From positions 1 to 64,000 of the forward strand of contig NZ_JAIFXZ010000015.1 of the NCBI RefSeq assembly GCF_021033825.1: a stretch of 64,000 bases of DNA, read 5' to 3'. Numbering within the stretch: the stretch's first letter is position 1; the number at the start of each line of letters is the position of its first letter. The stretch comes from Dietzia aurantiaca. GTDB lineage: Bacteria; Actinomycetota; Actinomycetes; Mycobacteriales; Mycobacteriaceae. Shown here in pieces: positions 1-64,000 of this stretch. The position numbers and the translations under genes were made by a program. The notes below the pieces were generated by a model that was not told the DNA's origin, searched no databases, and worked only from the letters and a program-made list of their open reading frames with translations.

Positions 1-1
1 C

Positions 2-160
2 TGGGGCGGTTCACCCCGGACCATCATCGACCTACCAGCACACCGCCACAGCCGCTGGTGGAACCGAAACCACCACCGCTACCACCCACCCGGCAACAGC
101 GCCCTGGAAAACCAACTCAAAACCATCATCGACAACCTCACCGACCCACCACCCTTCTAA
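2..160 (+). CDS. C-terminal fragment of an unidentified protein (5' truncated by window edge)
   Basis: Frame 2 is open from the window edge to a TAA at 158-160 and encodes about 52 residues. They contain a Trp/Asn/His/Arg-rich stretch (NRNHHRYH near residue 21) and a helix-like C-terminus (LENQLKTIID). The codons are strikingly A/C-rich (AAC, ACC, CAC, CAA) and unlike the G/C-ending usage of the next genes, which may point to a mobile or HNH/DUF222-type gene. I do not recognise the family. The frame was chosen because it looks most protein-like; the other two plus frames are also partly open. Confidence 0.35.
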   Translation, partial: WGGSPRTIIDLPAHRHSRWWNRNHHRYHPPGNSALENQLKTIIDNLTDPPPF

Positions 161-218
161 CCGACGGAGGGCTGGCGGCAACCAGGCAGACCGAGGTCCG
201 GCGGGGCCAGCAGATCGA

Positions 219-362
219 TCAGGAGACCATGGACCCACCGGTGGACCCGTTGAAGATCTGCGAGGCGTTGAGGTAGACCTCCTCGACCGGCAGCGGTGCC
301 TGCAGCAGTAGCCACGGACGAAGGATGTAGACGCCGATGGTGATGATCTCTGCGGAACCCAT
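219..362 (-). pseudogene. Possible gene remnant, 47 codons
   Basis: The minus strand has an ATG-initiated 47-residue frame, open a further 13 codons upstream to a stop. It has a hydrophobic middle (ITIGVYILRPWLLLQ) followed by a plausible soluble tail (VEEVYLNASQIFNG). The composition is protein-like, but there is no Shine-Dalgarno sequence before the ATG and the frame is short. It may be the 3' remnant of a decayed membrane-protein gene. No family is recognised, and chance is not excluded. Confidence 0.25.
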
Positions 363-471
363 GGGGTGAAGGTAGCCCGCCGCGGCAACCTGTGGGGTGA
401 GTTACGCCTCCGGCGCTGGCCCACGACTACTCGGCCACGAGCACTCACCCAGCAGCGCTAAGCCCTCAGCG
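363..471. other. Intergenic, nothing recognised
   Basis: This short spacer lies between the possible remnant and the 3' end of the aminotransferase gene. I see no convincing stem-loop, promoter or gene in it. Confidence 0.4.
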
Positions 472-1647
472 CTAGTCCACCAACACAGCCTCGAGCCGGA
501 TCATGGCCTCGGCGATCTCGCCGGTACTGCCCGCGAAGCTCAACCGGACGGTGTGCCGGCCATCGACGGTGTCGAAGTCGACGCCGGGTGTGAGCGCGAC
601 CCCGGTCCGGTCGAGGACGTCGGCGCACCAGGCGACCGAGTCGTCCGTCCAGCGCGACACGTCGAAGTAGGCGTAGAACGCACCGTCCGGTGGGGCCACC
701 TCCTCGACTCCCAGCTCCCCCAGCCGCCGCAGCACGAGTTCACGGTTGCGGGCGTAGCGCTCGACATGCCCGTCGAGTTCGGCGGCCGAGGCCTCGGTGA
801 ACGCCGCGACGGCCGCGAACTGCGCGTCGGCGGGCGGGCAGATGGTGAGGTTGCCGATCAGCCGGTCAACGGGATCGCGCAGGTACTCGGGCAGCAGCAT
901 CCAGCCGACCCGCCACCCGGTCATCGAGAAGTACTTGGACACCGACCCCATCACCACAGCGTCGCAGCTGGTCTGCCACGCGCTCGCGCACTCCCGGCCG
1001 TAGGTGATCCCGTGATAGATCTCGTCGCTGACGAGCAGGGTCCCGTTCGCCGAGCACCAGCGGGAGAGGTCGGCGAGCTCGTCCGAGTCGATGATCGTGC
1101 CGGTGGGGTTGGCGGGGCTGGCCACGATCAGTCCCGCCGGTGCGTGGCCGAGCTCGGCCGCGACGGCCTCGAGCTGCGCGACCGTCGGTTGGTAGCGGGT
1201 CTCGGGACCGCACGCGATCTCGCGCACGTGGCACCCCAACGCCTGGAGGGTATTGCGGTAGGCGGGATAGCCGGGACGCGCCATCACCACGGTGTCGCCG
1301 GGGTCGAACGCGGCGAGGAAGAGCACGGTGAAGCCGCCGGAAGACCCGGTGGTGACGACGACGTCGTCGACCGTCACGTCCACGCCGTCCCGTCGCCGGT
1401 GATACGTCGCGATCGCCTCGCGGAGGGGACGGATCCCGAGCGCCTCCGTGTATCCGAGAATCTCCGTGTCGAGGGCGTGATGCGCGGCCGCCAGCACCGG
1501 GCCGGGTGCCGGTGTCGAGGGCTGCCCGGCACAGAGGGAGATCACATCGCCGTGGGTCTCCTGCCGGCGGGCCGCAGCGGCCAGGACGCTCATGACGTGG
1601 AACGGCTCGACGGCCGAGCGGCGGGAGGGCTCGCGGAAGACGGACAT
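472..1647 (-). CDS. PLP-dependent aminotransferase, class I/II (aspartate aminotransferase fold)
   Basis: A 391-residue cytoplasmic fold-type I PLP enzyme that would transfer an amino group between an amino acid and a 2-oxo acid. The Schiff-base lysine is K238 in GSVSKYFSMTGWRVGW, with the phosphate-binding Arg at 246. The cofactor motifs SPANPTG (177-183) and DEIYHG (208-213) are intact, and length is normal for the family. I chose the ATG at 1647. A longer start at 1707 would overlap the upstream transporter gene; this start leaves a 35-bp gap. The close spacing on the same strand suggests cotranscription with the transporter. The substrate cannot be read from sequence; AspC/AlaT-like or a general aromatic/branched-chain enzyme are all possible. 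Confidence 0.85.
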   Translation of the reverse strand: MSVFREPSRRSAVEPFHVMSVLAAAARRQETHGDVISLCAGQPSTPAPGPVLAAAHHALDTEILGYTEALGIRPLREAIATYHRRRDGVDVTVDDVVVTTGSSGGFTVLFLAAFDPGDTVVMARPGYPAYRNTLQALGCHVREIACGPETRYQPTVAQLEAVAAELGHAPAGLIVASPANPTGTIIDSDELADLSRWCSANGTLLVSDEIYHGITYGRECASAWQTSCDAVVMGSVSKYFSMTGWRVGWMLLPEYLRDPVDRLIGNLTICPPADAQFAAVAAFTEASAAELDGHVERYARNRELVLRRLGELGVEEVAPPDGAFYAYFDVSRWTDDSVAWCADVLDRTGVALTPGVDFDTVDGRHTVRLSFAGSTGEIAEAMIRLEAVLVD

Positions 1648-1682
1648 GACACAGACGTTAGCGTCCGCGTTCGAGGGGGTGG

Positions 1683-3308
1683 CTACACAGTCAACCCGAA
1701 CACCCACACCAGCAGTGTCATGGTGACCAGGGTGATGGCCACCAGCCCGAACAGGTTGAGCCAGATCCCGCCCCGGATCATCTGCCCGATCGTCACGTAC
1801 CCCGATCCGTAGGCGATCGCGTTGGGTGGGGTGGCCACGGGAAGCATGAACGCACAGCTCGCGGCGAGGGCGACAGGCACGGCCAGCAGCATCGGGTCCA
1901 CACCCAGACCGATGGCGACGCCACCGGCCACCGGAAGGAACGTCGCGGCAGTAGCGGTGTTACTGGTGAGCTCGGTGAGAATCAGGACCCCGCCGGCCGC
2001 GACGAGGACAAGGAGGACGATCGGCAGCGTCCCCAACGCCGCGGCCTGCTCGCCGATCCACACGGTGAGGCCGGAGGCGGAGAACTGCGCGGACAGCGCG
2101 AGACCGCCGCCGAACAACAACAGCACGCCCCACGGCAACTCCAGGGCCGCGTTCCAGGTGAGCAGCCGAACCCCACGCGCCGTTCCGGCGGGCAGCAGGA
2201 ACAGCAGCAGGCCGGCGATCAGCGCGATCCCCGCGTCCGTGACGGGCGGGGTATCCCACACCAGCGGGACCGCCACCCAGGCGACGGCCGCCGCGACGAA
2301 CACCACGAGGACTCGCTTCTCCCCGGACGAGGTCGTGCCGAGCTTGCGGAGCTCGTCGTCGAACAGTTCGTGGCCGCCCGGAATCTCCTCCAGCTCGGGC
2401 TTGAACAGCACCTTCGTGAGCAGGAACCAGGTGAACACCAGCATCACCACCGCGAGCGGCAGTCCGACCAGCATCCACCGGCCGAAGCCCAGGACGATGC
2501 CGAACTCAGCCTCAAGATACCCGGCCAGCAGGGTGTTGGGCGGGGTGCCGATGATGGTCGCGAGAGACCCGACCGATGCCGCGTAGGCGATGCCCAGCAT
2601 GAGCGAGGTGCCGAAGTTGGACCGGATGACGGTCTTGGCGGCCTCGTCCATGGACGCCCCGGAGCCGTCATCCGCCGTGGCCTCCCGCCCGAGTTCGGAG
2701 GCCAGCATGAGCACGGAGACACCGATCGGCAACATCATCACCGCGGTCGCCGTGTTGGAGACCCACATGCTGAGGAAGCCGGTGGCAATCATGAACCCGG
2801 CCACCACCCTCGTGGACCGGGTCCCCATCGCGCGCACGGTGAGCAACGCGATCCGTCTGTGCAGGTTCCACCGCTGCATCGCGATGGCGATGAGGAACCC
2901 GCCCATGAACAGGAAGATGATGTTGTTGCCGTACTGGGCACCAACGTCGTCCACCGAGATGCCGTCCCCTAGCACGGGGAACGCAATGAGGGGCACCAGC
3001 GCGGTCGCCGGAATGGGGATGCACTCGGACATCCACCAGATCCCCAGCAGGACGGCTATGGCGGCGGTGAGCCGCGCGTTGTGCTCGAGGTCGCCCGGCA
3101 TGACGAAGTAGACCAACAGAGCTGCCGCCACGCCCGCGACCACCCCGACGACCGAGCGGATGAACTCGCTGCGGGGCACCGCCTCGTCGAGCTCGCCCGG
3201 CGACCGCTGGTCGACCTCGGCACCCCGGTCGGGGTCCGGCTCCAGTCCCTGTAGGTGCGCGGCCAACACGATCTTGCGATCGTCGTTCCCGTCGTCGTGC
3301 TCGGCCAT
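1683..3308 (-). CDS. DASS/SLC13-family sodium:dicarboxylate (anion) symporter
   Basis: A 541-residue polytopic inner-membrane transporter with a hydrophilic N-terminus of about 48 residues and then roughly a dozen hydrophobic segments. The two SNT motifs that define the DASS/SLC13 substrate and sodium sites are present: SNTATAVMMLP at about 184 and SNTATAATFLP at about 449. A dicarboxylate such as succinate, malate or citrate is the expected substrate class; the specific one is not evident. The ATG at 3308 is preferred over an upstream GTG (3332) because GGGAG lies 6 nt before it. The aminotransferase follows 35 bp downstream, so C4 and amino-acid metabolism may be linked. Confidence 0.88.
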   Translation of the reverse strand: MAEHDDGNDDRKIVLAAHLQGLEPDPDRGAEVDQRSPGELDEAVPRSEFIRSVVGVVAGVAAALLVYFVMPGDLEHNARLTAAIAVLLGIWWMSECIPIPATALVPLIAFPVLGDGISVDDVGAQYGNNIIFLFMGGFLIAIAMQRWNLHRRIALLTVRAMGTRSTRVVAGFMIATGFLSMWVSNTATAVMMLPIGVSVLMLASELGREATADDGSGASMDEAAKTVIRSNFGTSLMLGIAYAASVGSLATIIGTPPNTLLAGYLEAEFGIVLGFGRWMLVGLPLAVVMLVFTWFLLTKVLFKPELEEIPGGHELFDDELRKLGTTSSGEKRVLVVFVAAAVAWVAVPLVWDTPPVTDAGIALIAGLLLFLLPAGTARGVRLLTWNAALELPWGVLLLFGGGLALSAQFSASGLTVWIGEQAAALGTLPIVLLVLVAAGGVLILTELTSNTATAATFLPVAGGVAIGLGVDPMLLAVPVALAASCAFMLPVATPPNAIAYGSGYVTIGQMIRGGIWLNLFGLVAITLVTMTLLVWVFGLTV

Positions 3309-3488
3309 GTCATCTCCCTCGTCGCGCCTCACCGTCCTAGTCGGTGCAGGGCGGCTCTACGGTAGCGGTCGGCGGGCCGGGTCCACATCCGGACCACACA
3401 TACCGGCCGACCGCCGGGGGATGCTGGCCACCACCGACGTTCCGTCGCCGTCACTGCGAAAAATGCTGCCCGGCGGGTAGCGCGCTGC

Positions 3489-5120
3489 TCAGTTCTGGCC
3501 CGAACGCTCCTTGCGGAGCAGGAAGCGCTGGATCTTGCCCGAGGGGGTCTTGGGCAGCTCGCGCGCGAAGTGGATCCTGCGGGGGAACGCATGCGCCGCG
3601 AACTCGGTCTTGACCCACTTCTGGAGCTCTGCGGCCTTGTCGTCGTCGCCCTCCACTCCGTCCCGTAGCACCACGTACGCCTCCAGGACCTCGCCTGCGA
3701 GGTCGTCGGGCACGCCGATGATCGCCGACTCGAGGACGTCCGGATGCTTGGCCAGGACCGACTCCACATCGAAGGGGCCGATGCGGTAACCGGACATGAT
3801 GATCACGTCGTCGTCGCGGCTGGAGAAGTAGAAGTGCCCGTCGTCGTCGAGCTTGGCAGCGTCACCGGTGTAGTACCAGCGCCCGTCCTTGCTGAACCGC
3901 TCGGCGGTCTTCTCGGGCGCCTCGTGGTAACCCGTGAACCACATGAGCGGGCTCGCGGGCACGTCGATCGCCACCCGGCCGAGCTCGCCCGCCGGGGCCG
4001 GCACGTCGGCGTCGGCGGCGAGGACTGCGCAGGTCCACCCCGGCAACGGCACACCCATCGAGCCGGGGCGGACGTCCTCGCGCAGCGAGTCGTGCCACGG
4101 GTTGATGATGAACATGCCGTGCTCGGTCTGGCCGTACTGGTCGCGGACCTCCACGCCGAACTGCTCGATCGACCAGTCGATCACCTCGGGGGTGAGCGGC
4201 TCGCCCGCGGCCGAGGCGCGGCGCAGCTTCACGTCCGCGGGCGCGATGTCGGCCTTGGCGCGCATCGTCCGGTAGACGGTGGGCGCGGCGGCGAAGTTGG
4301 TGACGTGGAAGAACTGCAGCACCGCGAACGCCAACTCCGGCGAGTAGCGCGCGTGCAGCAGGAGGCTGCGCCGGCCGACCGCCATCGGGCCGAGGATGCC
4401 GTAGTACAGGCCGTACGCCCAGCCCGGGTCGGCGCCGTTCCAGAACACGTCGTCGGCACGCACGTCCAGGCCGGTCTCGATGTACTGGTGGAACGCGGCC
4501 AGCGCGCGGACCGGCACCACGACGCCCTTCGGGGTGCCGGTCGTTCCGGAGGTGAAGAGCATGACCATGCCGGCGTCCGGACCGGTGACCGCGGCGGGGC
4601 GGCCGGGCTCCTGGGCGGCGATGATGGTCGCCAGGTCCAGATCGCCCTCGCGGGCATCGGGGCAGTCCACGAGCCCGGCCACGACCACCGGGACGTCCGC
4701 CTTCTCGATCTTCCCGCGCTGGTCGGCGTCGGAGATGATCACCTTGGCGTCGCCGCCGTTTATCCGCATCTCGATCGCGGGCCACGCGAACGCGGTGAAC
4801 AGCGGCATGTGGACGGCGCCCAGGCGCCAGATTCCCACGAGCGTGAACACCAGGTCCGCGGACTTGGACATCAGCGTGGCCACCCGGTCGCCCTCGGACA
4901 CCCCGAGGTCGGCCAGCGCGGCGGCGACCTTCTCACTCTCGGTGCGCAGTTCGCCGTACGTGATGTCGCGGCCGGTGAGATCGGCGTCGATGACCGTGAA
5001 GGCCACTGCCTCGGGATCATGCCGGTCGCAGAGGAACTCCGCGGCACTGGCGCCGGGGACGTCGTAGATCGCCAGCAGTTGCTCCGGCGACAGGGGCGTG
5101 GACGCGGTGTTCTGGGTCAT
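3489..5120 (-). CDS. AMP-dependent acyl-CoA synthetase (acetyl/medium-chain type)
   Basis: A 543-residue adenylate-forming ligase that would activate a carboxylic acid as an acyl-AMP and transfer it to CoA. The P-loop-like motif FTSGTTGTPKG (189-199), YGQTE (329-333) and YYTGD (416-420) are intact, as is the C-terminal lysine motif PKTPSGK (K529), so it should be active. Its pattern resembles acetyl-CoA synthetase/ACSM enzymes more than the FadD19/FadD17 ligases later in the window. The ATG at 5120 was chosen; the upstream GTG/ATG extension is low-complexity and has no family similarity. It is divergent from the acyl-CoA dehydrogenase at 5309, so the two probably share a promoter region and a fatty-acid or branched-acid substrate. 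Confidence 0.85.
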   Translation of the reverse strand: MTQNTASTPLSPEQLLAIYDVPGASAAEFLCDRHDPEAVAFTVIDADLTGRDITYGELRTESEKVAAALADLGVSEGDRVATLMSKSADLVFTLVGIWRLGAVHMPLFTAFAWPAIEMRINGGDAKVIISDADQRGKIEKADVPVVVAGLVDCPDAREGDLDLATIIAAQEPGRPAAVTGPDAGMVMLFTSGTTGTPKGVVVPVRALAAFHQYIETGLDVRADDVFWNGADPGWAYGLYYGILGPMAVGRRSLLLHARYSPELAFAVLQFFHVTNFAAAPTVYRTMRAKADIAPADVKLRRASAAGEPLTPEVIDWSIEQFGVEVRDQYGQTEHGMFIINPWHDSLREDVRPGSMGVPLPGWTCAVLAADADVPAPAGELGRVAIDVPASPLMWFTGYHEAPEKTAERFSKDGRWYYTGDAAKLDDDGHFYFSSRDDDVIIMSGYRIGPFDVESVLAKHPDVLESAIIGVPDDLAGEVLEAYVVLRDGVEGDDDKAAELQKWVKTEFAAHAFPRRIHFARELPKTPSGKIQRFLLRKERSGQN

Positions 5121-5308
5121 ACCCACCGATTCTGGTCGAGTGCCCGGATGCCGCGCCACCACCACCCACCGACGGGCACCCCCGGTTTCGGGCTGGCACG
5201 CCACGGCGGCGCCGGTGCAGTCTGGCGGTGCACTCTAATGGAACATCTATCTGTTTTCGCATGGCGCTGTTTCTGCACGCACGACTACCGAACGCCCCGG
5301 AGGACCCC

Positions 5309-6466
5309 ATGGCCGTGGACCGATTGCTCCCCACCGACGAGGCCTACGAGCTGCTCGAGATGACCCGCGACGTCGCGGACAAGCTGCTCGAGCCGATCGC
5401 CGCAGAGCACGAGCGGAACCACACCTACCCGGACGGGCTGTTCGCGCAGCTCGGCGAGGTCGGGCTGCTCGGTCTGCCCTACCCCGAGGAGTTCGGCGGC
5501 GGCGACCAGCCGTACGAGGTGTACCTGCAGGTACTCGAGGAGCTCGGCGCGCGCTGGGCCGCCGTCGCCGTGGCCACCAGCGTGCACGGACTGTCCTGCT
5601 TCCCGCTGGCCACCGCCGGTTCCGACGATCAGAAGGCGGAGTGGCTGCCCGGGTTGCTCGCCGGCGAGCAGATCGGCGCGTACTCGCTGTCCGAGCCGCA
5701 GGCCGGGTCCGACGCGGCGGCGCTGCGCTGCCGGGCTGTCCGCGAGGGTGATGGCCCGGGCGCCGAGTACGTGGTCACCGGCACCAAGTCGTGGATCACC
5801 CACGGCGGGATCGCCGACGTCTACAACACCTTCCTGCGCACCGGCGAGGGCTCGCGCGGCATCTCCTGCCTGCTCGTGCCGCGCGACACCGAGAACCTGC
5901 ACTTCGGCAGGCCCGAGGACAAGATGGGCCTCAACGGCGTGCCCACCACCACCGCGTCCTACGAGGGAGCCCGGGTCGACGCCGGCCGACTGATCGGCGC
6001 CGAGGGCGACGGCCTGCGGATCGCGTTCTCGGCGCTGGACTCGGGCCGCCTCGGGATCGCCGCGGTCGCGACCGGCATCGCCCAGCGGGCCCTCGACGAC
6101 GCCGTGGCCTACGCCAACGAGCGTGAGGCGTTCGGCAAGACCATCATCGGCCACCAGGGCCTGGGCTTCCTGCTCGCCGACATGGCCGCCGCCGTCGGCT
6201 CCGCCCGCGCCACCTACCTGGATGCCGCGCGCCGCAAGGACGCCGGCCGCCCGTACTCGCGCGAGGCGTCGATCGCCAAGCTCACCGCCACCGACGCGGC
6301 CATGAAGGTCACCACCGACGCCGTCCAGGTGCTCGGCGGTGTCGGCTACACCCGCGAGTTCCCGGCGGAGCGCTACATGCGCGAGGCCAAGATCACCCAG
6401 ATCTTCGAGGGCACCAACCAGATCCAGCGTCTGGTGATCGCGCGTGGAATGACGGAGCGGGCATGA
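5309..6466 (+). CDS. Acyl-CoA dehydrogenase
   Basis: A 385-residue FAD enzyme catalysing alpha,beta-dehydrogenation of an acyl-CoA. The motifs SLSEPQAGSDA, WITHGG and a C-terminal FEGTNQIQRLVIAR are those of the ACAD family. E367 in FEGTNQ occupies the position of the short/medium-chain catalytic base. The ATG at 5309 follows CGGAGGA by 4-5 nt and matches usual ACAD N-termini; a longer frame from 5228 adds an implausible leader. It is divergent from the acyl-CoA synthetase with a 188-bp shared upstream region, which suggests one degradation step pair. Chain-length specificity is not determined. Confidence 0.9.
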   Translation: MAVDRLLPTDEAYELLEMTRDVADKLLEPIAAEHERNHTYPDGLFAQLGEVGLLGLPYPEEFGGGDQPYEVYLQVLEELGARWAAVAVATSVHGLSCFPLATAGSDDQKAEWLPGLLAGEQIGAYSLSEPQAGSDAAALRCRAVREGDGPGAEYVVTGTKSWITHGGIADVYNTFLRTGEGSRGISCLLVPRDTENLHFGRPEDKMGLNGVPTTTASYEGARVDAGRLIGAEGDGLRIAFSALDSGRLGIAAVATGIAQRALDDAVAYANEREAFGKTIIGHQGLGFLLADMAAAVGSARATYLDAARRKDAGRPYSREASIAKLTATDAAMKVTTDAVQVLGGVGYTREFPAERYMREAKITQIFEGTNQIQRLVIARGMTERA

Positions 6467-6501
6467 CGGGCCGGGCATGACGAACTGAGCCCGGCACCCC
6501 G

Positions 6502-6535
6502 GGGCGGGACGCGCGGTCGGCTGCGTGTCCCGCCC
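6502..6535 (+). terminator. Stem-loop terminator after acyl-CoA dehydrogenase
   Basis: A 9-bp GC-rich inverted repeat (GGGCGGGAC / GTCCCGCCC) with a 16-nt loop lies between the acyl-CoA dehydrogenase stop and idi. There is no T-tract, as is usual in high-GC actinobacteria. Confidence 0.5.
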
Positions 6536-6554
6536 TGCGCCTATGGTGGGCCGC

Positions 6555-7103
6555 ATGGCCCCGCACTCTGACTCCCCCGCCCCCGCCGAGTACGTCGTTC
6601 TGCTCGACGAGGACGGCACCCCCGTCGGCTCCGCCGACAAGGCGGGCATCCACACCGATGCCACTCCCCTGCACCTGGCCTTCTCGTGCCACCTGGTCGA
6701 CGACGACGGGCGGGTCCTGCTGACCCGACGAGCACTGGGGAAGTTGACCTGGCCGGGGATCTGGACCAACTCGTTCTGCGGCCACCCCGGGCCCGGCGAG
6801 GATCCGACCGAGGCGATCGTGCGCCGGGCGGAGCAGGAGCTGGGCACGCGGGTCGACTCGATCGAGCCCGCGATCCCCGAATTCCGCTACCGCGCCGTCG
6901 ACGACTCCGGTGTGGTCGAGAACGAGATCTGCCCGGTGTTCACCGCCCGCATCCGCGCCGAGCTGAACCCGCACCCCGACGAGGTGTGCGCCCACCACTG
7001 GGCTCGCCCCGAGGATGTGCGCGCCGCCGTCGACGCCACGCCCTTCGCGTTCAGCCCGTGGATGGTGGCGCAGGTTCCGCGGATGGCGCTCTACTCCCGC
7101 TGA
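6555..7103 (+). CDS. idi: Isopentenyl-diphosphate delta-isomerase, type I
   Basis: A 182-residue Nudix-fold enzyme interconverting IPP and DMAPP, which supplies prenyl units for quinones, carotenoids and other isoprenoids. The active-site Cys is C75 in TNSFCGHP and the catalytic Glu lies in VENEICPVF (E122/E124), matching type I Idi; length is typical. An ATG at 6543 is 4 codons upstream in frame and neither start has a clear Shine-Dalgarno sequence, so the N-terminus is uncertain. It stands alone and converges on the metallophosphoesterase gene, leaving a 49-bp spacer. Confidence 0.92.
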   Translation: MAPHSDSPAPAEYVVLLDEDGTPVGSADKAGIHTDATPLHLAFSCHLVDDDGRVLLTRRALGKLTWPGIWTNSFCGHPGPGEDPTEAIVRRAEQELGTRVDSIEPAIPEFRYRAVDDSGVVENEICPVFTARIRAELNPHPDEVCAHHWARPEDVRAAVDATPFAFSPWMVAQVPRMALYSR

Positions 7104-7152
7104 GCGCCACCCGCGTGACCTCCGGCCGTTCAGCCGGGCTGTTCAGCGCCGG

Positions 7153-9072
7153 CTATTCGGCGGCGGCCGCCTCGACGGTGAACGTGAGCGTGTCCGTGTA
7201 GATCACGCCGTACCGGTCGGTCCCGGTGATCTCGACGGTGTGCTCGCCCGCCTCGAGATCGGACGGCAGGTCGAACCGCCACACGTGCGGGCTCGCCTGC
7301 GCCATCGCCCCGCTGCTCGACAGGTTGTGCGTGGCCGAGACCGGATCGGTGAACTCCCACCCCTTGTTGAGCGCCTCACCGGTCGCCGGCTGCGTGTGCG
7401 TGCCCTCGGTCGCCTCGCCGCCGTCCAGCGAGAAGCTCACGTCGGCATCGGTGGATCCGGCGAAGAAGCTGGTCGAGATCCAGGACTCACCCGAGCGGAC
7501 GTCCTCCAGCGACACGGAGTCCGTCGCGATCGGGCCGGGCCCCTCGCCCACCTTGTCGTCGTCCTGCCACTGCTGAGCCTCCTCGGCCCACGCGCGCCAG
7601 GTGGGGCTGTTGACCCCGGTGAGGAACTGCTTGTCCTGCGGCTCGCCCCGGACGGTGTAGTACTCGGACCGCTCGGTGCCGTCGAACTCGAAGGTCAATA
7701 CACCCGGCTCCGCGGCGTCCGAGGTGTAGGAGTACGGCACGCCGTCGTCGTTGAGCTCACCCGAGTACCAGGAACCCGACACCGCGCCTGCCACAACCTG
7801 GTCGTGGGTCAGCTCGGGGATCCCCGCGTCCGCCCACTCGGCGCGCTGATCGCCCGCGATGTGATTCTCGAGCGTGTGGGTGTGACCACCGACGGTCACG
7901 GCGTTCGGGTAGTCGGCCAGGATCTCGTAGAGCTCGCTGGCGTTGTCGGTGACGACCCCCGTGTAGCTGACGATGGGGGCGTGCGCGGCCACCACGATCG
8001 GTGTGTTCTCGTCCACGGTGGCCAGATCATTGCGGAGCCATTCGAGCTGCTCATCGGTGATCGCCTCGGCGTACCCGCCGTTGCCGCCATCGGCCGACGC
8101 GCCGTTGTAGATGACGTTGAACAGGCCCACGAAGTGCGTCTGGCCCACGTCGTAGGAGTAGTACGGGGCACCGAAGTCGCGCCGGTAGGTGTCGACGGAG
8201 TTCTCCGGGCCCGCGGCATCGAAGTCCATGTCGTGATTGCCCGGGATTGCGCGCACCGGGCCGCCCGCCGCAGCGTAGGAGTCCTTCAGCGCAGGGTTCA
8301 GCGCGAGGTCGTCGCCCACGTTGTCGCCCAGGAGCAGCAGGCCACAGCCCGCGTAGTCGTCGCGGGCCATGAGGTCGGCGATCGCACCGGCACGCGCGTA
8401 CTCCATCTCCTCCATATCGTAGGCCTGGGTATCCGAGGCGATCGCGCAGGACTGCTCGGCAGCCGCGGTGGCCCCGGAGGCCGCCATCGGGAAGTTCACG
8501 GCCTTCGGAAGATCTCCGGTCGGCTCGAGGCCGCCGAACTTCAGCTCCGGCGAGCCCTCCGGGTAGTGGTTGTAGCTGAACTGGGCGAAGTTCTGCTCGT
8601 CGACCGGCACCTGCCAGCCAGCGGGCTGGGTGACGAACGCGGTGAAGTCGCCGCGGACCGGCAGTTCGTAGCGGCCCTCGGCGTCGGTCTGGACCACGTC
8701 GAGGCCGTTGGAGACGCTGACCCCCGGAATGCCGGCTTCCCCACCGTCAATCCGCGAGTTCTTGTTGGCGTCGTCGAACACCTGACCTGTGAGGACCTCC
8801 GGGTCCTCGGCCTCGCCGTCGACCACCTGGACGCCTCCGCCGTAAAGGCCGTCGTTGCCGGGCCCGCCGGGGAGCAGGTCGCCGAGCGAGCCGGTGAGCG
8901 ATCCGCTCGATCCGTCGGCCCCGCTCACCGATCCGAGGGGCAGGCTCCCGCCGTCCTGGGCCACGGCGGGGGCGACGGTCAGCCCGACCGCGGCGACGGC
9001 CGACACCCCGGCCACCGCGATTCGAGCCCCGGCGAGGCGCACGGCGCCTGCACGGTTCGCTTTCAGATACAT
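7153..9072 (-). CDS. Exported calcineurin-like metallophosphoesterase with N-terminal G/S/L-rich segment
   Basis: A 639-residue exported protein. It has a Sec signal peptide ending near AVAQD (about residue 39), a G/S/L-rich stretch (41-75, with GSLPLGSVSG and GSLTGSLG), and an SdrD_B-like beta domain (93-150, FDDANKNSRIDGGEAG). The metallophosphoesterase domain keeps its metal ligands: GDN at 249, GNHD at 278, HAP at 364 and GGHTHT at 395-400. A C-terminal beta domain follows. It probably hydrolyses phosphoesters at the cell surface; the substrate is unknown. The ATG at 9072 follows AAGGAGAA by 4 nt. The G/S/L stretch resembles the C-terminal tails of the surface proteins at 39-51 kb but sits at the mature N-terminus. 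Confidence 0.85.
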   Translation of the reverse strand: MYLKANRAGAVRLAGARIAVAGVSAVAAVGLTVAPAVAQDGGSLPLGSVSGADGSSGSLTGSLGDLLPGGPGNDGLYGGGVQVVDGEAEDPEVLTGQVFDDANKNSRIDGGEAGIPGVSVSNGLDVVQTDAEGRYELPVRGDFTAFVTQPAGWQVPVDEQNFAQFSYNHYPEGSPELKFGGLEPTGDLPKAVNFPMAASGATAAAEQSCAIASDTQAYDMEEMEYARAGAIADLMARDDYAGCGLLLLGDNVGDDLALNPALKDSYAAAGGPVRAIPGNHDMDFDAAGPENSVDTYRRDFGAPYYSYDVGQTHFVGLFNVIYNGASADGGNGGYAEAITDEQLEWLRNDLATVDENTPIVVAAHAPIVSYTGVVTDNASELYEILADYPNAVTVGGHTHTLENHIAGDQRAEWADAGIPELTHDQVVAGAVSGSWYSGELNDDGVPYSYTSDAAEPGVLTFEFDGTERSEYYTVRGEPQDKQFLTGVNSPTWRAWAEEAQQWQDDDKVGEGPGPIATDSVSLEDVRSGESWISTSFFAGSTDADVSFSLDGGEATEGTHTQPATGEALNKGWEFTDPVSATHNLSSSGAMAQASPHVWRFDLPSDLEAGEHTVEITGTDRYGVIYTDTLTFTVEAAAAE

Positions 9073-9307
9073 CGGTTCTCCTTCAGGAAAAGTGAAGTGC
9101 TTCTTGCGAAGTCGAACCGTAGGGAGCGGGCAGAACATCGAAGTGTCGTCGCGGGGGCACGGACCTGAACACGAACCGTCCACCCGTGATCACCGTGGCC
9201 ACACGCTGTCGATGACCGATCAGCGATCGCTGCCGGGCTCCACATAGTGGACCAGTGTGACCACACTGTGGGCGCCCGGCGGCGCGCGGAAGTAAGGATT
9301 CAGTGAC

Positions 9308-9347
9308 CTGCCTCCCGGCGGGCGCGTCGGCGTGGGCCGGGAGGCAG
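9308..9347 (-). terminator. Stem-loop terminator downstream of purD
   Basis: A perfect 12-bp inverted repeat (CTGCCTCCCGGC, 9308-9319, pairing with 9336-9347) with a 16-nt loop lies 18 bp beyond the purD stop codon on the minus strand. The rest of 9073-9364 holds the promoter region of the metallophosphoesterase gene. Confidence 0.6.
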
Positions 9348-9364
9348 CCAGGAGTCACCAGGGA

Positions 9365-10621
<1,257 letters not shown>

Positions 10622-10652
10622 AGCGCCTACAGTAGCGCCGCGACCTCGACGC

Positions 10653-10699
10653 CCTGCCCGGGCCCGGCCGGTTCGCCCCGCGATCCGGGACCGGGCAGG
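10653..10699 (-). terminator. Long stem-loop terminator after the TetR gene
   Basis: Two 15-nt arms (CCTGCCCGGGCCCGG at 10653-10667 and CCGGGACCGGGCAGG at 10685-10699) pair with one mismatch. The hairpin begins 1 bp past the TetR stop codon and separates it from purD. Confidence 0.6.
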
Positions 10700-10700
10700 T

Positions 10701-11435
10701 TCAGATCCGCGCGTCGGTGATGATCCCGGCAGGCAGGTCGACTGCTGCCCGGGCCTGGATGGCCCGCTCGGTGAGCAGGTCCGTCAGGCACAGGTCGAGG
10801 GTGCGCGCGATCGCCTGATCAGCGCTCTCGGTGTCCATGGGGTGGACCCCGAACATCGCCTGCGCACTCAGCCCGTCGATCGCCGCCCACATGGCCCGCT
10901 GGCCGTCGAGCCGCAGCCCGGGAAGGAAGGCCCCCTCGTCGATACCGCGGTCGACGATGTCCTGCATGACCTCGCGCACCGACATGCCCGACTCGGCGAC
11001 GACGGACGAGACCCCGAGGGTCTCGAGCATCATCCGCGCCCAGGCGGGCTCGTCGACGGCGAAACCGACGACCGCGATCGCGGCGTTGCGCAGGTCGATG
11101 TAGGCGGCCAGCACGGGATCGGTCGTCGCCGTCGTCGGCTCGATCGCGGCGATACGGTCACGCATCGCGGCGAAGCCTCGCCCCGAGACCTCTTCGACCA
11201 ACTGCTGACGGTTGGCGAAATGCCGGTAGGCGGCCGTTGCCGAGACACCGATCCGGGGGGCGATCTCGCGCAGTACGATCGCCTTCTCACCGGATTCTCG
11301 GGCCCGGGTCGTGGCCTCGAGGATGATGGCGTTGCGCAGGTCCCCGTGGTGGTAGGACTTCTTCTTGCCGCCGCCCTCGTTCACTGGAGCCGCCTTCGCG
11401 GCGTCCGCCGCTGTGGGAACTTGAGCCTCGATCAT
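10701..11435 (-). CDS. TetR/AcrR-family transcriptional regulator
   Basis: A 244-residue DNA-binding regulator. After a low-complexity N-terminal tail ([14 protein letters not shown]) comes a typical TetR helix-turn-helix around residues 45-75, including [21 protein letters not shown] helical ligand and dimerisation domain follows. The ATG at 11435 is preceded by AAGGAG at 9 nt; the longer open frame upstream is not needed. It is divergent from the HIT gene across a 127-bp region containing ACAA...TTGT ends (about 11492-11513) that could be an imperfect operator, which I rate as weak. Its inducer and targets are unknown. It is not KstR. Confidence 0.85.
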
Positions 11436-11562
11436 TGCGACGCTCCTTCTCTTCGCTGTGACATGCGACCTCCGCCCGTGAGCGGGGCCATACAAAACCA
11501 TTAGACCACTTGTTGCCACGACGACGCCGAAACCGCGGGCGAGGGTCCGTAGGCTGGCATTC

Positions 11563-11991
11563 ATGTCGACGGTATTCAGCAAGATCATCGCCGGTGAGCT
11601 ACCGGGCCGGTTCATCTGGCAGGACCCGGAGGTGGTCGCCTTCCTGACCATCGCGCCGGTCGCGCCCGGGCACACCCTCGTCGTTCCGCGGGCCGAGGTG
11701 GACCGCTGGACCGACCTCGAGCCCGCGTTGCTGACGCGTCTGAACGAGGTCGCACAGGCCGTGGGTAAGGCCGTGCTGAGCGGGTTCGGTGCGTCCCGCG
11801 CGGGCTACCTCATCGCCGGTTTCGAGGTCCCGCACACGCACATCCACGTCTTCCCCGCGAACGACATGTCCGGTTTCGACCTGTCGCTGGCCGACCCCGA
11901 CGCCCCGGCCGAGAAGTCGGACGCCGCCGCCGAGACCCTCCGCCGGGCACTGCGCGAGCTGGGCTACGGCGGGTTCGTCCCCGAGGCCTGA
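11563..11991 (+). CDS. HIT-family nucleotide hydrolase/transferase
   Basis: A 142-residue histidine-triad protein with the motif HTHIHVFP (H91, H93, H95). It would bind nucleotides and hydrolyse a phosphoramidate or adenylate such as AMP-amino acid adducts. N-terminal FSKIIAGELP is typical of HIT proteins of the HinT branch, and length fits. It starts at the ATG following a divergent TetR gene. No operon partner is evident; the downstream genes are on the other strand. Confidence 0.9.
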   Translation: MSTVFSKIIAGELPGRFIWQDPEVVAFLTIAPVAPGHTLVVPRAEVDRWTDLEPALLTRLNEVAQAVGKAVLSGFGASRAGYLIAGFEVPHTHIHVFPANDMSGFDLSLADPDAPAEKSDAAAETLRRALRELGYGGFVPEA

Positions 11992-12002
11992 GCCCCGAGC
12001 GC

Positions 12003-12395
12003 TCAGTGCCCGAGCGCGTCGGTGACGATCCTCATGTCCTGGTAGTCGACCCACCGGCACACCAGCCCGTCGCGGAACTCGAAGAACGCGCCCACCTCGA
12101 GCGCGAGGACCCGGCCCCCGATGGTGAGATGGGTGGTCCGGTTGAGCGCCGCGGTGTCCCCGGCGGCCAGGACGTGGTGGATCGTCACACTGACGTCGGT
12201 CGAGACCTCGCCGTTGAACTCGATGACGTGCCGCAGCCCCTCGTGCCCGTGCACGGTCTGGATCCCCTCGATCCGCAGCTCCAGGTCGGGCGTGCAGCAC
12301 GCGGCGGCCGCCTCGTAGTTCCCCGAGAACGCGGCGTCGACGAGCGCGCGCGCCACCTCGGCGGGCCCGCGCCCGGACATCTCCCGGTCACTCAT
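12003..12395 (-). CDS. NTF2-like/SnoaL-type protein (limonene-epoxide-hydrolase-like)
   Basis: A 130-residue single-domain protein with the NTF2-like pattern: an N-terminal helix pair (ARALVDAAFSGNYEAAAACC), a mid-strand HGHEGLRHVI, and closing strands FFEFRDGLVCRWVDYQDM. Proteins of this fold can be small-molecule isomerases, cyclases or hydrolases, or non-enzymatic. The ATG at 12395 has AAGGAG 7 nt upstream. It follows a paralogue at 12414 by 18 bp on the same strand, so the two may form a heterodimer or a duplicated pair. Function is unknown. Confidence 0.7.
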   Translation of the reverse strand: MSDREMSGRGPAEVARALVDAAFSGNYEAAAACCTPDLELRIEGIQTVHGHEGLRHVIEFNGEVSTDVSVTIHHVLAAGDTAALNRTTHLTIGGRVLALEVGAFFEFRDGLVCRWVDYQDMRIVTDALGH

Positions 12396-12413
12396 CCCTC
12401 GCTCCTTCGTCCA

Positions 12414-12788
12414 CTACCCGGCGACCGCGTCGAGGGACTCCATGCTCTTGTAGTCCGACCACCGCGTGACCAGCCCGTCCTCGACCTCCACGAACGAGCA
12501 CCCGCGGATCTCGATCCCGCCACCGGGCAGCAGGTACCGCTCGATCCGACGCAGGGCCACCACGCCGCCGGACTCCAGGACCTCCCCCTCAACGGCGACC
12601 TCGAGGATCCCGGACAGCCTGTCGAAATCCGAGACGATGTCGCGGATCCCCTGGTGACCGGAATAGTGACGTACCTGCCCCGTGGTGTAGACAATGGACG
12701 ACGACGACAACGCGATCGCTGTGTCCGCGTCACCCGAGACGACGGCCCTCATCCAGGCTGTGGCGATATCAGTGGCCGACTGGTCCAT
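12414..12788 (-). CDS. NTF2-like/SnoaL-type protein, tandem paralogue
   Basis: A 124-residue protein related to its downstream neighbour. Matching elements are HYSGHQGIRDIV, SFVEVEDGLVTRWSDYKSM and the C-terminal DAVAG/DALGH. The start is uncertain: the ATG at 12788 aligns best with the paralogue, while an in-frame GTG at 12827 would add 13 residues. It opens a two-gene minus-strand unit divergent from the small gene at 12897. Function is not assignable. Confidence 0.65.
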   Translation of the reverse strand: MDQSATDIATAWMRAVVSGDADTAIALSSSSIVYTTGQVRHYSGHQGIRDIVSDFDRLSGILEVAVEGEVLESGGVVALRRIERYLLPGGGIEIRGCSFVEVEDGLVTRWSDYKSMESLDAVAG

Positions 12789-12896
12789 CTCGGGCCCCGC
12801 TCCCTGGATATGGTCGATGCTCGTCACACTTCAGCAGTACCCGATTCGAGCATTGATGAGAGCATCCTACCCGCCGACCTCCGAGGTACCTCTACT

Positions 12897-13166
12897 ATGA
12901 CCTCCCGACCTCAGGACATCTACCCGCAGATGGGCGAAATCGCCAGAGCAATAGCGGTTCTCGCCGACGATCTCGCGCTCATTCGCGCCACGAGCGAAAC
13001 CTGGGACCCAGCTGAACTGCGGGTCGATTCCGGCTCCTCATGGTCGACCGACGAATCACTGGCGGCCGCGCTCGGCGACCTCGCCGGGGCCGAGGAGGCA
13101 CTGCGCGCGGCGCGGGGCCGCATCGAAGGCGCGTGGGCCGCGATGGGCAGGCTCGCCTCGGACTGA
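12897..13166 (+). CDS. Small hypothetical protein, 89 aa
   Basis: A short acidic and alanine-rich protein. An N-terminal helix (MGEIARAIAVLADDLALIRA) is followed by a Ser/Thr/Glu-rich middle and a second amphipathic helix (EEALRAARGRIEGAWAAMGR). No signal peptide or membrane segment is seen. The ATG at 12897 has GAGG about 11 nt upstream. It could be a helical partner or regulatory protein. It is divergent from the two NTF2-like genes. I do not recognise a family. Confidence 0.55.
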   Translation: MTSRPQDIYPQMGEIARAIAVLADDLALIRATSETWDPAELRVDSGSSWSTDESLAAALGDLAGAEEALRAARGRIEGAWAAMGRLASD

Positions 13167-13167
13167 C

Positions 13168-13551
13168 CTACTGCCGGGCGAGCAGCCCGATCTCCCGGCC
13201 GTCGATATCGAAGATCGTCATCTCGCCGCCGTCCACCGTGCCGGTGTGCAGGCGCCTGAGCCAGTCGTCGACATCGAGGCACGCCATCATCGTGGTGGCC
13301 ACCCCCACGAACTCGACCGTCTGGCCCTCGGCCACCCAGGTGCCCATGAGGCGGTTGCAGCCGTCGGAGCCGGACAGCCGGCCGTCCTCGCCGAGGTCCA
13401 GGTGGGGGCCGTCAGGCGCTCCCCAGAGGCCGACGGGAGAGGGCCCCTTCGGCGGGTCGAACGAGGCGCATCCGGAGAGCGGGACCATGCCCCCGAGTAT
13501 GACCGCGGCGCCGGCCACGATTGCGCGCTTCATCGGAACTGCGCGCTTCAT
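13168..13551 (-). CDS. META-domain lipoprotein
   Basis: A 127-residue lipoprotein. A signal peptide with lipobox LSGC precedes one META domain with the hallmark SDGCNRLMGTW and a later MMACLD motif. META proteins (HslJ-like) are periplasmic or surface proteins of unclear function linked to stress. The ATG at 13551 has AGGAG at 5-9 nt. A second in-frame ATG (13533) results from an 18-bp tandem duplication and lacks its own Shine-Dalgarno sequence. The gene converges on the small gene at 12897, with a 1-bp gap, and follows the tRNA. Confidence 0.8.
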   Translation of the reverse strand: MKRAVPMKRAIVAGAAVILGGMVPLSGCASFDPPKGPSPVGLWGAPDGPHLDLGEDGRLSGSDGCNRLMGTWVAEGQTVEFVGVATTMMACLDVDDWLRRLHTGTVDGGEMTIFDIDGREIGLLARQ

Positions 13552-13557
13552 CGGAAC
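13522..13557 (-). repeat. 18-bp direct tandem duplication over the start codon
   Basis: The 18-mer tgcgcgcttcatcggaac occurs twice head to tail (13522-13539 and 13540-13557). It duplicates the codons MKRA-VP at the start of the META lipoprotein and gives it two in-frame start codons. Confidence 0.9.
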
Positions 13558-13594
13558 TCCTGTCCCCTGCCGCCGGTACGGCCACCGGCACGAG

Positions 13595-13667
13595 AGCTGG
13601 AGACGAGACTTGAACTCGCAACCGCCCGATTACAAGTCGGGTGCGCTACCAATTGCGCCACTCCAGC
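13595..13667 (-). tRNA. tRNA-Thr (anticodon TGT)
   Basis: A 73-nt cloverleaf on the minus strand. The acceptor stem GCTGGAG/CTCCAGC pairs perfectly. The D-arm is GCGC...GCGC, the anticodon stem CCCGA/TCGGG encloses loop CTTGTAA (anticodon TGT, reads ACA), and the T-arm is GCGAG-TTCAAGT-CTCGT. The discriminator base is T, and no 3' CCA is encoded. Confidence 0.93.
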
Positions 13668-13802
13668 ATGACCTTCGACCACGCGACGGACACCCGGAAC
13701 CCCGGGCGGGAAGCCCGGCGGGTACGACCCCGTCGCGTACTCGGCGATCGGGGATCATCCTAACCTGACCACCGCCGCCGCTCCCGACTACCGTGTCACT
13801 AC

Positions 13803-15185
13803 GTGGAGACCCGCGACGCCCTTTCCCGGTTCACCCGCCCACTGGCGTGGCTGGGTGTCCGCAAGTCCGCGATGGATCTTGCGGTGGAGCCGCCGCTGTC
13901 GCCCATGGCGCCGGTGGATCTCGACGACGACGGCGCCGTCACCGACGTACTCAACCTCGCCCTGGAGATCGGCGGGATCCTGTTGTCCTCCGGTGAGGGC
14001 GCGGCCGACACGGTCGCGCAGGCCGAGTCCGTGGCCGCGGCGTTCGGTCTTCCCGGCGCGACGGTCGAGGTGACGTTCACGTCGTTGACGATCGGCGTGA
14101 ACCGTCGGCGCGGTCGTCCGCCGCTGTCGGTCATCCGGGTGGTCAACTACCGCACGGTCGATATGACCCGGGTGACACGCGTCGCCCGGCTGATCGACCT
14201 CATCGTGCGCCGCCAGCTCACCGTGGACCAGGCCACGGCGGAGGTCGAGAAGATCATCGAATCCCCGCACCCGCACTCGTTCCGGGTGGCCGTGTTGGGC
14301 TGGGCGATGCTGGGGTGCGCGGTCGTCATCCAGCTCGGCGGCACCCCGCTGGCAGGCCTGTTGTCAATGGTGTCGACGTTCGCCCTGATGTACGCCAACC
14401 GCTTCCTCGACGGGATGCGACTGCCGACCTTCTTCCAGCAGGTTGTGGGCGGTTTCATCGCCACCGCCTGGGCACTGGCCGCCTTCGTGCTCGTCGCGGG
14501 CGCGTTCATCGAGATCAGACCGTCCCAACTCGTCGCCGCCGGCATCATCGTCCTCCTCGCCGGACTGACACTCGTCGGCTCGATCGAGGACGCCATCACA
14601 GGCTTCCCCGTCACCTCGGCCGGTCGCGGGGTCGAGACGCTGATCCTCACCGGCGGCGTCCTGGGTGGCATCACCATCGCGCTCGCACTCTTCGGCCGCC
14701 TCGGCTTCTCCCCTCCCCCGATCGACCCCGCGATCCAGGGCGACGCCGCAGTCCACGTGGCGATACTCGCGGCGGGAGTCGGCGCGGCCGGATTCGCGGT
14801 GGCCAGCTACGCCACCGTGCGGGCGACCCTTCTCGCCGCGAGCGTCGGCGCCCTGGGGATGTCGATCTACCAGGCGGTCCTGGGCGCCGGGTTCGACATC
14901 GTGGTGGGATCCGCCCTCGCCGCGTGCGCGATGGGCCTGGTCGGCGGCATCCTCGCCCGTATCGCGACGGTCCCGCCGCTGGTGGTAACCATCGCCGGCA
15001 TCACCCCGTTCCTGCCCGGCCTGTCCGTCTACCGCGGCCTGTCGGCCCTGACGAGCGACCAGACCGGTGTTGGTCTCGGCCTCATGTTCACGGCGCTGGC
15101 GATCGCACTGGCACTGGCCGCCGGCATCGTGTTCGGCGAGTGGATGGCCCGCAATCTCCGCCGGTCGGCAGCCGCCGACCAGTGA
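13803..15185 (+). CDS. ThrE-family threonine/serine exporter
   Basis: A 460-residue inner-membrane protein. The soluble N-terminal half (about 45-165) holds the DUF1212 pattern ILLSSGEGAADTVAQAES and NYRTVDMTRV. It is followed by about ten membrane helices in which the DUF1212 and DUF3815-like halves are fused, as in Corynebacterium glutamicum ThrE. It is expected to export L-threonine and L-serine by proton-motive force. The start is a GTG at 13803; no clear Shine-Dalgarno sequence is seen. It is followed on the same strand by a 60-aa gene and otsA, with 75 bp to the former. Confidence 0.82.
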   Translation: METRDALSRFTRPLAWLGVRKSAMDLAVEPPLSPMAPVDLDDDGAVTDVLNLALEIGGILLSSGEGAADTVAQAESVAAAFGLPGATVEVTFTSLTIGVNRRRGRPPLSVIRVVNYRTVDMTRVTRVARLIDLIVRRQLTVDQATAEVEKIIESPHPHSFRVAVLGWAMLGCAVVIQLGGTPLAGLLSMVSTFALMYANRFLDGMRLPTFFQQVVGGFIATAWALAAFVLVAGAFIEIRPSQLVAAGIIVLLAGLTLVGSIEDAITGFPVTSAGRGVETLILTGGVLGGITIALALFGRLGFSPPPIDPAIQGDAAVHVAILAAGVGAAGFAVASYATVRATLLAASVGALGMSIYQAVLGAGFDIVVGSALAACAMGLVGGILARIATVPPLVVTIAGITPFLPGLSVYRGLSALTSDQTGVGLGLMFTALAIALALAAGIVFGEWMARNLRRSAAADQ

Positions 15186-15260
15186 CGTAGGATCGCAAAG
15201 AGGACTTCCGCGCCCCACGCCGGGCGTCGGCGGTCCGACCCCGACCACAGGAGGACATCG

Positions 15261-15443
15261 ATGGCAGCCGCCGCCGACAGCAAAGAGACCGAGATCGACG
15301 ACCTGGAGCCGGTCGCAGACGAGACCGCGGACCAGGCCCGCCTCGTCGTGGCCTCCTATGCCAAAGACGCCGAGGAGTGCCGCATGCTCCTCGACATGCT
15401 CGGCATCGGCCCCGAGACGCCCGAGCCTGCTGTCGCCGAGTAA
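15261..15443 (+). CDS. Small acidic protein, 60 aa, upstream of otsA
   Basis: A short acidic protein ([16 protein letters not shown]) with a helical C-terminal half containing [14 protein letters not shown]. It has an excellent Shine-Dalgarno sequence (AGGAGG, 6 nt before the ATG). No signal or membrane segment is present. It lies 56 bp before otsA on the same strand, so it is probably cotranscribed with it. Function is unknown. Confidence 0.7.
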
Positions 15444-15499
15444 GCGGCAGCAGCTCAGCGAGCGCAGTACCCGACGGTGACCGGACAGGGAGCAGACGA

Positions 15500-16948
<1,449 letters not shown>

Positions 16949-16979
16949 GTCACAGGACCGGTCTCTCCGGGCGCCCGCG

Positions 16980-17924
16980 TCACAGGGCGTTGAGCTTGGC
17001 CAGCTTCCAGGTGTCGCCCTCGCGCTTCATCTCCAGACTCAGCCGCGACGCCGAACTGGCGGCCTCGGGGGCATCCTTCGTGGAGACCATGCGGTTGAGC
17101 ATGACCAGCACGGTGACGTTGTCCTGGTCGACCACGTCCTGCGGTGCGGCGGCGGCGACGGTCGCATAGACCGTGGCCTCCTGCTGCTTGGCCGCCGAGG
17201 CGACCGTCGGCATGGACTGCTCCACGAACTCGCCGAGCGCCGGCTCGGTGAGGCCGGGTCGCACGGCGGCGAGGTCCGTGTCGACGGTGCGGTGGTCGTA
17301 GGTGAACATCTGGGTGGCGATCTCACGCGCCGCGTCGGTCGCCGCGGTCGGCGCGTTCGCGATCTGTTCCTCGGCCGCCGTGGCCTCGCGGGCCTCGACG
17401 TACCGCCAGGTGGCCAACCCCGCGACGACGACGAGGACCACCGACACCGCCGCCAGAATTCTGGTCAGCGCCCGCTGGCGGGCCGGGTCCATCGGTTCGC
17501 GGGCCGGGGTGTCCCGCACGTTCGCCGTGTGGCCCGCCGGGTCAGCGGAGTCGCCGGGCGTTGCGGCTGCCGCCGGGGTGGATGCGGACGGGGTGGCGGC
17601 TGCCGGAGTGGTCGCTGCGCCCGCAGCCGTGGCGGCGACGCCTGCCGCGCCGGGAGACGCCTCCATTCCCTCGAAGAGGCCGCCGGCTCGTGCCGCCTCC
17701 ATCGCACGCTGGCGCGCGGCATCGGCCTTGCGCTGGGCTCGAGCTGCACGCTCGGCCTCGCGCTGGGCGCGACGGGCCGCGCGGACGTTCGTCTCGGGAG
17801 CAGAACGCTCGGATGCACTGCTCTCGGCTGCGCTGCCCTCGGCCGCGCCGGGGTCACGGTTGCTGCTCACGGATGTGATGTCTCCGGCCTCGTTCTCGGT
17901 CGCTTTGTCCTCTGCCTCACTCAT
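16980..17924 (-). CDS. mam4B: Mce4-associated membrane protein (second of two)
   Basis: A 314-residue protein and the last gene of the mce4 operon. It has a charged, Ala/Arg-rich, probably coiled-coil N-terminus (about 48-80), a Pro/Ala/Thr-rich linker, one membrane helix (154-174), and an NTF2-like extracytoplasmic domain (about 185-310) typical of Mce-associated proteins. It corresponds in position to Rv3492c. Such proteins stabilise or assemble Mce complexes. The ATG at 17924 overlaps the upstream stop (ATGA), which indicates translational coupling. Confidence 0.82.
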   Translation of the reverse strand: MSEAEDKATENEAGDITSVSSNRDPGAAEGSAAESSASERSAPETNVRAARRAQREAERAARAQRKADAARQRAMEAARAGGLFEGMEASPGAAGVAATAAGAATTPAAATPSASTPAAAATPGDSADPAGHTANVRDTPAREPMDPARQRALTRILAAVSVVLVVVAGLATWRYVEAREATAAEEQIANAPTAATDAAREIATQMFTYDHRTVDTDLAAVRPGLTEPALGEFVEQSMPTVASAAKQQEATVYATVAAAAPQDVVDQDNVTVLVMLNRMVSTKDAPEAASSASRLSLEMKREGDTWKLAKLNAL

Positions 17925-18463
17925 GGGATGAAGTTCACCCCCGACACCTTCATCACGCCGTCGTCGTGGCGGTTCACCGTGACACGGACGCGGTACTGGC
18001 GGTCCTGGTCCTCCTCGGACTTGGGATTGCCGATGGTCTGGTCGATGGCCATGATCACCTCGGCTCTATCGGGATAGGAGTGCTCGACCGCCGCCGCGGA
18101 CACCGCGCCGTCGGCCACAACGTTGGTGGTGGTGACGACGTCCTCGTACGAGTCGCGGCGCGGAGCGAACTGCTCGGAGAAGTCGCCCTCGATGAGTCCG
18201 ACGATCTCGTCCACATCCTCCGACAGCGTCTCCTGCCGGATGGTCATGAGCTTGGTCATGACGTCGGTCGCGAAATCACGGTAGGACGCGTCGAGCTCCG
18301 CGGAGGAGGCGCGGTCGGCACGGACGGTGGCCGCCTCGTTCCGCTCACTCACCCACAGCCCTGCCGCGACGACCGCCGCGACGAGGCACAGGGCCGCGAT
18401 CACCGAAACCACGATCAGTCCGGTCCGCCCACCGTCGGTGGGGGTCTGGTCAGACTGTGGCAC
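17921..18463 (-). CDS. mam4A: Mce4-associated membrane protein (first of two)
   Basis: A 180-residue protein with one membrane helix (about 15-38) and an extracytoplasmic NTF2-like domain that shares its layout with the next gene. It corresponds to Rv3493c. The GTG start at 18463 overlaps the mce4F stop by 1 nt and its own stop overlaps the next ATG. This fits an accessory subunit of the Mce4 importer rather than an enzyme. Confidence 0.82.
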   Translation of the reverse strand: MPQSDQTPTDGGRTGLIVVSVIAALCLVAAVVAAGLWVSERNEAATVRADRASSAELDASYRDFATDVMTKLMTIRQETLSEDVDEIVGLIEGDFSEQFAPRRDSYEDVVTTTNVVADGAVSAAAVEHSYPDRAEVIMAIDQTIGNPKSEEDQDRQYRVRVTVNRHDDGVMKVSGVNFIP

Positions 18464-19881
18464 TAGGTCACTCCGTTCGTCAGGATGTCAGCCAGGTCGG
18501 CGTCCGCGGCGAGCCTGCTCTCGGTACCGAGGTTCAGCTGACGATACGTCTTGCCGTCGGCACCGAAGTACTCGCCCGTCTCGGCGTCGTACACCGCGGC
18601 GGAGGTGCGGATCTCCGGCTCGCCCGAGGTGGACGACGGCACGACGTCGTAGGCGTTGGGGTTGTTGCCCGGAGGGCCTACCTCGCTGGTGTTGGGCGGA
18701 TTGGTGCCCTCGGGAACATAGTTGTTGGCGCGGCACTCCTCGGGGGAGGCGCCACGACGGCCCGGGATCTCCATGCACGGCAGGTTACGGGCGCCGCGGG
18801 CGGTGGTCTGGGAGTCCATCGGAACCTTGCAATAGATCCCGTTGATCAGCGGCGGCACCGACAGGTCCGCCGGCGACCGGCGCTGGTCGGCGGGGAGAAA
18901 GCCCGTCGTGCACGGCGGGGTCTCGTTGATCTGCAGGTTGAAGTCGACCTTGATCTCGCCGGTGTCCTTGGCGCCGTTGATCGCGGTGAGTAGCGACGAC
19001 ACGAGCGCCGGGTAGATCACCAGCAGCTGCTCGATCGAACGGTTGTAGACCACGCCGACCTCGCCCACGCTGACCAGATTGGCCACGAGCACGGGCATGG
19101 TGGGCTGCAGCTCGTTGAGCACCTTGGTGGCCCGGCCCAGGGCGTCCGGCCCGCGCTGGATCAACGACGTCACCTGGGGTTCGTTCTCGCGCAGCTGATC
19201 GGTGATGTCGGCGATGTTCCGGGTCCACGCGCGGATCGAGTCGGACGAGCGCAACTGCGAGTCGAGCACAGGCTCGGCATCCTCGATGAGCTGACGCGTG
19301 ACCCCCGAGTTGCGCTGGGCCTCCTCTAGCAGCAGCTGCGCGGAGTCCAGGAACTGCTGCAGGTCGCGGGCCGATCCGTTGAACGCGTCGAACGACTCGG
19401 AGATGACGCGCCGCATCTTGGCGTCGTCGATCGACGCCATGAGCACGGTGGCCTGGTCGAGGACCGGGCCGATGCTCTGCGGCATGTCGACGCGGTCCTC
19501 GCCGATCACGGTGCCGTCGGCCAAGCGACCCTCCGGCTTCCCTTCGGGCACGAACTCGACGAACTGCTCGCCCACCGCGGACACACTTCGGATCTCGGCA
19601 CGGACGTTCTCGGGCACGTCGGCACCCGAGTCGAAGTGCAGCTCGGCAACGACCATGCCGGGCTTGAGCGTCACGGAGTCCACGCGGCCGATGGTCTTGC
19701 CGAGATAGGAGACGTTGGAGTTCTGGTACAGACCGCCGGTGTCAGGCATCTCCAAGGCGACATCCGTGCGCTGCCAGCCGAGCGCACGAGGCAGCTGGAG
19801 ATACACCACCGACATGACCAGCAACGCCACGACGGTGACCACAGAGAAGATCGTCAGCTGGATCTTCACGAGCCTGGTCAT
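18463..19881 (-). CDS. mce4F: Mce-family protein Mce4F
   Basis: A 472-residue MlaD/Mce subunit. It has an N-terminal anchor helix (about 8-30), an MCE domain (about 38-115, with GLYQNSNVSYLGKTIGRV), a long helical stretch and a Pro/Asn-rich C-terminal tail of about 120 residues. Six such subunits (A-F) form the hexameric lipid-channel assembly of the importer. It is the sixth mce gene of the operon, with a 4-bp ATGA overlap with mce4E. Paired cysteines lie in the region following PPCTTGF. Confidence 0.93.
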   Translation of the reverse strand: MTRLVKIQLTIFSVVTVVALLVMSVVYLQLPRALGWQRTDVALEMPDTGGLYQNSNVSYLGKTIGRVDSVTLKPGMVVAELHFDSGADVPENVRAEIRSVSAVGEQFVEFVPEGKPEGRLADGTVIGEDRVDMPQSIGPVLDQATVLMASIDDAKMRRVISESFDAFNGSARDLQQFLDSAQLLLEEAQRNSGVTRQLIEDAEPVLDSQLRSSDSIRAWTRNIADITDQLRENEPQVTSLIQRGPDALGRATKVLNELQPTMPVLVANLVSVGEVGVVYNRSIEQLLVIYPALVSSLLTAINGAKDTGEIKVDFNLQINETPPCTTGFLPADQRRSPADLSVPPLINGIYCKVPMDSQTTARGARNLPCMEIPGRRGASPEECRANNYVPEGTNPPNTSEVGPPGNNPNAYDVVPSSTSGEPEIRTSAAVYDAETGEYFGADGKTYRQLNLGTESRLAADADLADILTNGVT

Positions 19882-21122
19882 CGGGGGGCCTCCTCGGTCG
19901 GGGTGGCGGGGCCGCCGGTGTCGTCGGCCGGGCCGTCGGCCGGCTGCTCACCGGCTGGCGGGTTCTCGGCGTCCGGGTCGGGCCGGGGCACGTCCAAGGA
20001 GAACGGGTCCGGACTGACCGCCGAGCCGGGCGCCAGACCCACGTAACCCTCGAGGCCGGCCATGCGATTGCCGAACTCGGTGCCCAGCAGGAACGTCTCC
20101 TCCAGGCGCGGATTGGTGAGGTCGGCGTGGATGTAGAGGTTGGCGTAGTCGCCGCGCAGGAAGTTGTCGATACCGGCCTGCGGGAACGGGAAGGTGATGA
20201 GCGAACTCATCACCCGGGTGAGGTCGCGACCCGAGTTGGCCAGCCCCTCGAGCACCGGCGTGAGGTCACGCAGGTTCGCGGCGAGGTTCTGCCCGCCGCC
20301 GGCGTCGATGATCTGGTTGGCCTTGTTGCCGAAATCGCCGAGCGAGACCAGCGCGGTGGTCAGTTCCTGCTTCTGGTCGTTGATCAGCCCCACCGCCTCC
20401 GGCATCTGCGCGAGCGCGCGGGCGAGGGTGTCGTTCTGCTCGTCGATCTGCCGGGCCAGCCGGTCGAGTCCCTCCATGGCCGCGACGATGTCGGCGCGCT
20501 GGTCGTCGAGTCCGCCGACGGTGGTCTCCAGCTGGGTGATGACCTCCTTGGCGTCGAGCTGACGGCCGTCGAGGGCGGTGTTGAGCTCCTGCGAGATCGT
20601 CTCGAACTGCGCCAGGCCACCGTCGGTGAGGACCACCGACAGTGCCGAGAGCGTCTGCTCGGTGGTCGGGTAGACACCGGCGCGCTCGATGGGGATGACG
20701 TCACCGGCCGCCAGCGTGCCCTCCGCATTGCCGTCCGGCGGCGGGAACAGCTCGAGGTGCTGTGAACCCAACAGGCTGGTCTGCCCGATTTTGGCGTAGG
20801 CGTTGGCCGGCAGCCGCACGTCCTCGTTGAGTGAAACCGTGACGATCGCCGTGTAGTCCTCCACACGCATCGCCGCGATGGAGCCGACGTTGACGTCATT
20901 GACCCGAACCGGGGAGTTGCGGGTGATGGTCGTGACGTTGGGCATCTCGATGGTGACCTCGTAGGCCCCCTCGCCGTTGCCCTGGGCGCCGGGCAGCGGG
21001 AGCGAGTTGAGCCCGTCCCACGCGCAGCCGGCCCCGACCAGCAGGACGGCGCCGCCGAGCGCACCGGCCGCGAGGACCCGCGAACGCGTGGTTCTGCCTG
21101 TTGTCCCGATCATGCCGCTCAT
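19878..21122 (-). CDS. mce4E: Mce-family lipoprotein Mce4E (LprN type)
   Basis: A 414-residue MlaD/Mce subunit with a lipoprotein-like signal ending GAGC (C33), as expected for the E subunit of mce operons. The MCE domain covers about 50-130 and includes ITRNSPVRVNDVNVGSI, followed by a helical domain and a Pro/Asp-rich tail. The ATG at 21122 overlaps the mce4D stop (TGATG); an in-frame GTG one codon earlier is less likely. Lipidation would anchor it to the outer face of the membrane. Confidence 0.93.
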   Translation of the reverse strand: MSGMIGTTGRTTRSRVLAAGALGGAVLLVGAGCAWDGLNSLPLPGAQGNGEGAYEVTIEMPNVTTITRNSPVRVNDVNVGSIAAMRVEDYTAIVTVSLNEDVRLPANAYAKIGQTSLLGSQHLELFPPPDGNAEGTLAAGDVIPIERAGVYPTTEQTLSALSVVLTDGGLAQFETISQELNTALDGRQLDAKEVITQLETTVGGLDDQRADIVAAMEGLDRLARQIDEQNDTLARALAQMPEAVGLINDQKQELTTALVSLGDFGNKANQIIDAGGGQNLAANLRDLTPVLEGLANSGRDLTRVMSSLITFPFPQAGIDNFLRGDYANLYIHADLTNPRLEETFLLGTEFGNRMAGLEGYVGLAPGSAVSPDPFSLDVPRPDPDAENPPAGEQPADGPADDTGGPATPTEEAPR

Positions 21123-22387
21123 CACGCACCTCCCGTCACGAGCAGTGTGTCGGTGAGGTTGTCACCCTTGTTGACCACGTTGACCAGGGGGTCGGGGCGG
21201 TCCGAGACCGGCTGGACGCCCGGCGCCGTCTGCGTGCCCGGCTTCTGGAGATTCCAGATCTGGTCCGGCTCGGCGGTCGGGGTGATCGGCGGGGCGACCA
21301 CTCCGTACGGGTAGTTGGAGGTCAACGAGTTGAACAGCGGCCCCATGTACTGGGCGCACAGTTCCGCGTCGGACTCCGCGGTGTTGTTGGCCAGGCCGGC
21401 GATCGCGCCGCAGATGAAGTTGGTCGGGTTGGCCATCTGGTTCATCGCCAGCGCACCGTTGAGGGTGCCCTGGTACGGGCGGTAGATGTTGTAGAAATTC
21501 GCCATGGCCGTGGGGCCGACGTGCAGGACGCCCTCGAGATCGGCCCGGCGGTCGCGGATCACCTCGGTGGCGCGACCGAGCTTGTCGACGCCCACGGAGA
21601 GCCGATCCCCGTTGTTCTCGAGGAATCGGTTGATGTCCATCACGGCGAGGTCGAGGTCGCGCAGGGCGGCGTCGATATCCGCGGTCTGGTCCCCCAGCAC
21701 CTGCGAGACGCTGGCGAGCTTGCCGCCGAAGGAGACGATCTGCTCCTCGCTCTGGGACAGCGCGGTGACGAACAACTGCAGGTTCTTCAGCGTGGTGAAG
21801 AGGTTCTCGCGGCCGTCGGACAGGATCGACATGGTGTGCGAGACCTCATTGAGTGCGTCGCGGATGTCGGCGCCGTTGCCCTCGAACATCGCGTCGGCGG
21901 AGTCGACGAAGTCGCCAAGCGGGCCGGTCTTCTCGCCCTCGGCGGGGCTCAGCGCGGTGGACAGCTTCATGAGCTGTTCCTTGACGCCGTCCCACTCGAC
22001 CGGGACCGCCGTGCGCTCGACGGGGATGGTGCCACCGTCCGGCATCTCCTCGCCGCCGGTGTAGGCCGGGGTGAGTTGGATGAACCGCTCTGCGACCAGA
22101 GACTGGGCCACGAGCAGGGCGTTGGCGTCCTCGGGGACAGCCACGTCGTGGTCGACCTTCATGGTGACCTTGGACATCCCGTCCTCCGTCGCGATGTCGG
22201 TGATGCGACCGACCTCGACGCCCAATACACGGACGGTGTCGTCCGCGTAGACGCCCTGGGTGGACGGGAAGAACGCGGTGATCGTCTTGGTCCGACCGGA
22301 GAAGAACCACACGGCTCCCGCGATCAGGGCCACCACGGCGATCAGGGCGACCACCTTTGCGGCGGTGCCCGGCAGGAATCGGTTCAT
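21122..22387 (-). CDS. mce4D: Mce-family protein Mce4D
   Basis: A 421-residue subunit with an N-terminal membrane helix (about 11-30) and an MCE domain (about 35-115, GVYADDTVRVLGVEVGRI). A long alpha-helical domain follows, and a tail with two cysteines (FICGAIAG, DAELCAQY). It is the fourth mce gene, overlapping mce4C by ATGA. The tail is Pro/Thr/Asp-rich, as in Mce D subunits. Confidence 0.93.
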   Translation of the reverse strand: MNRFLPGTAAKVVALIAVVALIAGAVWFFSGRTKTITAFFPSTQGVYADDTVRVLGVEVGRITDIATEDGMSKVTMKVDHDVAVPEDANALLVAQSLVAERFIQLTPAYTGGEEMPDGGTIPVERTAVPVEWDGVKEQLMKLSTALSPAEGEKTGPLGDFVDSADAMFEGNGADIRDALNEVSHTMSILSDGRENLFTTLKNLQLFVTALSQSEEQIVSFGGKLASVSQVLGDQTADIDAALRDLDLAVMDINRFLENNGDRLSVGVDKLGRATEVIRDRRADLEGVLHVGPTAMANFYNIYRPYQGTLNGALAMNQMANPTNFICGAIAGLANNTAESDAELCAQYMGPLFNSLTSNYPYGVVAPPITPTAEPDQIWNLQKPGTQTAPGVQPVSDRPDPLVNVVNKGDNLTDTLLVTGGA

Positions 22388-23535
22388 CGCGGCAACCTCT
22401 TCTCGCCCCAGCCGGGGAACTCGTCCATCAGGGTCAGGCCCGGAGTGCCGGGCATCGTGGGTTCTCTGACCAGCCCTGGCTCAGGCTGGACGCGATCGTC
22501 GATGAGTGGCATGAGGTCGCGCAGGATCGTCTGCTGGTACTGGCCCAGCGACAGGTTGGACACGTAGGCGTTGAACCAGGGCCCGGAGGCGACCGCCTCA
22601 CTGAGTGCCGTGGAGAACGGCACGATCCGCCGCAGGCCGAGGTCGATGTCGTCCTTGTTACGGATCAGCAGATCCGACACCTGCTCGAGCTTGTCGAGCG
22701 CCGGACCTATCTGCGCCTCGTTGTCCTGCACCAGTCCCGACAGCTGACGGGCGAGCGCGTCGATGTTCACGATGAGCTCGCTCAACGCGCGCTTACGCAT
22801 GTCGAGCTGGGTGAACAAGATGTTGCCGTCGACCATGAGCTGGTTGATCTGATCGCTGCGCTGACCGAGGACGTCGGTGGTCCCGGCCGCCTTGTCCAGC
22901 AGCTCGCGGACGGCCTCGTCCCGCTCGTTGAGTGAACGGGACAGCCGCGTGATGCCGTCGATCGCGCCACGGACCTCCGGCGAGGAGTCTTCCATGGTCT
23001 CCGCCAACACATCGAGGGCGTCCTGCACCGAGTCGGTGTCCATGGCCTCGACGGTGTCGCTGAGATCACCGAGGGCCGAGGTCAGCGAATACGGCACGGA
23101 GGTCCGGTCGATCGGGATCGTCCGGTCCTCGAGCTCGCCGCGACCGTCGGAGTAGATCCCCAGTGCACGCCGGCCGAGTATCGAGTCCGTCTTGATCTGC
23201 GCCGAGGTGTCCGCGCCGAGGTCGACGTCGGTATCGATGTCGAACTTGACCCTGACCTGGTCACCGTCGAGTTGGAGCGTCCGGACCGATCCGACGCGCA
23301 TGCCGGCCACCTGTACCTCGTCGCCGGCCTTGAGCCCGGCGGCGTCGGCCACGTAGACGGTGCCACCGTGCATGCCGTTGACGTACGGGATGCGGTCGTA
23401 GTTCAACGAGACCGCCATGAGGGCGACCACGCCGACCGCACCCCACACCCCGATCATCCGGGGGTCGCGGTCACGGAATCTGAGCTGTCCGCGGGGCGCC
23501 TTGGGCGGCGCGCCGTCGTTATTCTTCTTACTCAT
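22384..23535 (-). CDS. mce4C: Mce-family protein Mce4C
   Basis: A 383-residue subunit with a basic, Pro-rich cytoplasmic N-terminus, a membrane helix (about 27-45) and an MCE domain (GLKAGDEVQVAGMRVGSV, about 70-87). A helical domain follows, with repeated IDALARQLSG-like segments. The ATG at 23535 lies inside the last codons of mce4B (8-bp overlap ATGAGTAA); the longer in-frame start at 23547 is not needed. It is the third mce gene in the operon. Confidence 0.92.
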   Translation of the reverse strand: MSKKNNDGAPPKAPRGQLRFRDRDPRMIGVWGAVGVVALMAVSLNYDRIPYVNGMHGGTVYVADAAGLKAGDEVQVAGMRVGSVRTLQLDGDQVRVKFDIDTDVDLGADTSAQIKTDSILGRRALGIYSDGRGELEDRTIPIDRTSVPYSLTSALGDLSDTVEAMDTDSVQDALDVLAETMEDSSPEVRGAIDGITRLSRSLNERDEAVRELLDKAAGTTDVLGQRSDQINQLMVDGNILFTQLDMRKRALSELIVNIDALARQLSGLVQDNEAQIGPALDKLEQVSDLLIRNKDDIDLGLRRIVPFSTALSEAVASGPWFNAYVSNLSLGQYQQTILRDLMPLIDDRVQPEPGLVREPTMPGTPGLTLMDEFPGWGEKRLPR

Positions 23536-24583
23536 CGGGGAACGCACACCGTCCCGTCGTCTGCTCGTACTGCGGCAGGTACACCGGCTTGCCGGTGGCC
23601 GGGTTCGTGATCGTGACGATCACGCCGCAGAGGTAGAACTGGAAGAAGCTGCCGTAGACGCCGAGCCGGCCCATCTTCTGGAAGTCGGACGGCAGGCGGT
23701 TCATCACGTTCTCGACGAACTCCTCGTCGTCATTGATCAGAGTCGCCACGCGGTCGATCTGCGCGATGTCCTCCTTCAGAGACGGGCGCACGTCCGACAG
23801 CAGGGTGGTCATGTTGGCACTCGAGTCATTGAGTCGGCTCACGGATTCGGCGAGTGGCTCGGAGTTGGCGGCCAGGCCCGAGACCAACTGTTGGAGGTCG
23901 GTGACGATCGAGTCGACGTTCTCCTGGTTGTCGGCGACCGTGGTGAGCACGGAGTTGAGGTTGGTGATGACGTCGCCGATGAGCTGGTCCCTGTCCGCGA
24001 GGGTCTGGGTGAGTGACGACGTCGAGGCGAGCAGGTCCTGGATGGTTCCGGATTCACCCTGGAACACCTTGACGATCGACTCGGACAGCTGGTTGACCTG
24101 CCCGGGATCGAGCGCCTTGAACAGGGGCCGGAACCCGCCGAGGAGCGCGTCGAGATCGAGCGCGGGCGCGGTCTGCGAGAGTGGCAGTGTGCCGCCCGGC
24201 TCGAGCGGAGCCTGGTCACCCTCCCCGCGCTTGAGCTCGAGGTACCGGTCACCGGTGAGGTTCTCGTACCGCACCACGGCCTCGGTGCTCTGGTGGACGA
24301 TCTGGTTACCCGCGACGGTGAAGCGGACGCGGGCGGTGTTCTCGTCGGCCAGCTCGACCTTCCCGACCTGGCCGACCTCGACGCCGGCGATACGGACCTT
24401 GTCGCCGGACTCGAGGCCCGAGACGTCGGTGAAGGCCGCGTTATAGCGCTCGTAGTCGCCGGAGCGGTACTCGCTGAACACCACGACGAGTCCGGCGAGC
24501 ACCAGGACCATCACGGTGGTGAAGATCCCGAGCTTGACCGCGGTGGCCCGGCCCGCGCGCGCTGCCGCGCGCCCGGCGCTCAC
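23528..24583 (-). CDS. mce4B: Mce-family protein Mce4B
   Basis: A 351-residue subunit with an N-terminal helix (about 17-37), an MCE domain (about 45-125, GLESGDKVRIAGVEVGQV), a long helical domain, and a short C-terminal region with two cysteines. The GTG start at 24583 overlaps the mce4A stop (GTGA). It is the second mce gene of the operon. Confidence 0.93.
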   Translation of the reverse strand: MSAGRAAARAGRATAVKLGIFTTVMVLVLAGLVVVFSEYRSGDYERYNAAFTDVSGLESGDKVRIAGVEVGQVGKVELADENTARVRFTVAGNQIVHQSTEAVVRYENLTGDRYLELKRGEGDQAPLEPGGTLPLSQTAPALDLDALLGGFRPLFKALDPGQVNQLSESIVKVFQGESGTIQDLLASTSSLTQTLADRDQLIGDVITNLNSVLTTVADNQENVDSIVTDLQQLVSGLAANSEPLAESVSRLNDSSANMTTLLSDVRPSLKEDIAQIDRVATLINDDEEFVENVMNRLPSDFQKMGRLGVYGSFFQFYLCGVIVTITNPATGKPVYLPQYEQTTGRCAFPDE

Positions 24584-25818
24584 GGGTTCCCCCCGTCCAT
24601 ACCGAGCATGACCTGCAGCAGCGTGGGCGGTGCGGGCTGTCCGGGCTCGGAGGGCTTGAGCGGGCCGAAGAGCGGTCCGGGGCGTGAGGTGAACACGTCG
24701 GGCATTCCCTCCACGGGGTTGGAGCCGGTGTCGGTGACGACGAACGGCGCGTGGACGCTCGGGTCAGGGAAGGGCAGGCCGTAGCAGTTCGGGCCGGTGC
24801 TCGCATTCACCTTCGGCAGGTCCTTGGGGTACTCGTAGGCCCGCGCGCCCTGCTGGAAGCCGGCCTTGAACACCAGCCCGGGCTGATCCCGGCCGCCGAA
24901 CGCCGGAGTGGCGCCCTCGACGCCCTGGTTGAGGCCGACGATCAGGCAGGTGAGCATCGGCGAGTACTCGCCGAGCAGGCTGGTCGAGGCCCGCAGGTCG
25001 GACAGCGCCTTGACCAGCTGGTCGCCGTTCTCGCTCAGCAGCCGCTTTCCGGTCTCGCCGGTGCCGATCGCGGAGGCGAGCAACTGCTCGAAGCGGGCCT
25101 GGTTGTTGACGATGTTGGCGCCGACATCGGTGCCGGAGTCGAGAATCCGCATGACGTCCGGGGTGACGTCCGCGTAGAGGTTCGCCACACGCGAGCCCTT
25201 GGCGAGGTCTCGCTGGAGCGTCTCGATCTGCGGATTGATCTCCTCCAGGTAGGCGTTGAGGTCCGTGATGGTCTGGCCGATCTGTTCGCCTCGCCCGTCG
25301 ACGGCTCCGGAGATCGCGCCGAGTGTGGCGTTGAGCTTCTCCGGCTCGATCGCCAGGAGCAGATCCGACAGATCCTGGAACAGGGTGTTCATCTCGGTGG
25401 TGACGTTGCCGGCCTGGACAACCGCGCCGGGTTCCAGTGTGGTGGCGTCCGGTGTGGCGGGCGCGCCAAAGTCCACGGACTTGGCACCGAAGACGGTGTT
25501 CGACCCGATGGAGACCGGGGAGTTCGCGGGGATCGCCTCGAGCGCGGAAGGATCCACCTCGAGATCCAGGGTCGCGCCGTCGAACTCCTGCGTGATCCGG
25601 GTGACGTTACCGATCTCCACACCACGGGACCGCACCTTGGCGTCGGCCTCCATGACCAGACCCGCGCGATCACTACGCACCGTGATCGGGACGCGGCTGT
25701 CGAACGCTCGCACGAACAGGAGCAGGGACAGCGCGACCACCACGACGATGAACAACGCCAGGCCCGCGCCCGCGATGCGCTTGGGCACCGTGTCGCTCTG
25801 GCTCACCGTCCTCGCCAT
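24580..25818 (-). CDS. mce4A: Mce-family protein Mce4A
   Basis: A 412-residue subunit with a membrane helix (about 17-38), an MCE domain (about 40-120, VMEADAKVRSRGVEIGNV), a helical domain and a Pro-rich C-terminus. In M. tuberculosis the Mce4 system imports cholesterol, and the neighbouring sterol genes and the KstR-like site upstream of yrbE4A support the same role here. It is preceded by AGGAGA. A 10-bp gap separates it from yrbE4B. Confidence 0.94.
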   Translation of the reverse strand: MARTVSQSDTVPKRIAGAGLALFIVVVVALSLLLFVRAFDSRVPITVRSDRAGLVMEADAKVRSRGVEIGNVTRITQEFDGATLDLEVDPSALEAIPANSPVSIGSNTVFGAKSVDFGAPATPDATTLEPGAVVQAGNVTTEMNTLFQDLSDLLLAIEPEKLNATLGAISGAVDGRGEQIGQTITDLNAYLEEINPQIETLQRDLAKGSRVANLYADVTPDVMRILDSGTDVGANIVNNQARFEQLLASAIGTGETGKRLLSENGDQLVKALSDLRASTSLLGEYSPMLTCLIVGLNQGVEGATPAFGGRDQPGLVFKAGFQQGARAYEYPKDLPKVNASTGPNCYGLPFPDPSVHAPFVVTDTGSNPVEGMPDVFTSRPGPLFGPLKPSEPGQPAPPTLLQVMLGMDGGNP

Positions 25819-25828
25819 ATCGTCTCTC

Positions 25829-26680
25829 CTATCCCGACAGGTTGAAGTTGCCGTCTCCGCCGTAGATCGCGAGCGAGACGAGAAGGGTTACCGTCACCAC
25901 GGCGATGAGCGACGTGCGCACCGCGTTGCCCACCGCCGCGCCGACGCCGGCGGGGCCGCCTGCCGCGTTGTACCCGTGGTACGTGTGGATGAGCATGATC
26001 GTGATAGCCATGGCGATGGCCTGGACGAACGACCAGAGGATGTCCGTCGGAATGAGGAACGTCGAGAAGTAGTGGTCGTAGACGCCGCCGGACTGACCGT
26101 AGATCTCGACCGTCGCAAACCGGCTCGCCAGGAACGAGGCGATGACGGCGAGCGAGTACAGCGGGATCACCGCGATCATCCCGGCCACGATGCGCGTGGA
26201 CACCAGGTAGGTCACCGAATCGATGGCCATGACCTCGAGCGCGTCGATCTCCTCGGAGACACGCATGGCGCCCAGCTGGGCGGTGGCGCCGGCGCCGATG
26301 GTGGCCGCCAGGCCGATGCCGGCGATCACCGGCGCAGCGATACGGACGTTGATGAACGCGGCGAAGAAGCCGGTGAGCGCCTCGACACCGACATCCGTCA
26401 GCGAGGAGAAGCCCTGCACGGCGATGACGCCGCCGGTGGCCAGGGTGAGGAAGGCGACGATGACGACCGTGCCGCCGATCATTGCGAGCGCACCGGTTCC
26501 CATGGCGATCTCGGCGATGAGCCGCAGCGTCTCCTTGGGGTACTGGGTCAGCGCGCGGGGCATGGCCGCCAGCGCGCGCCAGAAGAACAGGGCGTGATCG
26601 CCGAAGTTGTCGAATCCGCCGATCGCCCGATGGCGAGCACGCGACAGGCGTGGGAACCGCGTGGTCTCTATCACCGCCAT
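25829..26680 (-). CDS. yrbE4B: MlaE/YrbE-family permease YrbE4B
   Basis: A 283-residue integral membrane protein with five to six helices. It carries the MlaE signature EEIDALEVMAIDSVTYLVSTR, whose charged motif contacts the MceG ATPase in characterised systems. With YrbE4A it forms the permease core of the Mce4 importer. The ATG at 26680 is 1 nt after the yrbE4A stop. No mceG ATPase gene lies in this window, as expected, since it is usually encoded elsewhere. Confidence 0.95.
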   Translation of the reverse strand: MAVIETTRFPRLSRARHRAIGGFDNFGDHALFFWRALAAMPRALTQYPKETLRLIAEIAMGTGALAMIGGTVVIVAFLTLATGGVIAVQGFSSLTDVGVEALTGFFAAFINVRIAAPVIAGIGLAATIGAGATAQLGAMRVSEEIDALEVMAIDSVTYLVSTRIVAGMIAVIPLYSLAVIASFLASRFATVEIYGQSGGVYDHYFSTFLIPTDILWSFVQAIAMAITIMLIHTYHGYNAAGGPAGVGAAVGNAVRTSLIAVVTVTLLVSLAIYGGDGNFNLSG

Positions 26681-26681
26681 G

Positions 26682-27446
26682 TCACGCCCCCAGAACCTTG
26701 ACGCCGACGGCGGTGATGACGGTGTTGACCACGAACAGCGCCATGAAGGCGAAGACGACGGTCTCGTTCACCGCATTGCCGACCTCTTTCGGCCCGCCGC
26801 GGACGTAGAGCCCCTTGTAGCAGGCGACGAGACCGGCCAGCATGCCGAAGACGCCGGCCTTGACCTGGGCAAGGACGAGTTCGCCCAGCCCGGTCAGGAG
26901 CGTGATGCCGTTGACGAACGCGCCGGGGTTGACGCCCTGGAGGAGGACGGAGAACAGGAAGCCGCCGAGGATGCCGATCGTGCACACTAGGCCGTTGAGC
27001 AGGAGCGCGACGAACGTCGAGGCGGCCACGCGGGGAACGACGAGACGCTTGACCGGATCGATGCCCAGCACCTCCATCGCGTCGATCTCCTCGCGGATGG
27101 TGCGGGCACCGAGGTCGGCACAGATCGCGGTGGCCCCGGCCCCCGCGACGATGAGCACGGTGACCATGGGTCCGACCTGGGTGACCGCACCGAGCGCGGC
27201 GCCGGCGCCCGAGAGGTCGGCCGCGCCGATCTCCCGCAGCAGGATGTTGAGCGTGAAGCTCACCAGGACGGTGAACGGGATCGCCACGAGGATCGTGGCC
27301 ATCATCGACACACGGGCGATGAACCACGACTGGTCGATGAACTCGCGCCCCTGGCGGACGATCGACGGGAACGCGACGAAGGTGTCGAGCGTCATGGCGA
27401 AAAAGTCGCCGACCCCCCTGAGTGGCTTGTCGAGAACACTCGCCAT
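26682..27446 (-). CDS. yrbE4A: MlaE/YrbE-family permease YrbE4A
   Basis: A 254-residue permease subunit and first gene of the ten-gene mce4 operon. The MlaE motif EEIDAMEVLGIDPVKRLVVPR is intact. The ATG at 27446 has a strong Shine-Dalgarno sequence (GGAGGGGG). The KstR-like palindrome at 27541-27554 lies about 95 bp upstream and is the likely control point for the whole operon. It corresponds to Rv3501c. Confidence 0.95.
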   Translation of the reverse strand: MASVLDKPLRGVGDFFAMTLDTFVAFPSIVRQGREFIDQSWFIARVSMMATILVAIPFTVLVSFTLNILLREIGAADLSGAGAALGAVTQVGPMVTVLIVAGAGATAICADLGARTIREEIDAMEVLGIDPVKRLVVPRVAASTFVALLLNGLVCTIGILGGFLFSVLLQGVNPGAFVNGITLLTGLGELVLAQVKAGVFGMLAGLVACYKGLYVRGGPKEVGNAVNETVVFAFMALFVVNTVITAVGVKVLGA

Positions 27447-27540
27447 GACGCCCCCCTCCTACCTTTCATCCCCCGGATCACAGGTCCCGATCGAGTCACG
27501 CGACGGTGAACACCTGGTGTGATCGCGGTAACAAACTAGC

Positions 27541-27554
27541 TAGAACACGTTCTA
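27541..27554. promoter_or_regulatory. KstR-like operator upstream of the mce4 operon
   Basis: The 14-mer TAGAACACGTTCTA is palindromic except for the central dinucleotide and matches the mycobacterial KstR consensus TnnAACnnGTTnnA. It lies about 95 bp before yrbE4A in a relatively AT-rich stretch. Repression of sterol import in the absence of sterol-CoA inducers is inferred. Confidence 0.85.
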
Positions 27555-27639
27555 TCCCGCAAGGGCTTCCTCGGCACCCCCCGAGCGGACCCCTTGCATT
27601 ATGTGGACGGAATCTAACATGCGCCCCACCCATCACAGC

Positions 27640-27677
27640 GGCCCCTGGCGTGAACTCGTACAAACACGTCAGGGGCC
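27640..27677 (-). terminator. Stem-loop terminator after hsd4A
   Basis: A 13-bp stem (GGCCCCTGGCGTG with CACGTCAGGGGCC, one G-T pair) and a 12-nt loop lie 11 bp past the hsd4A stop codon. It separates the fdxD-hsd4A unit from the mce4 promoter. Confidence 0.6.
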
Positions 27678-27688
27678 ACCTGTCGGGG

Positions 27689-28603
27689 TCAGAGCTTCAT
27701 GATCTCCGCGGCCGAGAAGGACTTGTCCTCCGCGCGCCCTGACCAGTGCCCCGACACAGCATCAGCGAACGCGCGACGATCCCAGACGCCCCCTGAAGCG
27801 TCGAACCGCTTCTCCACGACCGGGGCCTCGACGAGCGCCACCATTCCGCCATATACCACGAACAGCTGCCCCGACACCCCCGCCGCCGCCGGCGACGCGA
27901 GATAGGAGACGAGGTCGGCGACGCGGTCCGGAGACAGCGGGTCCGGCCCCTGCGACTCGTCCCACGCCTCGAAGACCGCCTCGGTCATCCCGGTGCGCCC
28001 ACGGGGGGCGATGGCGTTGGCCGTGCACCCGATACGGCCGAGCACGCGCGCCGCCGAGAGCGTGAGCGCGGTGATGCCGGCCTTGGCGGCGCCGTAGTTG
28101 GCCTGACCGGGAGGTCCGAAGAGCCCGGCCTCGGACGAGGTGTTGATGAGGCGGCCGTAGATCGGCGCACTGCCCTCGGTGCGCTTCTTGTCCTCCGCGC
28201 GCCAGTGGGCGGCGGCGTTACGGGTGAGCAGGAAGTGCCCACGCAGGTGGACCTTCACCACCGCGTCGAAATCCTCGTCGGACATGTTGAAGAGCATCTT
28301 GTCGCGGGTGATACCCGCATTGTTGACGACGACGTGCAGGCCGCCCAGCTTGATGGCCTCGGCCATCATCGCGTCGGCGGTCTCCCGCTCGGAGACGTCG
28401 CCCACGACGAGAGCCGCCTTGGCTCCCGCTGCCTCGATATCCGCGATCACCGCATCCGTGGCCTCGGAGGCCCGGATGTCGTTGATCACGACAGCGGCCG
28501 CGCCCGACCGGGCCAGCTCAACGGCTTCCGAGGCCCCCAGGCCCGAGCCGGAGCCGGTGACCACGGCCACCCGGCCGTCGAGGGACAGATCCTGATCGAG
28601 CAT
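27689..28603 (-). CDS. hsd4A: 17-beta-hydroxysteroid / beta-hydroxyacyl-CoA dehydrogenase (SDR), Hsd4A type
   Basis: A 304-residue short-chain dehydrogenase. It has the NAD-binding TGSGSGLG (16-23), NNAG (94-97), and catalytic S156/S157, Y170 and K174 (YGAAK). By position it is the Rv3502c homologue, placed between fdxD and the mce4 operon. Hsd4A enzymes oxidise the 3-hydroxyacyl-CoA of the sterol side chain and can act at the 17-position. The ATG at 28603 follows GGAGGAGAAA; the much longer open frame upstream overlaps fdxD and is rejected. Its upstream operator would be the site at 28892, shared with fdxD. Confidence 0.9.
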   Translation of the reverse strand: MLDQDLSLDGRVAVVTGSGSGLGASEAVELARSGAAAVVINDIRASEATDAVIADIEAAGAKAALVVGDVSERETADAMMAEAIKLGGLHVVVNNAGITRDKMLFNMSDEDFDAVVKVHLRGHFLLTRNAAAHWRAEDKKRTEGSAPIYGRLINTSSEAGLFGPPGQANYGAAKAGITALTLSAARVLGRIGCTANAIAPRGRTGMTEAVFEAWDESQGPDPLSPDRVADLVSYLASPAAAGVSGQLFVVYGGMVALVEAPVVEKRFDASGGVWDRRAFADAVSGHWSGRAEDKSFSAAEIMKL

Positions 28604-28623
28604 TCCGCGTTTCTCCTCCACAC

Positions 28624-28818
28624 TCACTCGACGGCCTTGAGTGCCGCCATGGGACATTTCTCCACAGCCTTGAGGGCCCGCTTCTGGAGCTCCTCGGGCA
28701 CCTCGTCCACGATGACGCGAACGATCTCGTCGTCGTCGTTCAACTCGAAGACCTTGGGTGCGAGGCCCACGCACACGGCCTGCCCCTCGCAGCGGTCGGG
28801 ATCCACTTCAATCCGCAT
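28624..28818 (-). CDS. fdxD: [3Fe-4S]-type ferredoxin FdxD
   Basis: A 64-residue ferredoxin with cysteines C10, C16 and C55 (RCEGQAVC and KCP). The missing fourth Cys indicates a 3Fe-4S cluster, as in ferredoxins serving cytochrome P450s. It corresponds to Rv3503c in the same position between hsd4A and chsE4. It probably donates electrons to sterol-oxidising P450s such as CYP125/CYP142, which are not in this window. The ATG at 28818 is preceded by AAGGAGAAC. It is divergent from chsE4 across a 223-bp region with two KstR-like sites. Confidence 0.92.
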   Translation of the reverse strand: MRIEVDPDRCEGQAVCVGLAPKVFELNDDDEIVRVIVDEVPEELQKRALKAVEKCPMAALKAVE

Positions 28819-28891
28819 ACCTGTTCTCCTTGGTCGGTCCAGCGGGCACGGCGCCCCCGGGGCTGGGTCGATTCTATGTGAGCCGGGACAC

Positions 28892-28905
28892 TAGAACGTG
28901 TTCCT
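28892..28905. promoter_or_regulatory. KstR-like operator (fdxD-hsd4A side)
   Basis: TAGAACGTGTTCCT matches TnnAACnnGTT with a degenerate right end. It lies 74 bp upstream of the fdxD start and fits control of fdxD-hsd4A. Confidence 0.7.
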
Positions 28906-29002
28906 ACTCGAGCATGAGTGTAAGTCACCGGCCACGGTCGGGCCGCACTCGCGCCGAGCCCCGCCATCCGGCGCCCCACGGTGTTAGCGTGATTCGGATA
29001 AC

Positions 29003-29016
29003 TGGAACACGTTCCA
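29003..29016. promoter_or_regulatory. KstR-like operator (chsE4 side)
   Basis: TGGAACACGTTCCA is palindromic except for the central AC and matches the KstR consensus. It lies 26 bp upstream of the chsE4 start codon, where it would overlap the core promoter. Confidence 0.82.
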
Positions 29017-29041
29017 ACCGCAACGACAGGCATAGGGACCC

Positions 29042-30301
29042 ATGGACATCACCTACACCCCCGATCAGCAGCGGCTGCGCGGCGAGTTGCGAGAGTATTT
29101 CTCGGCGCTGATGACGCCCGAGCGACGTGAGGCGTTCACCTCGACCACCGGCGAGTACGGCCACGGCAACGCCTACCGCGAGATCGTCGCGGAGATGGGC
29201 CGCGACGGCTGGCTGACCCTGGGCTGGCCCGAGGAGTTCGGCGGCCGCGCCCGCCCGATGATCGACCAGCTCATCTTCACCGACGAGGCGGCGATCGCCG
29301 GCGTGCCGGTGCCCTTTCTCACCATCAACTCGGTCGCGCCGACGATCATGGCGTTCGGCTCGGACGAGCAGAAGAACTACTTCCTCCCGCGCATCAGCCG
29401 CGGCGAGCTACACTTCGGCATCGGTTACTCCGAGCCCGACTCCGGCACCGATCTCGCGTCGCTTCGTACGCGCGCGGTCCGCGAGGCCGGGACCGGCGAG
29501 CACGAGGGCCGGGACGTCTACCGGATCAACGGCCAGAAGATGTGGACGTCGCTCGTCGCGTACGCCGACTGGATCTGGCTGGCCGCCCGCACCGATCCGG
29601 ACGCGGGGCGCCACAAGGGCATCTCGATGATCGTCGTGCCCACCACCGCCGAGGGCTTCTCGTGGACCCCGGTGCACACCATGGCCGGCCCCGACACGAG
29701 CGCGACCTACTACCAGGACGTGGTGGTCCCGGCGAGCAACCTCGTCGGCCCCGAGCACGGCGGCTGGCCGCTGATGACCAACCAGCTCAACCACGAGCGC
29801 GTCGCCCTCACCTCCGCCGGGCCGCTGCAGGCCTCGCTGCGACAGGTGCTCGCCTGGGCGCAGGCCACCCGATCCGCCGAGGTCGGCCTGCTCGGCGACG
29901 GCATGGTGATCGAGCACGAATGGGTCCGCACCCACCTCGCGCGCGTCCACGCGATGGCCGAGTACTTGGCACTGCGCAACTGGGAGATCGTCTCCGCGGA
30001 CACCGCAGCGCCGACCCGCATCGCCGCCTCGGCCACCAAGGTGTACGGAACCGAGACCGCGTGCGAGGCATACCGCCTGCTCATGGAGGTGCTCGGCTCG
30101 TCGGGTCACCAGCGGTCCCACTCCCCCACCGCGGCGCTGCACGGCCGCATCGAGCGCCTGCACCGCTCGGCCCTCATCCTCACGTTCGGCGGCGGCACCA
30201 ACGAGGTGCAGCGCGACATCATCGCCGCAGCCGGCCTCGGACTGCCGCCGGCGCCGCGCGTCGCGCCGGCCCCCGCCAGCACCGCCCGGAAGGACAGCTG
30301 A
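29042..30301 (+). CDS. chsE4: Steroid acyl-CoA dehydrogenase subunit ChsE4 (FadE26)
   Basis: A 419-residue ACAD-fold protein homologous by position and sequence pattern to Rv3504. In characterised mycobacteria ChsE4 and ChsE5 form an alpha2-beta2 heterotetramer that dehydrogenates the C26 sterol-side-chain acyl-CoA. Seen here: FGIGYSEPDSGTDLASL, MWTSLVAYADW, and NHERVALTSAGP with E252 at the likely catalytic-base position (inferred). The ATG at 29042 follows AGGGA. It is followed 1 nt later by chsE5, which indicates coupled expression. Confidence 0.93.
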   Translation: MDITYTPDQQRLRGELREYFSALMTPERREAFTSTTGEYGHGNAYREIVAEMGRDGWLTLGWPEEFGGRARPMIDQLIFTDEAAIAGVPVPFLTINSVAPTIMAFGSDEQKNYFLPRISRGELHFGIGYSEPDSGTDLASLRTRAVREAGTGEHEGRDVYRINGQKMWTSLVAYADWIWLAARTDPDAGRHKGISMIVVPTTAEGFSWTPVHTMAGPDTSATYYQDVVVPASNLVGPEHGGWPLMTNQLNHERVALTSAGPLQASLRQVLAWAQATRSAEVGLLGDGMVIEHEWVRTHLARVHAMAEYLALRNWEIVSADTAAPTRIAASATKVYGTETACEAYRLLMEVLGSSGHQRSHSPTAALHGRIERLHRSALILTFGGGTNEVQRDIIAAAGLGLPPAPRVAPAPASTARKDS

Positions 30302-30302
30302 C

Positions 30303-31364
30303 ATGGATTTCTCCGTCGACGACACCACCGCAGAGCTGGCCGGACTCGTCCGCGAGATAGGCGAGCAGCTGGTCACCGACGAGTCCCTGCGCGAACTCGA
30401 CGCCCGCTTCGGCCCCGGTACCGAGTCCGGCGGGACCGACCGGGAGACCGCCCGCTTCCATGCCCGGTGCTGGGACGAGCTGGTGCGCGCGGGTGTGCCC
30501 GCCGCGCTGGCGCCCGAGCCCCTCGGCGGTGCCGGGCTGGGCGTGGTGGCGGACGTGCTGGTGCTCCGCGAGCTGGGCCGCGTGCTCGCGCCCGTGCCGC
30601 TGAGCCCGGCGATTCGGGCATCCCACCTGCTCGCCGCGACCGGCCTGACCGATCTTGCGGCCGCCGTGGCCGAGGGGCGCGAGATCGCCGCCGTGGCCGA
30701 CGGCAGCTCGCCCGAGGTGGACTGGGCACCGGTCGCCGATCTGGTCCTCCGGGCAAACGGCGACGGCCTGCACGTTGCCGACCGCGACTCGGTGAGCGTC
30801 GAGCGCACAGTGCCCGTGGACTTCTCCTGCGCCGGCGTGGTCACCGGAGATCTTGGAGAACCGGCTCCGCTGCCGGAGGGCGCAGCCGCCTTCGACGCCC
30901 TCACCCGCCGCGTCCACCTGGCCGCCTATCAGTGGGGGGTGATCGAGGCCGCGCTCGAGCGCACAGCCGCCTATGCCACCACTCGTCACCAGTTCGGTCG
31001 GCCCATCGGCTCATTCCAGGCCGTCGCGGCCCGGCTGGCCGACGGGATGATCGACGTGGACGCGGTCCGCCTGTCCACCCTGCGCGCGGCCTACGAGCTC
31101 GACGCCTGTAGTGGCCACCCGGGGTCCGCCGCCCGGGACGCTGTCGCCTCCGCCCATTTCTGGGCCTGCGACGCCGGCCACCGCCTCGCCCACAGCGCCG
31201 TACACATCCATGGCGGCGTGGGCCTGGACCGCTCCGAGCCCGCGCACCGCTACTTCCTCGCCGCCAAGGCCGGCGAGTTCCGTCTCGGTGGCGCCACCCG
31301 GCAGCTGCTCGACCTGGGCGACGTGCTGGCCACCGACGGAGACCCGTGGGAGTACTCGGCATGA
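30303..31364 (+). CDS. chsE5: Steroid acyl-CoA dehydrogenase subunit ChsE5 (FadE27)
   Basis: A 353-residue ACAD-fold partner of ChsE4 (Rv3505 position). It has a family-typical C-terminal half (TRHQFGRPIGSFQAVAARLAD and HIHGGVGLDRSEPAHRYFLA) but lacks an obvious catalytic base, consistent with the heteromeric active site of such pairs. The ATG lies 1 nt after the chsE4 stop and its own stop overlaps the fadD17 start (ATGA). It is the second gene of chsE4-chsE5-fadD17. Confidence 0.92.
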   Translation: MDFSVDDTTAELAGLVREIGEQLVTDESLRELDARFGPGTESGGTDRETARFHARCWDELVRAGVPAALAPEPLGGAGLGVVADVLVLRELGRVLAPVPLSPAIRASHLLAATGLTDLAAAVAEGREIAAVADGSSPEVDWAPVADLVLRANGDGLHVADRDSVSVERTVPVDFSCAGVVTGDLGEPAPLPEGAAAFDALTRRVHLAAYQWGVIEAALERTAAYATTRHQFGRPIGSFQAVAARLADGMIDVDAVRLSTLRAAYELDACSGHPGSAARDAVASAHFWACDAGHRLAHSAVHIHGGVGLDRSEPAHRYFLAAKAGEFRLGGATRQLLDLGDVLATDGDPWEYSA

Positions 31365-33079
31365 GCGCCGCTGTGCGGACGATCGCCGATGTCGCCGCCG
31401 AGCCGTTCCGCTCGGTCGCCGACGCGGTGCACGCCCTGTCCGAGATCGACGACCGCGGCATCTGGGCCGACGGCCAGCTCACGCCCTGGTCGCAGGCGAC
31501 CCGGGAGAGCGCCGTGCGGATCGCAGCACTGCGGGAACTGATGGGGTCGCGGGCGGACGTGTCGTCGTCGTCGGACTCGTCACCCGGCGCCCCCGCCGCG
31601 CCGGACGCGCCGCATCCCCACGTCGGGCTCCTCATGTCCGGCACCCCGGAGTACCTTCACCTGCTCGGCGCGGCGGCGTGCTCGGAGCTCGTCGTGGCCG
31701 GCCTCAACCCCACGCGGCGCGGCGAGGCACTCCTGCGCGACGCGACGCTGGCGAACTGCGCCGTCATCCTCACCGACGCGGACAACGAGGCCCTCCTCGA
31801 CGGCCTCGACGCCGGCGTCCCGGTGATCTCGGTGGACTCGCCGGAGTGGTCGTCGCTGCTGACCCGACACGCCGACGCCACTCTGCCCGCCCCGGACACC
31901 GTCCCCACCGGCGCCGACGACCTGGTGGCGCTCGTGTTCACCTCCGGCACCAGCGGCGACCCCAAGGCCGTGCGCATCACCCAGTCCAAAATATCGGTGC
32001 CGGGGCGGATGCTCGCCGAGCGGTTCGAGATGGGACCGGCCGACTGCGTGTACAGCGCGATGCCGCTCTTCCACTCCAACGCCGTGATGGTGGCCTGGCC
32101 GATCGCACTGTTCGCGCAGTGCTCGATCGCCCAGCGCCGCCGCTTCACCGCGTCGGGCTGGCTGGACGACGTCCGCCGCTACGGTTGCACGTTCGCCAAC
32201 TACGTGGGCGCGCCTCTGTCCTACATCCTCGCCACCGCCGAACGGCCCGACGACGCCGACAATCCCATGCGCGTCGTCTACGGCAACGAGGCCCCCGCCG
32301 ACGTGCGGCACGAGTTCACCCGCCGCTTCGGCGCGCGTGTGGTCGACGGGTTCGGCTCCAGCGAGGGCGGTCTGTCCATCTCGCGCACGCCCGACACCCC
32401 GGACGCCGCGCTCGGTCCGCTGCCCGCGGGCGTGCGGATCGTCGATGTGGAGACCGGCGCCGAATGCCCACGCGCCCGGTTCGACGCCGACGGCGCGCTG
32501 GTCAACCCCGACGAGGCCGTGGGCGAGATGATCGCCGACGGGCCCGGCCTGTTCGCCGGGTACTGGGGCGACCCGTCCGCCGACGCGGAGAGGATGCGCG
32601 GGGGACGTTTCCACTCCGGCGACCTGGCGTATGTCGACGACGACGGGTACGTCTACTTCGCCGGGCGCTCCGGCGGGTGGATGCGTGTCGACGGCGAAAA
32701 TCTTGCCGCAGCACCGATCGAGCGCGTGCTGCGGCGTCATCCCGATGTGGCCGAAGTGGGCGTCTACGCCGTGCCGGCGGCCGAGGTGCGCGGCCCCGGC
32801 GCCATCGGTGATGCCGTGGCCGCGGCGGTGGTGCTGCGCGGCGACACCGATGCCACGGTGGCCTGCTGGTTCGCCGAGGGGCTCGGTGACTTCCTGGCCG
32901 GGCAGCACGATCTCGGTCCCAAGCAGTGGCCGACGCTGCTTCGGATCACCTCGGCACTGCCGCGGACCGCGAGCTTCAAGTTCCGGGCCCGCGACCTCAC
33001 CGCACTCGGCGCCGAGCCCGCCGGGGACCGGGTGTGGGTGCGCGGGCAGGGGGCAGAGGGGTTCTCGCCGTCGGCGTGA
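31361..33079 (+). CDS. fadD17: Sterol side-chain acyl-CoA synthetase FadD17
   Basis: A 572-residue adenylate-forming ligase. The AMP-binding motif FTSGTSGDPKAVRIT, GFGSSEGGLSISR, and FHSGDLAYVDDDGYVYFAGR are intact. The C-terminal region PRTASFKFRARDL lacks the usual PxGK spacing but retains a lysine. In M. tuberculosis FadD17 (Rv3506) loads CoA on sterol side-chain acids. A Ser/Ala/Pro-rich insertion near residues 68-88 (SSSSDSSPGAPAAPDAP) is unusual. The ATG at 31361 overlaps the chsE5 stop. It ends the plus-strand operon. Confidence 0.9.
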   Translation: MSAAVRTIADVAAEPFRSVADAVHALSEIDDRGIWADGQLTPWSQATRESAVRIAALRELMGSRADVSSSSDSSPGAPAAPDAPHPHVGLLMSGTPEYLHLLGAAACSELVVAGLNPTRRGEALLRDATLANCAVILTDADNEALLDGLDAGVPVISVDSPEWSSLLTRHADATLPAPDTVPTGADDLVALVFTSGTSGDPKAVRITQSKISVPGRMLAERFEMGPADCVYSAMPLFHSNAVMVAWPIALFAQCSIAQRRRFTASGWLDDVRRYGCTFANYVGAPLSYILATAERPDDADNPMRVVYGNEAPADVRHEFTRRFGARVVDGFGSSEGGLSISRTPDTPDAALGPLPAGVRIVDVETGAECPRARFDADGALVNPDEAVGEMIADGPGLFAGYWGDPSADAERMRGGRFHSGDLAYVDDDGYVYFAGRSGGWMRVDGENLAAAPIERVLRRHPDVAEVGVYAVPAAEVRGPGAIGDAVAAAVVLRGDTDATVACWFAEGLGDFLAGQHDLGPKQWPTLLRITSALPRTASFKFRARDLTALGAEPAGDRVWVRGQGAEGFSPSA

Positions 33080-33087
33080 TCCGCTCA

Positions 33088-33108
33088 GGGGGCTCAGGGG
33101 CAGCCCCC
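33088..33108 (+). terminator. Stem-loop after fadD17
   Basis: A 7-bp stem GGGGGCT/AGCCCCC with a 7-nt loop lies 9 bp past the fadD17 stop, a plausible end of the chsE4-chsE5-fadD17 transcript. Confidence 0.45.
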
Positions 33109-33133
33109 GTCTTCTCGCCGCCCGGTTCTGAGT

Positions 33134-33175
33134 ACCATCAGCGTGCGACACGCCGATCGGATTCTCGCTGATGGT
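33134..33175. other. Inverted repeat ACCATCAGCG...CGCTGATGGT between fadD17 and trhA
   Basis: Two perfect 10-nt arms (33134-33143 and 33166-33175) are separated by 22 nt, about 70 bp before the trhA start. It could be a second terminator, a regulator site or a 5' leader structure. Confidence 0.45.
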
Positions 33176-33244
33176 GCCTAACTTGCTCGCGGAGTGCGCA
33201 TCACGCTGAACGAGCAGCGCAGGCCACGCGGGTAGGTTCGGAGC

Positions 33245-33997
33245 GTGCCCTCTACCGCGAACACCGGCCGCCGGTCTGACGATCATCCCGACTTCCCCGA
33301 CGACCCCGACTCCCCCGGCGCGGGTCACGAGGTGGCCGAGGACGACGACTTCGGTATCGCCGCCATCCCGCCCAAGCCATTACTCCGGGGCTGGATCCAC
33401 GCCGGCACGCTGCCGGTGGCGATCGCACTGGGCGTTGTACTCACCACGCTGGCAGATGGCACCGCGCTGAAGTGGGCGTGTGTGGTGTTCCTGGCGACCT
33501 CGTCGCTGCTGTTCGGAATCTCGGCGCTCTATCATCGGGGCAACTGGTCCCCACGGGCCGCGGCACTGATGCGACGGCTGGACCACTCGAATATCTTCCT
33601 GCTCATCGCCGGTACGTACACGCCGATGACGGTGGCCGCACTCGAGCCGCCGGCCAGCACGATCCTGTTGGTCGTCGTGTGGACGGGCGCGCTGCTGGGG
33701 ATCGCGTTCCGGCTGTTCTGGCTCTCGGCCCCGCGTTGGCTGTACGTGGTGCTGTACATCGTCCTGGGCTGGACCGCGGTGTGGTTCGCCGGTGACCTCA
33801 TCAACGTGGATCCCGTCGCTGTGGGCCTGGTGCTGGCCGGCGGCCTCGCCTACACGGGCGGCGCGGTGGTGTACGGGCTCAAGCGACCCGACCCGGTGCC
33901 GGGCGTGTACGGCTTCCACGAGGTGTTCCACACGTGCACGGTCGTGGCGTTCGCCTGCCACTGGGCCGCGATGCTGCTGTTCGTCCTCGGCAGCTGA
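33245..33997 (+). CDS. trhA: Hemolysin III / PAQR-family membrane protein TrhA
   Basis: A 250-residue protein with seven membrane helices after an acidic N-terminus of about 50 residues. The family motifs ISALYHRGNW, LDHSNIFLLIAGTYTP and FHEVFHTCTVVAFACHWAA are present, including the histidines and aspartate that bind zinc in PAQR proteins. Bacterial TrhA homologues influence membrane-energy homeostasis or fatty-acid composition; the role here is unproven. The start is a GTG at 33245. It is not obviously part of the sterol regulon, and it converges on the nitronate-monooxygenase-like gene. Confidence 0.88.
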   Translation: MPSTANTGRRSDDHPDFPDDPDSPGAGHEVAEDDDFGIAAIPPKPLLRGWIHAGTLPVAIALGVVLTTLADGTALKWACVVFLATSSLLFGISALYHRGNWSPRAAALMRRLDHSNIFLLIAGTYTPMTVAALEPPASTILLVVVWTGALLGIAFRLFWLSAPRWLYVVLYIVLGWTAVWFAGDLINVDPVAVGLVLAGGLAYTGGAVVYGLKRPDPVPGVYGFHEVFHTCTVVAFACHWAAMLLFVLGS

Positions 33998-34006
33998 GTT
34001 CGCGCC

Positions 34007-34048
34007 GCCCCGCAGGCCGACCCCCGCAGGCCGACCCCCGCACGCCGA
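34007..34048. repeat. Three tandem copies of a 14-bp unit
   Basis: The unit cccccgcaggccga occurs three times head to tail (34007-34020, 34021-34034, 34035-34048), with one change in each outer copy. It lies just after trhA and before the nested inverted repeat. Confidence 0.85.
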
Positions 34049-34058
34049 CCCGCGCCCG

Positions 34059-34157
34059 GTTGCAAGACATCGCTCCGCAGTCGCAAGACAAATCACGCGA
34101 GATTCGGCTTCGAAATCGAACCTCCTGTCTTGCAGCTCGGGGGCGACGTCTTGCAAC
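34059..34157. repeat. Nested inverted repeat, copy A of the TTGCAAGACA family
   Basis: The outer arms GTTGCAAGACATCGC (34059-34073) and its complement (34143-34157) pair with one mismatch. Inner arms CGCAAGACA (34082-34090) and TGTCTTGCA (34126-34134) pair within them. The element lies between the converging trhA and nitronate-monooxygenase-like genes. Two further copies occur at 61504 and 62707. Each is about 100 bp, intergenic, and shares the motif TTGCAAGACA in both arms. Confidence 0.85.
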
Positions 34158-34188
34158 TGAGGGGGCTGCCTCGAAATGGCCAGCCAGC

Positions 34189-35301
34189 TCAGCCCAGCGA
34201 GGCCCGCAGCCGCTCGACGGCCGCCTCGTACTCGGCGACAATCTGCGCCATCGTGTCGGCGACCGGCACGATGCCGTCTAGCGAACCGATGATCTGCCCG
34301 GCCGGCATGGCCACGACCTCGGGGTCCTGGGCCTCGGAGATGCGCTGGTGCGCCTCGGCCACGAGCAGGTTCTGCAGCGGCATCGGCAGCGCATCGGGCG
34401 CGTCGTCAGCGGCCCAGGCGTCGGTCCACTTGCTCTTGAGCAGCCGGGCCGGCTTGCCGGAGTAGATGCGGCTGCGGACGGTGTCGCGGCTGGTCGCGGC
34501 GAGCAGCGCCTTCTGCATGGCGCGCGAGCCACCGTCCTCGGCGTACTCGGCGGCGGTGAGCCAGCGCGAGCCCATCCAGGCCCCCTGCGCGCCCATGCCG
34601 ACCACGGCCGCGACCTGCGTGCCGTCGCCGAGCCCGCCGGCGGCGAGCACGGGCGCCCGGCCGTCGAGCGCGCGGATGATCTCGGGCACGAGCACCATCG
34701 TCGCCACCTCACCGGTGTGCCCGCCGGCCTCGCCACCCTGGGCGATCACGATATCGACCCCGTTCTCCACGTGCGCCAACGCGTGCTTGGTGCTACCGGC
34801 GAGCGCCGCGACCTTGAGTCCTGCGGCGTGCGACTGCTCGATCACCTCGACCGGCGGCGATCCGAGCGCGTTGGCGATGAGCACCGGCCGGTGCTTCAGC
34901 GCCACGTCGACGTGCGACTGCGCCACCGAGTGGAGCCAGCCCAGCACGCCGGCGTTCTTCCCGGCGTCGTCGCCGAGCGGCGGCACGCCGAGGTCGTCGA
35001 GGACGCGGTTGACGAAGGCCTTGTGCTCCTCGGGGATCATGGCGCCCAGGTCCATCGAGCTGCCCTCGGTGGGCACCTTGTTGGGCATCACCACGTCGAC
35101 GCCGTACGGCTTGCCGTCGGTGTTGGCGTCCATCCAGGTGAGGACCTCGTCGAGCTCGGCCGGGTCGTTGTAGCGGACGGCGCCGAGCACACCCATGCCA
35201 CCGGCGCGCGTCACGGCGGCGGCCACGTACTTGGACGGGGTGAACGCGAAGATCGGGTATGCGATCCCGAACTCCTCGGCGAGGGCGGTCTTGATGCTCA
35301 C
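34189..35301 (-). CDS. Nitronate-monooxygenase-like flavoprotein (2-nitropropane dioxygenase fold)
   Basis: A 370-residue FMN-binding TIM-barrel protein. The family marks are FAFTPSKYVAAAVTRAGGMGVLG, IVIAQGGEAGGHTGE with the active-site His, and VLAAGGLGDGTQVAAVVGMGAQG. The GTG start at 35301 has AGGAGA upstream and overlaps the fadD19 stop (GTGA), so it is coupled to a sterol-CoA ligase. It may therefore act on a sterol-derived intermediate rather than on nitroalkanes. IpdC of the sterol-ring pathway belongs to the same superfamily, but I cannot equate the two. Confidence 0.85.
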   Translation of the reverse strand: MSIKTALAEEFGIAYPIFAFTPSKYVAAAVTRAGGMGVLGAVRYNDPAELDEVLTWMDANTDGKPYGVDVVMPNKVPTEGSSMDLGAMIPEEHKAFVNRVLDDLGVPPLGDDAGKNAGVLGWLHSVAQSHVDVALKHRPVLIANALGSPPVEVIEQSHAAGLKVAALAGSTKHALAHVENGVDIVIAQGGEAGGHTGEVATMVLVPEIIRALDGRAPVLAAGGLGDGTQVAAVVGMGAQGAWMGSRWLTAAEYAEDGGSRAMQKALLAATSRDTVRSRIYSGKPARLLKSKWTDAWAADDAPDALPMPLQNLLVAEAHQRISEAQDPEVVAMPAGQIIGSLDGIVPVADTMAQIVAEYEAAVERLRASLG

Positions 35302-36935
35302 TTGGTTATCTCCTGGCTGTCTGCGGCGGGGCGGGACGCGGCGATCTCCGCGGCCCAGCGGTAGTCGGGCTTGCCCGCGGGGTTCCGCTTGACGGCGGGT
35401 TCGACCCACAGTGCGCGCGGGCACTTGTATCGGGCGATCTCCTTGCGGGCGTACTCGTTGAGCTCCTCGATCGGCGGGCAGGTGCCGTCGCGGGTCTGGA
35501 GGACGGCGGCGACCTGCTGGCCCATGCGCTCGTGCGGGACACCGATCACCAGCGCGTCGTACACGTCCGGGTGGGTCTTGAGCGCTGCTTCGACCTCTTC
35601 GGGGTGCACCTTCTCGCCGCCGGTGTTGATGGACACCGAGCCGCGGCCGAGCATGGTGACGGTGCCGTCTTCCTCGACGCGGGCGTCGTCGCCGGGGATC
35701 GCGTAGCGCTTGCCGTTATAGGTACGGAAGGTCTCGGCGGTCTTGGCCTCGTCCTTGTAATAGCCCAGCGGGATGTGCCCGGTACGCGCCACCTTGCCGA
35801 TGACCCCGGATCCGGGCTGGACCTCGTTGCCGTCGTCGTCGAGCACGGTGGTCTCGCCGTCGATCATCACGCGGGGACCACCGGTGTGGTTCTTGCCCTT
35901 CTCGGCGGTGGAGAGGCCGGAGAATCCGGTCTCGGAGGAGCCGATCGCGTCGGAGAGCATGAGGTTGGGGAATGCGTCGACGAACTGGTCCTTGACGGAG
36001 GGCGAGAGCAGGGCCGCGGAGGAGCCGATGTAGAGCAGGCTCGAGGCGTCGTACTTCTCGGGGTCCCAGGCCTCGATCATGGGGCGGGCCATGGCGTCGC
36101 CGGTGATGAACATGAGGTTGATCTTGCGGTCGGTGATGGTCTGCCACACGGCCTCGGCGTCGAACTCGGGGACGAGCACGCTGGTGTGGCCGGCGAACAA
36201 GGCCATGAGGATGGCCCACTGGGCGCCGCCGTGGATGAGCGGCGGGAGGGCGGCGCGGACCAGGACGCCGCCGTCGACGGCATTGTTGGCGAGCTCCCAC
36301 TCGTCGGCGACCTTCTCGCCGGTGAGGAAGTTGATGCCGCCGCCGAGGACCATGAACACGTCCTCCTGCCGCCACACGACGCCCTTGGGGAAGCCGGTGG
36401 TTCCGCCGGTGTAGAGCATGTAGATGTCGTCGTTCGAGCGTTCGCCGAAGTCGCGCTCGGCGGGCTGGGCGGCCAGCGCGTCCTCGTAGTGGGAGACGGT
36501 GACGCCGGTGGGGACCTGCGGGTCGGGGCCGTCGGTGCCGTCCTCGACCACCACCACGTGGGTGACGCCCGGGGTCTGCGGGAGGGCTTCGGCGAGGACG
36601 TCGGTGTAGCGACGTTCGACGACGACGACAACGCTGTCCGAGTTGTTCAGCAGATACTCGAGTTCGGGCGCGACGTAGCGGAAGTTGACGTTGACCATGA
36701 CCGCGCGGATCTTGAAGATCGCGACCATCGTCTCGACGGCTTCGATGGTATTGCGGCTGTAGACCGCGACCTTCCCCTCGGGGCCCACGCCGACAGATCG
36801 GAGGTGGTGCGCGAGGCGGTTGGCGCGCTCCTCCAGTTCGCGGAATGTCAGGACCCGATCACCCTGGACCAGGACCTCGCGGTCCGGCACGCGATCGACG
36901 CTGTGCTCGACAAGATCTCCGATGGTGTAAGCCAT
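35298..36935 (-). CDS. fadD19: Steroid-CoA ligase FadD19
   Basis: A 545-residue adenylate-forming enzyme that in actinobacteria activates C26 (and C24-branched) sterol side-chain acids. Motifs: MLYTGGTTGFPKGVVWRQED, DAIGSSETGFSG, YYKDEAKTAETF, GRGSVSINTGGEKVHPEEVE and the C-terminal KRNPAGKPDYRW lysine. The N-terminus MAYTIGDLVEHSVD is as expected. A KstR-like site lies 11 bp upstream of its ATG, overlapping the likely promoter. It is divergent from echA19, as in M. tuberculosis Rv3515c-Rv3516, and is coupled to the downstream flavoprotein. Confidence 0.94.
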   Translation of the reverse strand: MAYTIGDLVEHSVDRVPDREVLVQGDRVLTFRELEERANRLAHHLRSVGVGPEGKVAVYSRNTIEAVETMVAIFKIRAVMVNVNFRYVAPELEYLLNNSDSVVVVVERRYTDVLAEALPQTPGVTHVVVVEDGTDGPDPQVPTGVTVSHYEDALAAQPAERDFGERSNDDIYMLYTGGTTGFPKGVVWRQEDVFMVLGGGINFLTGEKVADEWELANNAVDGGVLVRAALPPLIHGGAQWAILMALFAGHTSVLVPEFDAEAVWQTITDRKINLMFITGDAMARPMIEAWDPEKYDASSLLYIGSSAALLSPSVKDQFVDAFPNLMLSDAIGSSETGFSGLSTAEKGKNHTGGPRVMIDGETTVLDDDGNEVQPGSGVIGKVARTGHIPLGYYKDEAKTAETFRTYNGKRYAIPGDDARVEEDGTVTMLGRGSVSINTGGEKVHPEEVEAALKTHPDVYDALVIGVPHERMGQQVAAVLQTRDGTCPPIEELNEYARKEIARYKCPRALWVEPAVKRNPAGKPDYRWAAEIAASRPAADSQEITK

Positions 36936-36945
36936 GCCACCAAAG

Positions 36946-36959
36946 TAGAACGTGTTACC
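36946..36959. promoter_or_regulatory. KstR-like operator between fadD19 and echA19
   Basis: TAGAACGTGTTACC matches TnnAACnnGTTnnA with a weaker right half. The two divergent genes start 11 bp (fadD19) and 58 bp (echA19) away, so one site could control both. Confidence 0.78.
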
Positions 36960-37016
36960 GTCCCGTGGTGAGTGTTACTTGAATCTCACTTCGACCAGTT
37001 TTCCCAGGAGGCTCCG

Positions 37017-37823
37017 TTGACCAGCGCCGTCACGCCCGAGGACCAGCACCTGCTCACCGAGCGGCGCGGTCATGTCCTGATCGTCACGATGAACCGGCCC
37101 GAGGCGCGCAACGCCCTGTCGGGGCCGATGATGCGCGGCATGGAGGCCGCCTGGGACCTGGTGGACTCCGACCCGGAGATCCGCGCGTGCATCCTCACCG
37201 GCGCGGGTGGCTACTTCTGCGCCGGGGCCGACCTCAAGGCCATGAACAAGGACGCCCCGGGAGATAAGTTCGCCGGTGGTGGCTGGGATCTGACGAAGCT
37301 CCCGGCGCTGCTCAAGGGGCGCCGGTTGAGCAAGCCGCTCATCGCCGCGGTCGAGGGCCCGGCCATCGCGGGCGGCACCGAGATTCTGCAGGGAACCGAC
37401 ATCCGCGTGGCTGGACGTTCGGCCAAGTTCGGTGTCTCGGAGGCGCGCTGGGGTCTGTACCCGCTGGGCGGTTCGGCTGTGCGGCTGGTCCGCCAGATCC
37501 CGTACACGGTGGCGATGGAGGTTCTCATGACCGGCCGCCATCTCACCGCCGAGGAGTCCGAGCGCTTCGGGCTGATCGGCCACGTGGTGGACGACGGCTC
37601 GGCGCTGGACAAGGCGCTCGAGATCGCCGAGGCGATCGCCGCCAACGGCCCGCTCGCTGTGCAGGGAATGATCGAGACCATCCGGCGCACCGAGGGCATG
37701 CACGAGGAGGAGGCCTTCAAGATCGACGCCGAGGTGGGCGGCCGCGTGTTCGCCTCCGCCGACGCCAAGGAGGGCCCGCGCGCCTTCGCCGAGAAGCGCA
37801 AGGCCGAGTTCCGGGGAGAGTAA
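37017..37823 (+). CDS. echA19: Enoyl-CoA hydratase EchA19
   Basis: A 268-residue crotonase-fold enzyme. Seen: [15 protein letters not shown], the oxyanion loop [37 protein letters not shown], and [17 protein letters not shown]. In M. tuberculosis EchA19 (Rv3516) hydrates sterol side-chain enoyl-CoAs and pairs with the fadD19 ligase upstream. The start is a TTG at 37017, preceded by AGGAGG at 5 nt; a frame from 36972 has no Shine-Dalgarno sequence. It is divergent from fadD19 over a KstR-like site. Confidence 0.92.
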
Positions 37824-37834
37824 CCCCGGCGCTT

Positions 37835-37864
37835 CGCCCGCCACACTCGGCCCCTCCGCGGGCG
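37835..37864. terminator. Stem-loop between convergent echA19 and aldehyde dehydrogenase
   Basis: A 7-bp stem CGCCCGC/GCGGGCG with a 16-nt loop lies in the 46-bp spacer between two converging genes. Outer CCCCG/CGGGG segments could extend it. Confidence 0.4.
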
Positions 37865-37869
37865 CGGGG

Positions 37870-39330
37870 CTAGAACCCCAGCCGCGTCCGCAGTTTCATC
37901 GCGCCGAAGTACATCGACGCCTGCTTCTTCTTGTCCGGCCCGAACGGCGGCACCATGAAGTCGGCGGCGGAGTAGTCGAACGAGTGCAGAGCCACGGCAC
38001 GCTCGTGCGTGAAGGTCCGGAAGCCGTAGTGGCCGTGGTAGGAGCCCATGCCGGAGTTCCCGACGCCGCCGAACGGGATGGCGGAGGAGACCATGCCGAT
38101 GCCGAAGTCGTTGCCGTAGATGTTGCCGGAGCGGGTGCGGTCGGCCACAGTCTCGAACCGCTCGTTCTTGTCTCCGTACCAGTACAGGACGAGCGGGCTG
38201 GGCCGGTCGTTGATGTACCGGATCGCCTCGTCGATGCTCGAGTAGCGGAACACGGTGAGGACGGGACCAAACACCTCGTCGGAGTCGATGTCCATCTCGG
38301 GCGTCACCCCGGTGAGCAGGGTGGGCGCGATCTTCCGGGTGAGCGCGTCCGGCAACCGCTCCCCCGTCGGCGTCGCGTCGCGCTTGGTCGCACCCTTGGT
38401 CACGGCGTCGTCCACCAGGCCGACGATCCGCTCGTAGTTCGAGGTGTTGACCGTGGCCGTGTAATCAGGATTGCCGACGATCGCCGGCAGGGTACGGCGC
38501 CACTGGTCCAACACGGTGTCGCAGAACGCGTCGTAATGATCGTCGTGCACGAACACGTAGTCCGGGCACATGCAGACCTGGCCACCGTTGACCAGGCGGG
38601 CGGAGGCGATGTTGCGGGCTGCCCGCCTGACATCGGCGGAGGTGTCCACGACCACCGGGTTCTTGCCGCCCAGCTCGAGCGTCACCGGGGTGAGGTTCTC
38701 GGCGGCGTCCTTGGCGACGGACTTACCCACGCCCGGTGAGCCGGTGAAGAACAGGTGGTCGTAGGCCAGCTTGGAGAAGTCGGCGCCGCGGCCGTGTTCG
38801 GGTCCGGCGATGGCCAGCTCATCCACGGAGAAGTAGTCGGGCGCCCGCCTGCACAGCACCTCGGTGGTGCGGGCAGTGACGGAGGAGGGCCGGATCATCA
38901 CGCGGTTGCCGGAGGCCAGCGCGGACCCGGCCGGGACGATCGTGAGGTAGAGCGGGAAGTTCCAGGGCCCGATGATCCCCACCACGCCCTTGGGGTCGTG
39001 CCGGACCTCCTGCTGGAAGCCCAGCTTGTCGAGGGCGCGGGAGATTTGGGTGGGCTTCATCCACTTCTTGACGTTCTTTCGCTGGTGGTCCAGGTCCGGC
39101 ATCGAGGACGCGATGTCGGTGAGCGTCGACAGCGTCTCGGGCCGGGAGCCGTAGTCCTCGCGCATCGCCTCGGTGAGCTCGGCGGCGTTGTCCAGGATGA
39201 GCCGCTTGAGCCGAAGGATCCGGTCACGACGGACCTTGGCGCTGGGCTGCGGGTCGGCGAGAAACGCCTGCTTCTGCCGCTCGAGGATCTGGGCGAGGGT
39301 GAGGTCGCGGGCGGTGGGTGTGGTGACCAT
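37870..39330 (-). CDS. Aldehyde dehydrogenase, ALDH class 3-like
   Basis: A 486-residue NAD(P)-dependent aldehyde dehydrogenase. The cofactor loop FTGSPGVGKSVAKDAA, general base E219 (VTLELGGK) and nucleophile C253 (NGGQVCMCPDY) are intact. Its length and the motif GVVGIIGPWNFPLYLTIVP fit class 3 / coniferyl-aldehyde-like enzymes. The KstR-like site at 39341 is 10 bp upstream of the ATG, which suggests a role in sterol side-chain or C26-aldehyde oxidation. That is an inference from regulation only. The gene converges on echA19. Confidence 0.88.
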   Translation of the reverse strand: MVTTPTARDLTLAQILERQKQAFLADPQPSAKVRRDRILRLKRLILDNAAELTEAMREDYGSRPETLSTLTDIASSMPDLDHQRKNVKKWMKPTQISRALDKLGFQQEVRHDPKGVVGIIGPWNFPLYLTIVPAGSALASGNRVMIRPSSVTARTTEVLCRRAPDYFSVDELAIAGPEHGRGADFSKLAYDHLFFTGSPGVGKSVAKDAAENLTPVTLELGGKNPVVVDTSADVRRAARNIASARLVNGGQVCMCPDYVFVHDDHYDAFCDTVLDQWRRTLPAIVGNPDYTATVNTSNYERIVGLVDDAVTKGATKRDATPTGERLPDALTRKIAPTLLTGVTPEMDIDSDEVFGPVLTVFRYSSIDEAIRYINDRPSPLVLYWYGDKNERFETVADRTRSGNIYGNDFGIGMVSSAIPFGGVGNSGMGSYHGHYGFRTFTHERAVALHSFDYSAADFMVPPFGPDKKKQASMYFGAMKLRTRLGF

Positions 39331-39340
39331 GCCCCCAGGG

Positions 39341-39354
39341 TAGAACCTGTTCTC
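39341..39354. promoter_or_regulatory. KstR-like operator upstream of aldehyde dehydrogenase
   Basis: TAGAACCTGTTCTC matches TnnAACnnGTTnn(A) with one end mismatch. It ends 10 bp before the start codon, overlapping the expected promoter or leader. Confidence 0.72.
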
Positions 39355-39382
39355 GCGCGGTGGGGGTAGGAGTCGACGACGA

Positions 39383-39421
39383 CGAGGGCCCGCCTCCTCT
39401 GGATGAGAAGGCGGGCCCTCG
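39383..39421 (-). terminator. Stem-loop terminator of the 1425-aa protein gene
   Basis: A perfect 13-bp stem (CGAGGGCCCGCCT at 39383-39395 and its complement at 39409-39421) with a 13-nt loop lies 13 bp past the stop codon of the large Ig-like gene. Confidence 0.7.
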
Positions 39422-39434
39422 GCGATACGCGGTA

Positions 39435-42400
39435 TCAGCCGCCGAGCGAGCTCAGTGACCCGAGCGATCCGGACGTTCCGCCGGTCCCGCCGACGAGGCT
39501 GCCGAGGGAGCCGGAGTCGAGCGAGCCGGAGCCGTTGTCGTCGCCACCACCTCCGCCCGCGGGCCGGACGGTGACGGTCTTCTCCACCGTCTGGTCACCC
39601 ACGGTGACCTTGAGGACGGTCTGCCCCTCCGCCGCGGGGGTCCACTCGCAGGTGGCGTTCCCGTCCTCGTCGAGCGTGACGCGGCAGATCTCGCGATCGC
39701 CGGAGATGATCACGACCTCCTCGCCCGCGTCACCGGTGACCTCGATCTCGACCTCCTGCCCGGCGACCGGCTGAGCCGGGGTCACAGTGATGGTCGGCTC
39801 GGTCGGATCAACCACGACCGGGTCGACCTGCAGTGTTCCACCGTTGCCCGCGTCCGAGGTGTTGTCGGCCGCATCGGTGGCGGTCACCGTTACCTGCTGG
39901 CCGTCCATGCCCTCGGTCGCCACGAAGCTGCACTCGAACGTCCCGTCCGTCGCGATGGCCTCGCACATCTCCACGCCGTCGACCATCACCGACACCGTCG
40001 AGTCGGCCTCGGCCGAGCCGGTGACCGTGACCGTTTGCCTCGCGGTGGCCGGCTGCGGCGAGACCGTAATCCCGGTGGGCGCCGCGGGGGCCTCGGTGTC
40101 CGGGGCCTCGACCACCGTGATGGTGGTGGCGGAGGCCGAGTCGGAGGCGCCGGTGGTGTTGTCGCCCGCGTAGTGCGCGGTCACTTGGACGGTGCCGGTC
40201 GCGGTCGGCGTCCACGGGCACTCCACGGTGCCGTCGGCCGCGACCTGGCCAGCGCACAGGACCTCGGTGCCGTTACGGAATTCCACGTCGGCGCCCACGT
40301 TTCCGCCGGTGACGGTAGCTGACAGGGTGGCCGGCTGGCCGGCGGTCGCCTGCGGTCCTGCGTCGACAGTGCTGATCGTAGTGGGCACCTTGCCCACCTC
40401 AATGCTCACCGGCTCGGACGTCGATCCGGCGACGGTAGCGTTGCCCGCGTACTGCGCGACGGCGCTCAGCGTGCCCGGGGTGCCGGGCGCCGTCCATGTG
40501 GCCGTGGCCTGGCCTGCGGAGACGGTCGGCGAGGCCACCACGGCGCCGCCCACCGTGATGTCGACGGTCTGGCCGTCGGCGATCCCGGTGGTATTCAGCT
40601 CAAACGTGACGGTGCCGTTGACCTCGACCGGGCTGGTCGCGGTCAGGGCAATGGTGGAGGTGGATTGCGCAACAGTGACGCTGGTCGCGTTGGGCGACTG
40701 CGAGACGCCGGTCGTCGCATCGCCCGGATAGTGTGCCCGCACGGTGACGGTCCCGGCGGTGGCCGGGGTCCAGTCGCACTCCACGGTGCCGTCGGCGTCG
40801 AGCTGACCGGTGCACAGCACGTCAGAGCCGTTACGGAACTGCACGTCGGCGCCTTCAGAACCCCCCGACACTGTGGCCGCCAGGGTGACCGGCTGGTCGA
40901 TGGTCGCGCCTGTAGACGCGGTGACGTTGGAGGTCTGGGTGGCGGTCTCGTCCACCGAGATCGTCAACGGTTGCGACTGGGCCGGCTCGGCCCAGTCAGA
41001 GCCGGCGTAGGTCGCGACGATCTCGAAGGTGCCGGTGCTGGCTGAGGACCACTGGTAGTTTGCCGCGCCGTCGGTGACGGTGGCGGTGCCATGGCTTGTC
41101 CCGTCGACCGTGATGTCCAGCTGCTCACCGTCGGCGATCCCGGCGGTGGTGATGATCAGGCCGGCGGCCTGCCCGGGCTGGACTGAGCCGGGTCCGGTCA
41201 GCTCGATGCTGGTGGCAGCGGCGGTGACCGTCACCGACATTCTGGACTGCTGTGACATGACGCCGTTGAGCGTGGCGAAGGCCTGGATCTGGTGCTGGCC
41301 CGACGGCAGGATGCCGAGCTCGCAACTGAACGCCCCGCTGGAGTCTGCAGTCGCAAAGCACTCGTGCTGTCCATCAAAGGTATAGACGGAGACCTCGGAA
41401 CCTGCGGGTGCCGTTCCGGAGACCGTGACGGTGTCTGCGGCGGTGGGGTTCGCGGGACTCACCGCGAGGTCGCTCGGCGCGGCCACGATCCCCTGGGCGA
41501 CGGTGACGGTGGTGGCGCCCGTGGATTGTGACGCCGAGGTGGTGGAGTCGCCGGCGTAGTGCGCGATGACGTTGACGGCGCCGACCTGACCCGGGGTCCA
41601 CTGGCAGGTCGCGGTGCCGTCGGCTGCGAGCTGGGCGGTGCACAGCTCGGTGTTGCCGTCGCGGAACACCACGTCGACGCCCTCGGTTCCGCTGGTGACG
41701 GCGGCGCTGAGGGTGACGGGCTCACCGGTAACCGGGTTCGTCGAAGCGGTGACGGCCGAGGTACTGGTGGCGGTCTCGGCTACCTCGACGGTGACCAGCT
41801 CGGACTCCGAGCCGGTCACGGTGTCTGTGCCAGCGTAGAAAGCCTTGATCTGATGCTCGCCGCTTGCAGTGGGGGCCCAGGCGTAGCTGGCCCGGCCGTT
41901 GTTCACCAGGCCGGTGCCGATCTCCGTGCCGCCCACCTGGAAGCTGATGCTCTGACCGTCGGCGATCCCAGTGGTGTCGGCGGTCAGGGTGGTGGCCTGG
42001 CCGACGCTCACCGTCGAGGGTGCCGTGAGGGTGACGGTCGACTGGGCGGCTCGGACGCTGACCGTGGTGGCGTTGGGCGACGACGACGACGTGGTGGTGC
42101 TGCTGCCCGGGTAGTGGGCGGTCACCTGGTAGTCGCCGGTGGCGTTGGGTGTCCAGTAGGCGGTGGCGACACCTCCGCTGGAGAGACTGACGGTATCCAG
42201 GACCGTCTCGCCGTCTCGAAATTCGATGATCTGGCCTGCGGTTCCGCCGGTGACGGTCGCGCTGAGCTGCACCTGCTCCCCCACTGTGGCGGTAGCTGGC
42301 GCGGCCACGTCGGACACCGAGGTCTGGACGAGGCCCACGGTGCCGGCCACAGCCGTCGAGGTGGAGGCCGCGTAGCCGGGCGAGCCGACATAGCGGGCCC

Positions 42401-43712
42401 TGAGGCTGTAGGGCTCGTTGGCTTGGCCCGCGGTCGGGGTCCATTCGATGCTGGCTACGCCGCCGTCGAGGGTGGCCGTGCCTAGGGTGTGACCGCCGTC
42501 GGTGAATTCGACTCTGTCGCCGTCGTTGCCCTCGGTGACGGTGGCGGTCAGGGTGGAGGCCTGGCCGGGCACCGGCGCCGGGTCCACGGCGAGGGTGGTG
42601 GAGGTCTGCTGGACGGGGTCGATCACATTGACGCCGACCTGTGGCGACAGCGAACTGGCAACGGTGGCCGTGCCCGCGTAGGCCGCGCGGATGGTGTAAT
42701 TGCCTGCGGTATCGGGGTTCCAGTCGGTGTAGATCGCGGTGCCGTCGGTGACGTTCGCGGTGCCGAGCGCCCGGCCGTCCACTCGGAACTCGACGGGTTC
42801 GCCATTCGGGATTCCGGTGGTGCTGGCGGTCAGCGGCACCGGGGACCCTGCCATGGCGGGTTCGGCTGCGGCGATGGAGATCGTTGACTGGATTTTGCCC
42901 ACTTCGACGGCCACTGAAGCCGGGCCGGCGGGGTGTGCGATCGCGGAGCCCGCGTAGGCGACCTCCACGTTCTTGGTGCCCGTGGAGTCGAAGGAGCGGG
43001 TGAAGGTGGCAGTGTTGCCGTTCACCGTTGCGGCGGCGTCGCCGGTGCCGTCGCCGCTGATAGCCACGGTTTCGCCGTCGCCGATTCCGGAGGTAGTGAC
43101 GGTGAAAGTCACATCCTCATCAATGACCGCAGCAGTGGGCGAGGCTGCCAGCGCGACCGAGGTGGCGTCCTTCTTGACCTGAATGTAAGGGCCCCCGAGG
43201 AAAGCACTGGGAGGAAAACTCTGATATCCGCCGAGGGTGCCGGCGACGTGCGCGGTCGATTCAAGATTCGTCTCCCGGGCACAGTTACTCGTCACGAGGT
43301 AGTCGACACTAAAGGTCAGGCGGCCACCCGGCGCGATCGACCTGTCTCCCTCCCAACGGACGTAGCCCATCCCCGCAAATTCAGTGTCGTGAGCGACGAC
43401 CTGGGGGGTGAATGCTTGTCCGCCGATCTTCGCCGAGCCAGCGACATATGTCAGACACTCTGGGTGCAAGTCTTTGTACGCATACAGATTGGCATGAGTG
43501 CCGCTGCGACGGAATTCGGCGTCAACAGTCACAATGTCACCTACCTCTAGCAACGCCGGAGTGATTGTCCGGGTCAGCCGCCAATTTTTGAGCTGCCCGT
43601 AATCTTCCCAATCCGACGCGGCATTGGCGACCGCGTTGCCACTGACCACAAGCGCAGCAGCCATCACCAGCGACCCGAAAAACACTACTGGCTTTCGCAA
43701 CCTGTTCTTCAT
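39435..43712 (-). CDS. Large exported protein with about 13 Ig-like domains and G/S/L tail
   Basis: A 1425-residue surface protein. Order: signal peptide (1-31, ending ANA), an N-terminal domain (about 32-165), about thirteen Ig-like modules of 85-95 residues, and a tail of about 35 residues with GSLDSGSLGSL and SGSLGSL. Two module types alternate: one with VTFELNTTGIADGQ-like cores, one with VEFRNG...CTGQL...VECDWTP cores. Paired cysteines occur only in the C-terminal half, probably as disulfides. It is likely a cell-surface adhesin or stalk. No LPXTG motif is seen. The N-terminal domain resembles those of the proteins at 43872 and 51126. The ATG at 43712 was used, after the gene's own promoter spacer and hairpins. 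Confidence 0.85.
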   Translation of the reverse strand: MKNRLRKPVVFFGSLVMAAALVVSGNAVANAASDWEDYGQLKNWRLTRTITPALLEVGDIVTVDAEFRRSGTHANLYAYKDLHPECLTYVAGSAKIGGQAFTPQVVAHDTEFAGMGYVRWEGDRSIAPGGRLTFSVDYLVTSNCARETNLESTAHVAGTLGGYQSFPPSAFLGGPYIQVKKDATSVALAASPTAAVIDEDVTFTVTTSGIGDGETVAISGDGTGDAAATVNGNTATFTRSFDSTGTKNVEVAYAGSAIAHPAGPASVAVEVGKIQSTISIAAAEPAMAGSPVPLTASTTGIPNGEPVEFRVDGRALGTANVTDGTAIYTDWNPDTAGNYTIRAAYAGTATVASSLSPQVGVNVIDPVQQTSTTLAVDPAPVPGQASTLTATVTEGNDGDRVEFTDGGHTLGTATLDGGVASIEWTPTAGQANEPYSLRARYVGSPGYAASTSTAVAGTVGLVQTSVSDVAAPATATVGEQVQLSATVTGGTAGQIIEFRDGETVLDTVSLSSGGVATAYWTPNATGDYQVTAHYPGSSTTTSSSSPNATTVSVRAAQSTVTLTAPSTVSVGQATTLTADTTGIADGQSISFQVGGTEIGTGLVNNGRASYAWAPTASGEHQIKAFYAGTDTVTGSESELVTVEVAETATSTSAVTASTNPVTGEPVTLSAAVTSGTEGVDVVFRDGNTELCTAQLAADGTATCQWTPGQVGAVNVIAHYAGDSTTSASQSTGATTVTVAQGIVAAPSDLAVSPANPTAADTVTVSGTAPAGSEVSVYTFDGQHECFATADSSGAFSCELGILPSGQHQIQAFATLNGVMSQQSRMSVTVTAAATSIELTGPGSVQPGQAAGLIITTAGIADGEQLDITVDGTSHGTATVTDGAANYQWSSASTGTFEIVATYAGSDWAEPAQSQPLTISVDETATQTSNVTASTGATIDQPVTLAATVSGGSEGADVQFRNGSDVLCTGQLDADGTVECDWTPATAGTVTVRAHYPGDATTGVSQSPNATSVTVAQSTSTIALTATSPVEVNGTVTFELNTTGIADGQTVDITVGGAVVASPTVSAGQATATWTAPGTPGTLSAVAQYAGNATVAGSTSEPVSIEVGKVPTTISTVDAGPQATAGQPATLSATVTGGNVGADVEFRNGTEVLCAGQVAADGTVECPWTPTATGTVQVTAHYAGDNTTGASDSASATTITVVEAPDTEAPAAPTGITVSPQPATARQTVTVTGSAEADSTVSVMVDGVEMCEAIATDGTFECSFVATEGMDGQQVTVTATDAADNTSDAGNGGTLQVDPVVVDPTEPTITVTPAQPVAGQEVEIEVTGDAGEEVVIISGDREICRVTLDEDGNATCEWTPAAEGQTVLKVTVGDQTVEKTVTVRPAGGGGGDDNGSGSLDSGSLGSLVGGTGGTSGSLGSLSSLGG

Positions 43713-43768
43713 GTGTGCCCCTTCCCCCGGGCGTCATCGAATGTGTGGCCGGGTGGGCCACATAAAGC

Positions 43769-43801
43769 AGAACGGCGGGGCGAATTCCGCCCCGCCGTTC
43801 T
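43769..43801 (-). terminator. Stem-loop terminator, 14-bp stem
   Basis: AGAACGGCGGGGCG (43769-43782) pairs perfectly with 43788-43801 around a 5-nt loop. It lies between the 507-aa Ig gene stop and the 1425-aa gene start, followed on the minus strand by a T-rich stretch. Confidence 0.65.
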
Positions 43802-43816
43802 AATGTTTCTGGGCGG

Positions 43817-43862
43817 CCACCCGATACTCTGCATGCCGTGTCACGGCATGAGGATCGGGTGG
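43817..43862 (-). terminator. Composite inverted repeat after the 507-aa Ig gene
   Basis: The inner palindrome CATGCCGTG-t-CACGGCATG (43832-43850) lies within outer arms CCACCCGAT (43817-43825) and ATCGGGTGG (43854-43862). It starts 10 bp past the stop codon and probably acts in tandem with the hairpin at 43769. Confidence 0.55.
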
Positions 43863-43871
43863 GCTTCGTCG

Positions 43872-45395
43872 TCAGCTACCAAAATTGCTCAGCGAGCCGA
43901 GCGAACCACTTGCGTTGCCGGCATCACTCGAACCGGTAAGCGAGCCGAGGCTGCCCGAGTTCGGGCCGTCCGGATCCGGGTCTGGCCCCGGCTCCGGCTC
44001 CGGCTCCGGCTCCACGATCGCGGGTGCGATGAACGTCTGCGTGGTGGCCTGCGAGGACAGGTAGACACCATGCCCGGAGAACACCGCGCGGACGGTACGG
44101 TCGCCTTCGGTGCTGGGGGTCCAGTTCACCGTGGCCTGACCGTTTCCATCGACAGGAGCCGTCCCGATCAGGGTCGACCCGTCGTAGAAGGAGACGGACC
44201 CGCCGGCCACCCCGGCGTCTACGGTCGCCGACAGCGTGATCTGCTCGCCGACCTGGCCGTGAGGGATCTGCGCGAGCGTGGTGTTTGTGGCAACGTCATT
44301 CGGATCGGCGGCTGCCACGTTGACGCTTGTCGCTCCATTGGAGGGGTTAACCCCGGTTCGTCCGGAGAAGTCGGCGTCGATGGTGCGCTCGCCTGCTGTC
44401 TGCGGGATCCAGTCGATGCTCGCGGCACCGTCGGCGCCCACGGGCGCGGAGCCGATCTCGGCACCTTGATCACTGAAGACGATTGTGCCGCCGGCTTCTG
44501 CCGGTGAAACCGTCGCGGTCAACTGCGTGACCTGGCCAACCTTCGCGCCGGCCGTGGCGTCGACCGACACGGTGGAATTCACATTGGCCTGCGAGACGGA
44601 CATTGTCCTCACCGCGGACGCGGATCCGCCGTGCGTGCCGGTCTGAACGAAGCTCGCGCGGACTTCCTTGGTTCCGGGACTGCTCGGGGTGTAAGTGAGC
44701 GTGGCATGGTTGTTGTTCACCGTTCCCACACCAGCGGGCGCACCGTCGATGGAGAACGCGACCTGGTCACCGTTGGGCACGTTGGTGGTGACGACGCTGA
44801 AGGTCACCTGCTGGCCGACTTGAGGGTGGGCGGGCTGTGTCAGGAACACAGAGGTGCCCAGGCGTTTGACGTTGACCGTGGGCCCGAGGGACATGGAGCC
44901 GCGGTAACTTCCGGCCACGGAGGCGAACTCCGCGCCGCCTGTAGGGACGTTTCCGGCATTACAGAGGACGGTGTAGTCCGTCTCCATCCAAAACCACGGC
45001 CCAACACCGGGGCCTGTCCATCCCACACGGTTTCCGGAGAACGAGAACTGGCCGTGTGGCTCGGAGATGTGGGCGCCGCCGCTGGCCTGTCCATTGGTTG
45101 TTCCGACGACGCGTTCGAAGCACGGTGGCACATCGCTTCGCACTCCGTAGAGCAGGTCAGCCGCGCTGGTGCGCTGCACATTGGTCCGCACGGTCACAAC
45201 ATCGCCATACGTCGGTGATGCCTCACTTACCGTGCGGTCGATACGGAAGCTTGAAACAAATGCTCCTGAGAACGTTTGGCTCGCACTGGCCTCGGCAGCG
45301 GATGCCACGCCTGCCCCACCGACGACGAGCGCAGCCCCCGCCATTGCCGTTGCGCTTGCCGCGGCGACTGCCCGGCGGATTGATCTTTGCCTCAT
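43872..45395 (-). CDS. Exported Ig-like repeat protein with G/S/L tail
   Basis: A 507-residue exported protein. It has a signal peptide (1-34, ending ASA), an N-terminal domain (about 40-175, TYGDVVTVRTNVQRTSAADL) with two Cys, three Ig-like modules with the core VSFYDGSTLIGTAPVDGNG, and a Pro/Glu/Asp linker. The C-terminus contains NSGSLGSLTG and SGSLGSLSNFGS. It resembles the 1425-aa protein in all parts and looks like a shorter paralogue. The gene lies 160 bp upstream of the larger one on the same strand. A cell-wall or outer-surface location is likely; there is no sortase motif. Confidence 0.82.
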   Translation of the reverse strand: MRQRSIRRAVAAASATAMAGAALVVGGAGVASAAEASASQTFSGAFVSSFRIDRTVSEASPTYGDVVTVRTNVQRTSAADLLYGVRSDVPPCFERVVGTTNGQASGGAHISEPHGQFSFSGNRVGWTGPGVGPWFWMETDYTVLCNAGNVPTGGAEFASVAGSYRGSMSLGPTVNVKRLGTSVFLTQPAHPQVGQQVTFSVVTTNVPNGDQVAFSIDGAPAGVGTVNNNHATLTYTPSSPGTKEVRASFVQTGTHGGSASAVRTMSVSQANVNSTVSVDATAGAKVGQVTQLTATVSPAEAGGTIVFSDQGAEIGSAPVGADGAASIDWIPQTAGERTIDADFSGRTGVNPSNGATSVNVAAADPNDVATNTTLAQIPHGQVGEQITLSATVDAGVAGGSVSFYDGSTLIGTAPVDGNGQATVNWTPSTEGDRTVRAVFSGHGVYLSSQATTQTFIAPAIVEPEPEPEPGPDPDPDGPNSGSLGSLTGSSDAGNASGSLGSLSNFGS

Positions 45396-45670
45396 CTGTT
45401 CCCCTCGTTCTCTAATGCACTCCGCGCGACTTGACGACTGTCCGCCATGACCTTCGCTCGGTGTGACGCGTGCAACAATAAACGATCCATCACTAAAAGA
45501 AAAGCCTTACCGAACAGCTGCCCTTTGCGCGCGACCGAGCTCGGAACCGCGGACTGACATGGGCATTCGTTAGCTTCGTCGCCTATCGGACAGCTGTACG
45601 ACGCTCTAAGGTCTAAAGCAGGTCGTGCCGCGCCCGGCGACTGCCGAGGTGACATGACAGGCGTGGTGCC

Positions 45671-46765
45671 TCAGGTCAGCTCACAAGTCTCCAGGTTCAC
45701 CGGCACAGTACGACCGGAAACGGTGACGGCAAGTCCGCCATCGGAACTTTCAATCCAACTCGCACCATCAACTTCGGCAGTGCACACTTCGCTACCTTTT
45801 CGGGTCACGATCAGCTGGGTCCGGCCATCGACAGCTTCGAGCCACACTTGGGAAGCGCCCACGGCGATCGGACTATCTCCGACCTGCGCTCGAACCGGCG
45901 CCTTTGCACCGGCCGAGGTTGAAGTGGGGGCTGTCGACGAGAGCGTCACAGCCGGAGAATTTGACTTGGCGGGCGCTGAGCTCGCGGGCCCAGTCGTTTT
46001 CTCAGTAGCCAACTTCGTGCCGTTGCCGGTCGGTGACGTAGTGGATTCGCTCGAAACCGGACTGGACCGAAGCGTGCTGATCGGCGTCGAGCTCGGTGAC
46101 GACGTCGCTGCCTCCGACCCGTTAGGCACGGCATCCAGCGCCGCCTCCTCCAAAGAGGTCAGCTCGTCAGACCTAACTGCGAATGGGATGCCATCGGGAT
46201 TCCAGTCATATTGGTTCTCCCAGGGCTGATTTAGAAGAGTTGGATGGCCTGTTTGCTCACACTCGGTTCGTCCAGTCGCGTAATCCTTGAATGAAATCCG
46301 TTGAGTTGGAGTGGCATAACCGGACGATACTGCAATTCCGTTGACTGTACGCACTCGCGCGTACAATACCTCGCGCCCGGAATCCCTAATACCGTTAACG
46401 CGCGTGGTCGTGCTCGGAACTGGATAACTTTGCCGTACCACTCCGTCAGGATCCCCGCTGCGCCAAGCAACTAATTCGAGGATATAGCCGGTGACATTAG
46501 GTACCGAATTCCAAACTATATCCGCGCGCCGGCCGGCTACCGAATCATACCAAGGCGCATTAGTTTCGCACCGAACACTCGACGTTAGCGGAGTTGGGAA
46601 ATAGTTCTGCGTCGCGATCCCGACCTTGGCTTGGCGTACATCATTTGGCGCGGCAAGTGTGTCGGCGGCCTGAAACATGCTGACGGCCACTACCACCGCG
46701 CCGCAGATCGCGATCGCGCCACGAAAAGCGATCGCCTTGGCGCGGAGCTGCTGAAACTTACTCAT
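45671..46765 (-). CDS. Exported protein with fibronectin-III-like domain and Ser/Thr-rich linker
   Basis: A 364-residue exported protein. A signal peptide (about 12-39, ending TLAAP) is followed by a Fn3-like domain (about 60-160, IVWNSVPNVTGYILELVAWR) with paired Cys, a Ser/Thr/Pro-rich stretch (about 220-280), and a C-terminal domain (about 290-364) with two Cys. Its base composition is lower in GC than its neighbours in 46200-46700. The ATG at 46765 is preceded by AGGAGG and overlaps the end of the signal peptidase gene by 8 bp, so it belongs to the SipW/TasA operon. No known family is recognised. Confidence 0.65.
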   Translation of the reverse strand: MSKFQQLRAKAIAFRGAIAICGAVVVAVSMFQAADTLAAPNDVRQAKVGIATQNYFPTPLTSSVRCETNAPWYDSVAGRRADIVWNSVPNVTGYILELVAWRSGDPDGVVRQSYPVPSTTTRVNGIRDSGREVLYARVRTVNGIAVSSGYATPTQRISFKDYATGRTECEQTGHPTLLNQPWENQYDWNPDGIPFAVRSDELTSLEEAALDAVPNGSEAATSSPSSTPISTLRSSPVSSESTTSPTGNGTKLATEKTTGPASSAPAKSNSPAVTLSSTAPTSTSAGAKAPVRAQVGDSPIAVGASQVWLEAVDGRTQLIVTRKGSEVCTAEVDGASWIESSDGGLAVTVSGRTVPVNLETCELT

Positions 46766-47363
46766 GACAGGCCTCCTCTATCTCGCGCGGAACCGCGCCA
46801 ATTGTTGCGAAATCGTCGCCGGAATCAGCTTGAACTGGCGTCGCTTCCCGAGTCCGACCGAACGCGATTACGCCCAGTCCCCCGGCCAGCATCCCGCCGA
46901 GGAAGATCGCGACCGGACTGGACAGCCACGCCACCGCATAGCCGAGACCGTTGATGTGGAAAAAGACGCGATCGGCCTCACCAATTGAGTACGGCATGGG
47001 GTCGTCGGCAGCATTGGCGTCACCGCGCATCGTTATGCTCACCTCGCCGTCTTCAAATGGATCCAGTGCCGTCACGCGGTGGGTGACACGCACCCCACTC
47101 GGGTTGGTCATGCTCACCACGTCACCCACCTCCAACTGCTGCGCGGGCACCGTCCGCGCCAACGCCAACGCCCCCGTTGTAATCGAGGGCGACATAGACC
47201 CGGACTGGAACACCAACGGCTTGATCCCCAGGAACATCGACAATGCGGCAGCGACAATGCAGATCGACCCCACAATCGCACCGATGTTCAGCGCCCACTC
47301 GCGCGCCCGGGACCGCGATGACTCCTGACTCTGACCGCTCTCGGCCTGCATCATGTCGATCAC
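46758..47363 (-). CDS. SipW-type signal peptidase I (second)
   Basis: A 201-residue membrane-anchored signal peptidase of the ER/archaeal (SipW) type. It has a membrane helix (about 28-50), catalytic Ser in QSGSMSPSI (S56), His instead of Lys in RVTHRV (H95), Asp in MRGDANAADD, and a C-terminal helix. It probably processes the TasA-like proteins encoded beside it. The GTG start at 47363 overlaps the previous stop (GTGA), and its 3' end overlaps the next gene by 8 bp. Confidence 0.85.
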   Translation of the reverse strand: MIDMMQAESGQSQESSRSRAREWALNIGAIVGSICIVAAALSMFLGIKPLVFQSGSMSPSITTGALALARTVPAQQLEVGDVVSMTNPSGVRVTHRVTALDPFEDGEVSITMRGDANAADDPMPYSIGEADRVFFHINGLGYAVAWLSSPVAIFLGGMLAGGLGVIAFGRTREATPVQADSGDDFATIGAVPREIEEACHE

Positions 47364-48001
47364 CCCGCTCCCTGCGCGATGCTCGCGTTGAAACCGAACG
47401 TGACCCCGACCTGAGCCATCCGGCTCTCGATGGGAGCATCAGCGTGAACGAGCGACTGGATGCAGTAGACGTCCGTGGTCTCCCCCGGCAGCTGCGCACC
47501 GGTGAGCAGTGTTGTGACAGTGGTGGCCGGTGCGGCCTGCGCCAATACCAGCGTGCCCGTGCAGGTCTGCCCGTCGGTGCCGCCACCCTCGTAGAGGCTT
47601 ACCGTCATGGCCTGTCGTAGGCTGGTCGCGTTGCCGCGAGCCTGGCTACCCGTACCGAACTGGGTCGTCAACTCGGACGTGACCAGATCCACCGAATAAA
47701 CCAAGTCGACCGTGCCGTTGTTCTCGAGATTGACCATCGCGGCAAAACTCTGGCCCCGGCCGAGGTTCGGTCTCAACCCGAACGAGACTTCCGAATCCTC
47801 ACCGTTGATGGTCAGGTCGAGAGTGTCCTCGGCGGTGCTGAACAGGCCAGTCTGCGCCGTCACCGTCTGCGACCACTGAGCGAGTGTTCCCACCGCGCCG
47901 AGACCGAAGACCATCCCCAGTGCGAGCGTTGCCCGCACCCTGGTCCAGCCCGACTCGCGCCAACGGAATGTGCGTGACAGTGCCCTATGCGGAGTCGTCA
48001 T
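47360..48001 (-). CDS. TasA/camelysin-like SipW-dependent protein (third substrate)
   Basis: A 213-residue exported protein. The signal has the SipW-dependent pattern: a hydrophobic run then TLAQWSQTVTAQTGLFS. The mature part is beta-rich (DLTINGEDSEVSFGL, AAMVNLENNGTVDLVYSV) with two Cys near the C-terminus. The ATG at 48001 was chosen because AAGGAG lies 6 nt upstream; it overlaps the first signal peptidase gene by 17 bp. It is probably a structural or accessory subunit of a surface fibre. Confidence 0.75.
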   Translation of the reverse strand: MTTPHRALSRTFRWRESGWTRVRATLALGMVFGLGAVGTLAQWSQTVTAQTGLFSTAEDTLDLTINGEDSEVSFGLRPNLGRGQSFAAMVNLENNGTVDLVYSVDLVTSELTTQFGTGSQARGNATSLRQAMTVSLYEGGGTDGQTCTGTLVLAQAAPATTVTTLLTGAQLPGETTDVYCIQSLVHADAPIESRMAQVGVTFGFNASIAQGAG

Positions 48002-48671
48002 GTCCGGCTCCTTCTTGCTGTTCATCATTACCAACCACCGCGCCATGACTCACCTGTGCATCCTCATCGGATCGTGCGCGATCAACGATCAGCGCGGACT
48101 GCTTCTCCCGTGACCGGTCCCGGACTCCGCTGCCGAACACCCATGCGGCGTACACGATCAGGCTGCCGGCCACGATGGTGATCGCTACCGCCCGAGTCTT
48201 ACCCGTGAGCAAGACGTTGACGCGCCCCAGCTGAGGCACCGAGTACCACAGCTTCCCGCGAATCTGCTCCGGTACCAGCGCCCAGTCATCCGCCACATTG
48301 TTGGCATCACCCCGGGTGTAGATCCGTCGCTGGCCAGACATGTCGTAGTAGATGTCCGTGATCCGGTGGGTCACCACTGACGGATCACCGGAGTAGGGCT
48401 GGAAGGTGATCACGTCCCCGGCGGCTAGGTTCTCGGGAGCCGTAGGTCTGACGACGACGAGTGCGCCCGGCGCGATACGCGGCTCCATCGATCCCGTGAG
48501 CACCGTGTACGCCTGTGCGCCTGTTGCTCGCGGAACCACAACTAGAGCCAGAAGGATGAATCCGCACGCTATGAACAACAGCCAGCCGCCGGTCGTGCGC
48601 ACCCACCACATCAGCGACGTTGACTCGTCTCGATCGGCGCGCGCGGTGGAGTCCTCGGTCGTGACGGTCAT
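47985..48671 (-). CDS. SipW-type signal peptidase I (first)
   Basis: A 228-residue membrane signal peptidase with catalytic Ser in VLTGSMEPRI (S61), His in VVTHRI (H102), and Asp motif TRGDANNVADDW (about 120-130). It has flanking membrane helices (about 28-48 and 180-200). The ATG at 48671 overlaps the preceding stop (ATGA). The C-terminal tail is charged. This and the second peptidase each follow a TasA-like gene, giving a substrate-peptidase-substrate-peptidase order. Confidence 0.86.
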   Translation of the reverse strand: MTVTTEDSTARADRDESTSLMWWVRTTGGWLLFIACGFILLALVVVPRATGAQAYTVLTGSMEPRIAPGALVVVRPTAPENLAAGDVITFQPYSGDPSVVTHRITDIYYDMSGQRRIYTRGDANNVADDWALVPEQIRGKLWYSVPQLGRVNVLLTGKTRAVAITIVAGSLIVYAAWVFGSGVRDRSREKQSALIVDRARSDEDAQVSHGAVVGNDEQQEGAGHDDSA

Positions 48672-49216
48672 TGCTGATCCGCCCGGAATGTGAAGACGTA
48701 GCTTCCGCTGAGCCCCGGGGTCAAAACCGTGCCCGCGGTTGTGGTCAGGCACAACACGTCCGTGGCCCCGTCTCCACTGACGTCAAGGTCAATATCAGCG
48801 GTGCTTGCATCGGTAATTTCGCCGCTGTATAACTCCGTTCCAGAAGTGCCGAAGGGCCCCGACGTGGGACAGTCACCCTCCTGAGACACCTGGGCAACAC
48901 GCAGGTCGAGCTCCGGCGGGGTAGATCCAGCCGCCGCGGTCACCCCAGCGAGCCGGTAGCTGACGGGAATCGTGCTGTCATTCACCACTGTCAACGGGAT
49001 CTGCGCCTGGCCTCCCGCGGCCATCTCCTCCTTGGTCAGTCCCGACACATCGAGCGCCAACTGACCACTACCGGTGATCCGCAGATGACCGGTGCTGACC
49101 GTCGCGCCATCTGTGCTTTGAGAGCTACTCCAGGCAGCGTCGGTGAACTGCAACGAGGTGAACCCGAGCAGTACCACCGACGCCCCTACGAGCGCCCATG
49201 TGACATGGGACTTCAC
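48668..49216 (-). CDS. TasA/camelysin-like SipW-dependent protein (second substrate)
   Basis: A 182-residue exported protein with the SipW-type signal (TDAAWSSSQSTDGATVSTGHLRIT) and a beta-rich mature domain with two Cys (GDCPTSG, DVLCLTT). It shares the STGHLRIT start of the mature domain with the next-upstream paralogue. The start is a GTG at 49216 with AAGGA upstream. Likely a fibre subunit or minor pilin. Confidence 0.78.
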   Translation of the reverse strand: MKSHVTWALVGASVVLLGFTSLQFTDAAWSSSQSTDGATVSTGHLRITGSGQLALDVSGLTKEEMAAGGQAQIPLTVVNDSTIPVSYRLAGVTAAAGSTPPELDLRVAQVSQEGDCPTSGPFGTSGTELYSGEITDASTADIDLDVSGDGATDVLCLTTTAGTVLTPGLSGSYVFTFRADQQ

Positions 49217-49225
49217 AAAGAATCC

Positions 49226-49747
49226 TTACGGGGTGACCTGGGCCGGGGCGGTCTGCTGGAGTGTGACCGTGATGTCGCCGATTGCGATCTCCTCGTCCAT
49301 TGACGCGATGGCTTCCTCATCGAAGGCGAGGGTGCCGCCGACTGTGACTTCTGTGCCATCGTCAGACTGATCCAGGTCTGCGAGCTCGCTGGTGGCGTCA
49401 GGTGTCCATGTCAGCCCCACCGGAAGAGCGCCAGTGGTTGCGTCCGTGGCGACCAACTCTGCCGTGAGGTTGGTTCCCTTGATCTCAAGCTTGTACGTAC
49501 CCTCGAAGCGGATCGAATCGCCCGGAGCGATGGTGTCGGTCGCGGGCGTGAAGTCGCCACTCACCCCGGGGGTGCTCCAGGTCCAGCCAGACTCACCGGC
49601 GACCTCGGTGATGCGGAGGTGTCCGGTCTGCACATCTCCACCGCCGAGCGACGCATCATCGCTCCACGCCGCGTATGTTCCGGCACCGCCGGCGAGCAGC
49701 AGGGCGGCCGCGCCGAGGGCGATTGCGCCCTTGGTGTTCTTCTTCAT
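49226..49747 (-). CDS. TasA/camelysin-like SipW-dependent protein (first, probable major subunit)
   Basis: A 173-residue exported protein with the SipW-type signal TYAAWSDDASLGGGDVQTGHLRIT and a cysteine-free beta-rich domain. The sequence pattern (DTIAPGDSIRFEGTYKLEI) fits the camelysin/TasA superfamily. It has the best start context in the cluster (GAGGGGAAAC before ATG 49747) and its own upstream spacer, so it may be the most expressed. It is followed by the second paralogue 9 bp later. Confidence 0.8.
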   Translation of the reverse strand: MKKNTKGAIALGAAALLLAGGAGTYAAWSDDASLGGGDVQTGHLRITEVAGESGWTWSTPGVSGDFTPATDTIAPGDSIRFEGTYKLEIKGTNLTAELVATDATTGALPVGLTWTPDATSELADLDQSDDGTEVTVGGTLAFDEEAIASMDEEIAIGDITVTLQQTAPAQVTP

Positions 49748-49927
49748 GTTTCCCCTCAAGGTGATCGGTACCGTGCGATAAATCCGCCCGGACCAGCGGT
49801 GCGATGTCACTGGCCACGGGCCATCTCATCGCTCGTATATGACGGACTCAGGTCCGCCATCGGTCAACAGCGGATGCTGACGACCGAGTTCAGGAGCCCC
49901 GGTGCGTCCAGGGCTGGTTGTGGGCCT

Positions 49928-50656
49928 CTATCCGAAGCCCAAGGAGGGGCTGCCGAGCGATCCGAAACCTCCGCTCGAACCCGACGAGCCACTCGAGCCC
50001 GAGGCCCCCGACGACCCGTTCCCGCCAGGGGAGCCGATCGAGCCGGAGCCGAGAGAACCGCCAATCCCGGACGAGCCCGACGAACCGGCGGAGCCGGAAC
50101 CGCCCCCGGAAGCCGGACGCTCCTGCAGGGTGATCCCCCAGTCCGGCGTGATCCGAGCCGATTGCTCCACCTCGCTGGAGGGCACGCCCACGTTGAGAGT
50201 CAGGAGCACCGACTCACCAGCGGGCAACGAGAACTCACTCATCAGAACGCCCGGCCCGGGAGCCTGCGCACCGGGCAGAACCCGCGGCTTTCCCTGGACA
50301 CCGTTGACGTCGACTCGGAACCACGCACTGCCGCGATCGATCGACCACTTGCCGAGGTACACCTCGCCGTTGACCGCCGTGTCGCCTCTCACCCGGAGAT
50401 GGAATGACGTCGAGTTCGGTGGGCCGCCCGGGACCGGGATCGTAGTGGTGTCCCAGGGAATGGACCCGACGCCGCCCCATGCGGTTCCGTCAGCGGAGTA
50501 CTGCTGACGCTCCCTGTCGACTGGAACCGCTTCGCTGGGGGCGGCGGTGGCCATGCAGCCCGCCGCGAGGAACGACACCACCGCGGCTGAGGCGGCAACC
50601 AAGGGTCCTCGACGACTCCGTGAGCAGAGTGTGCGCGGTGACAACAGGGCGGGCAT
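49928..50656 (-). CDS. Exported lipoprotein with Gly/Ser/Leu-rich tail
   Basis: A 242-residue protein with a lipobox (FLAAGC, C34), a middle beta-rich domain (about 80-165, SFHLRVRGDTAVNGEVYLGKW; DVNGVQGKPRVLPG), and a tail of about 70 residues almost wholly Gly/Ser with GSLGSGSIGS and GFGSLGSPSLGFG. It lies upstream of the TasA-like genes on the same strand with a 180-bp gap. It shares the tail type with the Ig-like proteins. No known family is recognised; it may be a surface anchor. Confidence 0.7.
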   Translation of the reverse strand: MPALLSPRTLCSRSRRGPLVAASAAVVSFLAAGCMATAAPSEAVPVDRERQQYSADGTAWGGVGSIPWDTTTIPVPGGPPNSTSFHLRVRGDTAVNGEVYLGKWSIDRGSAWFRVDVNGVQGKPRVLPGAQAPGPGVLMSEFSLPAGESVLLTLNVGVPSSEVEQSARITPDWGITLQERPASGGGSGSAGSSGSSGIGGSLGSGSIGSPGGNGSSGASGSSGSSGSSGGFGSLGSPSLGFG

Positions 50657-51125
50657 GACGAGTAACCTAACTCACACTTATTCGCCCGTCCAGGCCTACA
50701 TCATTTTTTCTTCACGCGAGCAGATCTGCAGCGCCAAAGGCGCGATTCCCCAATATTCGCAGCTTGAACACAGCGAGGCGGCCATTGACAGCTTTACCAT
50801 TCAGGGAAAACCTGTGGATTTACCGAGTTTCCGCCTCGACCATGGTGAGTACCAACTTATGTGGTGATTCACCGACATCGGACACCGTCACGAGCCCCAC
50901 CTACGGACCCCGCCCGCGAACCGTCATGGGGTAAGGTCACATTTATCCCCGCCAGCTGTGACGTACAGCACAGCGGGAGATCTGGGGCTGTACCAACGGA
51001 AATCATGGCCTGGAGAAGCGAGGACCAGCCCCGCGTCCAGCGCCCACGCACCCGCGACCGGCTCCGCCCACACCGTCGCAACCACCATTGCGCCGCCATT
51101 TTCGCCACGTCGAGAGGATCGATGA
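50657..51125. other. Low-GC intergenic region between divergent surface genes
   Basis: A 469-bp spacer whose part 50690-50880 is clearly less GC-rich than the rest of the window. It holds the promoters of the lipoprotein gene (minus) and the gene at 51126 (plus). A 70-codon frame at 50655-50867 exists, but its start lies in the opposite gene's start region and it has no ribosome site, so it is not called a gene. Confidence 0.5.
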
Positions 51126-51869
51126 ATGTCCGAGAACCGCAGGAAGACGGTCGCCCTGGGCGCCGCCGCAATAATGGCCCTGTCCGGCCTGACCGTCGGG
51201 ACCGCCACCGCGAGCGCACAAGCCGCCGACACGTCCAAGTGCGCGACCAGTCAGAAGGTGGAGCGCAGCTGGGCCGGCTCACTCGGCACCAGTTACTACA
51301 TCGAAAAGGAAGTCGTGGGCGATGGCACTGCGGCCCCCGGCGGCGAAGTGACCTTCCGGACCACCGTCAGTGGCGCCGGCGCGCTTGTGCGCGAGATCGT
51401 GGACTACCACCCTGCAGGCTTTGAGCTAGTCCGCGCCCGGGAGAGCGTCTGGAAGATCCTCGGCGGACAGTCCTGGGCCAACGTCACCGACGACGTACGG
51501 CATAATGCCAACAACAACTCGGTCACCCGTGCGAGTTCGGGTTGGACCACCGCCGGTGGCGCGTATTCCACCCTCGAGACCACCTACAAGGTGCCCAAGA
51601 ACGCGACCCCTGGCGACGTTCTCAACACCGGCGCAGGCACGGACATCGTGCTCGTCAACGGCGGCTGGACGGTCAACCCCATCAACACCTGCGTCACCAT
51701 CCGCGAGCCCAACGCCGCAGAGGCCGTCACCGGCAGCCTCGACGGCATGGGCCTCGGCTCCGTGACCTCCGGATCCACCACCGCGGGCGGCATCTCGAGC
51801 GACCCGGCCACCTTCAGCTCCGACATCATCAACGGGATCGACATCGGTCAGCTCATCGGCCTCAGCTGA
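51126..51869 (+). CDS. Small exported protein sharing the N-terminal domain of the Ig-like proteins
   Basis: A 247-residue exported protein with a signal peptide (about 1-35, ending SAQAAD), one beta-rich domain (about 40-195, PGGEVTFRTTVSGAGALVRE) with two Cys, and a Gly/Ser tail (TGSLDGMGLGSVTSGS) ending in IGQLIGLS. The domain resembles the N-terminal domains of the 1425-aa and 507-aa proteins, so it is a stand-alone version. The ATG at 51126 has AGAGGA upstream. It is divergent from the surface-protein operon. Confidence 0.72.
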   Translation: MSENRRKTVALGAAAIMALSGLTVGTATASAQAADTSKCATSQKVERSWAGSLGTSYYIEKEVVGDGTAAPGGEVTFRTTVSGAGALVREIVDYHPAGFELVRARESVWKILGGQSWANVTDDVRHNANNNSVTRASSGWTTAGGAYSTLETTYKVPKNATPGDVLNTGAGTDIVLVNGGWTVNPINTCVTIREPNAAEAVTGSLDGMGLGSVTSGSTTAGGISSDPATFSSDIINGIDIGQLIGLS

Positions 51870-51900
51870 CCAGCTAGAGGACAGCCGGCACAGAACGCCT

Positions 51901-51942
51901 CGAGCCCCTGACCCCCTCCTCGTGGAGAGCGTCAGGGGCTCG
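51901..51942. terminator. Bidirectional stem-loop terminator
   Basis: A perfect 12-bp stem (CGAGCCCCTGAC at 51901-51912 and GTCAGGGGCTCG at 51931-51942) with an 18-nt loop lies between the converging exported-protein gene and acyl-CoA synthetase gene. Confidence 0.7.
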
Positions 51943-51953
51943 AAACGTACGCT

Positions 51954-53594
51954 CTACTTCGCGTCCGCCCAGTACGGATCCTTCAGCGTCCGCTTGACCA
52001 GCTTGCCGTTGGCCTGCCGAGGCAGTTCGTCCACCACGTCGATGGTGCGCGGCATCTTGAACTTGGCCAGCCGCCCGGCCAGGTCGTCGAGGATCTGCGC
52101 CTTGAGCTCATCGGACTCGTCAAAGCCCTCGGCCAGCTCGATCACGGCCTTGACCTCCTCGCCCCAGTCCTTGTGCGGGATCCCGAACACGGCCGCGTCG
52201 CGCACCGCCTCATGACGCGTCATCTCCGACTCGATCTCGGCCGGGTAGATGTTCACGCCGCCGGAGATGATCATGTCGTTCTTGCGGTCGCACAGGAACA
52301 GGTAGCCGTCGGCGTCGACGTAGCCGATGTCCCCCATGGTGAACAGCTCGCCGACATACGTCCTGGCGGTCTTCTCGGCATCCTGGTGGTACTCGAACTT
52401 GGAACCGTGCATCTGCAGGTAGACGTTCCCGATCTCGTCGGTGCCCAGCTCGTTGCCGTCGTCGTCGAGGATCTTCAAGGTCGTGGTCTTCCACGGCTTC
52501 CCCACACTGCCGGGCTTGCGCAGCCACTCCTCGCCGGTGATGGTGCAGCCGCCGCCCTCGGTGCCGGCGTAGTACTCGGTGAGCACCGGGCCCCACCAGT
52601 CGAGCATCGCCTGCTTGACGTGCTTGGGGCACGGGGCGGCGCCGTGGACAATCGTGCGCAGGCTCGACACGTCGTACTTCGCGCGCACGTCCTCCGGCAG
52701 CTCGAGCAGTCGCGAGAACTGGGTGGGCACCATGTGCGACTGCGTGACACCGTGCGCGTCGATGAGTCGCAGCATCTCCTCGGGCGTCCACTTGTCCATG
52801 AGCACCACGGCCTGGCCCAGGTTGAGCGAGATTGTGACGAAATTCAGCACGGCAGTGTGGTACAGCGGCGAGCCGCAGATGTGGACGTTGTCCGGCGCGT
52901 GGATGTCGAAGCCGGCAAAGAAATAGTAGTTGGGGACCGTCACCTGGTCGGGGCTCGCACCGGTCAGCGGCCGGCGCACGCCCTTGGGACGGCCGGTTGT
53001 GCCCGAGGTGTAGAGCATCGGGGCGCCGAGGGTGCGATCTGTCGGGAGCGACGACGAGGCCTCCCCCGCCCCACCGTCACCCGCGGCCGGGGCGGTCAGC
53101 TCGGCGAGCGGACGGAATCCGGGGACGTCGCCGATCGCGTAGCAGCGGGCCATGTCGAGTCCCGCCTCGGCCGCGGCGACTCCTGCGACGTCGGAGAACC
53201 GCTGGTCCGCGATGAACACCGTCGAACCGGAGTTGTCGATGATGTACGCGACCTCGGGGCCGGTGAGATGCCAGTTTGCCGGCGCCACGTAGAGGCCGAT
53301 CTCCAACGCGGCGTAGTAGACCTCGAGGAACTCGATCGAGTTGGGCGCCAGCAGCACGATGCAGTCACCGGTCTTCAGCCCCAGGTCCTGCAGGCCGCGG
53401 GCGAAGCCGTGGGCGGCGCCTGCGAGCTGGCCGAAGGTCACCTGGCGGCCGGGCTCGTCAGCGGAGCCGCCCTCGATGACCGCGACCCGGTCGGGCTCGG
53501 CCTCGGCGATACGGTAGACGCTGGTCACGTGCTCGCCGGTCCGCGGGTCCAGGATTCCGGCGTCGGCGGGGACGGTAGGCGTGGGTGCACTCAT
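51954..53594 (-). CDS. AMP-dependent acyl-CoA synthetase in the KstR-like regulon
   Basis: A 546-residue ligase with MLYTSGTTGRPKGVRRP, EYYAGTEGGGCTITGEEW, MGDIGYVDADGYLFLCDRKND, NIYPAEIE, and the C-terminal PRQANGKLVKR lysine. All are intact. It differs from FadD17 and FadD19 in this window and looks like the FadD4/FadD13/CaiC-type group. The near-perfect KstR-like site 12 bp upstream of the ATG at 53594 suggests it activates a sterol-derived acid; its substrate is unknown. An upstream extension of the frame is rejected because it crosses the operator. Confidence 0.88.
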   Translation of the reverse strand: MSAPTPTVPADAGILDPRTGEHVTSVYRIAEAEPDRVAVIEGGSADEPGRQVTFGQLAGAAHGFARGLQDLGLKTGDCIVLLAPNSIEFLEVYYAALEIGLYVAPANWHLTGPEVAYIIDNSGSTVFIADQRFSDVAGVAAAEAGLDMARCYAIGDVPGFRPLAELTAPAAGDGGAGEASSSLPTDRTLGAPMLYTSGTTGRPKGVRRPLTGASPDQVTVPNYYFFAGFDIHAPDNVHICGSPLYHTAVLNFVTISLNLGQAVVLMDKWTPEEMLRLIDAHGVTQSHMVPTQFSRLLELPEDVRAKYDVSSLRTIVHGAAPCPKHVKQAMLDWWGPVLTEYYAGTEGGGCTITGEEWLRKPGSVGKPWKTTTLKILDDDGNELGTDEIGNVYLQMHGSKFEYHQDAEKTARTYVGELFTMGDIGYVDADGYLFLCDRKNDMIISGGVNIYPAEIESEMTRHEAVRDAAVFGIPHKDWGEEVKAVIELAEGFDESDELKAQILDDLAGRLAKFKMPRTIDVVDELPRQANGKLVKRTLKDPYWADAK

Positions 53595-53981
53595 GCGCCC
53601 CACGATAGAACGTGTTCTATCTCTGCGGCGACCTTTCTCTAGGAGGCCATCCCTCACGCCAACGCCAGCGGGGCAAGGCATTGACGGCCGAGAGCATCTT
53701 ATTTAACTTATATTTCGAGGTCGCGCGAGGTGCGACCACGCGTGGTGCTCCAGCGGTCTGCTTCCCCACCGACGTCGGCCTGCCTTTCGGTCGACAACCA
53801 GACGGCAAAATCCCGCCAAGCGCAACACGGGCTTTCACGTTCCACATCCAACTCAATTCAACGAGACATCGCGAGATCGGACAAAGCCGTTCATGCTCGA
53901 GTCTCGGGAAGCAGGTGTGTCTTGCGCACCCCCATCGCTATTCCCCGCTCTGCGACCCTGAAGAAACGATCGCACCATGCC
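53595..53981. other. Intergenic region with AT-rich patch, operator and uncertain 5' end of the next gene
   Basis: It holds the KstR-like site and an AT-rich stretch near 53696-53720. It may include the true start of the exported hydrolase gene. Several open frames run through it, but none has a convincing start or protein-like composition. Confidence 0.45.
53606..53619. promoter_or_regulatory. KstR-like operator upstream of acyl-CoA synthetase
   Basis: TAGAACGTGTTCTA is palindromic apart from the central dinucleotide and is the best match in the window to TnnAACnnGTTnnA. It lies 12 bp upstream of the start codon at 53594. Confidence 0.86.
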
Positions 53982-55556
53982 ATGACGATTCTCGTGATGC
54001 TGGGGCTGGTCGCGGCGCTGGCGCAACCCGGCGAAGCTGCCAGCAGAGCGGCGGCGCCGGAACCAGCGGCAACGATCGACGGGATGGTGGACGGTCATGC
54101 CCACATCGCGGCGTCGGTAGCATTCGGCGGCGCACTCCGTTGCGGCCGCCCCTTCGCCTCGGGCGGCCCCTCCGTCGCACTTGCCGACTGCCCCCAGGCA
54201 TCCGGCACCGGGCACATGGCCATCCTCGAATCGATCCTCGGCGGAACTCAGTTCCCGGCCGGCGATCAGGGGTATCCCACGTTCGAGAACTGGCCGACCC
54301 CCGACTCTCAACTGCACGAGCAGGCCTACTACACCGGTATAGAACGCGCGTGGCGGGCGGGCCTGCGGGTACTCAACAACCATCTGGTGGCCAATCGCAC
54401 CCTGTGTGAGCTTCTGCTCGGCTCGCCCTATTCGTGCGACGAGATGGACCAGTTGCGCCGCCAAGTGGACTTCCTCGATCAGATGGAGGCGCACATTGAC
54501 TCGGAGACCGGCGGCCCAGGGCAGGGTTGGTTCCGCATCGCAAGGTCGCCGGATGACGTGCGTCGAATCACGGCCGAGGGAAAACTTGCAGTAACCCTGG
54601 GCGTCGAGGCCTCAGAGCCATTCGGCTGCAGGGTGATCAATGATTTGCCGATGTGCTCGGAGACGGACATCGATCACGGTCTCGACGAATTCGCTTCCTG
54701 GGGCGTATCCACTGTGTTCCTGGTGCACAAGTTTGACAACGCGCTCGGGGGCACGCGCATGGACCCCGGGCTGGCCGGGGCCGCGGTCAACATTGGAAAC
54801 AAGATCGGCACCCAGCAGTTCTGGAAGACCGAACCCTGTTCTCCCGAGGAATCCGACAATGACCAGCCGCTCGCCCACAGCGGCATCGCCGACGCGGTCT
54901 CGACCGGATCTGCAGGAGCTCCGGACGGCGCTGTTATACCGGTCTACCCGGCTGGCCCACTGTGCAACGTCCGCGGTCTCACCCCGCTGGGCGAATACGC
55001 CGTTCACGCCACGATGGATCGGGGAATGGTAATCAATATCGACCACATGAGTCACAAGGCGGCAGTCCGCACCCTGGACATCGCCGAGGAAGCCGGATAC
55101 GCCGGGCTGGTGACGGACCACTCCTGGTCAAATGAGGCCATCATCCGCAGGATCCACGAAGCAGGGGGATTCGTCTCCGGATACGCGGGCCTGGGCTTCC
55201 TTCCCGAGTGGAGAGAAGTCACAGCTGGTGCCACGCGCCCGTGGCAAGGGTTCGGTTACGGCTCGGACGTCAATGGCCTGGCCCCGCTGCCCGATCCGCG
55301 CCCTGACGCCGAATGGGACCCGCTGCGATACCCGTTCACCGCCCCGAACGGTGCGGAGATGGACCGGTGGGTCTTCGGAGAACGCATCTACGACATCAAC
55401 CGCGACGGGGTAGCACAGTACGGCCTCTACGCGGACTGGATCGCCGATCTGTTGCACACCGCAGGTCCAGATCGAGAAGAACTACGCCGCCAACTCATGG
55501 GAGGCGCCGAAGCATGGACCGCCACGTGGGAATCCGGGCGCGAAACACCACGGTGA
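53982..55556 (+). CDS. Exported metal-dependent hydrolase, membrane-dipeptidase/amidohydrolase-like
   Basis: A 524-residue protein with a signal peptide (LVMLGLVAALAQPGEAAS). A TIM-barrel hydrolase pattern follows: metal ligands in VDGHAHI (H39, H41), VINIDHMSHKA, and LVTDHSWSN. This fits M19/amidohydrolase-like families, but no exact family is recognised. The start is uncertain. The ATG at 53982 is reported, but the preceding LKKRSHHA codons suggest a longer n-region, for example a TTG at 53922. The gene converges on the F420 oxidoreductase gene. The substrate is unknown; it is not clearly tied to sterol metabolism. Confidence 0.6.
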   Translation: MTILVMLGLVAALAQPGEAASRAAAPEPAATIDGMVDGHAHIAASVAFGGALRCGRPFASGGPSVALADCPQASGTGHMAILESILGGTQFPAGDQGYPTFENWPTPDSQLHEQAYYTGIERAWRAGLRVLNNHLVANRTLCELLLGSPYSCDEMDQLRRQVDFLDQMEAHIDSETGGPGQGWFRIARSPDDVRRITAEGKLAVTLGVEASEPFGCRVINDLPMCSETDIDHGLDEFASWGVSTVFLVHKFDNALGGTRMDPGLAGAAVNIGNKIGTQQFWKTEPCSPEESDNDQPLAHSGIADAVSTGSAGAPDGAVIPVYPAGPLCNVRGLTPLGEYAVHATMDRGMVINIDHMSHKAAVRTLDIAEEAGYAGLVTDHSWSNEAIIRRIHEAGGFVSGYAGLGFLPEWREVTAGATRPWQGFGYGSDVNGLAPLPDPRPDAEWDPLRYPFTAPNGAEMDRWVFGERIYDINRDGVAQYGLYADWIADLLHTAGPDREELRRQLMGGAEAWTATWESGRETPR

Positions 55557-55563
55557 GGGATTT

Positions 55564-55608
55564 CGGCGGTGTGAGGTGCGGGACATTGTCCCGCACCTCA
55601 CACCGCCG
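55564..55608. terminator. Perfect 22-bp palindromic stem-loop
   Basis: A left arm of 22 nt (55564-55585, starting CGGCGGTGTGAGG) pairs perfectly with the right arm (55587-55608) around one base. It begins 7 bp past the hydrolase stop and faces the converging F420 oxidoreductase gene, so a bidirectional terminator is likely. It is longer than the other hairpins here. Confidence 0.65.
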
Positions 55609-55677
55609 CGGCCACCGGCAACGGATAGGCGGCCACAGCCCTGGGGAGGCACCTGGGGCACAGCCGAGACGGGAGCC

Positions 55678-56712
55678 TCAGTCAATCAGCCGCGCGATCC
55701 GCTCGATCTCCTCGACCGTCCGCGCGGTCACCACGAGCATCGTAATGCCGGCGGCCTCCCACTCCGCGATCTGCTCGCGCACCTGCGCCTCGTCGCCGAT
55801 GATCGCCGTGGCCTCCACCATCTCGTCCGGCACGGCGGCCGCGGCGTCATCCTTGCGGCCGGCGCGGAACAGCTCGGTGATGCGGTCCACGTCCTCGGCG
55901 AAGCCCATCCGCCGGAACGCCTCGGCGTGGAAGTTCTTCTCCTCGGCCCCCATGCCGCCGGCGTACAGCGCGGTGAACGGCTTGTAGGCGTCGATCACGC
56001 CGCGGCGGTCATCGGTGATGTGTAGCTGACACAGGAACGCCACCTCGAAGTCCTCGCGGGTGCGCCTCGCGCCGGGGCGGGCGAAGCCCTCGTCGAGCCA
56101 GGAGTTGAACTCGGACGCCGTACGCGGCGAGGCGAGGAAGCCCAGCCAGCCATCGGCGATCTCGGCGGCCAGGGCCACGTTCTTGGGCCCCTCGGCGCCC
56201 AGCCAGATGGGCACGTCCTCGCGCAGCGGGTGCAGGATCGACTTGAGCGGCTTACCGAAGCCGGAGGCGTCCGCGCCCTGGTACGGCAGCGCGTAAGCGG
56301 GCCCCTCGGAGGTGACCGGGGCCTCGCGCCGCAGCACTTTGCGGATGATGTCGATGTACTCGCGGGTCCGGGCGAGCGGCTTGGCGAACGCCTGCCCGTA
56401 CCAGCCCTCCACCACCTGCGGCCCCGAGACGCCCAGCCCCAGGCAGAAGCGCCCGCCGGACAGGTGGTCGATCGTCATGGTGCTCATCGCGGTCGCGGTG
56501 GGCGTCCGGGCGGAGAGCTGCACGACGGCGGTCGACAACCGGATGTTCTCGGTGAGCGAGCCGTACCAGGCCAGCGGGGTGAACGCGTCGGAACCCCAGG
56601 CCTCGGCGGTGAAGACGGTGTCGAACCCCGCCTTGTCCGCCGCCACCACGAGGTCGGCGTGATTGGTGGGCGGCTGCGCGCCCCAGTATCCGAGCTGCAA
56701 GGCGAATTTCAT
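55678..56712 (-). CDS. LLM-class F420-dependent oxidoreductase (Rv3520c-like)
   Basis: A 344-residue luciferase-like TIM-barrel protein. Seen: MKFALQLGYWGAQPP, HLSGGRFCLGLGVSGPQVVEGWYG, VPIWLGAEGPKNVALAAEIADGWL. Such enzymes use F420 (or FMN) to reduce or oxidise small substrates. It corresponds in position to Rv3520c, next to the divergent DUF35-ltp4-ltp3 cluster. The KstR-like site at 56780 lies 67 bp upstream of the ATG at 56712. Its role in sterol side-chain degradation is not established. Confidence 0.88.
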   Translation of the reverse strand: MKFALQLGYWGAQPPTNHADLVVAADKAGFDTVFTAEAWGSDAFTPLAWYGSLTENIRLSTAVVQLSARTPTATAMSTMTIDHLSGGRFCLGLGVSGPQVVEGWYGQAFAKPLARTREYIDIIRKVLRREAPVTSEGPAYALPYQGADASGFGKPLKSILHPLREDVPIWLGAEGPKNVALAAEIADGWLGFLASPRTASEFNSWLDEGFARPGARRTREDFEVAFLCQLHITDDRRGVIDAYKPFTALYAGGMGAEEKNFHAEAFRRMGFAEDVDRITELFRAGRKDDAAAAVPDEMVEATAIIGDEAQVREQIAEWEAAGITMLVVTARTVEEIERIARLID

Positions 56713-56779
56713 GGACACAGTGTGACCCACGCCGCCGGATTCGCGTGACGCCCACCACGGAAAGCCTCCCGAATTTCGG

Positions 56780-56793
56780 TGGAACGTGTTCTA
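56780..56793. promoter_or_regulatory. KstR-like operator between F420 oxidoreductase and DUF35 genes
   Basis: TGGAACGTGTTCTA is near-palindromic. It ends 9 bp before the GTG start of the DUF35 gene and 67 bp upstream of the oxidoreductase start, so it may repress both divergent units. Confidence 0.84.
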
Positions 56794-56802
56794 CTTGCGC
56801 TT

Positions 56803-57816
56803 GTGACGTCCAGAGAAATCGTTGTTGATATCACCCCGCCGGATCAGCCCGTGCTGTCCGCCTCGCTCACGCCGTCCTTCGACTACACCAGGTCGACCGG
56901 GCCCGTGCTGGGAGCGTTCTTCACCGGCCTCCGCGACCGCCGGATCGTGGGCAACCGCGACTCCCGGGGCACCGTGCACGTCCCGCCGGTCGAGTTCGAC
57001 CCGCATACGCGCGCGCCGCTCACCGAGACCGTGGAGGTCGGCTCGGGTGACGGGGTCGGCGGTGTCGTCGTCGCCTGGACCTGGGTTCCCACCCCCACCG
57101 ACGTCAACCCGCTCGACATCCCGTTCGCGTGGGCGCTCGTGCGGTTCGACGGCGCGGACACCGCCATGCTCCTGGCCCTGGCCGCCGACGGCCCGGAGTC
57201 CGTCAGCACCGGGATGCGCGTGCGCGTGCGGTGGTCGGCCGAGCGACGTGGCGACGTCCACGACATCGCGTGCGTGGTCCCCGAGGGGTACGACGACGAC
57301 ACCGCCGCCACCGACGCCCCGTCCACTGCCGCGGAACCCGTCACAGGGGTCGTCACCCCTATCGACCTCTCGGTGACCCACACGGCCGCGCCCGCGGAGA
57401 GCGAGTTCCTGCGCGCGATCGTGCAGGGCCGGATGCTGGGGCGCCGCCGCTCCAACGGCCCCGAGGTCTACGTCCCGCCGCGCGACTACTGCCCGTCCGA
57501 CGGCGTGGCCATGGGCGAGTACGTGGAGGTCGCCGACGTCGGCACCGTCACCACGTTCGGCATCGTCAACGTGCCGTTCGCAGGCCAGGAGATCAAGCCG
57601 CCATACGTCACGGCATACATCCTGCTCGACGGCTCCGACGTGCCCGTCCAGCACCTCGTCCTGGGCTGCGAGGCCTCCGAGGTGCGGATCGGGATGCGCG
57701 TGCGCGCCGTGTGGACGCCGGAGTCCGAGCGGCCCGCGTCCATGAAGGCCATCACGCACTTCGAGCCCAGCGGTGAGCCCGACACCGATCCGGCCACCGC
57801 CGCCACACACCTGTAG
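56803..57816 (+). CDS. Tandem DUF35/OB-fold protein (Rv3521-like)
   Basis: A 337-residue protein with two DUF35-type OB folds. The first covers about 20-155 (VLGAFFTGLRDRRIVGNR, VHVPPVEFDP) and the second about 195-320 (FLRAIVQGRMLGRRRSNG, VYVPPRDYCPSDG). They are joined by an acidic Thr/Ala-rich linker. DUF35 proteins pair with thiolase-fold proteins; ChsH2-Ltp2 is the known sterol example. It probably complexes with the Ltp4/Ltp3 proteins encoded next. The GTG at 56803 is chosen. No ribosome site is seen, so the mRNA could be leaderless. Zinc-ribbon cysteines typical of some DUF35 proteins are not evident. Confidence 0.86.
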   Translation: MTSREIVVDITPPDQPVLSASLTPSFDYTRSTGPVLGAFFTGLRDRRIVGNRDSRGTVHVPPVEFDPHTRAPLTETVEVGSGDGVGGVVVAWTWVPTPTDVNPLDIPFAWALVRFDGADTAMLLALAADGPESVSTGMRVRVRWSAERRGDVHDIACVVPEGYDDDTAATDAPSTAAEPVTGVVTPIDLSVTHTAAPAESEFLRAIVQGRMLGRRRSNGPEVYVPPRDYCPSDGVAMGEYVEVADVGTVTTFGIVNVPFAGQEIKPPYVTAYILLDGSDVPVQHLVLGCEASEVRIGMRVRAVWTPESERPASMKAITHFEPSGEPDTDPATAATHL

Positions 57817-57826
57817 AGGACACCTC

Positions 57827-58891
57827 GTGACCCACACTGCTCCCCGGGACGTGGCCGTCATCGGTTTCGCCCACGCCCGCCATTCCGAGTCCACGTTCGG
57901 CACCACCAACGGTGTCGAGATGCTCGCCCCCGTCTTCGCCGAGTGCTACCGGCAGACCGGCCTCGACCGCACCGACATCGAGTTCTGGTGCTCGGGCTCG
58001 TCCGACTACCTGGCCGGCCGCGCCTTCTCCTTCATCTCCGCCGTCGACTCGATCGGCGCCGTGCCGCCGATCTCCGAGTCGCACGTCGAGATGGACGCCG
58101 CCTGGGCGCTGTTCGAGGCCTACCTCAAGATCGCCGCCGGTCACGCCGACACCGCGCTGGTCTACGGCTTCGGCAAGGCCTCGGCCAGCACCGACCTCGA
58201 CACCGCGCTCGCGCTGCAGCTCGACCCCTACACCGTGGCCCCGCTGTGGCCGGGCCGCCACCACGTGGCCGCACTACAGGCCCGGTCCGGCATCGACGCC
58301 GGACGCTGGTCGGAGGCCGAGATGGCCGCCGTCGCCGCCCGCGCACACGGCCGGGACGCCGCCGGACTGCTGGACGAGCCGTACGTCGCCGACCCGCTAC
58401 GGCGCCACGACTGCCCGCCCGTCACCGACGGCGCCGGCGCGATCATCCTCGCCTCCGGCGACCGCGCCCGTGAGCTGGTCGACAACCCCGCCTACATCTC
58501 GGGGATCGAGCACATCGCCGACTCCGCCGAGTTCGGGGCGCGCGATCTCACCGACTCGCCCTCGACCCGAGCCGCCGCGGCCCGAGCGACGGGCTCGTCG
58601 TCGTCGGACCGTCCCGACCTGGGCGGCGTCGGCGTCGCCGAGCTGCACACCCAGTACACGCACCAGGAACTGCTCCTACGCGCGGCGCTGGGCCTGGCCG
58701 ACGACGTCGCGGTGACCCCGTCGGGCGGCTCGCTGGTCGCCGACCCGCTGTTCTCTGCGGGGCTCGAGCGCATCGGCTACGCCGCCGAGGCCATCTGGTC
58801 CGGCCGCACCGAGCGCGCGCTGGCCCACGCGACCAGCGGCCATCTGTTGCAGCAGAACCTCATCTGCCTCCTGGAAGGACGCACCGCATGA
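57827..58891 (+). CDS. ltp4: Thiolase-fold lipid-transfer protein Ltp4
   Basis: A 354-residue thiolase-superfamily protein (Rv3522 position). It has the domain layout FAHARHSESTFGTTNG, DTALVYGFGKASAST, VTDGAGAIILASGDRA and VTPSGGSLVADPL. The position of the usual nucleophilic Cys reads ESHVEMDAAW and no catalytic Cys/His pair is visible at the C-terminus, so classical thiolysis is unlikely. The GTG at 57827 follows AGAGGA. It is the middle gene between DUF35 and ltp3, which it overlaps by ATGA. A non-thiolase role such as retro-aldolase or structural partner is inferred. Confidence 0.88.
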   Translation: MTHTAPRDVAVIGFAHARHSESTFGTTNGVEMLAPVFAECYRQTGLDRTDIEFWCSGSSDYLAGRAFSFISAVDSIGAVPPISESHVEMDAAWALFEAYLKIAAGHADTALVYGFGKASASTDLDTALALQLDPYTVAPLWPGRHHVAALQARSGIDAGRWSEAEMAAVAARAHGRDAAGLLDEPYVADPLRRHDCPPVTDGAGAIILASGDRARELVDNPAYISGIEHIADSAEFGARDLTDSPSTRAAAARATGSSSSDRPDLGGVGVAELHTQYTHQELLLRAALGLADDVAVTPSGGSLVADPLFSAGLERIGYAAEAIWSGRTERALAHATSGHLLQQNLICLLEGRTA

Positions 58892-60069
58892 GCGCCCACA
58901 GCTCCGGCCTGCCCGCCGCCGTGCTCGGCACCGGTCAGACCCACCACGTCTCCCGCCGCACCGACGTCTCCATGGCCGGCCTCTGCCGCGAGGCCATCGA
59001 CGCCGCCATGCTCGACGCCGGGGTGAGCTGGGACGACATCGACGCGGTGATCGTCGGCAAGGCCCCCGACCTGTTCGAAGGCGTCATGATGCCCGAACTG
59101 ATGATGGCCGACGCCCTGGGCGCCGTGGGCAAGCCGCTGCTTCGCGTGCACACCGCCGGCTCCGTCGGTGGATCCACCGCGATCGTGGCCGCGTCCCACG
59201 TCCAGTCGGGTCGGTACCGCCGGGTGCTGGCCGTGGCGTGGGAGAAGCAGTCCGAGTCCAACGCCATGTGGGCCCTGTCGCTGCCCGTGCCGTTCACCGC
59301 GCCGGTCGGCGCCGGCGCTGGCGGCTACTTCGCCCCGCACGTGCGCTCCTACATCCGTGGCACCGGCGCCCCCGAGCACGTGGGCGCCATGGTCGCGGTC
59401 AAGGACCGGCTCAACGGCTCCATCAACCCGTACGCGCACCTCAAGCAGCCCGACATCACCGTGGACAAGGTGCTCGAAGGCCAGATGCTGTGGGACCCGA
59501 TCCGCTTCGACGAGACTTGCCCGTCCTCCGACGGCGCGTGCGCGATCGTGATCGGCGACGCCGACGCCGCCGAGGCCGTGGAATCCGAGGGCCGCCAGGT
59601 CGCCTGGATCCACGCCACCGCCCTGCGCACCGAGCCGGGCACCTTCGCCGGGCGCGACTACGCCAACCCTCAGGCCAGCCGCGACGCCGCGGCCGCACTG
59701 TGGGCCGAGGCCGGGATCACCAACCCGGCCGAGGAGATCGACGCCGCCGAGATCTACGTCCCGTTCTCGTGGTTCGAGCCCATGTGGCTGGAGAGTCTCG
59801 GGTTCGCGGCCCCCGGCGAGGGCTGGCGCATGACCGAGTCCGGCGCCACCGCGCGCGACGGCTCGCTGCCGGTCAACCCGTCCGGCGGCGTCCTGTGCTC
59901 CAACCCGATCGGCGCCTCTGGCATGCTGCGGTTCGCCGAGGCGGCCCGCCAGGTGATGAATCGCGCCGACGAGCACCAGATCCCCGACGCCCGGAAGGCC
60001 CTCGGGCACGCCTACGGTGGGGGTTCGCAGTACTTCTCGATGTGGGTCGTGGGAACGGAGCGAAAGTGA
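58888..60069 (+). CDS. ltp3: Thiolase-fold lipid-transfer protein Ltp3
   Basis: A 393-residue thiolase-superfamily protein (Rv3523 position). The N-terminal nucleophile region reads HTAGSVGGST, without the expected Cys. The C-terminal half retains VNPSGGVLCSNPIGASGM and GHAYGGG, so it keeps the second Cys/His group. With Ltp4 it may form a heteromer served by the DUF35 protein. The ATG at 58888 overlaps the ltp4 stop, and its own stop overlaps the next ATG (TGATG). The precise sterol reaction is not established. Confidence 0.9.
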   Translation: MSAHSSGLPAAVLGTGQTHHVSRRTDVSMAGLCREAIDAAMLDAGVSWDDIDAVIVGKAPDLFEGVMMPELMMADALGAVGKPLLRVHTAGSVGGSTAIVAASHVQSGRYRRVLAVAWEKQSESNAMWALSLPVPFTAPVGAGAGGYFAPHVRSYIRGTGAPEHVGAMVAVKDRLNGSINPYAHLKQPDITVDKVLEGQMLWDPIRFDETCPSSDGACAIVIGDADAAEAVESEGRQVAWIHATALRTEPGTFAGRDYANPQASRDAAAALWAEAGITNPAEEIDAAEIYVPFSWFEPMWLESLGFAAPGEGWRMTESGATARDGSLPVNPSGGVLCSNPIGASGMLRFAEAARQVMNRADEHQIPDARKALGHAYGGGSQYFSMWVVGTERK

Positions 60070-60587
60070 TGAGCAATCCCTACCTGGACGAGTCCGGCCA
60101 GTACCGGCCACTCGAGTTGAGCGCGGCCGCCCTGGCGAGCCCCGCCTACGCCGCCGCCCGCCGATCGTGGGCCGCGACCAATGCCGGTGACCGTGACGCC
60201 TGGATCGCCGGCTGGTCGCCCGAGGGATGCATCGAAGACCCCGTGGGCCCGTCGATGTTCGATTCCGAGGGCGTCGGCCACCGCGGTACCGAGCGGCTGC
60301 TGGAGTTCTGGGAGAAGGCCGTGGCCACCCCGGACCACATCGAGTTCCGCTTCGACCGCGGGATCGCCGTCGGTGACGAAATACTGTGCATCGGCACCAT
60401 GCGCACCCATATGGGCGAGAACATCATGGAGATCGACATCGCCGTGGACTACCGCGTCGATTCCGACGGCCGCCTGGTCTCCCTCCGCGCCTTCTGGGAG
60501 CAGGACGTCGCCATGGCATCGGGCCTGCGTCCGCTGACCGACGATGACAGGGCGGCCATCGCCGGCGCCCTCCGGAAGGACACCTGA
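60069..60587 (+). CDS. NTF2-like/SnoaL-type protein in the ltp operon
   Basis: A 172-residue single-domain protein. The NTF2 pattern is ATNAGDRDAWIAGWSPEGCIEDPVGPS followed by HRGTERLLEFWEKAV and closing strands VDYRVDSDGRLVSLRAFWEQD. Ketosteroid isomerases and polyketide cyclases share the fold, so a role in sterol metabolism is plausible. No isomerase-specific Tyr/Asp set could be confirmed. It starts at an ATG overlapping the ltp3 stop and lies 1 bp before the next gene. Confidence 0.75.
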   Translation: MSNPYLDESGQYRPLELSAAALASPAYAAARRSWAATNAGDRDAWIAGWSPEGCIEDPVGPSMFDSEGVGHRGTERLLEFWEKAVATPDHIEFRFDRGIAVGDEILCIGTMRTHMGENIMEIDIAVDYRVDSDGRLVSLRAFWEQDVAMASGLRPLTDDDRAAIAGALRKDT

Positions 60588-60588
60588 C

Positions 60589-61494
60589 ATGGCACGCGTG
60601 GTGGACGTCGAGTTCTCCGTCCCCGTCTCCTTCTCCCCCGTCGACCAGTACATCTCGATCGCCCGCGGCGCCGAGGCCGCCGGTTTCGACCGGGTCGTGC
60701 TGCCGGATTCGCTGTTCCATCCGCGTCGACAGGACAAGGACTACCCGTACACGCCGGACGGCTCGCGGATGTGGGACGAGAACACGCAGTGGGTCGAGCC
60801 GCTGATCGCCTCCGCCGCCATGGGCGGGGCCACCTCGACCATCCGGTTCTCCCCGCAGGTCCTCAAGGTCGGGCCGCGTAACCCGCTGCTGCTGACCCGC
60901 CAGGTCGCCTCGGTCGCGCTGCTCACCGGCAACCGGCTCGATCTGGGCGTGGGGATCGGTTGGGATCCCAACGAGTTCGAGTGGTGCGGCGCCCCGTTCA
61001 AGGGCCGCGGCAAGCGCACCGACGAGTCTCTGGCCATCATGCGCGAGGCGCTGAAGGGCGAGTGGATGGAGTTCCACGGCGACCACTTCGACTTCGACGA
61101 GCTCATCTTCACCCCGGCCCCGTCCGAGCAGGTGCCGTTCTACGTGGGGGGCCACACCGAGATCGCCCTCAAGCGGGCGGCGCGGATCGGCCAGGGCTGG
61201 ACCAGCGCGATGATGAAGTTCGACGAGATCGCGGCCACCGTCACACGCCTGGGCGAGTTGCTCGAGGCCAGCGGCCGCTCGCTCGCCGACCGCGGCGACG
61301 GCAAGCCCTTCGCCATCCAGGTGGTCTGCCTGGACAAGTTCGGCACGCGCGGCTTCACCGAGCTGGCCGAGGCCGGGGTCACGGACATCATCGTGATGCC
61401 CTGGATGGTCGAGGGACACGGCTTCGACTGTTCCACCGAGCAGAAGCTCGAGTCCATCGCGAACTTCGGCGCGAAGTACGGCCTGACCGGCTAA
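60589..61494 (+). CDS. LLM-class F420-dependent oxidoreductase (second)
   Basis: A 301-residue luciferase-like protein with VEFSVPVSFSPVDQYISIARGAE, TGNRLDLGVGIGWDPNEFEWCG, and VPFYVGGHTEIALKRAARIGQGW. It resembles the TIGR03619-type group and differs from the enzyme at 55678. It is the last gene of the plus-strand DUF35-ltp4-ltp3-NTF2 operon, 1 bp after the NTF2 gene, so it is probably in the same regulon. The substrate is unknown. Confidence 0.86.
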   Translation: MARVVDVEFSVPVSFSPVDQYISIARGAEAAGFDRVVLPDSLFHPRRQDKDYPYTPDGSRMWDENTQWVEPLIASAAMGGATSTIRFSPQVLKVGPRNPLLLTRQVASVALLTGNRLDLGVGIGWDPNEFEWCGAPFKGRGKRTDESLAIMREALKGEWMEFHGDHFDFDELIFTPAPSEQVPFYVGGHTEIALKRAARIGQGWTSAMMKFDEIAATVTRLGELLEASGRSLADRGDGKPFAIQVVCLDKFGTRGFTELAEAGVTDIIVMPWMVEGHGFDCSTEQKLESIANFGAKYGLTG

Positions 61495-61503
61495 CAGTTC
61501 CCC

Positions 61504-61604
61504 GGTTGCAAGACATCACCCCGCAGCTGCAAGACATCTAGTGCGATTACTGAGCTGTTTCTCGCACCGCTGGTCTTGCAGCTGCGGGGTGATGTCTTGC
61601 AACC
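61504..61604. repeat. Nested inverted repeat, copy B of the TTGCAAGACA family
   Basis: This is the best-preserved copy. A perfect 32-bp inverted repeat (61504-61535 with 61573-61604) contains TTGCAAGACA and GCAAGAC in tandem on each arm. The inner sequence has a second small GTGCGA/TCGCAC pairing. It lies between the F420 oxidoreductase and the DUF559-type gene, both on the plus strand. Confidence 0.9.
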
Positions 61605-61741
61605 GCGGGGTTGTTGTGGGCGGTACCGGCTTGGGAGCGCGGGATATGGCGACCCGCAGCTCCTGTGGATAGTCGTCGACTCCATCCACAGTGGCCGCTT
61701 TCTGCCTGTTCCGAGACGTCGCCGCCATTCACGATTGCCTC

Positions 61742-62689
61742 ATGGCACGCACTCGCTGGGGCGGAGACACCCGCCCACCCGTCCCGGTCCCCGCATCATT
61801 GGCGGATGCGGTGTCGACCGGCAAACCGTTCGCAGGCGCCGATGCTCTGGCCGCCGGGCTCGTCACCCGCTACGCACTCCGTGCCAAATTCCACGCAATC
61901 TTCCCCGGTGTCTACGTCGCGAAGGGCGAACCGCTGACCAACTGGGACATCATCCGCGCAGTCGGCATGTGGGCTCCGTCGGACGCGATCATCGGAGGCT
62001 GGGCTGCCGCCTACCTTCACGGCGAGACGTCGTACTCCGGGGAAAGGGTCCGTGGCGGAATCGATGTGTTCACTGCAGCCGAACCGCGGCCTCCGCGCGG
62101 GATCCGGAAACGCTCACTTCGCCGCCCGGTGCCGAGCGAGGACATCTGCGAGATCGGTGGGCTACGCGTCACCGCCCCTGCTCGCACAGCCGTGGACACG
62201 GCCAGATGGATCCGCGGAGGCGACCTGCGCATCTGCGTGATCGATTCGCTCTGCTTCACCACCGGCACTTCTCTGGTCGCCGTCGCCGCGGCCGCGGGAC
62301 GCATGCATGGCCTGCATGGCGCATCGACCGTCGCAAGACTCCTGGACGCATGCGATGCCGGTGCGCAGTCACCGCAGGAGACATTGCTGCGACTCCGCAT
62401 CGAACGGTCGCCGCTCCCCCGGCCGACTTCTCAACTCGAGATCTTTGAGCCCACAGGTGAGCGGATCACGATCGCCGACCTCGCCTACGCCTCGGACAAG
62501 GTCGCCATCTTCTACGACGGCAGGCACCACGGTGACGAGGACCAGTGGCGGCGGGACCTACGCATCACCGCCAGGCTGACCGATCTCGGGTGGCAGGTCG
62601 TGCGGATCGTCAAGGACATGAAGCCTGACGAGGCGATGCGCCACATCACGAACGCGTACACCCGCGCTCAGAACCGCCCTCGCACCTGA
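61742..62689 (+). CDS. DUF559-type protein with PD-(D/E)XK-like C-terminus
   Basis: A 315-residue protein. The N-terminal half has an AbiEi/winged-helix-like pattern (PFAGADALAAGLVTRYALRA, FPGVYVAKGE). The C-terminal half has DUF559 elements resembling Vsr-like nucleases (QSPQETLLRLRIE, ITIADLAYASDKVAIFYDG, WQVVRIVKD). Such genes are frequent in this actinobacterial group and of unclear function; a nuclease or antitoxin role is only possible. The ATG at 61742 was chosen; the frame from 61691 has no ribosome site. It is flanked by two nested inverted repeats (61504 and 62707). Confidence 0.7.
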   Translation: MARTRWGGDTRPPVPVPASLADAVSTGKPFAGADALAAGLVTRYALRAKFHAIFPGVYVAKGEPLTNWDIIRAVGMWAPSDAIIGGWAAAYLHGETSYSGERVRGGIDVFTAAEPRPPRGIRKRSLRRPVPSEDICEIGGLRVTAPARTAVDTARWIRGGDLRICVIDSLCFTTGTSLVAVAAAAGRMHGLHGASTVARLLDACDAGAQSPQETLLRLRIERSPLPRPTSQLEIFEPTGERITIADLAYASDKVAIFYDGRHHGDEDQWRRDLRITARLTDLGWQVVRIVKDMKPDEAMRHITNAYTRAQNRPRT

Positions 62690-62706
62690 AACCGCCAATC
62701 CCGCAG

Positions 62707-62809
62707 CGGTTGCAAGACATCCCCCATCGTTTGCACGACAGCTGGTGCGAAAAGCCGCGTCTGAAACGCAACTGGCGTCGTGCAACCGCGTACTCGTGTC
62801 TTGCAACCG
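62707..62809. repeat. Nested inverted repeat, copy C of the TTGCAAGACA family
   Basis: The outer arms CGGTTGCAAGACA (62707-62719) and its complement (62797-62809) pair perfectly. Inner arms with TTGCACGAC and GTCGTGCAA lie within, near 62730-62739 and 62777-62785. It lies between the converging DUF559-type gene and the alpha/beta-hydrolase gene. Confidence 0.85.
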
Positions 62810-62810
62810 C

Positions 62811-62925
62811 GGCGAGGGGCCGCTTGGCGGAGGCGAGGGCGGCCTAGCGATGGCAAAGGGCGGCCTGGCGGCGAGGGCGGCCCAGCGGTGGCAAAAGGCG
62901 CTGGCGATGGCGAGGTGGCGGCCTC
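62811..62925. repeat. Degenerate tandem repeat, G-rich
   Basis: A stretch of imperfect copies built on gcgagggcggcc and agcgatggcaaa, at least four of each, lies immediately after copy C of the nested repeat. It looks like slippage-derived low-complexity DNA. Confidence 0.65.
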
Positions 62926-62930
62926 GACGA

Positions 62931-63965
62931 TTACACCGGGATGTTCGCTCCGATGTCGTCGAGGCAGGCAAGGATCTCGCGGTGGGTGTCCTCGGTGGCC
63001 TCGAGATGCATGAGGTGTCCGGCCCGCGGCACGCTGCGGACCTGGCGGACGTCGTCGTGATAACGGTCGAGCTTCTTCAGCGGCTCGCGGCCGTGGAATC
63101 CCTCGAGGTCGGGGTCGTGCTCCGAGTAGACGAAGTAGTACGGCACGGGGTTGGTCTGGCGCTCGAACTCCTTCCGGGCGTACCAGGACACGTCCATCGC
63201 GCGGTACCACTGCAGCGGACCGGCGAACCCGGTGCGGACGTACTCGGTCTCGTAGCGGTCCAGCTCCTCCGCGGTGAGCCAGCGCCACGGCAGCTCCGGC
63301 GCCTCGGGCAGCGCATCGAGGTAGGTCGAGCCCGACGGGTGCTGCCACACATCGAGGTAGTGGTAGTCGGCGGACAGGGCCCAGAACACGCGGGCGAGGA
63401 AGTCGCGCTCGTGGCCCTCGAGATCGGCCTCGGCGACGCCCGGCTGTGCAAAGTAGTGCAGGTGCAGGAAGTGCTTCTCGGCAATCATCGCCGAGCCCTC
63501 CAGAGGCGAGACCGACCCGGCGGTACCCATGAAGGGGTTCTCCATACCGATCACCGCGCGCACCCGCCCCGGCTCCAGGTGGCAGGCGTCGTAGACCACG
63601 CCCGCGCCGAAGTCGAAGCCCACCAGCACGACCTTTTCCGACTCCGGGAGTGCATCGTCGAGTACCGCGATCAGGTCGTCGACCACCTCGCGCGGCGCGT
63701 AGTCCTCGACATTCGTGGGCGCGTCGGAGCCGCCCATCCCCCTCAGATCCGGCGCGATGACCCGCCACCCGGCGTCCACGAGGACGGGGATCATGCGGTG
63801 CCACGTGAACCAGAAGTGAGGGAAACCGTGAACCAGTGCGACGGTGCCCGGGCGCTGGTCTGCGGACGCGCTCGGTTCGGCGACCACGAAATGGATGCCC
63901 ACGCCGTCGCGGTCGATGTGGCGGTGCTCGAGGAAGGACGGGTCGTCGATTCGGGGGTCGATCAT
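62931..63965 (-). CDS. Alpha/beta hydrolase, epoxide-hydrolase/haloalkane-dehalogenase type
   Basis: A 344-residue alpha/beta-hydrolase. It has the oxyanion motif HGFPHFWFTW (46-55), acid nucleophile D118 in LVGFDFGAGVV, and C-terminal His in PRAGHLMHLE. The Asp nucleophile points to an epoxide hydrolase or dehalogenase rather than an esterase. The ATG at 63965 is near the window edge; the upstream region is cut off at 64000. No close functional partner is visible. It converges on the DUF559-type gene. Confidence 0.82.
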   Translation of the reverse strand: MIDPRIDDPSFLEHRHIDRDGVGIHFVVAEPSASADQRPGTVALVHGFPHFWFTWHRMIPVLVDAGWRVIAPDLRGMGGSDAPTNVEDYAPREVVDDLIAVLDDALPESEKVVLVGFDFGAGVVYDACHLEPGRVRAVIGMENPFMGTAGSVSPLEGSAMIAEKHFLHLHYFAQPGVAEADLEGHERDFLARVFWALSADYHYLDVWQHPSGSTYLDALPEAPELPWRWLTAEELDRYETEYVRTGFAGPLQWYRAMDVSWYARKEFERQTNPVPYYFVYSEHDPDLEGFHGREPLKKLDRYHDDVRQVRSVPRAGHLMHLEATEDTHREILACLDDIGANIPV

Positions 63966-64000
63966 GGTGTCACCCTGCCTGGTTCTGTCGGGGATTCGGC

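Follow-up and report, generated by a model that had tools for sequence, protein, structure and literature searches.

A 12.6-kb SipW/TasA island in Dietzia aurantiaca contig NZ_JAIFXZ010000015.1 is read here, with a probability of roughly 0.6, as a horizontally exchanged surface-fibre module, in which a SipW-processed fibre of the TasA type would have Lpp as its base and be anchored in the mycomembrane by Gly-Ser-Leu segments. The window is the whole stretch analysed, the first 64,000 nucleotides of the contig. The core operon has the order TasA1-TasA2-SipW1-TasA3-SipW2-Fn3, and flanking it are the Ig-repeat proteins Ig1 and Ig2, the small beta-sandwich protein Lpp, and SecD, all with intact reading frames (Table 1). 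A reading of the letters alone, called here the sequence-only reading, had placed 2 SipW-type peptidases, 3 TasA/camelysin-like substrates, and 2 Ig-repeat proteins between an aldehyde dehydrogenase and an acyl-CoA synthetase, and these assignments all hold. SecD, a tenth gene, lies within its coordinates but was unnamed there, and the Gly-Ser-Leu tails, Lpp as a partner, the sortase-type counterparts outside the mycolate group, and cassette exchange are likewise absent from it.

Table 1. Features of the island and of its two edges, in window positions
Feature	Position	Strand	Remarks
Aldehyde dehydrogenase (flank)	37870..39330	-	One edge of the insertion site
Ig1, 1425-aa secreted stalk	39435..43712	-	Ordinary signal peptide, 11 Big_3_5 Ig repeats, C-terminal tail GSLDSGSLGSLV..GSLGSLSSLGG
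Hairpin, terminator-like, between Ig2 and Ig1	43768..43802	-	16-bp stem; consensus scan
Ig2, 507-aa secreted stalk	43872..45395	-	3 Big_3_5 repeats, acidic Pro-rich spacer, SGSLGSL..GSLGSL tail
Fn3-like, final core-operon gene	45671..46765	-	SipW-type signal ends in homologues; no Pfam match
SipW2, second SipW-type signal peptidase	46758..47363	-	NCBIfam scores and conserved residues
TasA3, camelysin/TasA-like substrate	47360..48046	-	Two invariant Cys; profiles, alignment, model
SipW1, main SipW-type signal peptidase	47985..48671	-	NCBIfam scores and conserved residues
TasA2, TasA-like substrate	48668..49216	-	Profile comparison with TasA3
TasA1, TIGR04089 (exp_by_SipW_III) substrate	49226..49747	-	Start placed at the ATG of MKKNTKG
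Lpp	49928..50656	-	Beta-sandwich domain of about 136 aa and Gly-Ser-Leu tail; lipobox-like AGC in Dietzia members at the site
SecD, secreted	51126..51869	+	GSLDGMGLGSVTSGS segment close to the C terminus
FadD-type acyl-CoA synthetase (flank)	51954..53681	-	Other edge of the insertion site

The start of SipW1 is set at the ATG at 48671, giving a 4-nt overlap with TasA2, while the mechanical open reading frame extends to 48752. As a class, the terminator-like hairpins of the consensus scan are weak, since there are 10 sites against 6.0 +/- 2.4 in shuffles. SipW1 scores 78 bits against TIGR02228, above the cut-off of 51.85, and SipW2 is slightly below it at 50.5; against NF046067 they score 71.7 and 40 bits, both under the cut-off of 190. 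The SM, HR, and GD residues are found in every aligned row of both peptidases (31 and 32 rows), identifying SipW1 and SipW2 from their motifs as ER-type (Ser-His) S26 signal peptidases with an Asp motif, the predicted catalytic Ser, His, and Asp being kept.

The substrates have the signals to go with them, as Ala-x-Trp at the signal end is invariant in the alignments of all 3 TasA families. TasA1 is well over the TIGR04089 cut-off (110 bits against 60), and TasA3 comes to 18.7 against a cut-off of 19 for TIGR04088. TasA2 has no match at E = 1 in the Pfam and NCBIfam library scans; profile-profile alignment finds it homologous to TasA3, and its alignment to TasA1 is near the N terminus only. 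The TasA3 model has a mean pLDDT of 72. VIA-align finds as its best 3 matches only Bacillus subtilis TasA, one of them the fibre structure, with the row after these at 7.1, and in the Foldseek list TasA is not first. The model indicates that TasA3 has a TasA-like fold. The name of the Fn3-like protein is that of the sequence-only reading and nothing more, because Pfam gives no match, though the gene itself is present. A signal end of the SipW type (GTSAAF and similar) is seen in several of its homologues, so that Fn3 is probably a fourth SipW-type substrate, and in Rhodococcus/Prescottella it is fused to SipW2. TapA has no Pfam or NCBIfam match in scans of the island proteins, and a TapA-type accessory role could be open to Lpp or Fn3.

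Amyloid-like fibres had been suggested as the model for the island. For the closest relative, we set amyloid aside as the mechanism and prefer donor-strand exchange, by which TasA fibres assemble according to their structure in PMC9674648. The operon has in common with tapA-sipW-tasA of B. subtilis, and with sipW-tasA plus calY of B. cereus, a SipW-type peptidase, SipW-type signals, and a TasA-fold subunit within one operon. Unlike them, it has 2 peptidases, 3 TasA-like families plus the probable fourth substrate, no TapA in the library scans, partners with Gly-Ser-Leu segments in Lpp, the Ig proteins, and SecD, and a host that is diderm and mycolate. The TIGR04089 and TIGR04088 models describe single proteins rather than a 2-peptidase operon or mycolate partners. 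The bundling pili of the archaeon Pyrobaculum calidifontis are also called TasA-like in PMC9674648; their structure 7ueg is a weak Foldseek match to both of our models (rank 39 for TasA3 and 16 for Lpp), and they differ from the island in host and genes.

Conservation of gene order in relatives is found at 2 levels. The island gene set recurs in 4 other Dietzia genomes, edge to edge in 2 and cut by contig ends in 2, and the core is present in many genera, among them the non-mycolate Arthrobacter, Glutamicibacter, and Nocardioides; hence the island is more than chance. Because the core is found widely across actinobacteria, both those with mycolic acids and those lacking them, we take it as a form of the known SipW/TasA type. 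The proposal of such a system joined to Ig stalks in a mycolate host finds support in sequence, order, and fold, but the core is not specific to mycolate bacteria. The site is empty in 8/20 Dietzia genomes, with 36 to 77 nt between the aligned ends of the flanking genes, and elsewhere the core lies in other contexts, so the sterol-gene setting looks incidental and a sterol function of the island is judged unlikely. The core trees do not follow the insertion site, which indicates that the core has been exchanged independently of the Dietzia site, by cassette exchange. A simple, looser gene caller was chosen since the low third-position G+C (GC3) of the island genes hid most of them from a stricter one. 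Counts of core neighborhoods, strict tails, and the Dietzia site depend on this caller; tblastn recovered the genes that it overlooked, Lpp in L075/L246 and SipW1 or SipW2 in L038 and L039.

Lpp has a generic beta-sandwich domain for which the structure search gave no clear match. It had been called a lipoprotein, which fits the lipobox (AAGC, TAGC, or SAGC) of the window protein and 3 Dietzia members at the site, but not the aligned members from other genera or both G088 members, in which the lipobox is absent. In 25/26 genomes, no more than 12 kb separates a strong Lpp from a strong SipW1, so by these counts Lpp is associated with the SipW core, an association partly favored by the search because the profile was made from core neighbors. 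Searches further out find Lpp in 2/298 genomes of an order sample and 5/296 of a class sample, where misses are possible because at most 13 or 14 candidates were scored per genome, against up to 27 in the main search; in the class search with SipW1 the ceiling was 9. Four class-sample matches from outside the family are weak (E = 6e-4 to 7e-8): L158 and L159 have a sortase-type end by rule, L160 looks sortase-like by eye but does not pass the rule, and L161 shows neither kind of end.

The ends of these proteins are the main point of interest. Lpp, Ig1, Ig2, and SecD have Gly-Ser-Leu segments at or close to the C terminus, and in none of the 4 is there a sortase-type C terminus (LPXTG-like motif, transmembrane segment, basic end). 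We compared 79 named loci, split into mycolate and non-mycolate by genus name and with L090 excluded. Tails by a strict rule are found in 34/892 open reading frames (ORFs) of mycolate loci against 0/665 of non-mycolate loci; a loose rule, of at least 2 GS plus a hydrophobic residue within the last 60, gives 42/892 against 8/665, and 3 or more such units give 30/892 against 0/665. Among strong Lpp-domain matches in mycolate loci, 25/30 have the tail, and 12/15 weak matches in non-mycolate loci end in a sortase-type signal of LPXTG-type motif, transmembrane segment, and basic end; these non-mycolate proteins are like Lpp in being small, exported, and adjoining the SipW core, and their kinship to Lpp is tentative because they score just 9 to 34 bits. 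Hence, there is an apparent anchor swap in the predicted proteins, from Gly-Ser-Leu tail in mycolate to sortase signal in non-mycolate Lpp-like proteins. It is not absolute, as a weak match in Dietzia genome G034 (L285) has a sortase-type end, and 10 further weak matches in mycolate loci have neither end. Sortase marks are probably false for mycolate ORFs in L093 and L101 and at least 3 non-mycolate ones (L124, L140, and one L133 SipW1).

Similar segments follow the signal peptides of mycoloyltransferases. The genome encodes a mycoloyltransferase of the Cmt1/MytC type, L238, at G000:C1:372361-373131, with its best matches to Cmt1 8qhf and 4h18 (E = 7e-38), which is perhaps a protein-acylating enzyme. 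Corynebacterium glutamicum has O-mycoloylated mycomembrane proteins, PorB and Cmt1 among them, whose lipid is carried on Ser/Gly-rich disordered termini or loops, and Dietzia resembles that species in having a Cmt1-like enzyme too; the portions of that literature compared here mention no GSLGSL segment, and PMC11066868 finds O-mycoloylation to lack a strict consensus. According to PMC10903876, what keeps VapA of R. equi on the cell surface is still to be identified. We propose from sequence that the Gly-Ser-Leu segments are mycomembrane-targeting and possibly O-mycoloylated. A wider version, which we put forward tentatively and with some doubt, is that a GSLGSL-type segment at either end of exported proteins in Dietzia, Tomitella, and Rhodococcus/Prescottella is a mycomembrane-targeting signal not described so far, which would stand in mycolate bacteria where similar proteins of non-mycolate relatives have the sortase signal and would act via serine O-mycoloylation; with it the island would fix Ig stalks and a TasA-type donor-strand fibre, with Lpp as the base, in the mycolic acid outer membrane. 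GSLGSL as a general mycolate trait was rejected, with no enrichment over controls in g29 (4 against 11, 9 genomes), g10 (7 against 7, 9 genomes), or g3 (10 against 14, 10 genomes); these are genera of the same family. Within the literature searched, the anchoring is the new part of the system, and NCBI already has a model for one substrate family. Among the papers listed, none dealt by title or abstract start with SipW/TasA systems of mycolate bacteria, which is weak evidence of absence as subscription papers and preprints were thinly covered, and among the matches listed for GSLGS all were off topic by title.

The course that we infer would run as follows. TasA1, TasA2, TasA3, and probably Fn3 would be exported by Sec and cleaved by SipW1 and SipW2, and once freed, the TasA-fold subunits would polymerise beyond the inner membrane through donor-strand exchange, like TasA. 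Lpp, Ig1, Ig2, and SecD would be processed by ordinary signal peptidase, and the Gly-Ser-Leu segment would keep them in the mycomembrane or on it, perhaps because the Cmt1-like enzyme O-mycoloylates its serines. Lpp would be the adapter or base, a role like that supposed for TapA in Bacillus, which the sortase-anchored counterparts may fill in non-mycolate actinobacteria.

The island might instead be an ordinary SipW/TasA member making a biofilm matrix fibre, with Ig, Lpp, and SecD as unrelated genes in a variable locus and the tails as flexible linkers. This would suit the loci having a core and no strict-rule tail (24/45 mycolate and 34/34 non-mycolate), the lack of a strong Lpp in 29/54 genomes with a strong SipW1, the sites of G034, G088, and G690, which have Ig- or SecD-like genes but no core, and the incongruence of core trees and site. 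We consider it rather unlikely, as Lpp keeps so close to SipW1 where both are strong, the tails are found on unrelated domains and behind the signal peptides of enzymes, and a sortase-type end on the non-mycolate Lpp-like proteins is unexpected for a plain linker. A system without filaments, in which the SipWs process secreted camelysin-like monomers (proteases, antimicrobial or spore-coat-like proteins), would draw on the weak match of TasA3 to Pfam camelysin (M73, E = 0.027); it is improbable given the 3 TasA structures, one a fibre, that lead the VIA list, the several TasA-like paralogues per operon, and the tandem TasA2-TasA3-Fn3 copies in genome G110, which are identical across most stretches compared and suit a structural protein made in bulk.

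That the island is a drifting remnant of recent foreign genes, expressed at a low level and without a settled role, is suggested by its G+C of 0.61 to 0.66 across 42 to 52 kb, a core GC3 of 0.60 to 0.80 where most flanking genes have about 0.9, and the empty site in other Dietzia. We find this highly improbable: the frames are intact, catalytic residues and signal motifs persist despite much divergence, and core GC3 at the same site in relatives is low too, at 0.66 to 0.83. The reading as an anchored and exchanged fibre module is the one we prefer.

Protein sorting to and retention in the mycomembrane is largely an open question. If such a terminal segment is indeed common to stalks, mycoloyltransferases, and a fibre partner, mycomembrane sorting could be put to direct test in soil bacteria. 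This operon brings TasA-type fibre genes into a diderm actinobacterial envelope as well, and offers 2 peptidases, one of them fused in relatives to its probable substrate.

Ten genes, nine of them on the minus strand, lie between the aldehyde dehydrogenase and the acyl-CoA synthetase of the window, on a 107 kb contig of a 3.77 Mb genome. From TasA1, the first of three SipW-type substrates, to Fn3, the gene coordinates overlap except for one gap of 9 nt, and hence we read this core as a single operon. Across 42-52 kb the G+C is 0.61-0.66, with GC3 in the core at 0.60-0.80 versus about 0.9 for most flanking genes.

Gene order of the island and its flanks
Feature	Position	Strand	Description
Acyl-CoA synthetase	51954-53681		flank
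SecD		plus	secreted protein
Lpp		minus	small beta-sandwich protein
TasA1		minus	substrate, core
TasA2		minus	substrate, core
SipW1		minus	signal peptidase, core
TasA3		minus	substrate, core
SipW2		minus	signal peptidase, core
Fn3		minus	last core gene
Ig2		minus	Ig-repeat stalk
Hairpin			Ig2/Ig1 intergenic
Ig1		minus	Ig-repeat stalk
Acyl-CoA synthetase	51954-53681		flank

The core, widespread and partly covered by NCBI models, is a variant of the SipW/TasA kind. SipW1 relatives are found in 73 of the 151 family genomes sampled, 54 being judged strong on reading the matches, and the SipW1 profile matched at E 1e-20 or better in 42 of 296 class-sample genomes, with at most nine candidates scored per genome. 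The best 80 of 163 SipW1 relatives in named genomes were retained, and these include the mycolate genera Rhodococcus, Prescottella, Tomitella, Gordonia and Williamsia, along with further genera that lack mycolic acids, among them Arthrobacter, Glutamicibacter, Nocardioides, Pimelobacter and Aeromicrobium. A similar island with tails, at identities of 37-66 percent, occurs in locus L090 (DVLP01000220.1), binned as Candidatus Avipropionibacterium avicola, a contig that may be of mycolate origin and in the wrong bin.

The Lpp domain (136 aa) is modeled as a beta-sandwich with pLDDT 89, and structure comparisons of the model gave no clear match. Lpp occurs in 28/151 family genomes, strongly in 26, and in 25 of those 26 a strong SipW1 shares the contig with Lpp, no more than 12 kb away (Fisher p 1.5e-12, a value that takes genomes as unrelated and carries no correction for where the Lpp profile came from). 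The converse fails: a strong Lpp is missing from 29 of the 54 genomes with a strong SipW1. A distant Lpp paralogue with a GS-rich C-terminal part lies away from the island in the same genome (G000:C6:67598-68002, E 4e-8).

GSLGSL-like segments terminate Lpp, Ig1 and Ig2, and SecD has one close to its end. The motif is in the last 60 residues of 25/28 strong Lpp rows, by a looser criterion than our strict tail rule, which requires a GS[LIVFM][GSD] match among the final 60 residues and a combined Gly and Ser content of 35 percent or more over the final 30. Strict tails end 34 of 892 ORFs from 45 mycolate loci (in 21 loci) versus 0 of 665 from 34 non-mycolate loci, these loci being non-independent, picked by SipW1 similarity, and possibly including the same genome twice. 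A loose rule gives 42 mycolate versus 8 non-mycolate ORFs, and 30 versus 0 at three or more matches. TasA1-like proteins of L041 (R. hoagii) and L061 (Rhodococcus sp. P-2) have GSLGS a few residues after a lipobox-like Cys, so the motif there also adjoins a probable N-terminal lipid anchor.

What ends these proteins differs between the two groups of genera when the Lpp-domain profile is run on the named loci, L090 set aside. Among 30 strong mycolate matches (80 bits or more), the strict tail is present in 25, and no match shows a sortase-type end, recognised as LPDTG or similar, a hydrophobic stretch and basic residues; among 15 weak non-mycolate matches (9-34 bits), 12 have the sortase-type end and none the tail. 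Ten weak mycolate matches have neither. A weak match in Dietzia G034 (L285) does end in the sortase-type way. If the weak matches are true kin, sortase would attach to the wall of monoderms the same kind of core-adjacent protein that in mycolates ends in Gly-Ser-Leu. Small exported proteins with LPXTG-type ends adjoin the SipW core in non-mycolate loci (L106, L118, L119, L122, L127, L133, L134, L141, L151 and others), which suggests wall-anchored versions of the system.

Counted as a DNA pattern against its reversed control, GSLGSL gives 60 versus 18 in 11 Dietzia genomes, 119 versus 28 in 9 genomes of the group with the Rhodococcus hoagii and Prescottella equi loci (g9), 31 versus 11 in 5 Tomitella genomes (g13), and 355 versus 322 in 268 genomes outside the order. 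A wider pattern matches 21 times in the window's own genome (control 12). The secreted proteins outside the island that have it in frame are a further Ig protein, at the C terminus, two enzymes, immediately behind the signal peptide, and one small protein. Signal or membrane segments are marked in 6 of the 10 first-fetched Dietzia pattern loci, one per genome (L204-L207, L212, L213; L212 is a membrane protein), and in 0 of 10 class pattern loci. Eight esterase-family (PF00756) proteins were inspected of 11 matches. A GSL/GS-rich stretch between signal peptide and catalytic domain is clear in five, the own genome's mycoloyltransferase-like L235, L236 (PS1-like), L237, L240 and L243, the last with an additional stretch at the C terminus; it is weaker in the Cmt1-like L238, and L239 and L241 have none. 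PMC11066868 lists C. glutamicum Cmt1, Cmt2 and PS1 among the O-mycoloylated proteins, with the Cmt1 sites in a disordered loop.

At the chosen threshold, 20/23 Dietzia genomes have the synthetase. In 8/20 the dehydrogenase comes next downstream of it, with 36-77 nt between aligned ends; in G150 no dehydrogenase was found within the stretch downstream. The island is at the site in 5/20, edge to edge in the window, G072 and G139; the contig stops inside Ig1 in D. aerolata (G687) and after a piece of Fn3 in G055. Another 6/20 have smaller contents: an Ig1-like protein (G088), SecD-like plus Ig2-like proteins (G034), SecD (G690), a Gly-Ser-Leu protein (G115), and about 1.65 kb (G694 and G695). The SipW1 tree joins the copies of the window and D. 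aerolata to G088 and G127 copies located elsewhere (100/99), apart from the same-site copies of G072, G139 and G055. The TasA2 tree is concordant (100/100 for four rows, with G088's first copy elsewhere), as is the SipW2 tree with weaker support (90/74). Since the groupings do not follow the site, we conclude that the core is an exchanged cassette. The Tomitella biformata core is very similar to that of Rhodococcus, with short branches in three trees (L078/L044 versus L077, L079, L080, L081), suggesting recent transfer.

Other arrangements were seen. The window's genome encodes one more SipW-type peptidase, less closely related and next to a TasA-like gene (L067, G000:C1 415000-433000, at ~C1:423077-423986), and other Dietzia (L069, L071, L072) have SipW2-like relatives. 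In the one-contig genome G110, a 3226-bp TasA2-TasA3-Fn3 unit is repeated head to tail (L062, C1, ~2196800-2206000), its copies identical over most compared stretches; either the fibre subunits were amplified recently or the repeat stems from the assembly. Within named loci L091-L107 (e.g. L093, L101), SipW2 is fused in frame to a SipW-type signal plus an additional domain, a peptidase that carries its own probable substrate.

We propose that SipW1 and SipW2 mature the precursors, a step well supported by sequence, and that the TasA-fold subunits would assemble via donor-strand exchange, as supported by the fold and by the TasA fibre structure (PMC9674648). Lpp would be the base, and the Gly-Ser-Leu segments would secure it and the Ig stalks to the mycomembrane, perhaps through O-mycoloylation; base and fastening are assigned by association only. 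In Bacillus cereus, TasA/CalY filaments are governed by a chaperone-like protein (PMC13082335), and hence accessory parts of SipW/TasA systems vary. The Lpp partner and the Gly-Ser-Leu tails are undescribed as far as the literature searched shows, and together with the anchor swap they merit a bench test.
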